38,550 bases of DNA. Source: Chloroflexi bacterium GWC2_73_18 (lineage in GTDB: Bacteria; Chloroflexota; Limnocylindria; Limnocylindrales; CSP1-4). A model generated the notes under the pieces. It was not told the origin of the DNA, ran no database searches, and saw only the letters and a list, made by a program, of their open reading frames with translations. The stretch covers positions 16,696 through 55,245 of the forward strand of contig MGMJ01000127.1 of NCBI GenBank assembly GCA_001794945.1, in the 5' to 3' direction. The position numbers were made by a program, and so were the translations under genes. Shown in pieces: positions 1 to 38,550 of the stretch. Within the stretch, counting starts at the first letter, position 1. Each line of letters opens with the position of its first letter.

Positions 1-301
1 CCGTGGCCTCGGGCGTCTCGTCGGCGTCAGGCGACTCGCTCGCCTCGGGCGACTCGCTCGCCTCGGGCGACTCGTCGGCGTCGGGGGCTTCGGTGGCGTC
101 CGGGCTCTCGGTCGGCTCTGCGGTCGCTTCGGTCGCTTCGGCATCCGGCGTCTCCGCTGCGGACGTCGCCTCGGGCGAGGCCACGGGCGAGGCTGGCCCC
201 AGGAGGCCGTTCGCGCCCAGCGCCAGGCCCACGATCAGGAAGAGGCTCGCCACGGCCACTCCGATCCCGCGGATCAGCCGGTCGGATAGGGCGGTCTTCA
301 T
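1..301 (-). CDS. Anchored or secreted Ser/Glu/Pro/Asp-rich protein, 3' end outside window
   Basis: This gene is absent from the ORF track because it runs off the left edge. Reading the minus strand from the ATG at 301 gives about 100 residues: MKTALSDRLIRG, then one hydrophobic segment (about residues 13-33, rich in V, A, L, F and G), then an acidic low-complexity tail built from SPEASE- and DADE-like hexads. A GGAGAG Shine-Dalgarno lies about 8 nt before the ATG and supports the start. The layout is that of a signal peptide or membrane anchor followed by a flexible acidic linker; any folded domain would lie beyond the edge. No function can be assigned. It is transcribed in the same direction as the M16 peptidases, 148 bp downstream of them. 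Confidence 0.6.
   Translation of the reverse strand, partial: MKTALSDRLIRGIGVAVASLFLIVGLALGANGLLGPASPVASPEATSAAETPDAEATEATAEPTESPDATEAPDADESPEASESPEASESPDADETPEAT
13..84. repeat. Four 18-bp tandem units in coding sequence
   Basis: Four consecutive 18-bp units start at 13, 31, 49 and 67. The two middle units are identical (gcgactcgctcgcctcgg) and the outer two are diverged. On the minus strand each unit encodes six residues of the acidic Ser/Pro/Glu tail, so copy-number change would alter linker length without shifting the frame. Confidence 0.8.
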
Positions 302-449
302 CGGTCGGTCTCTCCGTCGCTTGGGCGCGCCTCGTGCGAGCCTTCTACCTCTCCCGAGGCAGACCCGGCCCGCGAAGTTTCACGTCCCGCTCGCGCGGGC
401 GGCTCGCCTCGTGCCGGCCAACGGTGCACCCCAGCGCGCCCGGTCGCGG

Positions 450-1826
450 CTAGGCCTCGCGCACGACCTGCACGTCGCCGAAGCCGGCCGCGCGCAGGTC
501 GGCGTCGACCGCGTCCGCGTCACCGACGACGAGGATGGCGACCCGGTCGGGATGGATCCGCGCCCTGGCGACTTGCTGGACCTGCTCGGCGGTGACGGCG
601 GAGACCGCCGGTCGGTAGCGTTCCAGCTCGTCGTCGGGCAGCCCGTGCACGACCAACCCACCGATCGCCGCGGCGATCGCGCCGGGCGTCTCGAAACGAA
701 GCGGGAAGACGCCGACCAGGAAGTCGCGGGCAGCGGCGAGCTCTTCGGCTTGCACCGGCTCGTCGCGGATCCGCTCCAGCTCGGCCAGGGTGTCGGCGAT
801 CGCCGGGGCGGTCGCATCCGTCCGCACTGCAGTCCGGACGGTGAACGGCCCGGCGGCGCGCCGGAAATCGAAGGAGGCGCTGGCGCCATACGTGTAGCCC
901 TTCTCCTCGCGCAGCTTGAGCTGCAGCCGCGAGCGGAAGAGACCGCCGAGGATCGCCCCCGTGACCGCCGTGGCGTGGAAGTCGGCGATGCGGCGCGGCA
1001 CGCCGACGTGGCCGATGCGAAGCTCCGACTGCACGGAGCCGGGCCGATCGACCAGCCGCACGAAGGTCCGCTCGACCGAGTCACGGTCGTCGACCGGCAC
1101 GGCTCCGACCGGCGCGGCCGTGTGCCAGTCGCCGAAGAGCCGCTCCAGCGTCTCCGCCACGGCCTCCTCCTCGACCTCGCCGGCGACGACGAGGGTGGCG
1201 CGCGCCGGATCGGCCGCCGCCGCGAAGCGCGCCGCGACGGCGGCCCGGTCGAGCCGTCCGACGGTCGGCTCCAGCCCGCCCACGGGACGCGCGTACGGCG
1301 AGCCCTCCCGGTAGATCGCGGCCAGGAAGTGGAGTTCCGCCAGGCGCCGCGGCTCCGCGCGCGCCTGCATCAGGTCGGCCAGGCGCTCGTCACGGAGGCG
1401 CGCCACCTCGCTCTCCGGGAAGACCGGCCGGAGGGCCACCTCGGCAAGGAGCGCGAGCGCCGGCTCGAGCCGGGCGACCGGCACGGCGAGACCGATCGAG
1501 AGGCCGTCCCAGCCCGCCTCGGCGTGGAGATCGGCACCGAGCCGCTCGGTCGCCTCGATCAGCTCGATCGCCGAGTACCGTTCGGTCCCCTCGGTGAGCG
1601 CCTGGGCTGCGAGCACCGACACGCCGCCGACCTCGGCGCGCTCGGCAGCGGCGCCGCCCTCCAGGATCAGCCGCGCCGAGACGAGCGGGCGGCCCGGCAC
1701 GGGCGCGGTCAGCAGCGCCGCGCCGCAGGCGAGTCGACGGCGGCGGAAGACCGGGAAGTGGTACGGCCGGGGCGTGCCGGCCGCGGGGCGCCGGCCGGGC
1801 ACACCGAGCCCGCCGCCGGCGCTCAC
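450..1826 (-). CDS. M16 family peptidase-like protein, non-catalytic partner
   Basis: This 458-residue protein has the two-domain M16 (insulinase/processing-peptidase) fold. Motifs include an N-terminal LILEGGAAAE stretch, ALTEGTERYSAIEL, and the C-terminal signature KLREEKGYTYGAS with a following VRTAVRTDAT strand. The zinc-binding HXXEH motif is absent. In M16B pairs one subunit carries zinc and the other supplies the conserved Arg/Tyr substrate-holding motif, and this protein fits the second role. Its GTG start overlaps the stop of the upstream HXXEH peptidase (GTGA), so the two are translationally coupled and probably form a heterodimer. Substrates are unknown; bacterial relatives degrade small peptides or damaged proteins. 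Confidence 0.85.
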   Translation of the reverse strand: MSAGGGLGVPGRRPAAGTPRPYHFPVFRRRRLACGAALLTAPVPGRPLVSARLILEGGAAAERAEVGGVSVLAAQALTEGTERYSAIELIEATERLGADLHAEAGWDGLSIGLAVPVARLEPALALLAEVALRPVFPESEVARLRDERLADLMQARAEPRRLAELHFLAAIYREGSPYARPVGGLEPTVGRLDRAAVAARFAAAADPARATLVVAGEVEEEAVAETLERLFGDWHTAAPVGAVPVDDRDSVERTFVRLVDRPGSVQSELRIGHVGVPRRIADFHATAVTGAILGGLFRSRLQLKLREEKGYTYGASASFDFRRAAGPFTVRTAVRTDATAPAIADTLAELERIRDEPVQAEELAAARDFLVGVFPLRFETPGAIAAAIGGLVVHGLPDDELERYRPAVSAVTAEQVQQVARARIHPDRVAILVVGDADAVDADLRAAGFGDVQVVREA

Positions 1827-3205
1827 GTCTCGCCGCCCGACCCGGATGGAACGTACGTGATGACGGCCCGGTTGTCGAGCGCCACGACCGTCCGGGAGAC
1901 GTCCAGGACGGCATCCGCGTCGACGGCGACGTAGCGTGACAGGTGCGTGTTGATGCGGCCCGGGTCGTCGAGGAGGGTGGCGAACATGGAGAGCCGGTCG
2001 GCGCGCTCCTCGACCTGCTGCAGGGCGGCCAGCTCGCTCGTCTCGATCAGCGCCTGGGCGCGGGCCAGCTCGTCCGGGCTGACCGACTCGCCGGCGATGC
2101 GATCGAGCTCCTCCAGGCAGGCCGTCTCCACCCGCTCGATCGGCGCCTCCGCCGCGGCCGTGGCCACGACCACGAACATCGACCCACCGCCGACCAGCCC
2201 GAAGGCGGCCGCGGAGACGTCCTGGGCGATCCGCTCCTCGCGCACCAGCCGGCGGTGGAGCCGGCTGCCGCGCCCGCCGGCCAGGATCTGCGCCGCCACC
2301 TCGAGCGCCTCGAAGGCGGGGTCGCCGAAGACCGGCGCCCGGAAGCCGAGGTGGAGGCGCGCCAGGGGGACGTCGTCGACGACTCGCTCGCGGTACTCCG
2401 CCCCGATCCGCGGCGGTAGATCCGTCGGGGGGAGCGCCGGGATCGCCGGGTTCGGCGGGATCGGGCCGAAGTGGCGGTCGACCCAGGACCGCGCCTGCGC
2501 CGGGTCGAAGTCGCCGGCGATGCTGAGGACCGCGTTGTTCGGCGCGTACCAGGTCCGGAAGAAGCCGCGGACGTCCTCGAGGCTGGCCGCATCGAGGTCC
2601 TCCATCGACCCGATGGTGGAATGGTGGTAGGGGTGATCTGGCGGGAAGAGGGCAGCTTGCAGCTTCTCGTAGGCGAGCCCGTAGGGCTGGTTGTCGTAGC
2701 GCAGGCGGCGCTCGTTCTTGACCACCTCGCGCTGGTTGTCGAGGTTCGCCTGGCTGAGCGCGTCAAGGAGCGTCGCCAGCCGGTCCGCCTCGAGCCAGAG
2801 GGCCAGTTCGAGCTGGTGCGAGGGGAGCGTCTCGAAGTAGTTGGTCCGATCGAGCCAGGTCGTCGCGTTGCACGTGCCGCCGACCGCCTGGATCAGCCCC
2901 ATGTGCTCGGTCTTGGCGACGTGGCGCGAGCCCTGGAACATGATGTGCTCGAAGAGGTGAGCGAACCCGGTCTTGCCGGACTGCTCGTGCTTCGAGCCGA
3001 CGTCGTACCAGAGGTTGACGGCGGCGACCGGAGCCAGGCGGTCTTCGGAAAGGATCAGGCGTAGCCCGTTGTCAAGGCGCTCGTCGGTGAACGGGACGAA
3101 CGGCCCGGCACGGGGCGGGCTGCGGTCGGGTACGGGTCGTGACACGGGCTGCTGATTGTGGCACGACGGGCGTCGCCGGCGCCGCGGTCCTCCGCAACTG
3201 ATCAT
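1823..3205 (-). CDS. M16 family zinc peptidase, catalytic subunit
   Basis: The 460-residue ORF contains the inverted zinc motif HLFEH at about residues 83-87 and the downstream zinc-ligand Glu in VVKNERR near residue 165, giving a complete HXXEH...E site. The family start normally lies just before 'RLDNGLRLIL', so the first 30 or so Arg/Pro-rich residues may not be translated; a GTG at 3145 is an alternative start. No signal peptide is evident, so the enzyme is probably cytoplasmic. It overlaps by 4 bases with the non-catalytic partner downstream. It lies 39 bp after the glycosyltransferase on the same strand, so it may be the tail of the large operon or a separate unit. Confidence 0.9.
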   Translation of the reverse strand: MISCGGPRRRRRPSCHNQQPVSRPVPDRSPPRAGPFVPFTDERLDNGLRLILSEDRLAPVAAVNLWYDVGSKHEQSGKTGFAHLFEHIMFQGSRHVAKTEHMGLIQAVGGTCNATTWLDRTNYFETLPSHQLELALWLEADRLATLLDALSQANLDNQREVVKNERRLRYDNQPYGLAYEKLQAALFPPDHPYHHSTIGSMEDLDAASLEDVRGFFRTWYAPNNAVLSIAGDFDPAQARSWVDRHFGPIPPNPAIPALPPTDLPPRIGAEYRERVVDDVPLARLHLGFRAPVFGDPAFEALEVAAQILAGGRGSRLHRRLVREERIAQDVSAAAFGLVGGGSMFVVVATAAAEAPIERVETACLEELDRIAGESVSPDELARAQALIETSELAALQQVEERADRLSMFATLLDDPGRINTHLSRYVAVDADAVLDVSRTVVALDNRAVITYVPSGSGGET

Positions 3206-3244
3206 GAGACAGCGGATCCACGAGCGCCACGCCGGCGGCGGGCT

Positions 3245-4441
3245 TCAGCCGGCCAGCCCCCGGTAGACCGCCAGGTGGCGTTCGGCCGATGAGCGCCAGT
3301 CGAAGCGCCGCGCCGTGGCGAAGCCGCCGGCGCGCAACCGCTCGGCCAGGCCGCCCTCCGAGGCCGCACGCAGCAGCGCGCCGGCGAGCGCGCCCTCGTC
3401 GTCCGGCGGCACCAGCAAGGCGTTCTCGCCGTCGACCAGGTACTCGCGGAGGACGCTGATCCCGCTCGCCACGACCGGCAGGCCGGACGCCTGCGCCTCC
3501 AGCACCACGAGGCCCCAGCCCTCCTTGAGCGACGGGAAGGCGAAGACGTCGGCGGCCCGCAGCAGGGCGGTCAGCCGCTCCTGCTCGACCGGGCCGAGGA
3601 GGCGGACGGCCCCGGGCGCCAGCCGGCCCGAGGCGAGGAGCCCCGCCAGCTCGCGATCGAAGCCGTCCCGGTAGGCCCGGTAGTCGAAGAGCGTCTCGCC
3701 GCCGGCGATGACGAGGAGCGGGCGGCGGCCGGTCGCCGCGGCAAGGCGCGGCGCGGCCCGGACGAAGGCGCGCAGCAGCACCAGCGTGTTCTTCCGGGGC
3801 TCGACGCCCCCGACGGCGAGCACGGCGACGGTGCCGTCGAGGCCCAGTCCGGCGCGCAGGCGCTCGCGCTCGGCCGCGTCAGGGGGCGGCCCGAAGCGCG
3901 CCAGGTCGACGCCGTTGTGGACGACCTGCGCGGAGACGCCCCAGTCCTCGGCGAGGAGACGGCGCCACCACTCGCTGACCACGAGCACGACGTCCGGCTC
4001 CACGATCGAGCGGCGCTGGCAGGCGACCAGCGCGGCGCTGGTGAAGTCGTCGACGTGGTGGACCGTGCGCACGAGCGCGGGGATCCGCCCGTCGTCGCGC
4101 AGCCGGAGCAGGGCGTTGGCGCTGATGCAGTCCTCGGCGTGGTAGACGTCGAAACGCGCGCCGGCGGCGAGCGCCACCTCGAGGTGGGCGACGTAGGCCT
4201 CGATGTAGCGCCCGATCCGCTCGTCGATCGGTTCCCCCGACCGTTCGGCGACCGGGATGAAGGTGGCCGGCACGGCGGTCGGGCGGAAGAAGCCGGCGCG
4301 GCCCGGTTTCTCGAGGGCGAAGAGCCGGACCTCCTGGCCCGATTCGGCGAGCGCCTCGGCCAGCTGCAGAGCGTGGACGACGCCGCCGCGCGGGCGGGAC
4401 GAGTAGGTGAAGAGAGCGACGCGCAGCGCCGCGTCAGCCAC
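3245..4441 (-). CDS. MSMEG_0565-type family 4 glycosyltransferase
   Basis: The protein has about 398 residues from a GTG at 4441, which overlaps the fdrA stop by 8 bases. The longer track ORF (start 4657) adds an Arg/Pro-rich shadow. It begins LRVALFTYSSRPRGG and continues with VVHALQLAEAL, the N-terminal signature I associate with the MSMEG_0565 glycosyltransferase family. The GT-B C-terminal domain carries the E-x7-E motif in KEGWGLVVLEAQASGLPVVAS. The acceptor and sugar donor are unknown. Members of this family recur beside the Nit1C/MSMEG_0567-0572 genes, and homologues of those lie at 17-21 kb here. Its position at the end of the comA operon therefore ties the two blocks together. Cytoplasmic, with no membrane segment seen. 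Confidence 0.85.
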   Translation of the reverse strand: MADAALRVALFTYSSRPRGGVVHALQLAEALAESGQEVRLFALEKPGRAGFFRPTAVPATFIPVAERSGEPIDERIGRYIEAYVAHLEVALAAGARFDVYHAEDCISANALLRLRDDGRIPALVRTVHHVDDFTSAALVACQRRSIVEPDVVLVVSEWWRRLLAEDWGVSAQVVHNGVDLARFGPPPDAAERERLRAGLGLDGTVAVLAVGGVEPRKNTLVLLRAFVRAAPRLAAATGRRPLLVIAGGETLFDYRAYRDGFDRELAGLLASGRLAPGAVRLLGPVEQERLTALLRAADVFAFPSLKEGWGLVVLEAQASGLPVVASGISVLREYLVDGENALLVPPDDEGALAGALLRAASEGGLAERLRAGGFATARRFDWRSSAERHLAVYRGLAG

Positions 4442-5993
4442 GCCCGGCCACGATGAGGCCGGCGAGCCGCGCCGCCTGGGCGTTCGTCGGCAGCACGAGG
4501 GCGCCGGCGTCGCGCAGCGCCGCCTCCTGGCGCGGCAGTCCCTGGGGGTCGAGGTCCGTGCCGCAGACGTGAGCGACGACGGCGAGCTCCCGTCCGGCGG
4601 CCTCCGCGGCAGCGCGCGCGGCGGCGATCCCCGGGGCGAGCGCACCCGCCGGGTCATCGTGGGCGCCGTGGCCGAGGACGACGTCGAGCAGGACCACCGC
4701 CGTGGCCGGGTCGGCCGCCTCGTCCGCGAGCCGCTCGAGACGGAGGCGCGGATCGATCATGGGGTGGGGCCGGCCCCGCGTGAACTCCTCCTCGCCCAGG
4801 TCCACGAGGGCGTGACCCTCGCTCCACCAGGGATCGGCGAGACGCAGCGAGGCGTCACCGCCGGCATTCGAGCGGACCGGGCCGAGCTGCCCGTCGCGCA
4901 GCACGAGGAGCGCCTCGTCGCACAGGCTGCCGCCGGAGTAGAGCCCTCGGATGAAGCGCTGGCCGGGCGCCAGTCCGGCCGCCGTCGACGCCGCCATCGC
5001 CTCGAGCGCGCCGGCCGCCGGCGCGAACGGGTCAGCACCGTCGCCGCCGAGGGCGCGAAGCGCCGCCGCGGCGGCCGCCTCGAGCGTCGCCGCGAAGGCC
5101 AGGTTCCCGCCGCCGACGGTCGCCGGCTCGCCGCCCAGGAAGGCGACGACGACCGGCTTGCCGGCCTCACGGGCGAGCGCCAGGACGCGGTCGGCGACCG
5201 CCCGCTGCGGCGGCTTGGAGAGAAGGACCATGACGCGAGTCGCCGGGTCGGCCGCCAGGAACTCGAGACCCGCTCGCGTCGTCAGCCCGCCGACCGCCTC
5301 CGTCAGGTCGCGTCCGCCCGTCCCGATCGCCTGGCTGATGCCGCTCCCGCCGCGGTGGACCAGGACGGTCACCTCCTGGAGCCCGGTCCCCGACCCGGCG
5401 ACGAGGCCGATCGGCCCGCGCCGTACGGCGTTGGCGAAGCCGAGCCCGACGCCGTCGAGGATCGCCGTGCCGGCGCCCGGGCCCATCAGCAGCCGCCCGC
5501 GGGCGCGCGCCTCCTCCTTGAGATCGCGCTCCGCGGTGACGTCGACGTTGTCGCTGAAGAGGAGCACGTGGAGGCCGGCCTCGAGGGCATGGACCGCCTC
5601 CAGCGCCGCGTACTCGCCGGCGACCGACACGACGGCGACCTCGGCGCCCCCCAGCTCGCCGACGGCGGCGCGCAGGGTCCGGGCCTGCCGTCTCGCGGCC
5701 GTGCCCGGCGCCGGCCGCGAAGCCTCGACGAGCAGCTCCTCGGCACGCGCCAGGGCGGCCGCCGCCGTCGCCTCGTCGGCCGCGTCCACGGCGATCACGA
5801 GATCGTCCGGCCGTGCCCCGGCGACCTCGCCGACGAGCATCCCCGCCTCGGCCAGCAGCCGGCGGTTGGCGTCGGTCGCCATGGCCACGGTCGCGCGGCT
5901 GACGCCCGGGAAGGCGGCCAGCTCCTCGGAGAGGCGCATCAGGCGGACCGAGTCCTGGTAGAGCCCCGACTTGCAGCGCGCGGCGACGCTCAC
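4434..5993 (-). CDS. fdrA: FdrA-family protein (AllF-like; succinyl-CoA synthetase fold)
   Basis: This 519-residue protein is close to E. coli FdrA in order and motifs: KSGLYQDSVRLM at the N-terminus, then MGPGAGTAILDGVGLGFAN, GLVAGSGTGLQEVTVLVHRG, SQAIGTGGRDL, and C-terminal VVLLDVVLGHGAHDDP. FdrA proteins resemble the CoA-ligase fold of succinyl-CoA synthetase. With DUF1116 and DUF2877 partners, E. coli FdrA (AllF) has been reported to form an oxamate carbamoyltransferase that makes carbamoyl phosphate. Both partners are in this operon (7015-8460 and 16166-16990). The GTG start overlaps the FmdB-like gene's stop (GTGA). The actual substrate in this CoM-gene context is unknown. Confidence 0.9.
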   Translation of the reverse strand: MSVAARCKSGLYQDSVRLMRLSEELAAFPGVSRATVAMATDANRRLLAEAGMLVGEVAGARPDDLVIAVDAADEATAAAALARAEELLVEASRPAPGTAARRQARTLRAAVGELGGAEVAVVSVAGEYAALEAVHALEAGLHVLLFSDNVDVTAERDLKEEARARGRLLMGPGAGTAILDGVGLGFANAVRRGPIGLVAGSGTGLQEVTVLVHRGGSGISQAIGTGGRDLTEAVGGLTTRAGLEFLAADPATRVMVLLSKPPQRAVADRVLALAREAGKPVVVAFLGGEPATVGGGNLAFAATLEAAAAAALRALGGDGADPFAPAAGALEAMAASTAAGLAPGQRFIRGLYSGGSLCDEALLVLRDGQLGPVRSNAGGDASLRLADPWWSEGHALVDLGEEEFTRGRPHPMIDPRLRLERLADEAADPATAVVLLDVVLGHGAHDDPAGALAPGIAAARAAAEAAGRELAVVAHVCGTDLDPQGLPRQEAALRDAGALVLPTNAQAARLAGLIVAGRG

Positions 5994-6367
5994 GGCGCGC
6001 CTCGACGCTTCGCCGCGCGCGGCTTCCGCTCCTCCTTGACGCCGCGCACCAGCTCCTGGAGCTTCGCCGGCTCGGTGCCGCGCTCGGCCTCGCGGGCGAC
6101 CTCGCGGATGGCGGCATCACCGGTCCGCTCCGCGTACCGCGCGGCGACGTCCCGCGTCAGAGCCCGGCCGTCGGCGGCACGCAGCTCCCCCGGCGCCGGC
6201 GTTCCCGGCGCCGGGCCGCCACGCAGGACCGCGGGCGCGCTGATCCGGCGCGTCATCCGCTCGCTCCCGCAGCGCGCGCAGCGAACGGCCGGCGTCTCGT
6301 CGAGGCGGCGGGTCCAGACCTCGATCCGCTCGCCGCAGGCGGCGCAGTCGTACTCGTGGATCGGCAT
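5990..6367 (-). CDS. FmdB-type zinc-ribbon protein
   Basis: This 125-residue protein opens with MPIHEYDCAACGERIEVW and a second CARCGSE knuckle, the CxxC...CxxC zinc ribbon of the FmdB regulatory family (residues 1-45). The remainder is Arg/Lys/Glu-rich and probably helical or disordered, ending in KPRAAKRRGAP. FmdB ribbons are often co-encoded with amidases and formamidases, where they are presumed regulatory or to bind nucleic acid or a partner protein. Here it is packed between a 215-residue unknown (3-nt gap) and fdrA (4-base overlap). That suggests an accessory role for the FdrA/DUF1116/DUF2877 enzyme. Confidence 0.85.
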   Translation of the reverse strand: MPIHEYDCAACGERIEVWTRRLDETPAVRCARCGSERMTRRISAPAVLRGGPAPGTPAPGELRAADGRALTRDVAARYAERTGDAAIREVAREAERGTEPAKLQELVRGVKEERKPRAAKRRGAP

Positions 6368-6370
6368 CGC

Positions 6371-7018
6371 TCAGCCCCTCCCGCCCCAGCGGCGCCGCGC
6401 TCGGGCGAAGGCCCGCGCCAGCGCCGCGCGGTCGGCGTAGGCGCGCGGCCGGACGAGCGGCCGTGCCCCGCGGATCGGTGCTCCGCTCTGCGGGTCGACG
6501 GGGAGGACCTCGAGCCAGCAGGTCTCTCCTCGCTCCCAGTCGACCGCGGAGTAGCCGTAGAGGGCCACGCCGGCCCGCGTGTGGAGCTCCACGCGCCGGT
6601 AGGTCCGCTGTCCGGCGAAGGTCACCTCGCCGTCGAGCGCCACCAGCCAGGCCTGACCGGCCGCGCGGGCCGCGGCGAAGCGCTCCGCGGTCGTCTCCCG
6701 GATCACCTCGCCACGCAGCTCCTTGAGGCGCAGGTTGAAGGCGGCATCGCGCGCGGCGCCGATGTCGAGCCAGGCACCGCGCGGCAGCTCGAGCTCGACC
6801 AGCCGCCCCTCCACCCAGGCGGTCCCGCGCTCCGCGTAGGCGACCGCCAGGTCGTTCTCGGAGGAGACGTCGCGCAGCCCGTCGGCGAGCCCGCGCACCA
6901 GCTCGACCGACGTCTCGTAGAGGCTCGTCTCGACCCATGCCTGGGCGAAGAAGGCGTCCTCCGCGCGGCGCCAGCGGCGTTCCAGCTCGGGGTCGATGGT
7001 GACCGCCCGCCCGCTCAC
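6371..7018 (-). CDS. Unrecognised 215-residue protein, CoM/fdrA operon
   Basis: I do not recognise this family. The protein is soluble, has no signal peptide or membrane segment, and has a single Cys. It begins with an acidic, aromatic helical part (PELERRWRRAEDAFFAQAWVE) followed by alternating strands (TFAGQRTYRRVELHTR; VALYGYSAVDWERGE) and an Arg-rich C-terminal helix. Its GTG start overlaps the DUF1116 stop (GTGA) and its end lies 3 nt from the FmdB-like gene. Such coupling to DUF1116 and fdrA suggests a structural or assembly subunit of the same complex; this is inference from position only. Confidence 0.75.
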   Translation of the reverse strand: MSGRAVTIDPELERRWRRAEDAFFAQAWVETSLYETSVELVRGLADGLRDVSSENDLAVAYAERGTAWVEGRLVELELPRGAWLDIGAARDAAFNLRLKELRGEVIRETTAERFAAARAAGQAWLVALDGEVTFAGQRTYRRVELHTRAGVALYGYSAVDWERGETCWLEVLPVDPQSGAPIRGARPLVRPRAYADRAALARAFARARRRWGGRG

Positions 7019-8460
7019 GTCGGGCCCTCCTGCACGCCCGCCGCGCTCCCCGGCAGCGCGACCAGGGCGTCACGGAAGACCTCGAGCGGTGCGCGGGCGA
7101 CACCGGCGCCGATCTGGCCGGCCTCCGGGTCGCGCTCGTGGACGACCCCGGTGTCGATGACCGGGACGATGCCGGTCTCCACCACCAGGCGCACGTCGAT
7201 GCCGACCGGCGTCCCGGCGAAGCCGAGGGCCGGGACGGTGAAACCCGGGTGCGCGGCCAGCGTGATCGTGCGCATCTCCTCGGTGACGGCGAGCTGGTCC
7301 GCGACCGAGCCGCCGACGAAGGCGGCCATCGTCGGCGCCGCCGCCAGCGCCATCCCGCCGAGACCGACGACCTCGAGGATGGCGCTGTCGCCGATATCCC
7401 CGGCGGCGTCGGCGACCCCGAAGCCGGAGTGGTAGACCGCCTCGTCCATCGGCACGGCCGGGGCGACCGACCAGCGCTCGCCCAGCCCCCCGACGCGGAG
7501 CGCGAAGTCGACGCCGTTGCGGCTCATCCCGGTCACCACGCTGCTCCAGGGGACGCCGTGGGCCGCGTCGGCGGCGACCCGGCAGGCGGCCATCGTGACG
7601 GTGAGCGAGAAGAGCGAGTTCGCCTCCAGGAGGCGGACGGCGCGCGCCGCGACCGGACCCGGGACGCCGGCCTCCAGGAGCGGGCCAGCGAGACCGCGCA
7701 GGAGGAGCGCCGTGGTGGCGACGCAGCGCGCATGCAGCTCGTCGCCCATCTGGAGCGACTGGGCGAACAGGCCGAAGAGGTCGATCCCGCCGGCCCGGTC
7801 GAGCGCCGCCGAGAGCGTGCCAGCCAGCTCGTCGTGGAACCAGCGGAGCCGATCGAGCGCCCCGGCATCGGGGTTGCCGAGCCAGAGACTCCGTCCGCGC
7901 CCCTCGTTGATCGGGCTGAAGGCGGCCAGGCCGCTCGCCTCGTCGCGCGCGACGTGGACCGCCATCGAGGGCGAGACGACCGCCGCCATGGGGCAGGCGA
8001 CGGCGTGGTCGTACGCCGGCGCGAGCCGGATCTCGCCCGACTGGAGCGCCCGTACTGCGCTGTCCACGTCGGGCGCCCAGCCTTCGAAGACGGCGGCCCA
8101 GGCAGCAGCCCGCCGGTGGGGACCGCACATCCGCGCGTACCCGATCGGCGGCCCGGCGTGGAGGAGGAGCCGTCCATCCCGGAGCGCCGGGACCACTTCC
8201 CCGGCAGGCCGCACGCCGACCCAGCGCGGCCGGGCCCGGAAGAGCCGGGCCATCGTCTCGGCGTTCGCCGCCGCGATCCGCTCCCGCACGGCGCGATCGG
8301 CCACCAGGAGTCGCGCCAGGTCGGCGTCGCCGCCGGCCGGCGGGCGCCACGCGACCTCGGTGACGGGGACGCCCTGGGCGCGCAGTGCCTCGGCGAAGAC
8401 GTCGAGGCCGACGTTGACGACGCGGGGCGGCGTCGCGGCCAGGAGCCGGCTCTCGCTCAC
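7015..8460 (-). CDS. DUF1116 protein (YlbE/AllG-like)
   Basis: This 481-residue protein matches the DUF1116 family, the invariable neighbour of FdrA. The N-terminal ANAETMARLFRARPRWVGV, GPPIGYARMCGPHRRA and the later SRNGVDFALRVGGLGERW are typical. In E. coli the DUF1116 protein (YlbE, AllG) is a required part of the oxamate carbamoyltransferase. No membrane helices are convincing, so it is probably cytoplasmic. The GTG start lies 4 nt after the OsmC stop. Length agrees with the family (about 420-480). Its location inside an operon that also encodes ComA is the unusual point. Confidence 0.88.
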   Translation of the reverse strand: MSESRLLAATPPRVVNVGLDVFAEALRAQGVPVTEVAWRPPAGGDADLARLLVADRAVRERIAAANAETMARLFRARPRWVGVRPAGEVVPALRDGRLLLHAGPPIGYARMCGPHRRAAAWAAVFEGWAPDVDSAVRALQSGEIRLAPAYDHAVACPMAAVVSPSMAVHVARDEASGLAAFSPINEGRGRSLWLGNPDAGALDRLRWFHDELAGTLSAALDRAGGIDLFGLFAQSLQMGDELHARCVATTALLLRGLAGPLLEAGVPGPVAARAVRLLEANSLFSLTVTMAACRVAADAAHGVPWSSVVTGMSRNGVDFALRVGGLGERWSVAPAVPMDEAVYHSGFGVADAAGDIGDSAILEVVGLGGMALAAAPTMAAFVGGSVADQLAVTEEMRTITLAAHPGFTVPALGFAGTPVGIDVRLVVETGIVPVIDTGVVHERDPEAGQIGAGVARAPLEVFRDALVALPGSAAGVQEGPT

Positions 8461-8464
8461 CGTC

Positions 8465-8926
8465 TCAGGGCTCCGGCGCTCCGCCGCGCACCTCGACGAG
8501 GACGCCCGGGCCGATGGTCCGGGTCACCCAGCAAACCTCCTCGGCGAGACGCAGGATGGCGGCGAACTCGCCGGGATCCGTCCTCGCCAGCGAACTGCTG
8601 GCAGCGACCTCGAGGCGGCGGTAGCGCCGCCCGGGCCGGTCGTACTCGCCGCCGACGCTGACCTCGAGGTCGACCAGCTCGCGGCGGCGCTTGTGCGCGG
8701 CCCAGGCGACGGCCATGGCGAAACAGGAGGCGACGCCGGCAAAGAGGAGCTCGGAGGGCATCGGCCCGGAGTCGGTGCCGCCGTCCTCGGGGGGCTCGTC
8801 GGAGACGAGCGTGAAGCGCCCGTCGCGCAGGTCGAGGTCGACGCGGTAGCCGTCTCGCCAGCGCGCCCGGACGCGTCGGCGGACCGCTCGACCGGACTCG
8901 AGGGCGGGGTCTACGCCGAGCTCCAA
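8465..8926 (-). CDS. OsmC/Ohr-family thiol peroxidase-like protein
   Basis: This OsmC-fold protein has about 153 residues. The two family cysteines are present in GVASCFAMAVAWAAHKR and RLAEEVCWVTRTIG. The motif GPMPSELLFAGVASC is the standard 'P-x-E-L-L-xx-xxAxC' helix. I chose the TTG at 8926 because AGGGAG sits 5 nt before it and no ATG or GTG fits near the family start; the track ORF (to 9562) is a shadow extension. It overlaps the 88-residue gene by 16 bases. OsmC proteins reduce organic hydroperoxides using a thiol pair, or act in related thiol chemistry. In an operon that appears to make a small thiol, protection of or reaction with that thiol is plausible. Confidence 0.85.
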   Translation of the reverse strand: MELGVDPALESGRAVRRRVRARWRDGYRVDLDLRDGRFTLVSDEPPEDGGTDSGPMPSELLFAGVASCFAMAVAWAAHKRRRELVDLEVSVGGEYDRPGRRYRRLEVAASSSLARTDPGEFAAILRLAEEVCWVTRTIGPGVLVEVRGGAPEP

Positions 8927-9177
8927 CGCTGCTCCCTGCGGATCAGGAGCCGGCGCAGCACCCAGCGGCGGAGCGGCGCCGGCGTGAGGCGGTAGCCGGT
9001 CACGAAGACGGTCCGCACGACGGCGTGAAGGGCACCCCGCCGGATCGGTGCGGCGGTGGTACCCGGGTACTTGCGGGCGAGGTCGAGCTGCGCCGCCTCG
9101 ATCAGCATCTTCTCCGACCAGGCGCGGAAGCGCTGCAGCGGCGAGGCCGGCGGCGCCTTGCGGGTGACGACCGGCAT
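8911..9177 (-). CDS. Unrecognised 88-residue basic protein
   Basis: This short gene has a clear GGGGAGGAGG Shine-Dalgarno just before its ATG and sits 12 nt after the flavoenzyme stop. It overlaps the OsmC gene by 16 bases, so it is very likely translated. The protein is basic, lacks Cys, and carries SEKMLIEAAQLDLARKYPG near the middle, then an Arg-rich C-terminus (LRRWVLRRLLIRREQRW) that could be an amphipathic helix at a membrane or nucleic acid. No family is recognised. Given the coupling to the disulfide reductase, it could be a small accessory subunit. Confidence 0.7.
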   Translation of the reverse strand: MPVVTRKAPPASPLQRFRAWSEKMLIEAAQLDLARKYPGTTAAPIRRGALHAVVRTVFVTGYRLTPAPLRRWVLRRLLIRREQRWSSA

Positions 9178-9189
9178 GGGCCTCCTCCC

Positions 9190-10530
9190 CTACTTCCCCG
9201 CGGCCGCCGCCACCGCGTTGCGGGCGGCGACCGCGATCGGCTCGTTGAGCGCCCCGATCGGCGGGGAGTAGACGTTCTCCATCGTCGCCAGCTCGTCGAT
9301 GGTGGCGTGCTTGCGCATGGCGAAGGCCATGAAGTCGGCGCGCTCCTTCACCCCGTCGCCACCGGCGAACTGGATGCCGATCACCTCGCGCGTCGCCGGG
9401 TCGGCCAGCATCTTGACGCGCATCGGCTCGACCTTCGGGTGGTAACGGGCGCAGCTGATCCCCTTCGCCTCGCCGATGATGTAGGGGCGGCCGAGCGCGC
9501 GCGCGAGCGTCTCGGTGATCAGCACGCCCCCGACCTGGGTGGTCCCGACCTCCATCGCCCACGGGACGTGTACCGCGCGGTAGTGTCGCTCGTCGCCGGC
9601 GGCGTTCGCCCCGGCGACGCGGCCCTGCGTGTAGGCGTAGGTGCCCGGCATGAGCCGCACCGGCACCTCGGCGATCGCCTGCGGCGTCTCGACGACGGCA
9701 CCCGCGGCGAAGACGTCCGCGACGTTGGTCCGCATCGCGTCGTCGACGACGATGCCGCCCGCGCTGCCGAGCCGGACCCCGATCTGGCGAGCGAGGCGCG
9801 TGTCAGGCTTCTGGTCGGCCGCCATGAACGCCATCTGGCAGGCGATCTCCCCGGGGGCGGTGATGGCGCTGACGAGACGACCGTCCCGGCCCTTCAGCTC
9901 GCGCAGTCGCGTCGAGAGCAGGAAGCGGACGCCGAGCTTCTCGAGGCTCTCCTGGCCCATCTGCATGACGTCCGGGTCGGCGAACTCGGCGAGCAGCCAG
10001 GGTTCCTCGTCGATGACGGTCACCTGCTTGCCGCGATGGGCCAGGCCGGTCGCCAGCTCGAGGCCGACCGGCCGGGCCTTCCAGACGACGACGGAGTCGA
10101 CGCCGTCCAGCGCGCGGTCGATCTCGCGGGCGCGGTCGATGTCCTTGACGAAGTGGATCCCCTCGAGCTCGATGCCCGGGATCTCGGGGAGGACGTACTG
10201 CCAGCCCGTGCAGAGGATCAGCCGGTCGAACGGGAGGCGCTCGCCGCCGCCCATCTCCACCGTGCGGGAGGCCATGTCGATCCGCTCGACGAAGGTCGAG
10301 AGGCGAAGATCGAGGCCGATCTCCTCGGTGTAGAACTCGGACTTCTGCAGGAAGAGGTCATCGAAGCTGGCGACCTCGCGGCCGAAGACGTAGGGGATGC
10401 CGCAGGGGCTGTAGGCGGTGTGGGCGAGGTCCCCGATCAGCGTCACCTCGAGCGACCGGTCGTACTGCTTCGCCGTCGACGCGGCCGAGATGCCGGCCGC
10501 GCCGGCGCCGATGACGACGATGCGCGCCAT
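9190..10530 (-). CDS. CoA-disulfide-reductase-like flavoprotein with atypical NAD site
   Basis: This 446-residue FAD-dependent pyridine nucleotide-disulfide oxidoreductase begins VVIGAGAAGISAA (FAD dinucleotide fold). It has a single redox Cys in SPCGIPY at residue 43, the position used by CoA-disulfide reductases that work through a Cys-S-S-CoA intermediate. Two hallmarks are altered. The expected GxGxxG of the NAD(P)H domain reads VVVWKARPVGLELA, and the usual 'VFAAGD' FAD-binding Asp reads VFAAGAVVE. The C-terminal dimerisation domain is complete (YSPPIGALNEPI). AGGAGG precedes the ATG. In the operon it follows the PLP enzyme, so it is a candidate for the final reductive step of a CoM-type thiol route, perhaps with a non-standard electron donor. 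Confidence 0.85.
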   Translation of the reverse strand: MARIVVIGAGAAGISAASTAKQYDRSLEVTLIGDLAHTAYSPCGIPYVFGREVASFDDLFLQKSEFYTEEIGLDLRLSTFVERIDMASRTVEMGGGERLPFDRLILCTGWQYVLPEIPGIELEGIHFVKDIDRAREIDRALDGVDSVVVWKARPVGLELATGLAHRGKQVTVIDEEPWLLAEFADPDVMQMGQESLEKLGVRFLLSTRLRELKGRDGRLVSAITAPGEIACQMAFMAADQKPDTRLARQIGVRLGSAGGIVVDDAMRTNVADVFAAGAVVETPQAIAEVPVRLMPGTYAYTQGRVAGANAAGDERHYRAVHVPWAMEVGTTQVGGVLITETLARALGRPYIIGEAKGISCARYHPKVEPMRVKMLADPATREVIGIQFAGGDGVKERADFMAFAMRKHATIDELATMENVYSPPIGALNEPIAVAARNAVAAAAGK

Positions 10531-10544
10531 GCTGTCGCCTCCTC

Positions 10545-11585
10545 TCAGGTCGGGGCACCCATCATAGCCGGAGCACTCTCCGCGTAGTGCCGATGACGGG
10601 CGTAGAGGATCGGCTCGCCGCCCGTGTGCAGGAAGACGACCGTCGCCGCGCGCGGGATCTCGCCGCGGCGCACCAGGTCGATCAGCCCGGCCAGCGCCTT
10701 GGCCGTGTAGACCGGGTCGAGGACGAGTCCCTCGCGCTCGTAGGCGAGCCGGAGCGCGGCATCGCCCTCGGGCGAGGCGAGCCCGAAACCCGGGCCGAGG
10801 TAGCGCTCCTCGACGTGGACCTGCCGGCGGCCGATGCGCACGCCAAGGCGGAGGAGGCGCGCCGTCCCGCGGGCGAGATCGAGGAGTCGCTCGACACTCT
10901 CCGCACGCGGCCGGCTGACGAGGATGCCGAGGACCCGGTACGGCGCCCCGAGCCAGGCGGCGCCGGCGATCAGCCCCGCCTGCGTCCCGCAGGAGCCGCT
11001 CGCCGTCACCAGCAGGTCGGGCCGGACGTCGAGCGCCACGAGCTGCGCCGCCAGCTCGGCACTCGCCTCGACGTAGCCGGCGTCGCCGAGCGGGGTCGCC
11101 CCGCCGCGGCGGATGAGGCAGGGGCGACGCCCGGCGGTCCGCAGCTCGGCGGTCAGGGCATCGGCCGCCGGCTCGGTCGACTCTCGGTCATCGCTCCCGG
11201 TGAAGACGAGCCGCGCGCCGGCGAGGGTGTCGAGGAGCAGGTTCCCCTCGCGCGTCTCAGGCGGCCGCCCGTAGAGGACGGCGATCGGCTCGAGCCCGGC
11301 GACGCGCGCCGCGGCCACCGCGGTGCGCACGCAGTTCGACTGCGGGCCACCGACGGCGATCAGCGTGTCGGCCCGGCGGCGCAGCGCGTCGCCCAGCAGG
11401 AACTCGAGCTTGCGCACCTTGTTGCCGCCGCCGGCGAAGCCGGTCAGGTCGTCGCGCTTCAGCAACAGCCGCGCCAGGCCGACCGCCGCGGCCAGCCGCG
11501 GTGCGTCGTGGAGCGGGGTCGGCAGGTGCGCCAGGGGGAAGCGGGGCAACTCGACGGGGAGCGGACGCTGGCCAGGGAAGCCCAT
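10545..11585 (-). CDS. PLP enzyme, D-cysteine desulfhydrase/ACC deaminase family (XcbE-like)
   Basis: This 346-residue fold-type II PLP enzyme has the Schiff-base lysine in FAGGGNKVRKLEFLLG, a following GGPQSNCVRTAVAAA phosphate and substrate loop, and SGSCGTQAGLIAGA. Family length and order match DcyD-like proteins. In isolation it would be called D-cysteine desulfhydrase. Next to comA and two fumarase-superfamily lyases, it matches instead the PLP enzyme of the bacterial CoM pathway, which thiolates a vinyl- or aldehyde-type sulfonate. The assignment rests on neighbourhood, since no substrate-determining residue could be checked here. It starts 12 nt after the upstream lyase and ends 14 nt before the flavoenzyme. 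Confidence 0.85.
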   Translation of the reverse strand: MGFPGQRPLPVELPRFPLAHLPTPLHDAPRLAAAVGLARLLLKRDDLTGFAGGGNKVRKLEFLLGDALRRRADTLIAVGGPQSNCVRTAVAAARVAGLEPIAVLYGRPPETREGNLLLDTLAGARLVFTGSDDRESTEPAADALTAELRTAGRRPCLIRRGGATPLGDAGYVEASAELAAQLVALDVRPDLLVTASGSCGTQAGLIAGAAWLGAPYRVLGILVSRPRAESVERLLDLARGTARLLRLGVRIGRRQVHVEERYLGPGFGLASPEGDAALRLAYEREGLVLDPVYTAKALAGLIDLVRRGEIPRAATVVFLHTGGEPILYARHRHYAESAPAMMGAPT

Positions 11586-11597
11586 CGGCCGTGCTTC

Positions 11598-12935
11598 TCA
11601 GCCGTCGAGGACGCGGTCGACGAGCGCCTCGGCGAGACCGGTCGAGGGCGTGGAGAGAAGCCGCTCGAACTCGTCGGCCGCGAGGAGCCCGCCGGTCACC
11701 GGGTCCTCGCGCAGCTCGTCGCGGAGCGCCCGACCGGCGCCGCGGGCACGAGCGGCGGCGGCGTGTACCCTCGCGTGGGCCGTCTGCTTGCCGACGAGCC
11801 GGGCGAGCGCCAGCATCACCGCCTCGGCGGCGACCTCCTCCTGGTGCGCCTCGAGGTTGCGGCGCATCGCCTCGGCCCGTACCTCCAGACCGTCGAGCAG
11901 CTCGCGGGCGAGGCGGAGCGCGGCGCCGGTCGCCAGGCACGCCCCGGGGATCGCCGCCCACTCGCTCTTCCAGCTTCGCCCGTCGCGCTCGTGGTCGCCG
12001 ACGAGCGCCTCGAGCAACAGGTCGGCGTCACGGCGCACCAGCCGCGCCAGGGTGCCGAGGTGCTCGGCACGCTCGGGGTTCCGCTTCTGGGGCATGGTGA
12101 TGCTGCCGACGTCGTCGCCCCGGGCCGGCTCGGCCAGCTCGCCGATCTCGGGCCGCTGCAGGTTGTAGACCTCGTGGCCGATCCGGTCGAGGGCGCCGGT
12201 GACGAGCGCCAGCCAGCCGACGAACTCGGCGAAGCGGTCGCGCGCCGCCGTCCAGCTGATCGCCGGTGTGCCGAGGCCGAGGCGCGCCAGGACGCGCGCC
12301 TGCAACTCGAGGCCGCGCGGCCCGTAGCCGGAGAGCGTGCCGACGCCGCCGGCGAGCTGCCCGACCCCCAGCCGGGGCCGCATCTGCGTCAGCCGCTCGC
12401 GGTGGCGCCGCAGCTCGTCGAGCCAGCCGGCCGCCTTGAAGCCGAAGGTGATCGGCAGACCGGCCTGCCCGTGGGTGCGACCGAGCATCGGCGTCGAGCG
12501 ATGCGCCCGTGCCAGCTCGGCGAGGCGGCCCTCGATCGCATCGAGATCGCGCTCGGCGAGATCGGCGACGGCGAGCAGCGTCCGCGCGCACCAGGTATCG
12601 GCGATGTCCTGGACGGTCGCCCCGTAGCAGATCCACTCCCCGGCGCCGTCCCGGCAGCGTCGCGCCCGCTCGCGGATCAGGCCGAGCAGCGAGTGTCCCG
12701 TCTCGGCGTAGCCGCGCCGGACCTCGTCGAGGTCGACGGGCTCGCCACGCATCACCCGCGCGATCTCCGGCCCCGCCACGGCGGGGATGATGCCGACCGC
12801 CGCCTCCTCCTCCGCCAGCACGGCGAGGACCTCGCACCAGCCCCGTGTCCGCCCTTCGTCGTCGAAGAGCGTGCGCAGCTCGTCGCTCCCCCAGGCCGTG
12901 CCGAAGATCCGCGAGTCGATCGGATGGACCGACAT
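11598..12935 (-). CDS. Aspartase/fumarase-superfamily lyase, PurB/PcaB-like (XcbC/XcbD candidate)
   Basis: This 445-residue protein has intact superfamily landmarks: GRTHGQAGLPITFGFKAAG (general-acid histidine region) and the signature GSITMPQKRNPE with the catalytic serine of the mobile loop, plus GATVQDIADT. The architecture is closest to adenylosuccinate lyase and 3-carboxymuconate cycloisomerase. In the bacterial CoM pathway, distinct members of this superfamily act after phosphosulfolactate synthase, one eliminating phosphate from phosphosulfolactate. The position two genes after comA suggests one of these roles, but which cannot be told from sequence alone. A true PurB is less likely because no purine genes are adjacent. 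It is 3 nt from the preceding lyase gene. Confidence 0.82.
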   Translation of the reverse strand: MSVHPIDSRIFGTAWGSDELRTLFDDEGRTRGWCEVLAVLAEEEAAVGIIPAVAGPEIARVMRGEPVDLDEVRRGYAETGHSLLGLIRERARRCRDGAGEWICYGATVQDIADTWCARTLLAVADLAERDLDAIEGRLAELARAHRSTPMLGRTHGQAGLPITFGFKAAGWLDELRRHRERLTQMRPRLGVGQLAGGVGTLSGYGPRGLELQARVLARLGLGTPAISWTAARDRFAEFVGWLALVTGALDRIGHEVYNLQRPEIGELAEPARGDDVGSITMPQKRNPERAEHLGTLARLVRRDADLLLEALVGDHERDGRSWKSEWAAIPGACLATGAALRLARELLDGLEVRAEAMRRNLEAHQEEVAAEAVMLALARLVGKQTAHARVHAAAARARGAGRALRDELREDPVTGGLLAADEFERLLSTPSTGLAEALVDRVLDG

Positions 12936-12938
12936 CGC

Positions 12939-14441
12939 TCAGCCGGCGGCCGCCGCGCGCGCACGCTCCAGGAGGCGCATCTCCGCCGCGGCCAGCGCCG
13001 CGGCACGCGCCGCCGTCCAGCTCCGCTGGCGTCGCAGCGATCGACGCTGCTCGGTGAGCAGCGTCCGGACCGCCGCTGGCGCGGCGCCTCCGATGCCGGT
13101 CCGGCGGGCCACGGCGGCACCGGGATCGAGCGCCTCCCGCACGGCCGCGTCGTCGAGCCCGAGCGGCACGCCGGCGACCTCGCGCGCCGCCATGTCGAGC
13201 GCGGCGGCGTCGATCCCGTCCTCCTCCCGACCAGCGGCGAGAGCGAGCCGGACCGCCTCCCCCACGATCCGGTGCGCCGTCCCGAACGGGATGCCGCGGC
13301 GCATCATGATCAGCTCGGCCAGGTCGTTGGCGGCCAGGTAGCCCCGGCGCGCGGCGGCCGCCAGGCGCTCGCGGTCGAAGCGGAGGCCGTCGACCACCTC
13401 GGCCAGAAGCGCGGCCGCCTGCTCGGCCAGCTCGAGCGCGGCGGGCACCTCGTCCTGGGCGAAGATGCGGGGGTCGGGTTGCCCGCTCGCCGTCCGCGCC
13501 ACGGCCGCCGCCCCGGCCAGCCGACCGATGAGGCGTCCGGCGACGCCGCGCACGAAGACGAGCGCGTAGGGGTTCTTCTTCTGCGGCATCGCCAGGCTGA
13601 CCCGGCTCGCCCGGTCGGCCAGCTCGACGAAGCCGAACTCCCGCGTCCCCCAGATCTGGAGGTCCTCGGCGAGCCGATCGAGGGCGAGGCCGACGCTGGC
13701 CGCGATCGCGCTCAGCTCGACCGCCAGGTCGGCCTGCCAGTTGGCGTCGCGGGCGTGGGGGACGACCCCGGCGAAACCCAGCGACTCCGCCAGCGCGGCG
13801 CGGTCGAGCGGCAGCGTGGCGCCGCTGGTGCAGCCGGCGCCGGCGGGGCTCAGGTCGACCCGCCCGAAGGCGGCGTGAAGCCGGGCCGCGTCGCGTCGGA
13901 GCGGGTAGGCGTAGCCGAGGAGTGCATGGGCGAGCGTCGTCGGCTGCGCCGCCTGCCAGTACGTGTAGTCGACTGCCAGGGTCCGCATGTGCCGCGCCGC
14001 CAGCGTCACCAGCACCGTCTGCAGCCGCTCGAGGGCGCCGGCGAGGGAGAGGAGACGGCGCCGCGCGGCCAGGTGGAAGGCGACCGTGGCGGCCTCTCGT
14101 CGCGGACGGCCCACGAGCAGGTAGCCGGCGTCGCCCCCGATCCTCTCGCGCAGCCGGGCCTCGCGGTTCATGACCAGGTCACCCTGCGCCGGGTCGAGGC
14201 CGGCCCCTCTCGCGCCCGGCCCGCCCCCGCCCGTCGCGCCCGAGGCGCCCAGCTCGAGCAGGGCGACGACCAAACGCCTGCCGGCGTCGGCCGGCACATG
14301 TCCGCCATCGAGGAGCGTCAGGACGTGCGCCAGGTCGGCGAGCGTCAGCTCGGGGAGGAGCGAGGGCGCCGCCGCCAGCTCGAGCCGGTAGGCGGAGCGG
14401 ATCAGCTCGGCGGACGGGCCCTCGACGAGCCGGCCGCTCAC
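12939..14441 (-). CDS. Argininosuccinate-lyase-like protein with altered active site (XcbC/XcbD candidate)
   Basis: This 500-residue protein has the overall layout of argininosuccinate lyase: GDLVMNREARLRERIGG, PTTLAHALLGYAYP and SLAMPQKKNPYALVFVRG. Key positions differ from genuine ArgH. The substrate loop 'GRSRND' is GRPRRE, the 'THLQ' histidine is Tyr in DYTYWQAAQP, and the glycine before the loop serine is Val (VSLAMPQKKNP), while the serine itself remains. Such changes suggest a different substrate. The GTG start lies 7 nt after the comA stop. With the neighbouring PurB-like lyase it forms the pair expected for phosphate elimination and the next step of the bacterial CoM pathway. It should not be annotated as argH. 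Confidence 0.82.
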   Translation of the reverse strand: MSGRLVEGPSAELIRSAYRLELAAAPSLLPELTLADLAHVLTLLDGGHVPADAGRRLVVALLELGASGATGGGGPGARGAGLDPAQGDLVMNREARLRERIGGDAGYLLVGRPRREAATVAFHLAARRRLLSLAGALERLQTVLVTLAARHMRTLAVDYTYWQAAQPTTLAHALLGYAYPLRRDAARLHAAFGRVDLSPAGAGCTSGATLPLDRAALAESLGFAGVVPHARDANWQADLAVELSAIAASVGLALDRLAEDLQIWGTREFGFVELADRASRVSLAMPQKKNPYALVFVRGVAGRLIGRLAGAAAVARTASGQPDPRIFAQDEVPAALELAEQAAALLAEVVDGLRFDRERLAAAARRGYLAANDLAELIMMRRGIPFGTAHRIVGEAVRLALAAGREEDGIDAAALDMAAREVAGVPLGLDDAAVREALDPGAAVARRTGIGGAAPAAVRTLLTEQRRSLRRQRSWTAARAAALAAAEMRLLERARAAAAG

Positions 14442-14448
14442 GGTTCGC

Positions 14449-15285
14449 TCACCGGCGCGGCCGCCCTGGCGCGCCGGCCGGCTCCCGCTGCAGCGCCGCC
14501 CGCAGCGTCTCGAAGCGGAGGCCGCGTCGGAGCGCCTCCAGCGCGAGCACCTCGCCGGGAGCGATGTTGGCGAGGTTGACGTTAGCCCCGAGGCGAAGGA
14601 TCAGGTAGGCCTGCTGGTCGTGCAGCGGCGCCTCCCAGAGGATGCGGGACCGGTCGGGCAGCGCCGCCAGAAGCGCGTCCAGGATCCCCTCGTCGACGTG
14701 GCCGGTCGCGTCGAAGATCCCGGTGCCCCGTCCCGACTCGCGCGCCTCGATCGTGACGAAGGCGACGCCGAGCGCCAGGTCGGCCCCCGCCCGGTCCGCC
14801 ATCTCGGCGGGCGTCAGCTGCCGCCGCGGGTCCTTGCGTCCCACCTCGCTGATGACCGTGAGCCCGGCGTCGAGCGCCCGTTCGATCGCCTCCTGCCGCG
14901 ACGCGGCCGGGAGATCGACGGTGCCGTCGCTCACCTCGACGCCGGTGAACCCCAGCTCGCAGGCGCGACGCAGGAACGCCGCCAGGTGCCCGGTCGCCCA
15001 CGCCGCCTCGAGCAGCGTGCCGCCGGGGTAGACGACGATCCCGGCCTCGACGAGCCGCGCGACCTTCCGCGCCAGGAGCGCTCCGTCGAGCGCGGCCGAG
15101 CTCCCGAACCCGAGCTTGACGTGATCGACCAGGTGACCCGCGGTCTCCGCCAGGTCGTCGACGGCCCGGAGGCCGAGTCCCTTGTCGATGATGGCCGTGA
15201 TCCCGGTGGCCCGGGGCTTCTCTGTGCGCGCCCCGAGGAGCGCCCCGATCGCCTCGCCCCAGGCGCCGTCGTGTCGCCCGCTCAT
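14449..15285 (-). CDS. comA: Phosphosulfolactate synthase (ComA/XcbB-like)
   Basis: This 278-residue TIM-barrel enzyme adds sulfite to phosphoenolpyruvate to give phosphosulfolactate, the first committed step of CoM and sulfolactate synthesis. Family motifs are well preserved: DKGLGLRAVDDL, VDHVKLGFGSSAAL, VYPGGTLLEAAW, GFTGVEVSDGTVDLP and VISEVGRKDPR. The ATG at 15285 overlaps the upstream stop (ATGA); the 767-residue track ORF is a shadow extension. Bacteria also use ComA for sulfolactate (as in spores) and for other sulfonates, so product identity needs the rest of the pathway. Here that is supplied by the two lyases, the PLP enzyme and the reductase encoded directly downstream. Confidence 0.92.
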   Translation of the reverse strand: MSGRHDGAWGEAIGALLGARTEKPRATGITAIIDKGLGLRAVDDLAETAGHLVDHVKLGFGSSAALDGALLARKVARLVEAGIVVYPGGTLLEAAWATGHLAAFLRRACELGFTGVEVSDGTVDLPAASRQEAIERALDAGLTVISEVGRKDPRRQLTPAEMADRAGADLALGVAFVTIEARESGRGTGIFDATGHVDEGILDALLAALPDRSRILWEAPLHDQQAYLILRLGANVNLANIAPGEVLALEALRRGLRFETLRAALQREPAGAPGRPRR

Positions 15286-16160
15286 GGCGTCCCGACCAGC
15301 TCGCGGAGACCGGCCGCAACGTCCTCCAGGGTGGCGCCCCAGGGGACGACGACGACCTGTCCATCGCGCTCGATCCCGTGCTCGAGAAGGCAGCACTTCA
15401 GGAGCGTCGGCTCGCTGCGCGCGCCGGCGAGGCGGCGCGGGCAGATCTCGGCCGAGGGCGGCACGTCGCCGTAGAGATGCCGGTGGATCTGTCGGCTCCG
15501 CTCGCAGCCGACGAGCGTCCAGTCGGCGCGCGGCGGGCGCTCCTCGAGGAAGTGGACCGGGGCGTCGAGCGCCTCGAACCCGGACGAGCGGCAGGGGAAG
15601 AGGTAGCCGCCGCGGCCGGGGCCGGCCGCCGCCGCCAGGTCGCGCAGGTCGATCCGCTCGAGCTCGGGGCGTGTCGCCGCCAGCGGCGCCGTCGCCAGCA
15701 CCCGCTCGACCAGGTCCCACAGCTTGGGCGGCTCGGGGGGCGCCACCTCGACGACGCGGACGACCGCCGGGTCGGGGTGGGCGATGAAGTTGACGTGCTC
15801 GTAGCGCCCGAGGACGACCAGGGTCTCGGCCGGGCCGACCCCGAGCTCGGCCGCCCTGGCCGCCAGCGCGGACGGAAGGCCGGTGTCGACCGAGCGGTCC
15901 ACGACGAGGTGCGTCCGTTCGGGCGGTGAGAGCCAGGTCGCGCCGGTGATCGGCGCGAAGAGCGGCTCGCGGCTCGCCTTCTCGACCGCGGCCACGGCCA
16001 CCGCTCCGCCGGTGCGGAAGACGATGAAGTCGGTGTGGCGGTAGGCCTCGCGCCCGACGATCGTCGTCAGCCCCTGCTCGGTGAGGGGGAAGTCGGCCAC
16101 CTGGAAACTGACGCGCCGGTACGGGAGCGGCACGAGGTTGCGCACGCCGGGAGCTTCCAT
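15282..16160 (-). CDS. Unrecognised 292-residue protein preceding comA
   Basis: I cannot assign a family. The ATG at 16160 (MEAPGVRNLVPLPYRRV) is chosen over the track start because it falls 5 nt after the DUF2877 stop. It overlaps comA by ATGA, so translation is coupled to it. The protein is soluble, with alternating strands and helices in the first 140 residues (YRHTDFIVFRTGGAVAVAAVEK; HLVVDRSVDTGLPSALAARAAELG). The second half contains five cysteines in GYLFPCRSSGFE, LVGCERSRQIH, SAEICPRRLAG and LLKCCLLEHGIE. Those Cys with the adjacent His could bind metal or an Fe-S cluster. As an intimate partner of comA it may be a pathway-specific enzyme or sulfite/thiol carrier. Confidence 0.75.
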   Translation of the reverse strand: MEAPGVRNLVPLPYRRVSFQVADFPLTEQGLTTIVGREAYRHTDFIVFRTGGAVAVAAVEKASREPLFAPITGATWLSPPERTHLVVDRSVDTGLPSALAARAAELGVGPAETLVVLGRYEHVNFIAHPDPAVVRVVEVAPPEPPKLWDLVERVLATAPLAATRPELERIDLRDLAAAAGPGRGGYLFPCRSSGFEALDAPVHFLEERPPRADWTLVGCERSRQIHRHLYGDVPPSAEICPRRLAGARSEPTLLKCCLLEHGIERDGQVVVVPWGATLEDVAAGLRELVGTP

Positions 16161-16165
16161 CGCCG

Positions 16166-16990
16166 TCAGACGACCGGCACGACGGCCGCGGCGAGGCGCC
16201 ACGCCCGTCCCGCCAGGCGCACGCCCGCCAGCATATCCGCGCCCGACGTCTCACCGATCGCCAGGAGCGGCGCCGGGTCGGGCGGCGCCGTCGCTCCGAG
16301 GCGGAGGAGTGCCTCCAGCAGGCCGGCCAGCGGCGCCGTGACCTCGCCGTCAGCCGCCGCCGCCAGGAGCTGGCCGGCGAGCCGCGTCGTGTGCGGCAGG
16401 GCCTCCGCCACGACCGCCGCCCGGAGGCTGTTCCCCGGGCCGGCGAGCCCGGCCGCCTCGACCCACGCCCCGAAGGCGAGAGCCGCAGCGAGCAGATCGT
16501 CTCCCGATGGGGTGAGTCCCGGCCCGAGGCCGGCCAGCGGCCCGGCCGCAGTCGCGGCTGCACCGGCGTCGCCGGCAGCGAGGGCCGACTCGAGGCCGGC
16601 GAGGGAGGCCGCGCTTGCCACCGCGGCGATGCCGCGCTCGAGGCCGGGGGAGAGGGCCGCCCGTCGCTCGACGAGGTCGAGCCGTCGCGCGAGCTCGGCC
16701 GGCCCCACGGCCCCGGAGGCGGGCACCGGGCGCGCTCGCCAGCGGACGGCACCGTGGAGGTCCAGGCGAGGCGGGGCGCTCACCTGGCGCAGGTCGTACG
16801 GGGACGTCCGGTCGAGCCGGGCGGTGAAGGGCCCGTCGGGGAGGTCGTGCCGGACGAGCGAGACGAGCGTCCCGTCTCCCGTCCGCGCCAGGATCAGCGC
16901 CCGTTCGAAACGCGCGTGGAGCGACCAGTCACCACCCGCCTCGAGCAGGCGCGCCGCCCGATCGTCGAGGCTGATCACGCGGATACTCAT
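16166..16990 (-). CDS. DUF2877 protein (YlbF/AllH-like)
   Basis: This 274-residue DUF2877 protein carries the family fingerprint LAGLGPGLTPSGDDLLAAAL at about residues 155-174. DUF2877 proteins occur with FdrA and DUF1116; in E. coli the three (AllF, AllG, AllH) were reported to form oxamate carbamoyltransferase. Here it is the first gene of the large operon, about 8.5 kb ahead of DUF1116 and about 11 kb ahead of fdrA, with the CoM-type genes in between. The TAGCAT hexamer ends 7 nt before its ATG, so the transcript is probably leaderless. Cytoplasmic, no membrane segment. Confidence 0.88.
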   Translation of the reverse strand: MSIRVISLDDRAARLLEAGGDWSLHARFERALILARTGDGTLVSLVRHDLPDGPFTARLDRTSPYDLRQVSAPPRLDLHGAVRWRARPVPASGAVGPAELARRLDLVERRAALSPGLERGIAAVASAASLAGLESALAAGDAGAAATAAGPLAGLGPGLTPSGDDLLAAALAFGAWVEAAGLAGPGNSLRAAVVAEALPHTTRLAGQLLAAAADGEVTAPLAGLLEALLRLGATAPPDPAPLLAIGETSGADMLAGVRLAGRAWRLAAAVVPVV

Positions 16991-17014
16991 CGGCCGAATG
17001 CTAGCATCCGCCCC
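16991..17014. promoter_or_regulatory. Bidirectional promoter with one palindromic -10 for two leaderless genes
   Basis: Only 24 bp separate the divergent DUF2877 (ATG at 16990, minus) and AIR-synthase-like (GTG at 17015, plus) starts. Its centre is the perfect palindrome ATGCTAGCAT (16998-17007). On the plus strand TAGCAT (17002-17007) is followed by 7 nt and GTG. On the minus strand the same palindrome gives TAGCAT (17003-16998) followed by 7 nt and ATG. Both genes therefore appear to start transcription at or next to their start codons from overlapping -10 elements. No clear -35 is seen on either side. Confidence 0.7.
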
Positions 17015-17998
17015 GTGCCTGCCTCGCCGTCCGCGGCCGCCCTGCCGCCCCTCCCCGAGCTGGTGGAGCGCCTGCGCGCCTCCCCGGCCTGGCAGCGCAA
17101 GCGCGAGCTGACGCTCCTCTCGCGCGGCGAGCTGCGTCTCGAGGCCGACGTCGGCGACGACGCCATCGCACTCCCGGACGGTGACGGGTACCTGCTCCTG
17201 GCCGCGGAGGTGATGTGGCCGCCGATGGTCGCCGCCGAGCCCGAGCTAGCCGGTCGCAACGCCGTGCTCGTGAACGCGAACGACATCTACGCCATGGGCG
17301 GGCGGCCGATCGCCCTCCTCGACACGCTCGTGGCGACCGGGCTCGCCGAGGCGGAGGCGGTCCTTCGGGGCGTCGCCGCCGGCGCCGCCCGCTACGGGAT
17401 CCCCGTGGTGGGCGGCCACCTGACGGCGGCCGGCGGCGTCACCTCGCTCGCCGCCTTCATCGCCGGACGCGCGCGCCGTCTCCTTTCGGGCCGCGCCGCG
17501 GTGCCGGGCGACGCCCTCCTGCTGCTGACCGGGCCGCGCGGACGCTTCCACGCCCGCTTCCCCTTCTGGGACTGCTCCGGTGAACGGAGCGACGAAGAGC
17601 TGCGCGCCGACCTCGAGCTGCTCCCGGCGATCGCCGAGGCCGGCCTCTGCGATGCCGCGCGCGACGTCTCCATGCCGGGGCTGCTGGGATCGGCGCTCCA
17701 GTTTCTGGAGGGCTCCGGGGTCGGGGCTGCGATCGACCTGGCGGCGCTCCCCTACCCGCCCGAATCGGAGGGCCGCGAGCTGGACTGGCTCCTCGCCTTC
17801 CCGGGCTACGGCTTCCTGCTCGCCGTCGAGGAGAGGCACGTCGACGCCGTGGCGGAGCGCGCCGCGGCGCGCGGCCGCGTCTGTCGCCGGATCGGCAGGG
17901 TGACCGCCGAGCGCCGCGTGACGGTCGGTCGCGACGGCGAGCACGCGCTGCTCTGGGATCTCGGCCGCGAGCCCTTCACCGGTTTCGGGCCGGCCTGA
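17015..17998 (+). CDS. Sll0787-type AIR-synthase-like protein (NitF-like)
   Basis: This is an AIR synthase/PurM-superfamily protein of about 327 residues. The phosphate and metal loop reads VLVNANDIYAMGGRPIALLDTL, followed by VVGGHLTAAGGVTSLAAF and a C-terminal domain with GLLGSALQFLEGSGVGAAIDL. This is the Sll0787/MSMEG_0567-C-terminal type found in Nit1C clusters, where its reaction is unknown; PurM-fold enzymes usually activate a carbonyl with ATP. The GTG at 17015 is used because a -10-like TAGCAT ends 7 nt earlier. The 535-residue track ORF is a shadow extension. It is divergent from the CoM-type operon and ends 3 nt from the convergent GNAT gene, its usual functional partner. Confidence 0.88.
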   Translation: MPASPSAAALPPLPELVERLRASPAWQRKRELTLLSRGELRLEADVGDDAIALPDGDGYLLLAAEVMWPPMVAAEPELAGRNAVLVNANDIYAMGGRPIALLDTLVATGLAEAEAVLRGVAAGAARYGIPVVGGHLTAAGGVTSLAAFIAGRARRLLSGRAAVPGDALLLLTGPRGRFHARFPFWDCSGERSDEELRADLELLPAIAEAGLCDAARDVSMPGLLGSALQFLEGSGVGAAIDLAALPYPPESEGRELDWLLAFPGYGFLLAVEERHVDAVAERAAARGRVCRRIGRVTAERRVTVGRDGEHALLWDLGREPFTGFGPA

Positions 17999-18001
17999 CG
18001 A

Positions 18002-18493
18002 TCAGGCGCCCTCGCCCGGCTCTTCGCTCCAGCCCGCCCGCATCAGCCGGTGCGGGACGCCGGCGTACTCGACCATCTCGCCGATGCCGACCCACCCGAC
18101 GTGCTCGAAGAAGCGGACGTTCTGGGGCTGGATGTAGGCCAGGAAGACGCGCGCCCCGCGCCGGCGCACCTCGTCCTCAGCCGTCTTCACCAGGGCCGGG
18201 GCGACGCGCAGCCGCGTGCCCCGGTAGCCTCCGGCGACGGCCAGCCGGCCACCGAACCAGGTGCCGTCGGGGCGACGGAAGCAGCGCACCGCGCCCACCA
18301 CGTCGCCGGCCGGCTGGCAGATGGCGACGATGTGGAGCGTCCCGGGATCGTCATCGAACTCGTCGACGTCGCTCTCCGCGAAGAGGCCCTGTTCGCGGAC
18401 GAAGGCCTCTTCGCGGATCGCGTAGTGCGCCCGAAGTTCCTCGGCGGACCCGGCAGGCCGGCAGACGAGGGTACGCCCCGGTTCCGCCGTCAC
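18002..18493 (-). CDS. MSMEG_0567/Sll0786-type GNAT acetyltransferase (NitE-like)
   Basis: This GNAT-fold protein has about 163 residues: YAIREEAFVREQGLF, DDPGTLHIVAICQPAGDVVGAVR, the acetyl-CoA loop region GGYRGTRLRVAPALV, and a C-terminal VRFFEHVGWVGIGEM typical of this family. The start is taken at a GTG (18493); the 439-residue track ORF is a shadow extension over the upstream membrane gene. In Nit1C clusters the GNAT and AIR-synthase proteins sit together or are fused, and here they are tail-to-tail with 3 bp between stops. Substrate unknown. Confidence 0.87.
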   Translation of the reverse strand: MTAEPGRTLVCRPAGSAEELRAHYAIREEAFVREQGLFAESDVDEFDDDPGTLHIVAICQPAGDVVGAVRCFRRPDGTWFGGRLAVAGGYRGTRLRVAPALVKTAEDEVRRRGARVFLAYIQPQNVRFFEHVGWVGIGEMVEYAGVPHRLMRAGWSEEPGEGA

Positions 18494-18531
18494 GCCGGAC
18501 CCGCGTCTCGAGGATGTCCCGCCTAGAAGAG

Positions 18532-19092
18532 CTAGAAGCCCAGGTTGAGATCGATGCCCAGGGAGATCACCACCGCGGGCAGGAAGAAGGTCCAGATCGC
18601 GGTGACCACCAGGATCCAGCCCAGCACGTTCGCCGGCAGGCGACCGTAGACGGTGGCCGCGATCGCGGCGAAGGCGACCGTCCAGACGACCATGACCGTC
18701 TGGAAGAGCCACAGGCCGTCGAAGAAGATGAGGAACGGCAGCGACAGGACGGCGATGGGGATCGAGATGTTGGCGACCGGCTTCAGGTCGAGGCCGTGGA
18801 TCTCCACCGCCCCCAGCACGATGAAGAAGAGGGCGTAGAGCGAGGCCAGGCCGGCCACGGCCACGAAGTTGCCGCCGCTGACCAACAGGTAGAAGACCGT
18901 CCCGAATGCCGTGACCCCGCCGACCAGGCTGATCCAGCCGACCGTCTTGAGCGGATGGGCTCCGCCCTCGGCCGGCTCGGCGCCGTAGCCGAGAAAGAAG
19001 AGCCCGTTCGCCCAGGCGGCGAGGCCAAGGCACATGGTCAGCACGGTGAGCGGCAGGGGATTCTCGAGCGGTAGATGCGTGGTCAGGTCCAT
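18532..19092 (-). CDS. AmiS/UreI-like amide or urea channel, six TM helices
   Basis: The 186-residue protein is almost wholly membrane-embedded, with six predicted helices (about residues 12-35, 48-70, 72-97, 103-126, 128-146 and 152-178). Size, helix count, and segments such as SLYALFFIVLGAVEIHGLDLKP and the last helix ending TFFLPAVVISLG resemble the AmiS/UreI family of proton-gated urea and short-amide channels. I base this on pattern only. The strong GGAAGGAG before the ATG supports the start. Its position between the radical SAM and GNAT genes suggests it admits or releases the small nitrogenous substrate of the cluster. An unrelated six-helix protein remains possible. Confidence 0.65.
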   Translation of the reverse strand: MDLTTHLPLENPLPLTVLTMCLGLAAWANGLFFLGYGAEPAEGGAHPLKTVGWISLVGGVTAFGTVFYLLVSGGNFVAVAGLASLYALFFIVLGAVEIHGLDLKPVANISIPIAVLSLPFLIFFDGLWLFQTVMVVWTVAFAAIAATVYGRLPANVLGWILVVTAIWTFFLPAVVISLGIDLNLGF

Positions 19093-19142
19093 GAGTCACT
19101 CCTTCCCATCGGGCGACGGGCTTGAGCGCCCGCCGCTCTCGA

Positions 19143-19182
19143 AATCTAGGGACGCACATGTGGGGCGGTCCGTGTGGACCGC
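19143..19182 (-). promoter_or_regulatory. Candidate promoter with operator-like dyad before the AmiS-like gene
   Basis: On the minus strand a TAGATT -10-like hexamer (19143-19148) lies upstream of the AmiS-like gene. A perfect inverted repeat with 7-bp arms (GCGGTCC-gtgt-GGACCGC, 19165-19182) covers the expected -35 position, and a CACATGTG palindrome (19156-19163) lies between. No T-run follows on either strand, so an operator is more likely than a terminator for the upstream radical SAM gene. Confidence 0.45.
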
Positions 19183-19224
19183 TCGGCTCGAGTCCCGGCG
19201 GCACGGCGCCCCGGCCGGCGCCTC

Positions 19225-20373
19225 TCAGGTGCGGGGCCGGACCTCGACAAGCGGGAGCTGGCGCCCGTTCCCGTTGAACTTCCCCTGTACGAAGGCCGGC
19301 AGCCCGCTGCAGGCGCCGCACCGCGTGCAGCCGGCCTTGCTGACCAGGTGGGTGACGCCTCGCCGCTCGAGCATCTCCGCCACCGCCCGGTAGATCCCTT
19401 CCATCACCTCGCGGGGCGGCGGCGGCACGTCCTGCATCTCCGTGCCCAGGATGGGCCGGAGCGGGACGACGAACGGGAAGACGCCCATGTCGACGAGTCG
19501 CTCGCAGCCGGCGATGATCGACTCGCTGCTCTCACCCAGTCCGACGATGATGTAGCTGCTCACCTGGTACTCGCCGAAGACGTCGACCGCCTTCTCGAAG
19601 GCCCGGTAGTAGGTGTCGACGCTGGTCCGGGCCTTGCCCGGCAAGATCCGCTCGCGGACCTCCTGGTCGAACGACTCGAGATGGAGACCGATCGAGTCCG
19701 CCCCGGCCTCTTTGACCTGCCGGAGGACATCGAGATCGTCCGGCGGCTCGAACTGGACCTCGATCGGGAGATCGACGGCCGCCTTCACGGCGCGCGCGCA
19801 GCGCGCCATGTAGAGGGCCCCCTTATCGGTCTCGTTGATCGTGCCCATGGTCATGACGAAGTGCCTGACGCCGTCGAGGCGAACGGCCGCTTCCGCCACC
19901 TCGGCCAGCTGCGCCGGCGTCTTGACGGGGATCGTCGCCTTGTTCCGCAGGCTGATGCCGATCCCGCAGAAGCGACAGCGGTCGGCGTCGCTGTTCCAGC
20001 GGATGCAGGTCTGGACGACGGTCGTCGCGAGGACGTCCGCGCCGTGCCGGACCGCGATCTGCCAGTAGGGAACGCCGTCCGCCGTCGAGAGCGCATAGAA
20101 GCGGGGGCGATCGGGGAAGGCGACCGGCGTGAGCGGCTCGCCGTGTCGCGTGATGACGAAGCCGGAGCCGTCCGCTCGCACCGCATAGGGGGAATCCGTG
20201 GCGAAGCCGGCCATCGTCGGCACCATGACGGTCTGGCCGTCGAAGAGGAACGCCTTGTCGTCGGTCGGACCGGCGCCTCCCCGCCGTCCGATACTCGCGA
20301 CCGGCACCTCCAGCCGTGCTCCGCGGATCTGCAGATCGACGACGAGCTCTTCGAGATCGATCTTCTCGTTCAC
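19225..20373 (-). CDS. MSMEG_0568-type radical SAM protein (NitD-like)
   Basis: This 382-residue radical SAM enzyme belongs to the family typical of Nit1C clusters. The iron-sulfur motif has the unusual spacing CX9CX2C (CIRWNSDADRCRFCGIG, about residues 120-136) rather than CX3CX2C. The TIM barrel follows, with HFVMTMGTINETDKG and EVQFEPPDDLDVLR, and the C-terminus carries a second cysteine group, CTRCGACSGLPAF, possibly an auxiliary cluster. The GTG start has GAGGAG 8 nt before it. The reaction is unknown; in nitrilase-containing clusters it is linked to cyanide or nitrile metabolism. Here it follows the MSMEG_0572-type gene by 82 bp and no nitrilase is present. Confidence 0.9.
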   Translation of the reverse strand: MNEKIDLEELVVDLQIRGARLEVPVASIGRRGGAGPTDDKAFLFDGQTVMVPTMAGFATDSPYAVRADGSGFVITRHGEPLTPVAFPDRPRFYALSTADGVPYWQIAVRHGADVLATTVVQTCIRWNSDADRCRFCGIGISLRNKATIPVKTPAQLAEVAEAAVRLDGVRHFVMTMGTINETDKGALYMARCARAVKAAVDLPIEVQFEPPDDLDVLRQVKEAGADSIGLHLESFDQEVRERILPGKARTSVDTYYRAFEKAVDVFGEYQVSSYIIVGLGESSESIIAGCERLVDMGVFPFVVPLRPILGTEMQDVPPPPREVMEGIYRAVAEMLERRGVTHLVSKAGCTRCGACSGLPAFVQGKFNGNGRQLPLVEVRPRT

Positions 20374-20455
20374 CGTCGGGCTCCTCGTCGGATGAAATGA
20401 CCGGGGCGGCCGTCCGACCGGAGCGGCCGCCCGCGTCGTTCCGGGTCTGTCGACC

Positions 20456-20944
20456 CTACAGGGTCCAGGTGTTGAGGATAAGCGCCTTGTCGCGCCAGTG
20501 TCCGATCAGGCTGTCGAGCACGTCGAGCGGGCTGAAGGGGCGGACCCCGTCGATCAGGTCGTCCTCGCGGTGGCCGTAGAGCGCCCCGAGGGCGAAGCGG
20601 CACGCGTAGATCTTGGTGCCCTCTCGCATGATCGTCTTGAGCTGGTTGTTGATGGCCAGGTGGCCCGGGAAGCCCTCCGCGCCGACCGATGGCCAGCCCC
20701 GGGTCCCCGAGGCCATCAGAACGCCCGGGCCGTAGAGGACCATCGTGGTCTCGAAGCCCTTGCGCTGGATGCGGGTGGTGGTCAGCATGTTGACGAGGCC
20801 CACGGAACCCTCGTAGGGCACCGTGTGCATCATCACCAGGGCCTTCTCGCCGGGGTTCGCCTTGTAGTCCGGGAAGACCTTCTCAGTGTGGTCGTAGAGG
20901 AACTGGCCCTCCTGCGCCCGCGGGATCGCGACACGTTCCGCCAT
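20456..20944 (-). CDS. MSMEG_0572/Sll0783-family nitrogen-starvation protein (NitB-like)
   Basis: This 162-residue protein belongs to the MSMEG_0572/Sll0783 family, with GEKALVMMHTVPYEGSVGLVN, QRKGFETTMVLYGPGVLMA and KIYACRFALGALYGHRE. It looks like a DsrE-type alpha/beta fold with a conserved cysteine (YACRFALG). The cyanobacterial homologue is induced on nitrogen starvation; the biochemical role is unknown. AAGGAGG lies 9 nt before the ATG. It is followed by the radical SAM gene and preceded, after 48 bp, by the amidohydrolase gene, which occupies the region where I would expect the nitrilase of a standard Nit1C cluster. Confidence 0.88.
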   Translation of the reverse strand: MAERVAIPRAQEGQFLYDHTEKVFPDYKANPGEKALVMMHTVPYEGSVGLVNMLTTTRIQRKGFETTMVLYGPGVLMASGTRGWPSVGAEGFPGHLAINNQLKTIMREGTKIYACRFALGALYGHREDDLIDGVRPFSPLDVLDSLIGHWRDKALILNTWTL

Positions 20945-20992
20945 CGATACACGCCTCCTTCGTTGCTCTCGACCGGCTGGACCCGGCGGGTC

Positions 20993-21880
20993 TCAGCCCA
21001 TGACACCGGCCGTGGCCTTGTGCTCGCTGCCGCTGGGGATCGCGTACAGCTCCTCCGCGTTCTTGTAGAAGACGCGGTCCTTCAGCTCCTCGCTGATGTC
21101 GGTCCCCTCGATCCGGTAGTACTCGCTCCAGAAGTCGCTCCAGGGCGTGTCGGAGGCGAAGAGGATCCGATCCCACCCCTGGCCCGACTCCTGCAGCTCG
21201 TGCAGCATCCAGCGCGACCCGAAACCGACCGTCCAGGTCATGTCGCCGTAGACCTTGTAACCCTCGCGGACGAAGTCGAGGAACCGGGGGACCCACTTGA
21301 TGTGCCCGGACGTGCCGCCGCCCAGGTGGACGACGTAGATCTTGATGCGCTTGCCGTATTCCCTGATGAACTCCATCGCGTTGCTGATGTCCGAGCCGCC
21401 GGCCGGGCTGGTGTGGATGTGGAAGACCAGGTCGTTCTTCTCGGCCGCGTCGACGGAGAGATCCCAGAGGGCCCTCGTCTCGGCGTCCCATTCGGACACC
21501 TTGTAGGTGCCGCCCAGGAGACAGGTCGCCTTGAGCGCCCGGATGCCCCGCTCGCCGGCATGCTGGAGCGCTTCTTTGACACGGTCGACGTCCTTCAGCA
21601 TCCCCGAGACCCAGAGCGCGCCGACCAGCCGATCCTCGTGCGCCACGGCATCGACGACGAGCGGATTGAGCGTGAACGGCTGGGCCGAGTCGGGGATCCC
21701 GTAGTTGGAGATCACCATCTGCCGCTCGACACCGTGGTCGTCCATGTGCTTGATCATGGCGGCCGCCGTCGGGTAGTCGAACACCGTCGGGTTCAACGGC
21801 GTGGGGAACCCGTAATAGGGATAGGCGGCCATCTCACCGATATGGCTGTGAGCGTCGAAGACGCGCCGCTGTACCTTCAT
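20993..21880 (-). CDS. Amidohydrolase-2 family metal-dependent TIM-barrel hydrolase or decarboxylase
   Basis: This 295-residue protein of the amidohydrolase_2 (ACMSD-like) superfamily has a complete metal site: HxH in FDAHSHIGEM (residues 8-14), His in LVFHIHTSPAG, His in VVHLGGGTSGH and the late Asp in ILFASDTPWSDFW. Members hydrolyse C-N or C-O bonds or decarboxylate. It is the first gene of the amidohydrolase-NitB-NitD set, with a promoter-like TTGCCT-N17-TATCCT about 110 nt upstream. Because no nitrilase is found anywhere in the window, this enzyme may supply the hydrolytic function of the cluster on a different substrate (inference). Confidence 0.88.
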   Translation of the reverse strand: MKVQRRVFDAHSHIGEMAAYPYYGFPTPLNPTVFDYPTAAAMIKHMDDHGVERQMVISNYGIPDSAQPFTLNPLVVDAVAHEDRLVGALWVSGMLKDVDRVKEALQHAGERGIRALKATCLLGGTYKVSEWDAETRALWDLSVDAAEKNDLVFHIHTSPAGGSDISNAMEFIREYGKRIKIYVVHLGGGTSGHIKWVPRFLDFVREGYKVYGDMTWTVGFGSRWMLHELQESGQGWDRILFASDTPWSDFWSEYYRIEGTDISEELKDRVFYKNAEELYAIPSGSEHKATAGVMG

Positions 21881-21997
21881 CCATCCACCTCGACGTTGTC
21901 GGGCCTCTTGGGCCCATCGCAGGACTTGTGACGGAGCGGCTGCTGAGTCGGCGGGTGAGGGCTCCGCCCCCCGGGGTCGCCTCGCCTTGACCCGAGC

Positions 21998-22026
21998 AGG
22001 ATACTCCTCGCTCGGCCTGGAGGCAA
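21998..22026 (-). promoter_or_regulatory. Sigma-70-like promoter for the amidohydrolase operon
   Basis: On the minus strand TTGCCT (22026-22021) and TATCCT (22003-21998) are separated by 17 bp. Transcription would begin near 21990 and leave a leader of about 110 nt before the amidohydrolase ATG. The leader contains only a short GGGCC/GGCCC hairpin; no known riboswitch was recognised. Confidence 0.55.
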
Positions 22027-22047
22027 CCGTTTACGTGGCCCGAAGAA

Positions 22048-22068
22048 GGTGGGCCATTCGGACCCACC
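22048..22068 (-). terminator. Hairpin just after the XRE-TPR gene
   Basis: Immediately beyond the stop of the XRE-TPR gene, the minus strand folds as GGTGGG-(t)CC-GAAT-GG-CCCACC followed by TTCTTC. It is a modest intrinsic terminator with a short, interrupted pyrimidine tail, separating the regulator from the amidohydrolase promoter. Confidence 0.5.
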
Positions 22069-22075
22069 GGCGACC

Positions 22076-23371
22076 TCAGTCCGCCGTCAGCGCCTCCCGC
22101 GCCAGGGCGTAGGCCTCCTCATGGCGACCGAGCCGGGCGAGCGCGTCGGCCCAGGCGCCGAGCACCTCGCGGCGCCGCGCCGCCGAGGGACCTTCCCGGG
22201 CCAGCGCGGCGGCCCGCTGGTAGGTCGCCTCCGCGTCGGCGAGACGATCCGCGGCGATGAGCGCCCTGGCCCGGGTGACGAGCGCGTCGAGGAGCGCCTT
22301 CGGGTTGTCGTTCGCCTCGGCCAGGCCGATCGCCTCGTCGGCGAGCCGCAGGCCGCCCTCGAGATCCCCCCTTGCCAGCTTCACCCGCGCCTCGGTATCC
22401 GCCACGTAGGCCAACCAGCGCGTGTCGCCGAGCTCGGAGAACCGCGCCCGCGCCTCGGCGACCATTTCGGCCGCCCGCCGCGTATCACCGACCGCGAGGT
22501 AGGCAAGCGCCATCTCGTTCTCGAGCGAGGCCGTCTCGCGCTCCGCCTCGGCCGCGCGGAAGAGCACCAGCGCCTGCGTCCCGGCGCGGATGGCGGCCTC
22601 GAGGTCACCGGCGTCCCGGTAGGTGGTCGCCAGCGAGTAGAGGAGCGTCGCCCGGCGGCGGTCGTCGAGGTCCCCGGCCAGCCCGCGCGCCTCTTCGAGG
22701 TAGGCGAGCGCGGCGCGATGCGCCCCGTCGTGCGACTCGACCTCGGAGAGAGCCACGAGGACGCGCACGGTGAAGTCGGCCAGGACCGCCAGCCCGCCCC
22801 GGAGCTGCGCGAGGATCTCCTGCAGGATCGCCCGCGCCTCGGCCGGGTTCTCGAGCGCAAACAGGGCCGCGGCGAGCCAGTAGCGGGCCAGCGCCGCGTC
22901 GGCGGCGCGGCCCGACCCGGCGAAGAGATCGGACGCCTCGGTGGCGGCCCGGATCGCTTCGGCCGGCCGGTCGAGCCGGTAGAGCGCCTCCGCCAGGCCC
23001 CGCAGCACCTCGGCCCTCGCGGCCCTGTCGGCGGGCCGCTCCAGGAGCGCCTCGTAGGCGTCCACAGCGTCGCGCCACTCCCCGCTCGCCGCCAGCAGGT
23101 CCGCCTCGAGACGGGCCAACGCGGGGGCGGCGTCAGCCAGGAACTGGCTCGGGGGGATCCCCAACCGTTCCGCGAAGAAGGTGAGCGCCGACATCGACGG
23201 TTTGACCAGGCCGTTTTCCAGGGCGCTCACATACGCCTTCGTGTACCGCCCCTCGGCGAGGCGCTGCTGCGTCAGGCCGGCGCGCCGCCGCGACTCGCGC
23301 AACCGCCGGCCGAACTCGGCGGCCAGCGCACTGTCGTCGACGATCACCCGGCGGCGTTTGGTCTTCGGCAT
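22076..23371 (-). CDS. XRE-family regulator with C-terminal TPR repeats
   Basis: This 431-residue protein has an N-terminal XRE helix-turn-helix (about residues 15-75: FGRRLRESRRRAGLTQQRLAEG, YTKAYVSALENGLVKPSMSAL) followed by a long array of Ala/Leu-rich TPR-like helical pairs to the end. This is the layout of peptide- or ligand-sensing regulators. A TACGAT hexamer lies 7 nt before the ATG and suggests a leaderless mRNA with its own promoter. A perfect dyad over that -10 suggests autoregulation. It is upstream of, and reads toward, the amidohydrolase operon, so it could regulate the Nit1C-like genes; this is inference. Confidence 0.88.
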   Translation of the reverse strand: MPKTKRRRVIVDDSALAAEFGRRLRESRRRAGLTQQRLAEGRYTKAYVSALENGLVKPSMSALTFFAERLGIPPSQFLADAAPALARLEADLLAASGEWRDAVDAYEALLERPADRAARAEVLRGLAEALYRLDRPAEAIRAATEASDLFAGSGRAADAALARYWLAAALFALENPAEARAILQEILAQLRGGLAVLADFTVRVLVALSEVESHDGAHRAALAYLEEARGLAGDLDDRRRATLLYSLATTYRDAGDLEAAIRAGTQALVLFRAAEAERETASLENEMALAYLAVGDTRRAAEMVAEARARFSELGDTRWLAYVADTEARVKLARGDLEGGLRLADEAIGLAEANDNPKALLDALVTRARALIAADRLADAEATYQRAAALAREGPSAARRREVLGAWADALARLGRHEEAYALAREALTAD

Positions 23372-23663
23372 GGGCCGGATCGTACACCATCCTGTACGCC
23401 TCGTTCAACTGCTCCTTGACACTGGCGAAGAGCCGGTCCAACGGCACCTGCAGGCGCGCCGACATCAGGACCAGCGCAGGCAGCGACGGCACGCAGCGTC
23501 CGCTCTCCACCGCCGAGACGAACGCCCTGGTCAACGGCCGCCCGAGCTCCTCCTGCGTCATCCCCCGTCTCTGCCGCAACCGTCGAAGTTCGGCGCCGAG
23601 GCTCAAGGCCAGTGGCGAGGCCGGGCCGCAGACTCGCTGTTTAGTAATACTTGACTTCACCAC
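23133..23663 (-). CDS. Small XRE-family regulator overlapping the XRE-TPR gene
   Basis: The first 95 or so residues form an XRE helix-turn-helix (SLGAELRRLRQRRGMTQEELG, RAFVSAVESGRCVPSLPALVLMSARL) and a short linker (KEQLNEAYRMVYD). The frame then continues for about 80 Arg/Pro/Ala-rich residues that overlap the next gene by 239 bp in another frame, so this tail looks non-functional or acquired by loss of a stop. The GTG at 23663 lies 6 nt after a TAGAGT hexamer. The two adjacent HTH domains may reflect duplication, or one former protein split by a frameshift; the internal promoter of the second gene argues for two genes. Confidence 0.7.
   Translation of the reverse strand: MVKSSITKQRVCGPASPLALSLGAELRRLRQRRGMTQEELGRPLTRAFVSAVESGRCVPSLPALVLMSARLQVPLDRLFASVKEQLNEAYRMVYDPAHAEDQTPPGDRRRQCAGRRVRPAVARVAAARRPDAAAPRRGAVHEGVCERPGKRPGQTVDVGAHLLRGTVGDPPEPVPG
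23379..23398 (-). promoter_or_regulatory. Leaderless -10 overlapped by a CGTACA-N6-TGTACG operator
   Basis: The minus strand has TACGAT (23384-23379) followed by 7 nt and the ATG of the XRE-TPR gene. A perfect inverted repeat, CGTACA-ccatcc-TGTACG (23381-23398), overlaps this -10. Binding there would block the promoter, so it is a good candidate site for autorepression by one of the two adjacent XRE proteins. It lies within the coding region of the upstream XRE gene. Confidence 0.6.
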
Positions 23664-23669
23664 GCCCAG

Positions 23670-23679
23670 ACTCTAGCAT
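23670..23679. promoter_or_regulatory. Second overlapping bidirectional -10 centred on CTAG
   Basis: The sequence ACTCTAGCAT gives TAGAGT on the minus strand (23675-23670), 6 nt before the XRE gene's GTG, and TAGCAT on the plus strand (23674-23679), about 80 nt before the 40-codon gene. The arrangement is the same as at 16998-17007. Confidence 0.5.
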
Positions 23680-23760
23680 CGCCGCGCAAGGTGTCGCCGG
23701 CCGGTCGACGCACCTCCGCCCGTCTCCGACCGGCAAACGGGGGGAAGAAGGAGGCCTCCG

Positions 23761-23883
23761 ATGGCGCCTCGGCTCCGTCGTTCGCTCACGATCCTGTCCG
23801 CCTGCGCTGCGGCCGCACTGATGGTCGCGGCGAGCGTCACCCTCGCGCTCGCCGGTTCCGGTCCCGGCCCGTTCCCGCGCTAG
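23761..23883 (+). CDS. 40-residue exported or membrane peptide
   Basis: This is too short for the ORF track. The ATG at 23761 is preceded by AAGGAGG with good spacing. The peptide begins MAPRLRRSLTILSACAAAAL: a basic N-terminus, then a hydrophobic core running to about residue 31, ending AGSGPGPFPR before TAG. It has all the marks of a signal peptide with an AxA-like site (ALA-GS), so the mature part would be about 8 residues, or else it is a single-span membrane peptide. It lies between divergent XRE genes and the kinase gene, where a secreted signalling peptide would make sense; a remnant of a longer gene is the alternative. Confidence 0.55.
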   Translation: MAPRLRRSLTILSACAAAALMVAASVTLALAGSGPGPFPR

Positions 23884-23941
23884 CTTGCTCGGGGACAAGC
23901 GCCCGGTCCGCCGGGTGACCTCGGGGGTCATTGATAAATAC

Positions 23942-23971
23942 TTGCTACGCTGGGCGCTCGTTCCGTATACT
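23942..23971 (+). promoter_or_regulatory. Sigma-70-like promoter of the histidine kinase gene
   Basis: TTGCTA (23942-23947) and TATACT (23966-23971) are separated by 18 bp. The predicted start near 23978 leaves about 55 nt before the GTG at 24033, which excludes the track start at 23931. Confidence 0.6.
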
Positions 23972-24032
23972 CAGGCCCTCCGGGCGTTTCCGCCAGCTCG
24001 CGGCTTGCCCGGTTCCCGGGTGGAGGGCGAGC

Positions 24033-25226
24033 GTGGAGGCACCCCTTCGGGGGGGCGGGCTGCCGCAGGTGGCCCGGGCGACAGAGCGGCGGCGATGGGG
24101 GACGCCGCCGCGCCTCGCCGGGCTGCTCGCCGGTCTGCTCGCCGGGCTACTCGCCGCCGGGGGCCTGGAAACGCTGCGACTCGCCGGACTTCCTCCGGTG
24201 GGCACCGACCCGCTCGTTCTCCTCACCGTCGCCGGGTGCACCGCCGCCGGAGGGCGCGCGTCGGGCGCATCGTGCGGCGCACCGCTCCTCCTCTACCGCG
24301 GGGCCGGCTGGCTCGGAGGGGCGGCCGCCCCCGACGGCCCGACCGCTCTGCTCCTGGTCGTCTCCTCGACCGTCCTGGTCCTGATCGTCGGCGCGCTGCG
24401 CGAGCGGGCCGACCTGGCGATGCCCCGGCTGGACCGTGAGCGAGGTGAGCGTCGGGCGCTGGAGGCACAGCTCCTGCAGGCCCAGAAGATGGGATCGCTC
24501 GGTCAGCTGACGGGCGGCATCGCCCACGAGTTCAACAACCTCCTGACCACGGTCCGGGGCCACAGCGAGCTGCTGCTGGCGGACCTGGCGGACGATGCGC
24601 GGGCGAGGGAATCGGTGCTGCAGATCCAGGCAGCCGCGGACGGCGCGACGGCCCTCAGCCGGCAGCTTCTCGCCTTCAGCCGCCCGGACTCGCTCGGGCC
24701 AGGCGCGACCCCCGTCGCGGACGTGGTGAGGTCGACCGGCCAGATGCTGTGGCCCCTGATCGGCGACGCCATCCGGCTGGAGGTCCATGCGTCACCGCCG
24801 ACGGGCCGTGTCCGGGCGATGCCGATCCAGCTGCAGCAGGTGATCCTCAACCTGGCGATCAACGCCCGCGACGCGATGCCCGATGGCGGGCGCCTCGAGC
24901 TTCGCACGTCCGACGTCGAGATCGACGCGGCGACGGCGGCAAGCGCCCCCGGGATGCGACCCGGTCGATACGTGCTCCTCGCCGTACGCGACACGGGCTG
25001 CGGCATGGACGAGGAGGTCCGGGCGCATCTCTTCGAGCCCTTCTTCACCACCAAGGCGCCGGGTCGGGGGACCGGTCTCGGGCTCTCGACCGTCTACGGT
25101 CTGGTCAAGGGGTGGGGCGGCTACATCGCCGTGGAGAGCGAACCAGGGGGCGGCTCGACGTTCCGGATCTACCTGCCGCGGATCGAGGAAGCGGCTGCCC
25201 TGGCGGAGGGACCCGGTGGCGCCTGA
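24033..25226 (+). CDS. Membrane sensor histidine kinase
   Basis: The kinase has about 397 residues from the GTG at 24033, which follows GGAGGG by 5 nt and lies downstream of the TTGCTA/TATACT promoter. The N-terminal 120 residues hold two or three hydrophobic segments, the first built from repeated LAGL units. The HisKA helix has the phospho-acceptor at about H165 (GGIAHEFNNLLTTVRGHSE). The ATPase domain has the N box NLAINARDAMP, G1 DTGCGM, F box LFEPFFTTK and G2 GRGTGLGLSTVYG. The HEFNN form is typical of NtrB/hybrid-like kinases. No response regulator gene is adjacent, and there is no periplasmic sensor domain of useful size, so the stimulus may be sensed within the membrane. Confidence 0.9.
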   Translation: MEAPLRGGGLPQVARATERRRWGTPPRLAGLLAGLLAGLLAAGGLETLRLAGLPPVGTDPLVLLTVAGCTAAGGRASGASCGAPLLLYRGAGWLGGAAAPDGPTALLLVVSSTVLVLIVGALRERADLAMPRLDRERGERRALEAQLLQAQKMGSLGQLTGGIAHEFNNLLTTVRGHSELLLADLADDARARESVLQIQAAADGATALSRQLLAFSRPDSLGPGATPVADVVRSTGQMLWPLIGDAIRLEVHASPPTGRVRAMPIQLQQVILNLAINARDAMPDGGRLELRTSDVEIDAATAASAPGMRPGRYVLLAVRDTGCGMDEEVRAHLFEPFFTTKAPGRGTGLGLSTVYGLVKGWGGYIAVESEPGGGSTFRIYLPRIEEAAALAEGPGGA

Positions 25227-25245
25227 GGGCGAGGGTCGGGCGGAT

Positions 25246-25320
25246 TGGTGAGCCGCAGAGGACTCGAACCTCTAACCAGCTGATTAAGAGTCAGCTGCTC
25301 TACCATTGAGCTAGCGGCCC
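25246..25320 (-). tRNA. trnK: tRNA-Lys(CTT)
   Basis: The minus strand folds as a full cloverleaf. The acceptor stem is GGGCCGC/GCGGCTC, the anticodon stem GCTGA/TCAGC with loop CTCTTAA (anticodon CTT), the T-loop TTCGAGT, discriminator A and an encoded CCA (25246-25248). A TAGGAT -10-like hexamer lies about 45 nt upstream (25366-25371). It is convergent with the histidine kinase gene. Confidence 0.95.
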
Positions 25321-25511
25321 ACGGGTCCCGGCCGGACCCGCCGAAGCGGCGTCCGCCGTTCCCCTATCCTAGCGCACCCGGCGCCGTCCGCCCCTTCCCG
25401 CATGGCCGGAGGTCCGCTCGGTGGGCCGCGTCGGTCCGGACGGGACGGGCCGAACGGTCCTGCCGCCGGGCCGGCGCGGGACCTTCGGCTCTCGCTGCCC
25501 CGTTCCGGCGC

Positions 25512-25548
25512 GCCTACAGTCAAGCCAGCGGTCGGTTGGGGCCGACCG
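25512..25548 (+). promoter_or_regulatory. UspA promoter -10 and leader dyad
   Basis: TACAGT (25512-25517) is a -10 candidate. Just downstream lies a perfect inverted repeat with 7-bp arms, CGGTCGG-ttgggg-CCGACCG (25529-25548), in the expected 5' leader. It may be an operator or an mRNA hairpin controlling UspA expression. Confidence 0.45.
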
Positions 25549-25569
25549 ATGGAAAGGCACGGTAGACGG

Positions 25570-25971
25570 ATGCGAAAGATCCTGCTCGCCTACGACGGCA
25601 CCCCTGAGGCCGACATCGCCCTAGACCGCGCCGCGGAGCTGGCGAAGGCGCTGACCGCCAGCGTGGGCGTGGTGAGCGTCGTCCCCTTCCACCCGGGACG
25701 GATCGGGATCGATCCCTGGGACGACACGACGGTCCACACCGAGGAGCTGCTGAAGGCACGCGAGCGGCTGACCGGCCTGGGGATCACACCCGAGCTGCAC
25801 CGGCCGGTCGGCGATCCGGCCGCCGAGATCGAGCGCCTGGCCGAGGAGCACGGCTACGACACGATCGTCGTCGGCGCCCGCGATCTCGGCGCCCTGGCCC
25901 GCGTCCTCCAGGGATCGGTCTCGGAGCACGTGGCGACCCACGCGCACGCGACGGTCGTCATCGCCCGCTGA
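25570..25971 (+). CDS. Universal stress protein (UspA family)
   Basis: This 133-residue single-domain UspA protein begins MRKILLAYDGTPEADIALDRA, with the ATP-binding motif near the C-terminus represented by VVGARDLGALARVLQGSVSEHV and THAHATVVIAR. The G-2x-G-9x-G(S/T) pattern (G-ARDL-G...GSVSEHV) suggests nucleotide binding is kept. ATG 25570 fits the family start; an in-frame ATG at 25549 would add seven residues. It is monocistronic and convergent with the CarA-like gene. The role is a general stress response. Confidence 0.9.
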   Translation: MRKILLAYDGTPEADIALDRAAELAKALTASVGVVSVVPFHPGRIGIDPWDDTTVHTEELLKARERLTGLGITPELHRPVGDPAAEIERLAEEHGYDTIVVGARDLGALARVLQGSVSEHVATHAHATVVIAR

Positions 25972-26048
25972 GGCGACGACCCCATCCCGGCGGCGGCGAA
26001 GGTCGCCCCGCGGGAGGCTGATCGGCCGTCGCGTCGGCCGTCCTGCCG

Positions 26049-26420
26049 CTAGGGCCGGCCGATCTCGCCTCGCGCGAGCGCCACGGCCACGGTGGCGTGC
26101 TGCGGCAGGCTCGCTCCTGCCGCGGTAAGGCAGCCGTAGGCCATGACACCCGACCCGGTCGGACCGACGAGGTGGCGGGTCAGTTGCTCCACGTCGACGC
26201 CCTGGAGCAGGCCGATCTCGGGGCCGTCGACGATGACCAGATCGCCGGCGATCGACACGCGGCCGGTGACGGCTCGCGGCGAGCCGACGCTCGTTCCCCG
26301 CCAGACGCTTCCGTCCTCGAGCGCCAGGAGCGCCTCGGGCGCCTCGGGCGGGGACGACCCCTCCGGCATGGAACGACCGCCGGCTCCGGTGGCCTGGCGG
26401 TCGAGCGTGCGCACGTCCAT
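26049..26420 (-). CDS. Shortened CarA N-terminal-domain-like protein
   Basis: This 123-residue protein contains ALLALEDGSVWRGTSVG (about residues 30-46), which closely resembles the opening of carbamoyl-phosphate synthase small subunit (typically LxLEDGxxFxGxxFG). About 40 residues later, GLLQGVDVEQLTRHLVGPTGSGVMAYG resembles the CarA 'GIxGIDTRALTRxLRxxGxMxG' segment. The stretch between them is some 60-70 residues shorter than in CarA, and the whole glutamine amidotransferase domain is missing. AAGGAG precedes the ATG, and a TATACT -10 lies about 60 nt upstream. It is downstream of carbamate kinase on the same strand. It could be a decayed carA fragment or a small carbamoyl-phosphate-related accessory; the resemblance was judged by eye. 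Confidence 0.6.
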   Translation of the reverse strand: MDVRTLDRQATGAGGRSMPEGSSPPEAPEALLALEDGSVWRGTSVGSPRAVTGRVSIAGDLVIVDGPEIGLLQGVDVEQLTRHLVGPTGSGVMAYGCLTAAGASLPQHATVAVALARGEIGRP

Positions 26421-26477
26421 CTTCGCTCCTTCCCGGCCTCTCCGGACCGGACTTAAAGGGTGGCGAACGTCGGCGAG

Positions 26478-26483
26478 AGTATA
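26478..26483 (-). promoter_or_regulatory. -10 element for the CarA-like gene
   Basis: The minus strand reads TATACT between the carbamate kinase stop and the CarA-like ATG. No good -35 is visible. It implies the small gene can be transcribed apart from the kinase. Confidence 0.4.
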
Positions 26484-26508
26484 GCGTTCTCGAGGCGCCG
26501 CTGGCCGG

Positions 26509-27525
26509 TCAGCTCGTGGCGGGGACGATGCGGGTTCCGTCGTTGCCGAGAAGGGCGTCGGCGAGCGCCTCGGGCGCGGTCACGATCGCCTCCCGACCGC
26601 CGTCCTCGATGAAGCGCACCGCGGCGCGGATCTTGGGACCCATCGAGCCAGGCGGGAACTGCCCCTCGTCCAGGTAGCGGCGCGCCTCGGCCAGGGTCAT
26701 GACCGCGACGTCACGTTGCGACGGCGTCCCGAAGTCGAGCGCCACCCGACGCACGCCGGTCAGCAGCATGAGCGTGTCGGCGTCCACCAGCGCGGCGAGC
26801 CGCTCGGCGGCAAGATCCTTGTCGATCACCGCCTCCACGCCGCTCAGGTGCCCGTCGGGGCCGCGAACGACCGGGATCCCTCCCCCGCCTCCTGCGATGA
26901 CGATCGTACCCGTGCCGATCAGCGCTCGGATCGCGCGCGCCTCGATCACCTCGATCGGCTGCGGCGAGGGGACGACCCGCCGCCAGCCGCGGTCGGCGTC
27001 CCTGACCACCGTCCAACCTTTCTCGGCGGCGAGCTTCTCCGCCACCTCGCGATCGTAGAACGGGCCGATCGGCTTCGTCGGGTTCTGGAAGGCGGCGTCG
27101 TTCGGGTCGACCAGCACCTGCGTCACCACGCTGGCCACGGCGGGCGGCGCCCCGCTCGCGTCGAGGAGCGAAGCGGGCAGTTCGGCGCGGGCCTGCATCA
27201 GCAGGTCGCCGAGCGTCTGCTGGATCAGGTAGCCGATCTGGCCCTGGGTCATCGCGCCGAGGACATCGAAGGGCTGATCGGCGACGCCCAGCGCCCTGCC
27301 GGCCTCCGCCTGCAGGGCGAGCGCGCCGACCTGCGGTCCGTTGCCGTGGATGATCACCAGGCGGTGGCCGGCGGCGATCAGTGGCAGGACCTCCTCGCAC
27401 ATGACGCGCACGTTGGCGAGCTGCTCGGCGTTGGTGCCGAGCTCGTTCGCCCGCGTGATGGCGTTGCCGCCGAAGGCGGCGACGATGGTCCGGCGGCCGG
27501 GCTCGCCGGCCAGCGATCCGGTCAC
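26509..27525 (-). CDS. arcC: Carbamate kinase
   Basis: This 338-residue carbamate kinase interconverts carbamoyl phosphate plus ADP with carbamate plus ATP. Family motifs are complete: VAAFGGNAI, IIHGNGPQVGALALQ, IVIAGGGGGIPVV, VIDKDLAAERLAALV, LMLLTGV and GSMGPKIRAAVRF. It starts at a GTG 94 bp after the aldehyde dehydrogenase gene, with a TATCAT hexamer at that gene's stop as a possible own promoter. In purine/allantoin fermentation a carbamate kinase takes carbamoyl phosphate from the FdrA/DUF1116/DUF2877 enzyme. All three of those genes are in the window, so a functional link across about 10 kb is reasonable. No arginine deiminase genes are seen here. Confidence 0.95.
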   Translation of the reverse strand: MTGSLAGEPGRRTIVAAFGGNAITRANELGTNAEQLANVRVMCEEVLPLIAAGHRLVIIHGNGPQVGALALQAEAGRALGVADQPFDVLGAMTQGQIGYLIQQTLGDLLMQARAELPASLLDASGAPPAVASVVTQVLVDPNDAAFQNPTKPIGPFYDREVAEKLAAEKGWTVVRDADRGWRRVVPSPQPIEVIEARAIRALIGTGTIVIAGGGGGIPVVRGPDGHLSGVEAVIDKDLAAERLAALVDADTLMLLTGVRRVALDFGTPSQRDVAVMTLAEARRYLDEGQFPPGSMGPKIRAAVRFIEDGGREAIVTAPEALADALLGNDGTRIVPATS

Positions 27526-27619
27526 GGCGACACGGAACCTCCGCTACGGGCGACGCGCGCCGGGGGTCTCCCGCGACCCGGGCTGGCAGACCGTCGCTTC
27601 CGGGGAAGGTGGAATGATA

Positions 27620-29164
27620 TCAGCCCGGGCCCGGCTGATTGTCGATCTGGGCGCGCTGGAGCCGGCCCGAGTAGTCGACGTAGATCGCCTTCCACTCCGT
27701 GAACGTGTCCAGCGCGGCGTGCCCTGCCTCCCGGTGCCCGTTGCCGGTCTGTTTCGTGCCACCGAAGGGAAGGTGCGTCTCGGCGCCGATCGTGCCCGCG
27801 TTGACGTAGACGATCCCCGTCCCGAAGTCGCGCATGGCGCGGAAGGCGAGGTTCACGTCCCGCGTGTAGATACTCGAGGAGAGGCCGTAGCGGGTCTGGT
27901 TGAGGACCATCGCCGCCTCCTCGTAGCCGTCGACGGTGATCACCGCGAGGACCGGGCCGAAGATCTCCTCCTGGGCGATCCGGGCCAGGGGCATGACGTC
28001 GCGGAAGATGGTGGGGGCGAAGAAGTGGCCGTGCTCGAGACCGGGCCGGTCGGTCGCGGGAGCGCCGCCGATGACCAGCTCGCCCTCGCCGCGCCCGACC
28101 TCGACGTAACCCGCGGCCTTGTCGAGCGCGCCCGCGTTCACGAGCGGGCCGACGTCGGTGGCGGGGTCGAGGCCGTTCCCCAGCCGAAGCCCCGCTACGC
28201 CCCGCGCGAGCCGCTCGAGGAGCGGCTCCACAACGGCGCGGTGGGCGATGACGCGGGAGCAGGCGGTGCAGCGCTGGCCGGTCGTGCCGAAGGCGCTCCA
28301 CAGGATCCCCTCGGCGGCCAGGTCGGGGTCGGCATCGTCCATGACCACGATCCCGTTCTTGCCGCCCAGCTCGAGCGAGAGCCGTTTGAAGCGCCTGGCC
28401 GCCTCGACCGCGATCGCCCGGCCGGTGGCCCCGTTGCCGGTGAAGGAGATGACGGAGACGTCCGGCGAGGCGACGATCGGCATGCCGGCCTCCTCCCCCG
28501 AGCCGGTTACCAGGTTGACCGTGCCAGGCGGGAAGCCGGCCTCCGCCATCAGCTTCACGAGCAGCGTGGCGCAGTGCGGCGCGTCGCTGGCCGGCTTGAA
28601 GACGACCGTGTTGCCGCTCACCAGCGCCGGCATCATCTTCCAGCAGGGGATGGCGATCGGGAAGTTCCACGGGGTGATGATGCCGGCCACGCCGAGCGGT
28701 TCGCGGATGCTCATCGCCCACTTGTCCGGCAGCTCGGAGGGGACCGTGTCGCCGAACATGCGGCGTCCCTCGCCGGCCATCAGGAAGGCGATGTCGATGC
28801 CCTCCTGGACGTCGCCCCGCGCCTCGGCCAGGACCTTTCCCATCTCGCGCGTCATCGCCTGCGCCAGGCGTTCCTTGTGCTCGACCAGGAGCGCGGCGAA
28901 GCGGTAGAGGACCTCGCCCCGCTTCGGCGCCGGCGTGGCGCGCCAGCCCGGGTAGGCCGTTTCAGCGGCGCGGATGGCGGCCGCCGCGTCGGCAGCGTCG
29001 CTCGCCTGGAACTCGCCGATCACGTCGCGGGTGTCCGCCGGGTTGGTGCTCCGGAAGGTGCGCCCGGTGACCGACGGGCGCCACTCGCCGTCGATGAGGT
29101 TGAGGAACGTGGGAACGGTCCCGCCCGGCTGCGCGGCGGTGGCGGGCGCGACGGTCTCGGTCAT
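27620..29164 (-). CDS. NAD(P)-dependent aldehyde dehydrogenase
   Basis: This 514-residue aldehyde dehydrogenase has the nucleotide-binding segment ITPWNFPIAIPCWKMMPAL, the general-base Glu in LSLELGGKNGIVV, the catalytic Cys in FGTTGQRCTACSRV and EEIFGPVLAV. The C-terminal HLPFGGTKQTGNGHREAG is common to semialdehyde dehydrogenases related to aminoadipate- and succinate-semialdehyde enzymes. Exact substrate cannot be told. GAGGAG precedes the ATG. It is the first gene of a set continuing with carbamate kinase and the CarA-like gene, so it may oxidise an aldehyde formed in the same nitrogen-compound pathway. Confidence 0.92.
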   Translation of the reverse strand: MTETVAPATAAQPGGTVPTFLNLIDGEWRPSVTGRTFRSTNPADTRDVIGEFQASDAADAAAAIRAAETAYPGWRATPAPKRGEVLYRFAALLVEHKERLAQAMTREMGKVLAEARGDVQEGIDIAFLMAGEGRRMFGDTVPSELPDKWAMSIREPLGVAGIITPWNFPIAIPCWKMMPALVSGNTVVFKPASDAPHCATLLVKLMAEAGFPPGTVNLVTGSGEEAGMPIVASPDVSVISFTGNGATGRAIAVEAARRFKRLSLELGGKNGIVVMDDADPDLAAEGILWSAFGTTGQRCTACSRVIAHRAVVEPLLERLARGVAGLRLGNGLDPATDVGPLVNAGALDKAAGYVEVGRGEGELVIGGAPATDRPGLEHGHFFAPTIFRDVMPLARIAQEEIFGPVLAVITVDGYEEAAMVLNQTRYGLSSSIYTRDVNLAFRAMRDFGTGIVYVNAGTIGAETHLPFGGTKQTGNGHREAGHAALDTFTEWKAIYVDYSGRLQRAQIDNQPGPG

Positions 29165-29193
29165 GGATCGGCTCCTCGGGCGGCTGGGCCGCG

Positions 29194-29199
29194 ATTCTA
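29194..29199 (-). promoter_or_regulatory. -10 element of the aldehyde dehydrogenase gene
   Basis: The minus strand reads TAGAAT about 30 nt before the ATG, giving a leader of roughly 22 nt that contains the GAGGAG ribosome-binding site. Confidence 0.45.
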
Positions 29200-29250
29200 G
29201 CCCCGCGCTGCCGTACGACCCGACTCGGCACGCCCGCCGCGCCGTGGCTC

Positions 29251-30549
29251 TCAGTCGAGCGGGACCTCACCCGGGTGCGGCACCACGGCCGGTGTCGGGC
29301 CCCCGATCTGGTGCTCGAACGAGCGGAGCGCGTGGAGCGGCGCAAGAGCGACGACGACCAGGCCGAAGGTGAGGCCGAGCAGACCGTCCATGCCCCGGAA
29401 CTCGGCGGCGAAGCCGGCGAGCGTGTTGCCGACGATCTGCCCCACCCCCAGGAAGACCGAGTAGAGGCCCATGATCGCGCCGCGGTCGTGCGGGTACGCC
29501 TCCGAGATGTCGGCCAGCAGGCCGAGCGCCGCCGGCGTCGCTCCGGCGAGCACGAAGAGGGCCACTGCGGCGACGAGCCCCATCCCCAGTGCCGCGACCG
29601 GGGGCGCCCCGAAGGTGTGATTGAGGATGAGAAGGTCGACGATGCCGGCGAGCGCCGATCCCGCGCCCAGGGTGATGATCGTCGTGCGGCGGAAGCGCCT
29701 GAACTGGTTTCCCCAGAAGATGATGCCGCCGACGAAGACGAGCATGCCGACCCCCAGCCCGGCGCTGATCTCGATCGGCGAGAAACCCTGCATCAGCAGC
29801 TGGTCCTTCGCGTACGGCGCGTCGGAGCCGCGCAGCTGGAAGACCGTCTGGAAGCTGAAGGTGCCGATCGCGGCGTTGAGGGCGATCCAGGTCGGCGCCA
29901 GCAGGAGAACATGCGAGCGCGTCAGCAGGTGGACGTAGCGGCGAGGGCCGTGGCGCTGCGCCTCCGCCCGGGGGACGGCGGCCGAGGTCGCCCGCACCCC
30001 GTACGTGTAGATCAGGTAGCTGACGCCGTAGAAGCCGGCGTTGAGGAAGAAGGCGGCCTGTCCGATCCGTTCCCACAGGACGCCCGCCGCGACGCCGCCG
30101 AGCGCCAGGCCCCCGAGCGTGGCGAGCTCGAAACGAGCCATCGCCCGGCCGCGCAGCCCCTCGTCGTCGGCGGTGGCCACCGCCAGGAAAGCCAGGATCG
30201 CCGGCACCGAGGCGGCGGTCGACGCCCCCTCCAGCAGCCGCGTGCCGAGCAGGAGCGGCAGCGACGTGGTCAGCCCGGTGACGACGACGGCGATCGCCCC
30301 GAAGGCGGGCCCGAGCTGCATCACCGGCCGCCAGCCGAGCCGGTCGCAGACGACCCCAAAGAGGGGCGAGAGAGTCAGCTCGGTGCCGTAGAAGGTGACC
30401 GCCACGAGGGCGACTTCGAGCGGGCTGACCGGCTCCCCGCCGTACCGCGGCAGGTCCTTTAGGTAGTGGACCAGCATCAGGCCGGTCAGCCCGGTCGAGA
30501 AGCGCAGCGTGAACGTCCCGACCAGGACGTTGCGGAGGGAGCGGTCCAT
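29251..30549 (-). CDS. MFS transporter
   Basis: This major facilitator superfamily protein has about 432 residues. The ATG at 30549 (MDRSLRNVLVGTFTLRFSTG) is chosen because the track extension to 30717 is Arg/Pro-rich and covers the divergent promoter. About twelve hydrophobic segments are visible. The loop 2-3 motif is LFGVVCDRLGWRPVM, a form of the MFS signature GxxxDRxGRR. The central loop (PRAEAQRHGPRRYVHLL) separates two six-helix halves. The substrate is unknown; the general sequence style is of drug or metabolite efflux. It diverges from the GGDEF gene with 107 bp between. Confidence 0.88.
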   Translation of the reverse strand: MDRSLRNVLVGTFTLRFSTGLTGLMLVHYLKDLPRYGGEPVSPLEVALVAVTFYGTELTLSPLFGVVCDRLGWRPVMQLGPAFGAIAVVVTGLTTSLPLLLGTRLLEGASTAASVPAILAFLAVATADDEGLRGRAMARFELATLGGLALGGVAAGVLWERIGQAAFFLNAGFYGVSYLIYTYGVRATSAAVPRAEAQRHGPRRYVHLLTRSHVLLLAPTWIALNAAIGTFSFQTVFQLRGSDAPYAKDQLLMQGFSPIEISAGLGVGMLVFVGGIIFWGNQFRRFRRTTIITLGAGSALAGIVDLLILNHTFGAPPVAALGMGLVAAVALFVLAGATPAALGLLADISEAYPHDRGAIMGLYSVFLGVGQIVGNTLAGFAAEFRGMDGLLGLTFGLVVVALAPLHALRSFEHQIGGPTPAVVPHPGEVPLD

Positions 30550-30656
30550 GCGAGGTCGTAGCCTAGCAGCCCGGTGCGGCGTCGTGACCGAGGTCCGGGG
30601 GCCCGCGGACCTTCGTACCGTCGCGACGGGACCATCGTCCATCCGATACTCGCCCC

Positions 30657-32372
30657 ATGGTCCGCCTCCGTCCGCCCTGGCGGCTGAGGCGAGCGGCGCA
30701 GCTGCCCGACAGCGCACGCGGTCCGGCCCTGGCTCGCGCCCTCGCCTGGCTCGGCCTGGTCGACGCTGCCCTGGTCGGCATCATCGCCGTCGTGCCGGGG
30801 CCACCCTCGGTCGACCTGCTCGTCGCCGGCGGCGGTCTCGCCGCGCTCCTCCTGGCGATCGCCGTCTTCACCATCCCCTACGAGTGGCGGCCGGAGCGCG
30901 CCTGGCTGGTCATCCTCGTCTCACTCCTGGTCATCTTCGTCGACCAGGCCGCCGCGACCGGCGGCGCCTCGAGCCCCTTTGTCCTCCTGGCCCTCCTCAC
31001 CGCCGTCCCCTGCTCGGCGCTGCTGCCGGCGCGCACCGCGGTCGTGGTCGTCGTCGCCTGCGCCGCCGCCTACCTCGTCCCGCTGATCTTCCTGCCGCCA
31101 CGCACGGGCGACCTGGACGCGGCAGCGGCCGGGGCGCTGGTCAGCCTCGCCCTTGTCGCCGGGCTCTACCAGGGTGTCGGCGCGCTGCGCCGCCAGGCCT
31201 CCGAGCTGAGTGCGGCGAGCCAGCGGCTGGGCGTCGTCAACGCGGTCCTGCAGAGCCAGCTGGGCGAGATCGAGCGGCGGGAGCGTGCCCAGCGGGCGCT
31301 TCACCGCCTCGCCTCGCTGGGCCCGGGCCGCGGCGATGCGCAGGCGGTCTGGGAGGCGCTGCACCAGGAGGCGCGGGGACTCTTCGCGCCGGACATCCTC
31401 CACCTGTGGGCGGTCGACGGCGCCCCGGACGAGGGCGGCCTCGTGCCGGCGCCCGGCCCGCGGGATCGGGACGGCCTGCCCGAACCCGGCGCGCTCGAGG
31501 AAGAACTCCGCGAAGAGAGCGATCCGCTCCGGCTCGCCGTCGAGACGCGGCGAACGCAGTACCTCGCGGCCATCGAGTCGACGCCCATCGGCTGGCGCCG
31601 AGCGCGGGCGCTCGGCGTGCGGAGCGCGGCCTTCGTTCCGCTGGTCGGCCGGGAGCGGGTCGTCGGCGTCCTGGTGCTCGCCTGGCGCGACGTGGAGAAC
31701 CCGCTGCCACCGGACGACCTGGCGCTCTGCCAGACGCTTGCCCGCGAGTGCGGCGCGGTGCTCGAGGCGATCGCCATGGAGCGCGCCGAGGACGAGCTGC
31801 AGGACCGCATCGCCGCACTCTACGAAGAGGTCCGCGCGCTCTCGCTGCACGACCCGCTGACCGGCCTCCACAACCGGCGCTTCTTCGACGAGATCATCGA
31901 GCGCGACCTGCAGCGCGCCACGCGGGTGGGCGAGCCGTACGCGGTCCTGATGGCCGACCTCGACCGCTTCCACGCTTTCAACGAGACCTACGGGCACGAG
32001 GCCGGCGACCGCGCGCTCCAGGCCTTCGCCAGCGTCCTCCAGACGGTCCTGCGGGGCGCCGACGCGGCGATCCGGTTCGGCGGCGAGGAGTTCTTGATGC
32101 TACTGCCCGGCGCCGACCGCGCCGCCGCCTCCCGGGTCGCCGAGCGGATCCGTGCCGCCACCGCCCGCCTGGTGATCGGCCTGCGCGAGGGCGAGGGCCC
32201 GGCCGAGCCCGACACCCGGCGGCGTGCCCGCATCACGGTCTCGATCGGCTACGCCGTCTTCCCCGAGGACGGCTCCGAAGCGGTCGACCTGGTCGCCGCC
32301 GCGGACCGCGCCCTCTACGCCGCCAAGCACGCCGGCCGCGACCGGATCGTGGCCGCCTCGCGCGTCGCCTGA
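30657..32372 (+). CDS. Membrane GAF-GGDEF diguanylate cyclase
   Basis: This 571-residue protein has five or six N-terminal hydrophobic helices (about residues 30-170), a coiled segment (about 180-210), a GAF-like domain (about 210-380) and a C-terminal GGDEF domain. The catalytic loop is intact as GGEEF near residue 475. An RxxD inhibitory site (RGAD) precedes it by five residues, so both c-di-GMP synthesis and product inhibition are expected. DPLTGLHNRRFFDE marks the GGDEF start. No EAL domain is present. A GATACT hexamer ends 6 nt before the ATG, consistent with a leaderless transcript. Confidence 0.93.
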   Translation: MVRLRPPWRLRRAAQLPDSARGPALARALAWLGLVDAALVGIIAVVPGPPSVDLLVAGGGLAALLLAIAVFTIPYEWRPERAWLVILVSLLVIFVDQAAATGGASSPFVLLALLTAVPCSALLPARTAVVVVVACAAAYLVPLIFLPPRTGDLDAAAAGALVSLALVAGLYQGVGALRRQASELSAASQRLGVVNAVLQSQLGEIERRERAQRALHRLASLGPGRGDAQAVWEALHQEARGLFAPDILHLWAVDGAPDEGGLVPAPGPRDRDGLPEPGALEEELREESDPLRLAVETRRTQYLAAIESTPIGWRRARALGVRSAAFVPLVGRERVVGVLVLAWRDVENPLPPDDLALCQTLARECGAVLEAIAMERAEDELQDRIAALYEEVRALSLHDPLTGLHNRRFFDEIIERDLQRATRVGEPYAVLMADLDRFHAFNETYGHEAGDRALQAFASVLQTVLRGADAAIRFGGEEFLMLLPGADRAAASRVAERIRAATARLVIGLREGEGPAEPDTRRRARITVSIGYAVFPEDGSEAVDLVAAADRALYAAKHAGRDRIVAASRVA

Positions 32373-32379
32373 GCGACGC
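32362..32379. terminator. Dyad between convergent GGDEF and rhomboid genes
   Basis: A perfect inverted repeat with 7-bp arms (GCGTCGC-ctga-GCGACGC) spans the GGDEF stop codon and reaches the convergent rhomboid gene's end. It could serve both directions, though the T-tail (TCTC) is poor. Confidence 0.45.
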
Positions 32380-32381
32380 TC

Positions 32382-33572
32382 TCAGCGCAGGGCGATCCCG
32401 GCGATCAGCATCGCGGCGATGGCGAAGACGAGGACGAGGATCCCCGCGGCGCGGATGAAGGCAGATCCTCTCCGTTGTTCCGCCGCGAGCGGCGTGCCGC
32501 CGCGCTGCCAGAGCGAGGCGAGCGTCAGCACGTTGCCGGGGACGAGCAGGTAGCCCAACCAGAGCCCGGCCGCCAAGCCCCCGACGTGGGCGGCGTTGTC
32601 AACGAACCCGAGGCTGAAGCCGAGCGCAAGGTTGATGACGATGAGGCCGCCGATCTGGCCCATCAACGCCCGCGAGCGACGGTCCACGATGGGCTGGTGG
32701 GTGCGCATCGCGGCGAAGAGGACGCCGAAGAGGCCGAAGATGGCGCCCGACGCGCCGACCGAGTCGGCCGGCGTGAAGACGAAGCTGGCGACCGAGCCCG
32801 CAGCGGCGCAGAGCAGGTAGATCGTCACGAACGTGGCGCGACCGTAGATCGCCTCCACGATCGGCCCGGCAAGGAAGAGCGCGTACATGTTGAAGAAGAG
32901 GTGGAGCGGCGAGGCGTCGTCGTGGACAAGCACCGGCGTCAGCAGGCGCCACCACTCCCCGACGGCAAGCCGTGCCTTGTCGAGCATCAGCAGGTCGAGG
33001 AGCCGCTGCCCCTCCGGCGTGGCGACCGTGCCGACCCAGACGCCGACCGTCAACGCCAGGATCGCGTAGGTGGCGAGCGGGGTGCCGGTGCCGCCGCGTG
33101 CCCGGGCGAAGTAGCGTCCGGCGGCGCGCGTATCGCCCTGCTCCTTGGACAGCCAGCCCAGTCGCGAGGCGATCTCGGCCCGCTCGGCCGGCGGCGCACG
33201 CCGCTCGGCCTCGCGGTAGGCGGCGATGGCGCTCCCCGGGTCTCCCCCGCCGTCCCGTGCGAGGCGCACCCGGGCCGCCGCCACCTGCTTCCATGCCCGC
33301 CAGGCGACGGGCGTCTCGCCGGCCCTTGCCGCCGCCTCCCAGGCGGCCAGCGCCCCGGTCTCGTCGTCGGTCCGGTAGCGCGCCTCGGCCAGGCCGTACC
33401 AGCCTGCAGCGGTGAGGTCGGCGTCCGGGTGCCCGATCACCCGCGCGTAGGCGGCTGCGGCTGCACCGAACTCGCCCTCGGCTAGGAGGGCATCGGCGAC
33501 CGCCAGGACCGCGAGCGCGTGCTCGCGATCGAGCGGGCCGGGCGGCGGAAGGTCGGGGGGCGGCGTCGACAC
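32382..33572 (-). CDS. Rhomboid intramembrane serine protease with N-terminal TPR-like domain
   Basis: This protein has about 396 residues from the GTG at 33572 (VSTPPPDLPPPG), with a TAGACT hexamer 8 nt before it; the longer track start adds low-complexity sequence. Residues 15-160 form TPR-like helical repeats (ALAVADALLAEGEFGAAAAAYARV and similar). The C-terminal half is a rhomboid domain with six or more helices, HLFFNMYALFLAGP (oxyanion and loop region), catalytic Ser in GASGAIFGLFG and catalytic His in DNAAHVGGLAAG. It cleaves membrane protein helices; the TPR part may recruit substrates. Complete catalytic dyad, so probably active. Confidence 0.92.
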   Translation of the reverse strand: MSTPPPDLPPPGPLDREHALAVLAVADALLAEGEFGAAAAAYARVIGHPDADLTAAGWYGLAEARYRTDDETGALAAWEAAARAGETPVAWRAWKQVAAARVRLARDGGGDPGSAIAAYREAERRAPPAERAEIASRLGWLSKEQGDTRAAGRYFARARGGTGTPLATYAILALTVGVWVGTVATPEGQRLLDLLMLDKARLAVGEWWRLLTPVLVHDDASPLHLFFNMYALFLAGPIVEAIYGRATFVTIYLLCAAAGSVASFVFTPADSVGASGAIFGLFGVLFAAMRTHQPIVDRRSRALMGQIGGLIVINLALGFSLGFVDNAAHVGGLAAGLWLGYLLVPGNVLTLASLWQRGGTPLAAEQRRGSAFIRAAGILVLVFAIAAMLIAGIALR

Positions 33573-33690
33573 CGCCGGCGAGTCTAGCGGAGTTGGCGCG
33601 CCCGGCAGGTGTCGGACGCGCGTTAGCAACCTACCGGATTCCGATCGAGGGCCGCGATGACTGGATCGCCGCGGCGGCCAGGCATCTCGC

Positions 33691-33939
33691 ATGAGGGCCG
33701 GGTACCTGCGCGGCGTCCCCTCGCGGCTTGCGACGCCGCGCCAGCTGGACGTCCTCGCCGCGTACGTCGCAGCCGGCGGGTCGGTCCCGGAGGCGGCCGA
33801 GCTCGTGGGCATCCGGCCGAGCACCGCGAAGCGCCACCTCGCTGACCTGCGCGCGCGGTCGGGTCTCACCACCGAGCAGCTGATCTACGTCGGAAGAGCT
33901 GCCGGGTGGCTCGTTGTCCCGAGTCTGGAGTCCCTCTGA
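33691..33939 (+). CDS. Small LuxR-type helix-turn-helix protein
   Basis: This 82-residue protein is almost only a LuxR/GerE-type DNA-binding domain: LATPRQLDVLAAYVAAGGSVPEAAELVG, IRPSTAKRHLADLRARSGLTTEQLIYVG. No receiver or ligand domain is present. The ATG is in a region without a clear Shine-Dalgarno. A stand-alone HTH of this kind often comes from phage or integrated elements or acts as a co-regulator. Its target is unknown. Confidence 0.75.
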   Translation: MRAGYLRGVPSRLATPRQLDVLAAYVAAGGSVPEAAELVGIRPSTAKRHLADLRARSGLTTEQLIYVGRAAGWLVVPSLESL

Positions 33940-34085
33940 GCCATGCGCTCCCCCCACTCCCGCCCGGCGTCAGTCGCGGACCAGCCATCTGAGGGACCGC
34001 TCGATAGGAACAGGGGCTCCTTATGGAGTCGGCGGAGCGAGAGGTCGCGAGCCGCTCAACGTCAGCTCACCCACGAGAAGTCGAT

Positions 34086-35357
34086 CTACTGGCGGCTTGG
34101 CCGAGATCGGTCGGCCTCGCCGCTGTGCTGCGGTGTGGGCAGAGCGTCGTCATCGAGGAGCCGCCGAGCGAACAGCGACGTCGTCAAGCGGAGCACCTCA
34201 TCGCCGGCGAGCGGTCGCCCGAGGAGCTGCTCGACCCGGGCGAGGCGATAGCTCACCGTCCGGACGCCGACCCCGAGCGCGCGGGCGGCGGCTCTGAGGT
34301 TCTGCCGAGCCGCGACGTATGCGCCGACGGTCCGGAGAAGCTCCTCGCCGTTGCGGGGCGCGTCAAGGATCGGCCCGAGCTCGCGATCGATCGCGGCGCG
34401 GAGGAGCCCCTCGTCGGCGAGGAGCGCGCGCTCGAGGAGCAGGTCGTCAGCCGTTCGGTGGCCGCGGAGCCCGAGGCGCTCGGCGACGAGGAGCGCGCCG
34501 AACGCGGCCCCGAAGGCGGGGGCGACCCTGGCCAGACCCGCCGCGAGCGGCGCCTCTACGGCGAGCCAGCCCTCGGGCCCGGCCAGATCGTCGAGGACTG
34601 CGTCGAGGGCGCCGACGCCCGGCCAGCTCGATCGCGCGAGCAGGACGAGGCGACCCCGCGTGGTGGCGATGATCGGGGGGCTCGCGGCGCCATCCCGTCC
34701 GGACCGGCCCGGGCGGTCGAGGGCAAGGGTCACGCGCAGAACCTCGGGTGCTTCGTCCTCGAGCTCCCGGTCGATCCCCGCGACGAGGACGCGGTATCGG
34801 TCACCGGGGGTGAGCCCGAAGTGGGCGGCCCGGCGGGTGATCCGGGCGGCAGCGGCCGGATCGTCGGGCGCTAGCTCGAGGAGCTCGTCGAGGAACTCGC
34901 GGCGAGCGGCGCCGGTTCGGGCGGCGATCTCCCGTTCGGCCTGGCCGTAGCCCTCGGCGAGCGCGCCGGCGGCCGAGTCGCCCGCCTTCAGGAGGGCCGT
35001 GCCGAGCGCGGCGAGGGCGGCGGAGTCGCCTGTCGGGGGGCGCGAGGCGGCCGCCCACAGGACCCACCCAGAGGTGAGGTATCGATCGAGAAGTCGCTGG
35101 AGGGGCTCTCCCTCTCGCGCGGCACGTGAGCCTGCGAGGCGCAGGCGAGTCAACTCATCCGGGGTGAGCTCCTCGGTACGAAGAAGGGCAGCGATCGTCG
35201 ACTCGACGGCCGCGCGCGTGGACACGGCGAGCGCCTCTAGGTCTTCGTCAGGGCTGGCCACGTCTCGGACGATCTCGGCGACGATGGGCTCGAGCTCCTG
35301 CCGGAGGGCCTCGATCAGACCGGCATAGAGCGGGGGTGATCGATGGGATTGCCTCAT
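34086..35357 (-). CDS. PucR/CdaR-type transcriptional regulator
   Basis: This protein has about 423 residues from the ATG at 35357, which lies 6 nt after a TATCCT hexamer; the 565-residue track ORF is a shadow extension. The C-terminus has the PucR helix-turn-helix: LLRTVGAYVAARQNLRAAARALGVGVRTVSYRLARVEQLLG. The middle (about residues 165-350) matches the GGDEF-like central domain of this family, and the N-terminus is helical (RsbRD-like). PucR proteins often control purine, allantoin or sugar-acid catabolism. A link to the AllFGH-like genes 18 kb away is possible but unsupported. Confidence 0.88.
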   Translation of the reverse strand: MRQSHRSPPLYAGLIEALRQELEPIVAEIVRDVASPDEDLEALAVSTRAAVESTIAALLRTEELTPDELTRLRLAGSRAAREGEPLQRLLDRYLTSGWVLWAAASRPPTGDSAALAALGTALLKAGDSAAGALAEGYGQAEREIAARTGAARREFLDELLELAPDDPAAAARITRRAAHFGLTPGDRYRVLVAGIDRELEDEAPEVLRVTLALDRPGRSGRDGAASPPIIATTRGRLVLLARSSWPGVGALDAVLDDLAGPEGWLAVEAPLAAGLARVAPAFGAAFGALLVAERLGLRGHRTADDLLLERALLADEGLLRAAIDRELGPILDAPRNGEELLRTVGAYVAARQNLRAAARALGVGVRTVSYRLARVEQLLGRPLAGDEVLRLTTSLFARRLLDDDALPTPQHSGEADRSRPSRQ

Positions 35358-35363
35358 CCGGGC

Positions 35364-35369
35364 AGGATA
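35364..35369 (-). promoter_or_regulatory. -10 of a leaderless PucR transcript
   Basis: The minus strand reads TATCCT, ending 6 nt before the ATG at 35357. No Shine-Dalgarno fits between them. Confidence 0.5.
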
Positions 35370-35574
35370 CGACGGTCTGAGTTGCTGCATCGTGGTCTTG
35401 TTTGCCCGGAGCAGGACCAGCGACACTGTCCGGTGCGAGGCCAGCCATGGGGCTGCCAGCCTCTCACCGCCCGGGCCCGCCGATCGCCATCGCGGTCGAC
35501 GGGCCGCCAGCTTCCTCCAAACGGCGGCCGGCCTCCCTCCGACCGCCGTCCTCCCATCAAAGGATCGCCACCAG

Positions 35575-36534
35575 TTGGACTCGACCTCCCTACTCGCCGT
35601 CGGCTTCACCGTCTTCATCGTGGTCGCGCTCGCCCTGGACCTCGGCGTCTTCCATCGCAAGGCCCATGTCGTCGGCGCCCGTGAGGCCCTTGCCTGGACC
35701 TCCGTCTGGGTCACGCTGGCCGTCCTCTTCGGGATCGGGCTCTTCCTGGTACGAGGCGGGCAGACCGCGATCGAGTACTTCACTGGCTACGTGATCGAGT
35801 ACTCGCTCAGCGTCGACAATGTGTTCGTCTTCACCCTCATCTTCGCCGCCTTCGCCGTCCCGCGGAACCTCCAGCATCGGGTGCTCTTCTGGGGCATCGT
35901 CGGCGCTCTCGTCATGCGCCTGCTCATGATCGTTGCCGGAGCCACGCTGATCGCGCAGTACCACTGGGTGCTCTACGTGTTCGGAGCATTCCTCGTGTTG
36001 ACCGGCACCCGGATGCTCGTCGCCCGCGGTGAGCACGAAGCGCATCCCGAGAACAACGTACTCGTCCGGTTCGCCCGACGTCACGTTCGCGTCACCGACG
36101 GCTTCCACGGCCAATCGTTCTTCATTCGGACGGCCGCCGGCATCGCCGCGACACCGCTGTTCCTTGCGCTCCTCGTCGTCGAGTTCAGCGATCTCATCTT
36201 CGCGGTCGACTCGATCCCCGCGATCTTCGCCGTTACGACCGACCCGTTCGTCGTCTTCACGAGCAATGCCTTCGCGATCCTCGGCCTGCGGTCGCTCTAC
36301 TTCCTGCTCGCGGAGGCGGCCGCCCGCTTCCGGTACCTCAAGGTCGGGCTGGCGCTCATCCTCGTGTTAGTCGGTAGCAAGCTCCTCGTCGCAGAAATCC
36401 TGGAGATCCCGTCCCTCGTGTCCCTTGCGATCGTGCTCTCGATCCTGGGGCTTGCCATCGCGATCTCGCTCCTCCGATCGACACCGCTCGCGGAGGACCA
36501 GTCGCTGTCGGGGGAGCCTGACGGTGACCGCTGA
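35575..36534 (+). CDS. TerC/Alx-family integral membrane protein
   Basis: This protein has about 319 residues and eight or nine membrane helices. The TTG at 35575 is preceded by AAAGGAT with suitable spacing and fits the family start; the track N-terminus (from 35392) is Arg/Pro-rich and unlikely. Characteristic motifs are EYSLSVDNVFVFTLIF in an early helix and EFSDLIFAVDSIPAIFAVTTDPFVVFTSNAFAILGLRSLYFLL, including the acidic residues thought to bind metal. Alx/TerC proteins export manganese or respond to alkaline pH or metal stress. It is monocistronic. I looked for a yybP-ykoY manganese riboswitch upstream and did not find one. Confidence 0.92.
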   Translation: MDSTSLLAVGFTVFIVVALALDLGVFHRKAHVVGAREALAWTSVWVTLAVLFGIGLFLVRGGQTAIEYFTGYVIEYSLSVDNVFVFTLIFAAFAVPRNLQHRVLFWGIVGALVMRLLMIVAGATLIAQYHWVLYVFGAFLVLTGTRMLVARGEHEAHPENNVLVRFARRHVRVTDGFHGQSFFIRTAAGIAATPLFLALLVVEFSDLIFAVDSIPAIFAVTTDPFVVFTSNAFAILGLRSLYFLLAEAAARFRYLKVGLALILVLVGSKLLVAEILEIPSLVSLAIVLSILGLAIAISLLRSTPLAEDQSLSGEPDGDR

Positions 36535-36721
36535 CCATCCGCTCCACGAGAAACTGCCGTGCCCAGATCGTTCGGCGCCCGTCGAGCCCAGCTGAGCGAT
36601 GCGCTCCCCACTCGCCCAAGATTTGGCCCCGCAGGCGTAGCACCGCAGGCGAATAGACCGCCGCGCCAACCTGGCTCACGCTTCGGGCGGTGACACGATC
36701 CACGCCCGTAGGGGTCTGAGA

Positions 36722-37132
36722 GTGCCTTGGGCTCCGCCGCGCCGCTGCCTATGGTCCGGCTGTCATCGTCGGCAAGACGGGCCGCGCTGCGCCCTCCATG
36801 AGCGCGTCTCTCCGCGCAACCATCGCGGCGTGCCGCGTCAGGCGCGGGGCTACGACGCCGCCTACGAGGCTCGGCGGCGCGAGCTGCTCGGACTGCCTTG
36901 CCACTGGTGCGGCCAGCCCGCCGACACGGCCGATCATTTCGGGGGCGGCCTCGTGCCGGCCTGCGGCCGCTGCAACTTCGGGCGAGGCGCCCGCACGCGG
37001 TGGCGGGGAGGGGGGGGTCAAATCTCCTCGCTGGCTCCGCCCCCTAGGACCGCATGGCACCCACGTTCGCGCGTGTCCAGGTTTCGCGGTTTTGGTCACG
37101 CACGAATCGGGCGAGCTGAGCACGAAAGATGA
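36722..37132 (+). CDS. Phage-type HNH-like zinc protein, probably a remnant
   Basis: The N-terminal part has paired cysteines (CLWSGCHRRQ, RCALHERV). The centre, YEARRRELLGLPCHWCGQPADTADHFGGGLVPACGRCNFGRGAR, is a compact form of the phage HNH endonuclease: CxxC knuckle, DH, CxxCN. After a G-rich run the frame continues into shadow sequence, so the true C-terminus is probably near residue 95. Such small HNH genes stand just before terminase genes in actinophage-like elements. The following stretch, with the G7 run and TCAAATCT, resembles that junction. No terminase follows, so the element is broken. Confidence 0.55.
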   Translation: MPWAPPRRCLWSGCHRRQDGPRCALHERVSPRNHRGVPRQARGYDAAYEARRRELLGLPCHWCGQPADTADHFGGGLVPACGRCNFGRGARTRWRGGGGQISSLAPPPRTAWHPRSRVSRFRGFGHARIGRAEHER

Positions 37133-37237
37133 TGCCGAAACGGCCCGAAATGAGACCCGTTTCGCCCACGGGCGCCACCGGGCGCCCACGTGCCGCGATG
37201 AGTGAGCGCCTGGCCACTGGCGCCACCCCACGGAGAA

Positions 37238-37263
37238 GGGCCCCGGACGTGCGCCCGGGGCCC
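37238..37263. terminator. Strong GC hairpin
   Basis: GGGCCCCGG-acgtgcgc-CCGGGGCCC is a perfect 9-bp stem with an 8-nt loop. It lies beyond the stop of the minus-strand 88-residue gene, where the minus strand continues TTCTCC. It is the most stable hairpin noted in the window and likely ends that phage-like transcript. Confidence 0.6.
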
Positions 37264-37287
37264 GTGGTGCGGCTGCGGGCGGTCGGG

Positions 37288-37554
37288 CTATCCGGCGTCG
37301 GGCTCCCCCTCGCCCTCGAGGAAGCGGGCGACCTCGGCCAGCCAGCCGTCGGCGTCCTGCCCGGCGCCCAGGTCGCGGTCGAGCCTGACGCCCGGGTACG
37401 CGTCGACGCGGTGGTACAGCCAGTCGCCACCGGGCAGCCGGCGGACGTCCTGCATCACCCGCTCGAAGCGCTCCTGGAGCTCGTCGAGCCCCTCGCGGAT
37501 CTCGGCGACCTCGGCGGCGAGGTCGACGCGGTGGGTGGTCGCGTCGGCGCTCAT
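37288..37554 (-). CDS. Small phage-like protein, 88 residues
   Basis: This acidic protein begins MSADATTHRVDLAAEVAEIREGLDELQERFERVMQDVRRLPG, a heptad-like coiled coil, then GDWLYHRVDAYPGVRLDRDLGAGQDADGWLAEVARFLEGEGE. No family is recognised. It starts 3 nt after the stop of another small minus-strand frame and ends at a strong hairpin, an arrangement typical of phage or plasmid cargo. Both it and its neighbour lie against the broken recombinase. Confidence 0.55.
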   Translation of the reverse strand: MSADATTHRVDLAAEVAEIREGLDELQERFERVMQDVRRLPGGDWLYHRVDAYPGVRLDRDLGAGQDADGWLAEVARFLEGEGEPDAG

Positions 37555-37557
37555 CGC

Positions 37558-37764
37558 CTACGCCTCGGGGACCTGCGCGGCCACGGTCGCCTTGGCCTTG
37601 CGGACCTTCGGCGACTCGGGCTTCGGGGCGCGACCCCTCGTGGCCGGCTTGGCCGCGGTGGCGGGCGGCTTCCGGACCGCCTGCCCGGAGAAACGGGCCT
37701 CGCGGCCGATCGGATCCGGTACCTCCTGCGCAACCCGCTGTTCAACGGCTGGATGCGCCGCCAC
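37558..37764 (-). pseudogene. C-terminal remnant of a Lys/Ala/Pro-rich protein
   Basis: Only the last 40 or so residues of this minus-strand frame (KPPATAAKPATRGRAPKPESPKVRKAKATVAAQVPEA) look like real coding sequence, a basic histone- or tail-like end that stops 3 nt before the next ATG. The preceding residues are antisense to the recombinase, so the gene's beginning was probably replaced when the recombinase fragment was joined here, near 37690. Confidence 0.4.
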
Positions 37765-38520
37765 CGCGGGCCCGACGAGCTCCGGAAGCCGGCGCCATGG
37801 CGCACGCAGCCCCCTGTCTCGGACGCGCTGTGGGCGCAGGTCGAGAAGGTGCGCCGGGGAAAGACGCGCGGCGGTGGACCGCGCAACCGGGGGCGGGTCG
37901 ACCTCCTGGCAGGCTTGCTCGAATGCGTCTGCGGGCGCCGGCTACGGTCCGACGGGGCATTCGCCGACGGCCAGCATCGGAAGCTGCACCCTGATCCCTG
38001 CGACGCATGGGGCCGGCGCGCACGCCTGCCCGACGTGACGTGGGAGGCACCAATCCTCGCGCAGGTGAGTGGCATGCGCCTCGACGACGCCGTGCTCGCC
38101 GAGGTGATCGACGCCCTGGGCGTCAGCGGCCAGCCGACCTCGCTCGACCGGGCACGGTTGGAGAGGCAGATGCGAGATCTGGCGCTGGAGCACGTGGCAG
38201 AGCGGATCGGGGACGAGGGCTACCTGGCCCGGCTGGGTCAGATGCGCGCGGCGCTCGCCGAACTCGACGCGGTCCCGCACCGCGACGTCCCTGCCGAGCG
38301 CGTCGTTGAGTGGGTCCGGGCCTTGGCAGACACGTGGCAACGCGCCGACGTCCCTGAAGCGAAGGCGGAACTACTCCACGCCATCTACGAGCGGATCGTG
38401 GTGGTGGGGCGGCGTTTCGTCGGAGCGCCGCTCACACCGGCAGCCTATGACCACGGGCTCGCGGTCCTGCTGCCGGAGGTTGTTATGGCGCGCCCGGCAG
38501 GATTCGAACCCGCGACCTAG
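37699..38520 (+). pseudogene. Large serine recombinase, catalytic domain missing
   Basis: From about 37700 the frame reads ADRIRYLLRNPLFNGWMRRHRG, then PAPWRTQPPVSDALWAQVEKVRRGKTRG, a zinc ribbon (LLECVCGRRLRSDG with later Cys/His) and a long helical region. This is the recombinase, zinc-ribbon and coiled-coil part of a large serine integrase. The N-terminal resolvase domain with the nucleophilic serine is absent: the sequence before 37690 belongs to other minus-strand genes. The frame ends VVMARPAGFEPAT, which is the antisense of the tRNA-Arg 3' end rather than native protein. It is a 5'-truncated, inactive integrase next to a tRNA, the usual relic of an integrated element. Confidence 0.75.
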
Positions 38521-38550
38521 TGGTCCGAAGCCACTCGCTCTGTCCGCTGA
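38486..38550 (-). tRNA. trnR: tRNA-Arg(TCG), 5' end beyond window
   Basis: The minus strand shows the anticodon arm AGTGG-CTTCGGA-CCACT (anticodon TCG), a T-arm GCGGG-TTCGAAT-CCTGC, the 3' acceptor half CGGGCGC, discriminator G and encoded CCA (38486-38488). The D-arm and 5' acceptor half are cut by the window edge. It abuts a recombinase remnant, so its 3' end is a candidate attachment site. Confidence 0.9.

Follow-up and report, generated by a model that had tools for sequence, protein, structure and literature searches.

The window analysed here was a stretch of 38,550 nucleotides from a Limnocylindrales MAG (completeness 89.6%); the host is a soil bacterium. Positions 3245–16990 on the minus strand comprised a single operon of 14 genes, beginning with an AllH homologue (16166–16990; PF11392, E = 2e-17) and ending with an MSMEG_0565-family glycosyltransferase of the Nit1C type (3245–4441; TIGR04047, 403 bits against a cut-off of 260). 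All named operon genes displayed coding-type codon bias on the minus strand. The original prediction had described a tight run of minus-strand genes including ComA, two lyases, a PLP enzyme, a disulfide reductase, OsmC and AllF/G/H; every one of these was recovered by family matches, and the total of 14 genes with the glycosyltransferase was confirmed. Intergenic distances ranged from -8 to +14 nt, varying with the choice of start codon.

Downstream of AllH lay the genes for coenzyme M (CoM) biosynthesis, all on the minus strand: XcbA (DUF7714; 15282–16160; NF052538, E = 1e-107, 359 bits against 150), the phosphosulfolactate synthase ComA/XcbB (14452–15285; PF02679, E = 4e-80; TIGR03849, 294 bits against 280), XcbC, which acts on 2-phosphosulfolactate (12939–14441; NF052535, E = 2e-146, 488 bits), the 3-sulfopropionylcysteine synthase XcbD (11598–12935; NF052536, 624 bits against 600) and the PLP enzyme XcbE (10545–11585; NF052537, E = 3e-99, 332 bits). 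XcbA, XcbB and XcbD exceeded their curated NCBIfam cut-offs, while XcbC and XcbE each found their best family but fell below its cut-off (575 and 450 bits respectively). The prediction of a CoM-type gene set was borne out by all five Xcb genes; it had overlooked XcbA, upstream of ComA, which makes the set complete. Phylogenies were estimated for XcbC and XcbD, while XcbE was compared through family score and conserved columns. Both lyases nested inside the bacterial CoM family; an ArgH or PurB identity was rejected, since ArgH and PurB of the genome's own are encoded separately and the Xcb lyases fell elsewhere in the trees. A grouping of the lyases with housekeeping enzymes, which would have refuted the original prediction, was thus not seen. 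XcbD retained 82 of the 83 columns that are invariant in epoxide-type XcbD, and XcbE 43 of 50. A role of the operon in CoM biosynthesis is well supported by its full XcbA-E complement, the separation of the lyases from ArgH/PurB and the conservation of the XcbD columns. By analogy with the Xanthobacter pathway (PMC12068725; PMC11507031), XcbB-E, with XcbA, would produce CoM from phosphoenolpyruvate, sulfite and cysteine, and CoM is presumably made by the operon. The first step, catalysed by ComA, is common to the methanogen pathway, whereas the later steps are of the bacterial XcbC-E type. Phage records searched for ComA contained none.

The remaining operon genes, also on the minus strand, began with an FAD reductase resembling CoA-disulfide reductase (CoADR) with a single-Cys motif, YSPCGIPY (9190–10530; TIGR03385, E = 2e-67). 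Its score of 228 bits against the CoA-disulfide reductase equivalog, where the cut-off is 579, suggests that it is probably a different enzyme of that superfamily, and it is a candidate CoM-disulfide reductase. Beyond it were an 88-aa ORF identified from its translation (8911–9177; conserved in L005 and L015, and paired in L005), an OsmC-family protein (8465–8914, start approximate; PF02566, E = 3e-15), an AllG homologue (DUF1116; 7015–8460; PF06545, E = 6e-65; PDB 3clq), a 215-aa protein matching no Pfam or NCBIfam family (6371–7018), an FmdB-family zinc-ribbon protein (5990–6367; TIGR02605), homologues of which adjoin AllF in L113 and L061, and AllF (FdrA) itself (4434–5993; NF004760, E = 9e-140, above cut-off; PDB 3dmy FdrA, E = 4e-74). 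The structural model of the 215-aa protein was weak (pLDDT 64) and gave no significant structural match.

The cluster had been thought to end at 16990. In fact, genes of the Nit1C cluster continued from 17020 to 21880, a carbamate kinase followed at 26509–27525 (minus strand; TIGR00746, 377 bits against 358), and it was in these overlooked Nit1C genes, together with 3245–4441 and the absence of a nitrilase, that the best functional clue lay. The Nit1C core was thus interleaved with the CoM operon, and its five families (MSMEG_0565, 0567, 0568, 0572 and sll0787) were all present above curated cut-offs. An sll0787-family AIR-synthase-like protein of the PurM/HypE superfamily was encoded divergently on the plus strand (17020–17998, start approximate; TIGR04049, 325 bits against 321); it resembled HypE (2z1e, E = 2e-7), but a HypE-like C-terminal Cys motif was absent. 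The others were on the minus strand: an MSMEG_0567-family GNAT acetyltransferase (18002–18580, start approximate; TIGR04045, 110 bits against 68), an MSMEG_0568-family radical SAM protein (19225–20373; TIGR04043, 485 bits against 304), the MSMEG_0572/Sll0783 nitrogen-starvation response protein (20456–20944; TIGR04044, 224 bits against 110) and, in the same block, an Amidohydrolase_2 protein (20993–21880; PF04909). A six-helix membrane protein at 18532–19092, also on the minus strand, is predicted to be a UreI/AmiS-like urea or amide channel from its AlphaFold model (pLDDT 76; Foldseek 6nsj, E = 4e-4; 3ux4, TM 0.74), although the related acetate channel SatP was nearly as good a fold match. 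It had no Pfam UreI/AmiS match, and the copy in L089 weakly matched DUF981.

Established Nit1C clusters (nitBCDEFGH of Pseudomonas pseudoalcaligenes CECT 5344, sll0783-0787 of Synechocystis, MSMEG_0565-0572) share the five core families with the window. However, the window lacked a nitrilase in its Nit1C cluster and added CoM synthesis, AllF/G/H, the CoADR-like reductase, OsmC and the predicted urea-type channel. All 18 ordinary Nit1C clusters contained a nitrilase and none contained AllF, AllG or Xcb genes. Conversely, among 20 genomes with loci combining CoM, AllG and Nit1C genes (CoM/AllG/Nit1C-type loci), no nitrilase occurred in the cluster and none exceeded 37% identity genome-wide. Methylocystis iwaonis was an exception, and because it carries both a nitrilase and the module, replacement of the nitrilase is not strict. 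In Pseudomonas, Nit1C serves to free nitrogen from cyanide and nitriles (PMC11049912).

A survey of 80 XcbA loci from GTDB species resolved two main kinds: 52 of the epoxide kind and 14 with AllF/AllG, the Nit1C core, a CoADR-like reductase and OsmC; further loci of the latter type exist beyond this survey. The combination was found in Chloroflexota, Actinomycetota, Myxococcota and on an alphaproteobacterial plasmid, with varying gene order. A chance neighbourhood was ruled out because the same neighbourhood recurs in many genomes, and the expectation that it would be conserved was upheld across four phyla. Among 297 actinomycete genomes, a divergent MSMEG_0568 subtype was accompanied by XcbA on the same contig in 6 of 6 cases, compared with 0 of 39 for the ordinary subtype (Fisher p = 1e-9). 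In a sample of Anaerolineae the sole positive was the centre genome itself, making that sample little informative. OsmC homologues occurred in most CoM/AllG/Nit1C-type loci, and reductase orthologues in 16 of them; a gene in such loci labelled FAD0569 proved to be this same CoADR-like reductase, with 42–57% identity to that of the window. The window reductase was sister to that of epoxide clusters, and the family was absent from ordinary Nit1C loci. By phmmer, homologues of the 215-aa protein were found solely in CoM/AllG/Nit1C-type loci (L113, L011/L014, L115, L075, L064/L143). Amidohydrolase_2 homologues were present in 7 of 24 such loci and 7 of 18 ordinary ones. Carbamate kinase adjoined AllF in actinobacterial loci (L064, L075, L114-L116); it and AllH were absent from some loci, partly through contig ends.

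AllF, AllG and AllH together constitute, in E. coli, a phosphorolytic oxamic transcarbamylase that partners the carbamate kinase AllK and has been assayed in the carbamoylating direction (PMC11326118). The window shares all three subunit families and the kinase. However, no allantoin genes adjoined them, they were linked to CoM and Nit1C genes, and an oxamate-type identity was rejected for AllG, since this protein from CoM/AllG/Nit1C-type loci formed one clade apart from oxamate-type AllG (support 100/98). The coupling to a carbamoyl-transfer module that had been proposed is supported at the level of genetic linkage, in the same operon and across four phyla, but with an AllG outside the oxamate clade. 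XcbD from the same loci did not form one clade (AU p = 0.0002), and both XcbC and XcbD were scattered among epoxide-type sequences at several positions. AllG being one clade and XcbD not, the CoM genes were therefore recruited repeatedly. In L113, an operon of AllF, AllG, Nit1C and reductase genes occurred without xcb genes, which lay elsewhere in the same genome.

Unrelated bacteria in four phyla thus repeat the combination of CoM and nitrogen genes, and so CoM probably has a role in nitrogen metabolism, so far undescribed. Gene content suggests that the cluster is a nitrilase-free, CoM-requiring variant of Nit1C for nitrogen release, to which we attach a probability of about 0.5. To our knowledge, no enzyme of the operon set is a known user of CoM, which counts against a CoM-dependent reading, as do the scores of XcbC and XcbE below their cut-offs. 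From the first description of the Nit1C cluster in 2005 onward, its non-nitrilase genes have been assigned no reaction. We infer that flow runs toward nitrogen release and ends in carbamoyl phosphate. Small amides, ureas or nitriles, which are conjectured substrates, may use the UreI-like channel for entry; the radical SAM, AIR-synthase-like, GNAT and amidohydrolase proteins of the Nit1C core would then turn them into an intermediate at the amide or nitrile level. Where nitrilase frees nitrogen in ordinary Nit1C, the CoM thiol would here accept the carbamoyl (C-N) unit, most simply as S-carbamoyl-CoM, an intermediate that is conjectural and rather doubtful. The AllFGH-type complex might then phosphorolyse it to carbamoyl phosphate, from which carbamate kinase would yield ATP, CO2 and ammonia, while the single-Cys reductase and OsmC would hold CoM reduced. 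That CoM is a catalytic carbamoyl or cyano (C1-N) carrier, with a CoM-specific AllFGH forming carbamoyl phosphate in place of nitrilase, is a tentative proposal and rather less likely than not. We found no published description of a CoM-dependent, nitrilase-free nitrogen-scavenging pathway. If correct, nitrogen scavenging would be a further bacterial role for CoM, in at least four phyla, and the carrier reading would imply a use of CoM without methyl or alkyl groups or epoxides; the Nit1C cluster would gain testable biochemistry, and AllFGH would represent just part of a broader family of carbamoyl-transfer enzymes.

Other explanations fit parts of these data. CoM could be merely a protective low-molecular-weight thiol: together with the reductase and OsmC it would mop up an electrophile, such as cyanide or isocyanate, that the Nit1C/AllFGH pathway makes or encounters, while staying outside the catalytic route. 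The association of these two thiol-redox families with CoM/AllG/Nit1C-type loci, and their absence from ordinary Nit1C, agrees with this. Many actinobacteria already have mycothiol, yet they keep the CoM set in exactly this variant, and ordinary Nit1C clusters function without CoM; a protective role is unlikely, if far from negligible. The glycosyltransferase and GNAT among the core members might instead indicate biosynthesis of a secreted, perhaps glycosylated sulfonate from CoM and carbamoyl, for which carbamate kinase would supply carbamoyl phosphate, consistent with the direction in which E. coli AllFGH was assayed. This is distinctly improbable given the Pseudomonas link to nitrogen release, a channel predicted to be of the uptake type, and the fact that no dedicated exporter was noted as common to the loci in an unsystematic look. 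We give slim odds to the Xcb enzymes making a related thiol or sulfonate through drift in the last steps. The sub-threshold scores of XcbC and XcbE fit such drift, as does the retention of only 26 of 50 XcbE columns in CoM/AllG/Nit1C-type loci as a group, but the columns kept by the window's own XcbD and XcbE and the intermingling of XcbC/XcbD with epoxide-type sequences argue otherwise.

CoM biosynthesis genes have so far been reported solely from methanogens and alkene-using bacteria, and the well-studied bacterial CoM clusters all serve epoxides (PMC11507031; loci L007-L010), which speaks for a reading of the window as ordinary epoxide or alkene metabolism with nitrogen genes adjacent by accident. 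Relative to the xcb/xec genes of Xanthobacter autotrophicus Py2, the window likewise has an unbroken series of XcbA-E homologues and, close to it, a single-Cys FAD reductase from the same wide family, but it has AllF/G/H, OsmC and the Nit1C core instead of EtnE/XecA, 2-KPCC, the SDR pair, and the CoA-transferase pair and acetate-CoA ligase beside the xcb genes. EtnE/XecA found just a 29% partial match in the genome itself; it was absent from 15 CoM/AllG/Nit1C-type genomes (best match no more than 36%, and short or partial) and present in three controls. Epoxide metabolism was rejected for the window cluster on this basis, and with the recurrence beside nitrogen genes in four phyla the idea is scarcely credible. 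We know of no bacterial setting for CoM other than alkene breakdown. It is very improbable, too, that a mobile CoM cassette invaded an oxamate carbamoyltransferase operon once by coincidence; CoM genes do travel on plasmids, but the distinct AllG clade, the variable gene orders and the repeated joining of CoM genes speak against a single event. In L113, an operon of AllF, AllG, Nit1C and reductase genes occurred without xcb genes, which lay elsewhere in the same genome.

Fourteen close-packed genes occupied the minus strand between 3245 and 16990 (gaps of -8 to +14), encoding in order of transcription AllH, XcbA (DUF7714), ComA/XcbB, XcbC, XcbD, XcbE, a single-Cys CoADR-like reductase, an 88-aa ORF, OsmC, AllG, a 215-aa protein with no family assigned, an FmdB-type zinc ribbon, AllF and a glycosyltransferase of the MSMEG_0565 family. 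XcbA to XcbE were all present, and therefore the coenzyme M (CoM) biosynthesis set is complete. The tight gene run described in the original prediction was borne out, but its extent was not, the Nit1C genes beyond it having been overlooked. Upstream of the operon were genes of the sll0787, MSMEG_0567, MSMEG_0568 and MSMEG_0572 families, an amidohydrolase and a six-helix membrane protein; judged by family, the MSMEG and sll0787 genes around the operon belong to the Nit1C nitrogen-starvation cluster. No nitrilase was found in the window's Nit1C block. Carbamate kinase was located at 26509–27525. Although the window derives from a MAG, chimeric assembly is an unlikely source of this arrangement, because it recurred in two further MAGs from this family, in an isolate (Terrabacter MAHUQ-38) and on a complete Methylocystis plasmid.

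In Xanthobacter, CoM is made by the Xcb enzymes (as cited in PMC12068725). The window's XcbA, ComA and XcbD exceeded NCBIfam cut-offs; XcbC and XcbE matched their own families best, yet fell under the strict cut-offs. Of columns 97% invariant in epoxide-type enzymes, the window retained 35/38 (XcbB), 47/53 (XcbC), 82/83 (XcbD) and 43/50 (XcbE), while the outgroups ArgH, PurB and DcyD retained 34, 40.5 and 37; by these figures, XcbE is the least certain CoM step. XcbA may have an archaeal relative, as a search of Methanosarcina acetivorans, the control genome, gave a match under the cut-off.

An alignment of the window's XcbA with those of two relatives and of four named plasmid loci was used to scan GTDB genomes. 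Among the best 80 of 154 relatives, typed by their neighbours, 52 were epoxide-type (EtnE, CoA-transferases, acetate-CoA ligase or similar) and 14 carried AllF/AllG/AllH or Nit1C genes instead, a 4.3-kb contig (L090) being assigned to this new kind by hand from an AIR-synthase-like gene and a channel homologue only. The remaining 14 had neither marker set or too short a contig, and no locus of the 80 combined both. The sole mixed record was the Methylocystis iwaonis plasmid, with AllF, AllG, a Nit1C cluster including nitrilase, the full xcb set and a 114-aa EtnE remnant (L014:7665-8005), which suggests that an epoxide-type cluster formerly occupied the site. Genome-wide searches of 15 new-kind genomes for EtnE gave partial matches only (≤36% identity); three epoxide-type controls gave full-length matches (51–78%). 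A third kind was seen in Anaerolineales (L017, L019, L020 (1-20849), L040 and L048), where the genes next to xcb encoded a corrinoid protein of the MtbC type, a RACo-type activator, an MtrH-like protein and several methyltransferases resembling MtaA/MtbA. Such a gene set looks like a bacterial system for methylcorrinoid:CoM methyl transfer; EtnE was not found in the third-kind genomes G191, G192 and G194.

Pseudomonas can grow on cyanide by means of Nit1C and its nitrilase NitC, which frees ammonia from hydroxynitriles (PMC11049912). Of 297 actinomycete genomes drawn evenly, 12 had XcbA, 73 had AllG and 45 had a radical SAM protein of the MSMEG_0568 family, which by score was ordinary in 39 and divergent in six. 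All six divergent genomes carried XcbA at most about 17 kb away on the contig of the radical SAM gene, and none of the 39 ordinary ones had it on that contig (Fisher p = 1e-9, descriptive only, since the split was drawn after the scores were seen and the cluster had been known beforehand in two of the divergent genomes, the centre genome and G188). All 18 ordinary Nit1C loci compared (13 actinomycete, 5 proteobacterial) had nitrilase, and none had AllF, AllG or Xcb genes within about 20 kb. With the nitrilase of actinobacterial clusters as query, which is weaker evidence for other phyla, no match above 37% identity was found in 20 new-kind genomes; ordinary Nit1C genomes gave 54–100%. In the window's class, XcbA occurred in 3/177 genomes, two of them with MSMEG_0568; the third contig stops short of that position. 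Plasmids also carried Nit1C-type MSMEG_0568 genes, in 513 records, of which 373 were from Klebsiella.

AllG from 15 new-kind rows (Chloroflexota, Myxococcota, Actinomycetota, Methylocystis) formed one clade (100/98) apart from the 23 other sequences compared, among them E. coli YlbE and sequences of the YahG type. The lyase trees proposed with the original prediction scattered new-kind XcbC (4 changes) and XcbD (3 changes) across epoxide-type and other CoM clusters, and a single XcbD clade was rejected (AU p = 0.0002); the AllG and reductase trees were fuller, all others being quick searches. With AllG one clade while XcbC and XcbD are dispersed, the plain reading of the trees is that one AllG lineage gained CoM biosynthesis repeatedly. 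The Anaerolineales genome G193 had an AllG/AllF/Nit1C/reductase/OsmC operon without xcb genes; those of this genome lay at a distance of about 80 kb and on a second contig. Linkage is thus not needed for co-occurrence there, which argues for function rather than hitch-hiking. In Actinophytocola (L143, G182:C98:108000-119000), the two subtypes occur in a single genome, with an oxamate-type AllF/AllG/AllH set only a few kb from the CoM-linked one.

The CoADR-like reductase occurred in 16 new-kind loci (42–57% identity to the window copy in distant loci), with a YSPCGIP motif wherever the N-terminus was complete, and was not found in ordinary Nit1C loci; the epoxide-cluster reductase was its sister group (92/92). 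Homologues of the 215-aa protein occurred in new-kind loci only. The six-helix protein (18532–19092) had a predicted urea-channel fold (6nsj, 3ux4) with SatP close behind, so its substrate may be urea, an amide or a small carboxylate. The window's AIR-synthase-like protein matched PurL, HypE and PurM, and the HypE C-terminal Cys motif was not found in it. HypE dehydrates a carbamoyl thioester, whence the idea of a thiol-bound carbamoyl; S-carbamoyl-CoM as pathway intermediate is our conjecture. AllFGH and carbamate kinase convert oxalurate to carbamoyl phosphate and then to ATP, CO2 and ammonia (PMC11326118). Gene content, recurrence, phylogeny and the absence of nitrilase and EtnE were established directly; we infer that in the CoM-linked Nit1C variant nitrogen would exit as carbamoyl phosphate and that CoM would be required for this. 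Literature searches confined largely to open-access papers found no report that links CoM with Nit1C, with DUF1116 or with nitrogen starvation. Actinobacterial new-kind clusters also contained a NicO-type nickel/cobalt transporter gene (L079:8807-9823, L085, L091), and an HTH-cupin regulator recurred outside Chloroflexota (L079:10307-10945; L085, L089, L091, L114, L115, L011).

Follow-up and report, generated by a model that had tools for sequence, protein, structure and literature searches.

The 24-bp spacer at positions 16991–17014, which reads CGGCCGAATGCTAGCATCCGCCCC and separates two divergent genes in the window (the whole 38,550-nucleotide stretch of Chloroflexi bacterium GWC2_73_18 DNA analysed here), quite likely serves as a bidirectional housekeeping-sigma promoter, with overlapping −10 boxes that would direct leaderless mRNAs both ways. 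According to our model, a single palindrome would provide two antiparallel −10 boxes with common −12T/−11A base pairs, where a single housekeeping-sigma RNA polymerase at a time could bind, facing either way. Transcription would begin at or 1 base before each start codon, and the predicted products are leaderless mRNAs for an AIR-synthase-like gene on one side and for a DUF2877-CoM operon on the other. The missing −35 element would be offset on each side by an extended −10 (TGN), and selection would mainly keep a TANNNT box ~5–7 nt before each start; box sharing would follow from the very short spacer and be dispensable. This reading draws on sequence geometry, genome-wide motif enrichment, recurrence and comparative data. 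Against it stand the number of close relatives with the gene pair (two), a box on one side only in a more distant genome (G380) and the lack of a raw excess of the layout across the class.

The elements of the spacer, in window coordinates, are:

16998–17007, both strands: 10-bp palindrome ATGCTAGCAT, comprising two putative antiparallel −10 boxes with common −12T/−11A at 17002–17003
17002–17007, plus strand: putative −10 box TAGCAT of the AIR-synthase-like gene, with an extended −10 TGC at 16999–17001, followed by CCGCCCC (7 nt) and the GTG at 17015
17003–16998, minus strand: putative −10 box TAGCAT of the DUF2877-CoM operon, with an extended −10 TGC at 17006–17004, followed by TCGGCCG (7 nt) and the ATG at 16990

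A first-pass annotation of this DNA had described a palindrome giving TAGCAT on both strands, 7 nt from each start codon, and its coordinates are exact. The TGN ahead of each TAGCAT is the CA of the opposite-strand TAGCAT read as TG. The 10-mer occurs once in the window (0.01 copies expected) and is also single-copy in a 0.98-Mb sample of the genome; the dyad extends weakly past it, with 18 of the 24 spacer positions symmetric. No Shine-Dalgarno sequence is present in the spacer on either strand, and no candidate −35 hexamer was found on either side of it. A gene caller that ignores upstream motifs also picked both start codons, and the orthologues of both genes in a close relative (G003) begin at the same residues. 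The usual −10 distance predicts start sites at 17014 and 16991, 1 nt before each codon and 23 bp apart, with the codons themselves, 25 bp apart, as alternative predicted sites. This refines the earlier claim that both transcripts start at the codon itself: the codon is kept as one predicted position and the base before it is added.

The genes on the two sides, with their profile matches, are:

17015–17998, plus strand: AIR-synthase-like gene of the sll0787 family (TIGR04049, 325 bits, cut-off 321; PF00586/PF02769), GTG start
16166–16990, minus strand: AllH/DUF2877-like gene, first of the CoM operon (PF11392, E 1.8e-17), ATG start
15282–16160, minus strand: XcbA-family gene (NF052538, 359 bits, cut-off 150)
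14449–15285, minus strand: ComA, phosphosulfolactate synthase (TIGR03849, 294 bits, cut-off 280)
12939–14441, minus strand: XcbC-like lyase (NF052535, 488 bits, below the cut-off of 575)
11598–12935, minus strand: XcbD, 3-sulfopropionylcysteine synthase family (NF052536, 624 bits, cut-off 600)
10545–11585, minus strand: XcbE-like PLP enzyme (NF052537, 332 bits, below the cut-off of 450)

ComA/XcbB and relatives of XcbC, XcbD and XcbE thus lie in one operon, as in a bacterial coenzyme M (Xcb) operon; ComA, XcbD and XcbA score above their cut-offs, whereas XcbC and XcbE are best matches yet fall below theirs. These Xcb/ComA matches bear out the annotation of a CoM-type operon on one side of the spacer. 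On the other side, the AIR-synthase-like gene stands alone in its orientation, and 3 bp separate it from a convergent GNAT gene; radical SAM and MSMEG_0572-family genes lie on that side too. Such genes are companions in the Nit1C cluster (PMC1199592), and all four (radical SAM, GNAT, AIR synthase and the MSMEG_0572-type ORF) fall within 17015–20944, which together with the TIGR04049 match upholds the description of the AIR-synthase-like gene as Nit1C-type. A subfamily-1 (Nit1C) nitrilase gave no match above cut-off in the ~90% complete genome. Compared with the canonical Nit1C order, the AIR-synthase gene occupies its usual place beside the GNAT gene but is inverted, so that it would need a promoter of its own. 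An amidohydrolase gene (20993–21880) adjoins the Nit1C-like set. Also near the CoM and Nit1C genes are AllG, the AllH-like protein and an amino-acid-kinase family protein (7015–8460, 16166–16990 and 26509–27525), the last possibly a carbamate kinase, a trio hinting at an oxamate-carbamoyltransferase-like set.

A TANNNT box ~6–7 nt before an ORF is known to drive leaderless transcription (PMC12340547, PMC3160421). In ~0.98 Mb of the window's genome, sampled as stretches with genes called (692 starts, 86 divergent pairs), TANNNT was found at 6, 7 and 8 nt before 18, 20 and 13 of the 692 starts, compared with ~1–2 at control distances. Taken together, 51/692 starts carry the box at 6–8 nt against a background of 0.7%, an enrichment of ~10-fold (p ~1e-33), and the same peak is seen in two relatives. 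By gene class, the box precedes 28/172 divergent starts and 12/202 same-strand starts with a gap of >60 bp, as opposed to 1/201 operon-internal starts, a pattern that points to a leaderless promoter rather than a translation signal. TAGCAT is among the commonest boxes (5/51), and an extended −10 TGN stands ahead of 14/51 boxes, compared with 9% of all TANNNT (p 2e-4). At our locus, the box lies 7 nt before the start on both sides, matching the genome-wide peak, and neither start is preceded by a Shine-Dalgarno sequence. The leaderless reading of both genes, already proposed in the first-pass annotation, is well supported by these sequence features, and the AIR-synthase-like gene (17015–17998) and the AllH/DUF2877-like gene (16166–16990) are each probably leaderless.

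Conventional promoters inside the neighbouring gene, which would give one or both genes real 5′ leaders and leave the palindrome a secondary start at most, are unlikely, although >90% of the genes in this genome are not of the leaderless type: they are opposed by the absence of a Shine-Dalgarno sequence before either start and by boxes that, on both sides, sit at the genome's leaderless distance and persist in relatives.

A shared promoter with leaderless products both ways would combine two arrangements known separately. In bidirectional promoters, a distance of 18 bp between start sites is the commonest, and 10 and 23 bp are also common (PMC12825309). In our spacer, the opposite-strand −10 boxes overlap reciprocally at their key positions, with 17002–17003 as common −12T/−11A, and by this geometry the locus would belong to the known bidirectional class, with start sites predicted 23–25 bp apart. 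It resembles the symmetric −10 promoters described by Warman, Grainger, Wade and colleagues (PMC12825309, PMC10268837) in its overlapping symmetric boxes and its predicted 23-bp distance, within their 7–25-bp definition; however, those cases often pair one coding with one non-coding or antisense RNA, whereas here two leaderless mRNAs are predicted from an intergenic region that spans 24 bp in all. Similarly, the locus is like TANNNT leaderless genes (PMC3160421, PMC12340547, PMC3898074) in having ~6–7 nt to the start, no Shine-Dalgarno sequence, no −35 and a divergent or operon-first position, but those genes are usually described singly and not as a pair. The M. tuberculosis prpD (Rv1130)/Rv1129c genes are likewise divergent, and both of their mRNAs were mapped as leaderless, which is a prediction here; in the part of that report describing the pair, a common −10 box is not described, unlike at our locus (PMC3898074). 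At M. tuberculosis lysG/lysE, too, divergent promoters overlap and an inverted repeat is present, and lysE has a leaderless transcript as well, but that system differs in its 108-bp spacer and dedicated regulator and is not doubly leaderless from a common site (PMC5648196). The symmetry belongs to a known class, and the new part would be that both predicted products are leaderless mRNAs.

Within this genome, the TANNNT background in a 3-position window is 0.0074 per start, so that 0.005 both-sided pairs would be expected by chance among the 86 divergent pairs, compared with 2 observed at gaps of 6–8 nt. Independent leaderless usage (28/172) predicts ~2.3 doubly leaderless pairs and 2–4 are seen, so no special coupling between the two sides need be assumed. 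Of the 86 divergent spacers, the shortest two, at 20 and 24 bp, each have overlapping boxes and are doubly leaderless by sequence. The shorter separates a NUDIX/PHP pair (L114 10858–10877) and reads CAT-GGGGCCGTAGTATAGGGAGC-GTG; its −10 boxes, TAGTAT and TATACT, overlap and fit the 18-bp class.

The XcbA/AIR-synthase pair is present in 3/177 genomes of the class, and the close relatives that carry it are two, G003 and G077. In G003, the spacer is 21 bp (CGACGAATGCTACCATGGCTC) and contains TAGCAT-6-ATG on the minus strand and TACCAT-5-ATG on the plus strand; the boxes overlap and TGN precedes both, but the palindrome is imperfect. In G077, the spacer is 57 bp and holds two separate elements, TAGCAT-7-ATG on the minus strand and TAGCAT-6-GTG on the plus strand, with the operon-side box lacking TGN. 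TANNNT 5–7 nt before both starts is kept in both relatives, so that the putative leaderless boxes appear better conserved than their overlap. Since G003 lacks the perfect palindrome and the boxes of G077 are separate, selection appears to preserve each leaderless −10 individually and not the palindrome. The expectation that the palindrome and its 7-nt gaps would be conserved therefore fails on both counts: gaps are 6 and 5 nt in G003, and these two genomes rule out conservation of a perfect palindrome. Loss of the palindrome in relatives that keep the gene order, which the first-pass annotation had named as evidence against its reading, is found in one of the two (G077), and in G003 the boxes still overlap.

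In G380, a more distant genome from another family, comA and the AIR-synthase gene are arranged head to head across a 30-bp spacer that has a clear box on the comA side only (TACTAT-7-ATG). That locus (L043 5436–17759) comprises a CoM gene set with the head-to-head AIR-synthase-like gene and has GNAT and radical SAM genes close by, making it plausible that the CoM genes and the Nit1C-like genes are functionally linked. G433 has XcbA and CoM genes without the AIR-synthase gene and is therefore uninformative about the spacer; a scan of contigs with the AIR-synthase protein as query returned distant actinobacterial matches only.

The earlier statement that the two operons must compete for one polymerase site is too strong. 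Both orientations cannot be occupied at once, but weak promoters may be occupied so rarely that the exclusion has no effect: at the bidirectional promoters assayed in E. coli, polymerases competed only where one direction was strongly activated, basal activity otherwise being too low (PMC12825309), and in G077 the boxes do not overlap at all. It is improbable, more so than conventional promoters, that the common box is a regulatory device, with polymerase competition acting as a deliberate see-saw between CoM biosynthesis and the AIR-synthase-like gene. The boxes do physically overlap, competition does occur at bidirectional promoters under strong activation of one side (PMC12825309), and the AIR-synthase/CoM head-to-head order recurs in another family in G380; however, the absence of box sharing in G077, a number of doubly leaderless pairs (2–4) close to that expected from independent usage (2.3) and the lack of competition at basal E. 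coli promoters all count against such coupling. Least probable of the alternatives is that a dimeric regulator binds the palindrome as its operator (which might double as promoter) and that the resemblance to a −10 is secondary. The weak extension of the dyad (18/24) and the regulator-bound inverted repeat between the overlapping lysG/lysE promoters (PMC5648196) would suit an operator, but the 10-mer is unique in 0.98 Mb, which argues against a repeated operator, and relatives keep TANNNT before both starts with an imperfect dyad (G003) or none (G077), which disfavours the operator-only form in particular.

The bidirectional leaderless arrangement may extend beyond this locus. A class-wide search of 177 genomes for the exact 24-bp layout with fixed 7/7 spacing, which undercounts other spacings, showed no excess over a scrambled control (69 vs 70 genomes). 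The bare pattern count was therefore rejected as proof of enrichment and is useful only with gene context. With such context, a called gene start adjoined 8/30 layout matches exactly, on one or both sides, compared with 0/20 controls (p 0.01). Because the gene caller had been trained on the window's genome and is weak elsewhere, cases in other genomes were judged by Pfam matches and codon periodicity, with start codons placed from sequence. Several layout matches are flanked on both sides by long coding frames, and five such pairs were Pfam-checked: tyrS/PBP, aminotransferase/APH-type kinase, B12-binding/GNAT, HAD/tRNA-editing domain and fumarase/hydrolase.

In the genus g28, the tyrS/penicillin-binding-protein (PBP) spacer is 23–24 bp long (L202 1544–1573 and the orthologous spacers L234–L254). 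Overlapping TANNNT boxes lie on both strands in 16/16 aligned genomes, which were chosen by that pattern among loci found by tyrS homology, where 16/17 loci with readable starts matched; the seventeenth (G037) also has both boxes. The tyrS start has TAGCAT 6–7 nt ahead of it, and the PBP start, which a second in-frame ATG makes slightly ambiguous, has TACC[T/G/C]T at 7 nt. The sole variable box position stays within TANNNT, and several gap positions toward the PBP start vary. As judged from these alignments, the tyrS/PBP spacer is a better-conserved example than the CoM/AIR-synthase locus. We lean towards the view that doubly leaderless bidirectional promoters, with overlapping symmetric −10 boxes in a 20–24-bp spacer, are a recurrent and selectively maintained class here, including tyrS/PBP across one genus. 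The compact doubly leaderless layout had been called unusual, which holds in that it is rare per genome, but it recurs in the class (NUDIX/PHP, tyrS/PBP and other pairs).

If confirmed, bidirectional −10 symmetry and leaderless translation would be joined in a two-gene control region of ~20–24 bp with essentially no UTR, and the doubly leaderless class, if true, would set a lower size limit for a two-operon control region. The tyrS/PBP spacer (16 genomes) and the CoM/AIR-synthase spacer, with the separated boxes of G077, offer natural contrasts for the consequences of polymerase competition. Separately, a near-perfect 30-bp palindrome, CATTGATACAACCGTATGGTTGTATCAATG, was observed at a gene start in several genera (L165 1501–1530, L189 1501–1530), with a near copy in G136:C40; its form suggests either an operator or a repeated element.
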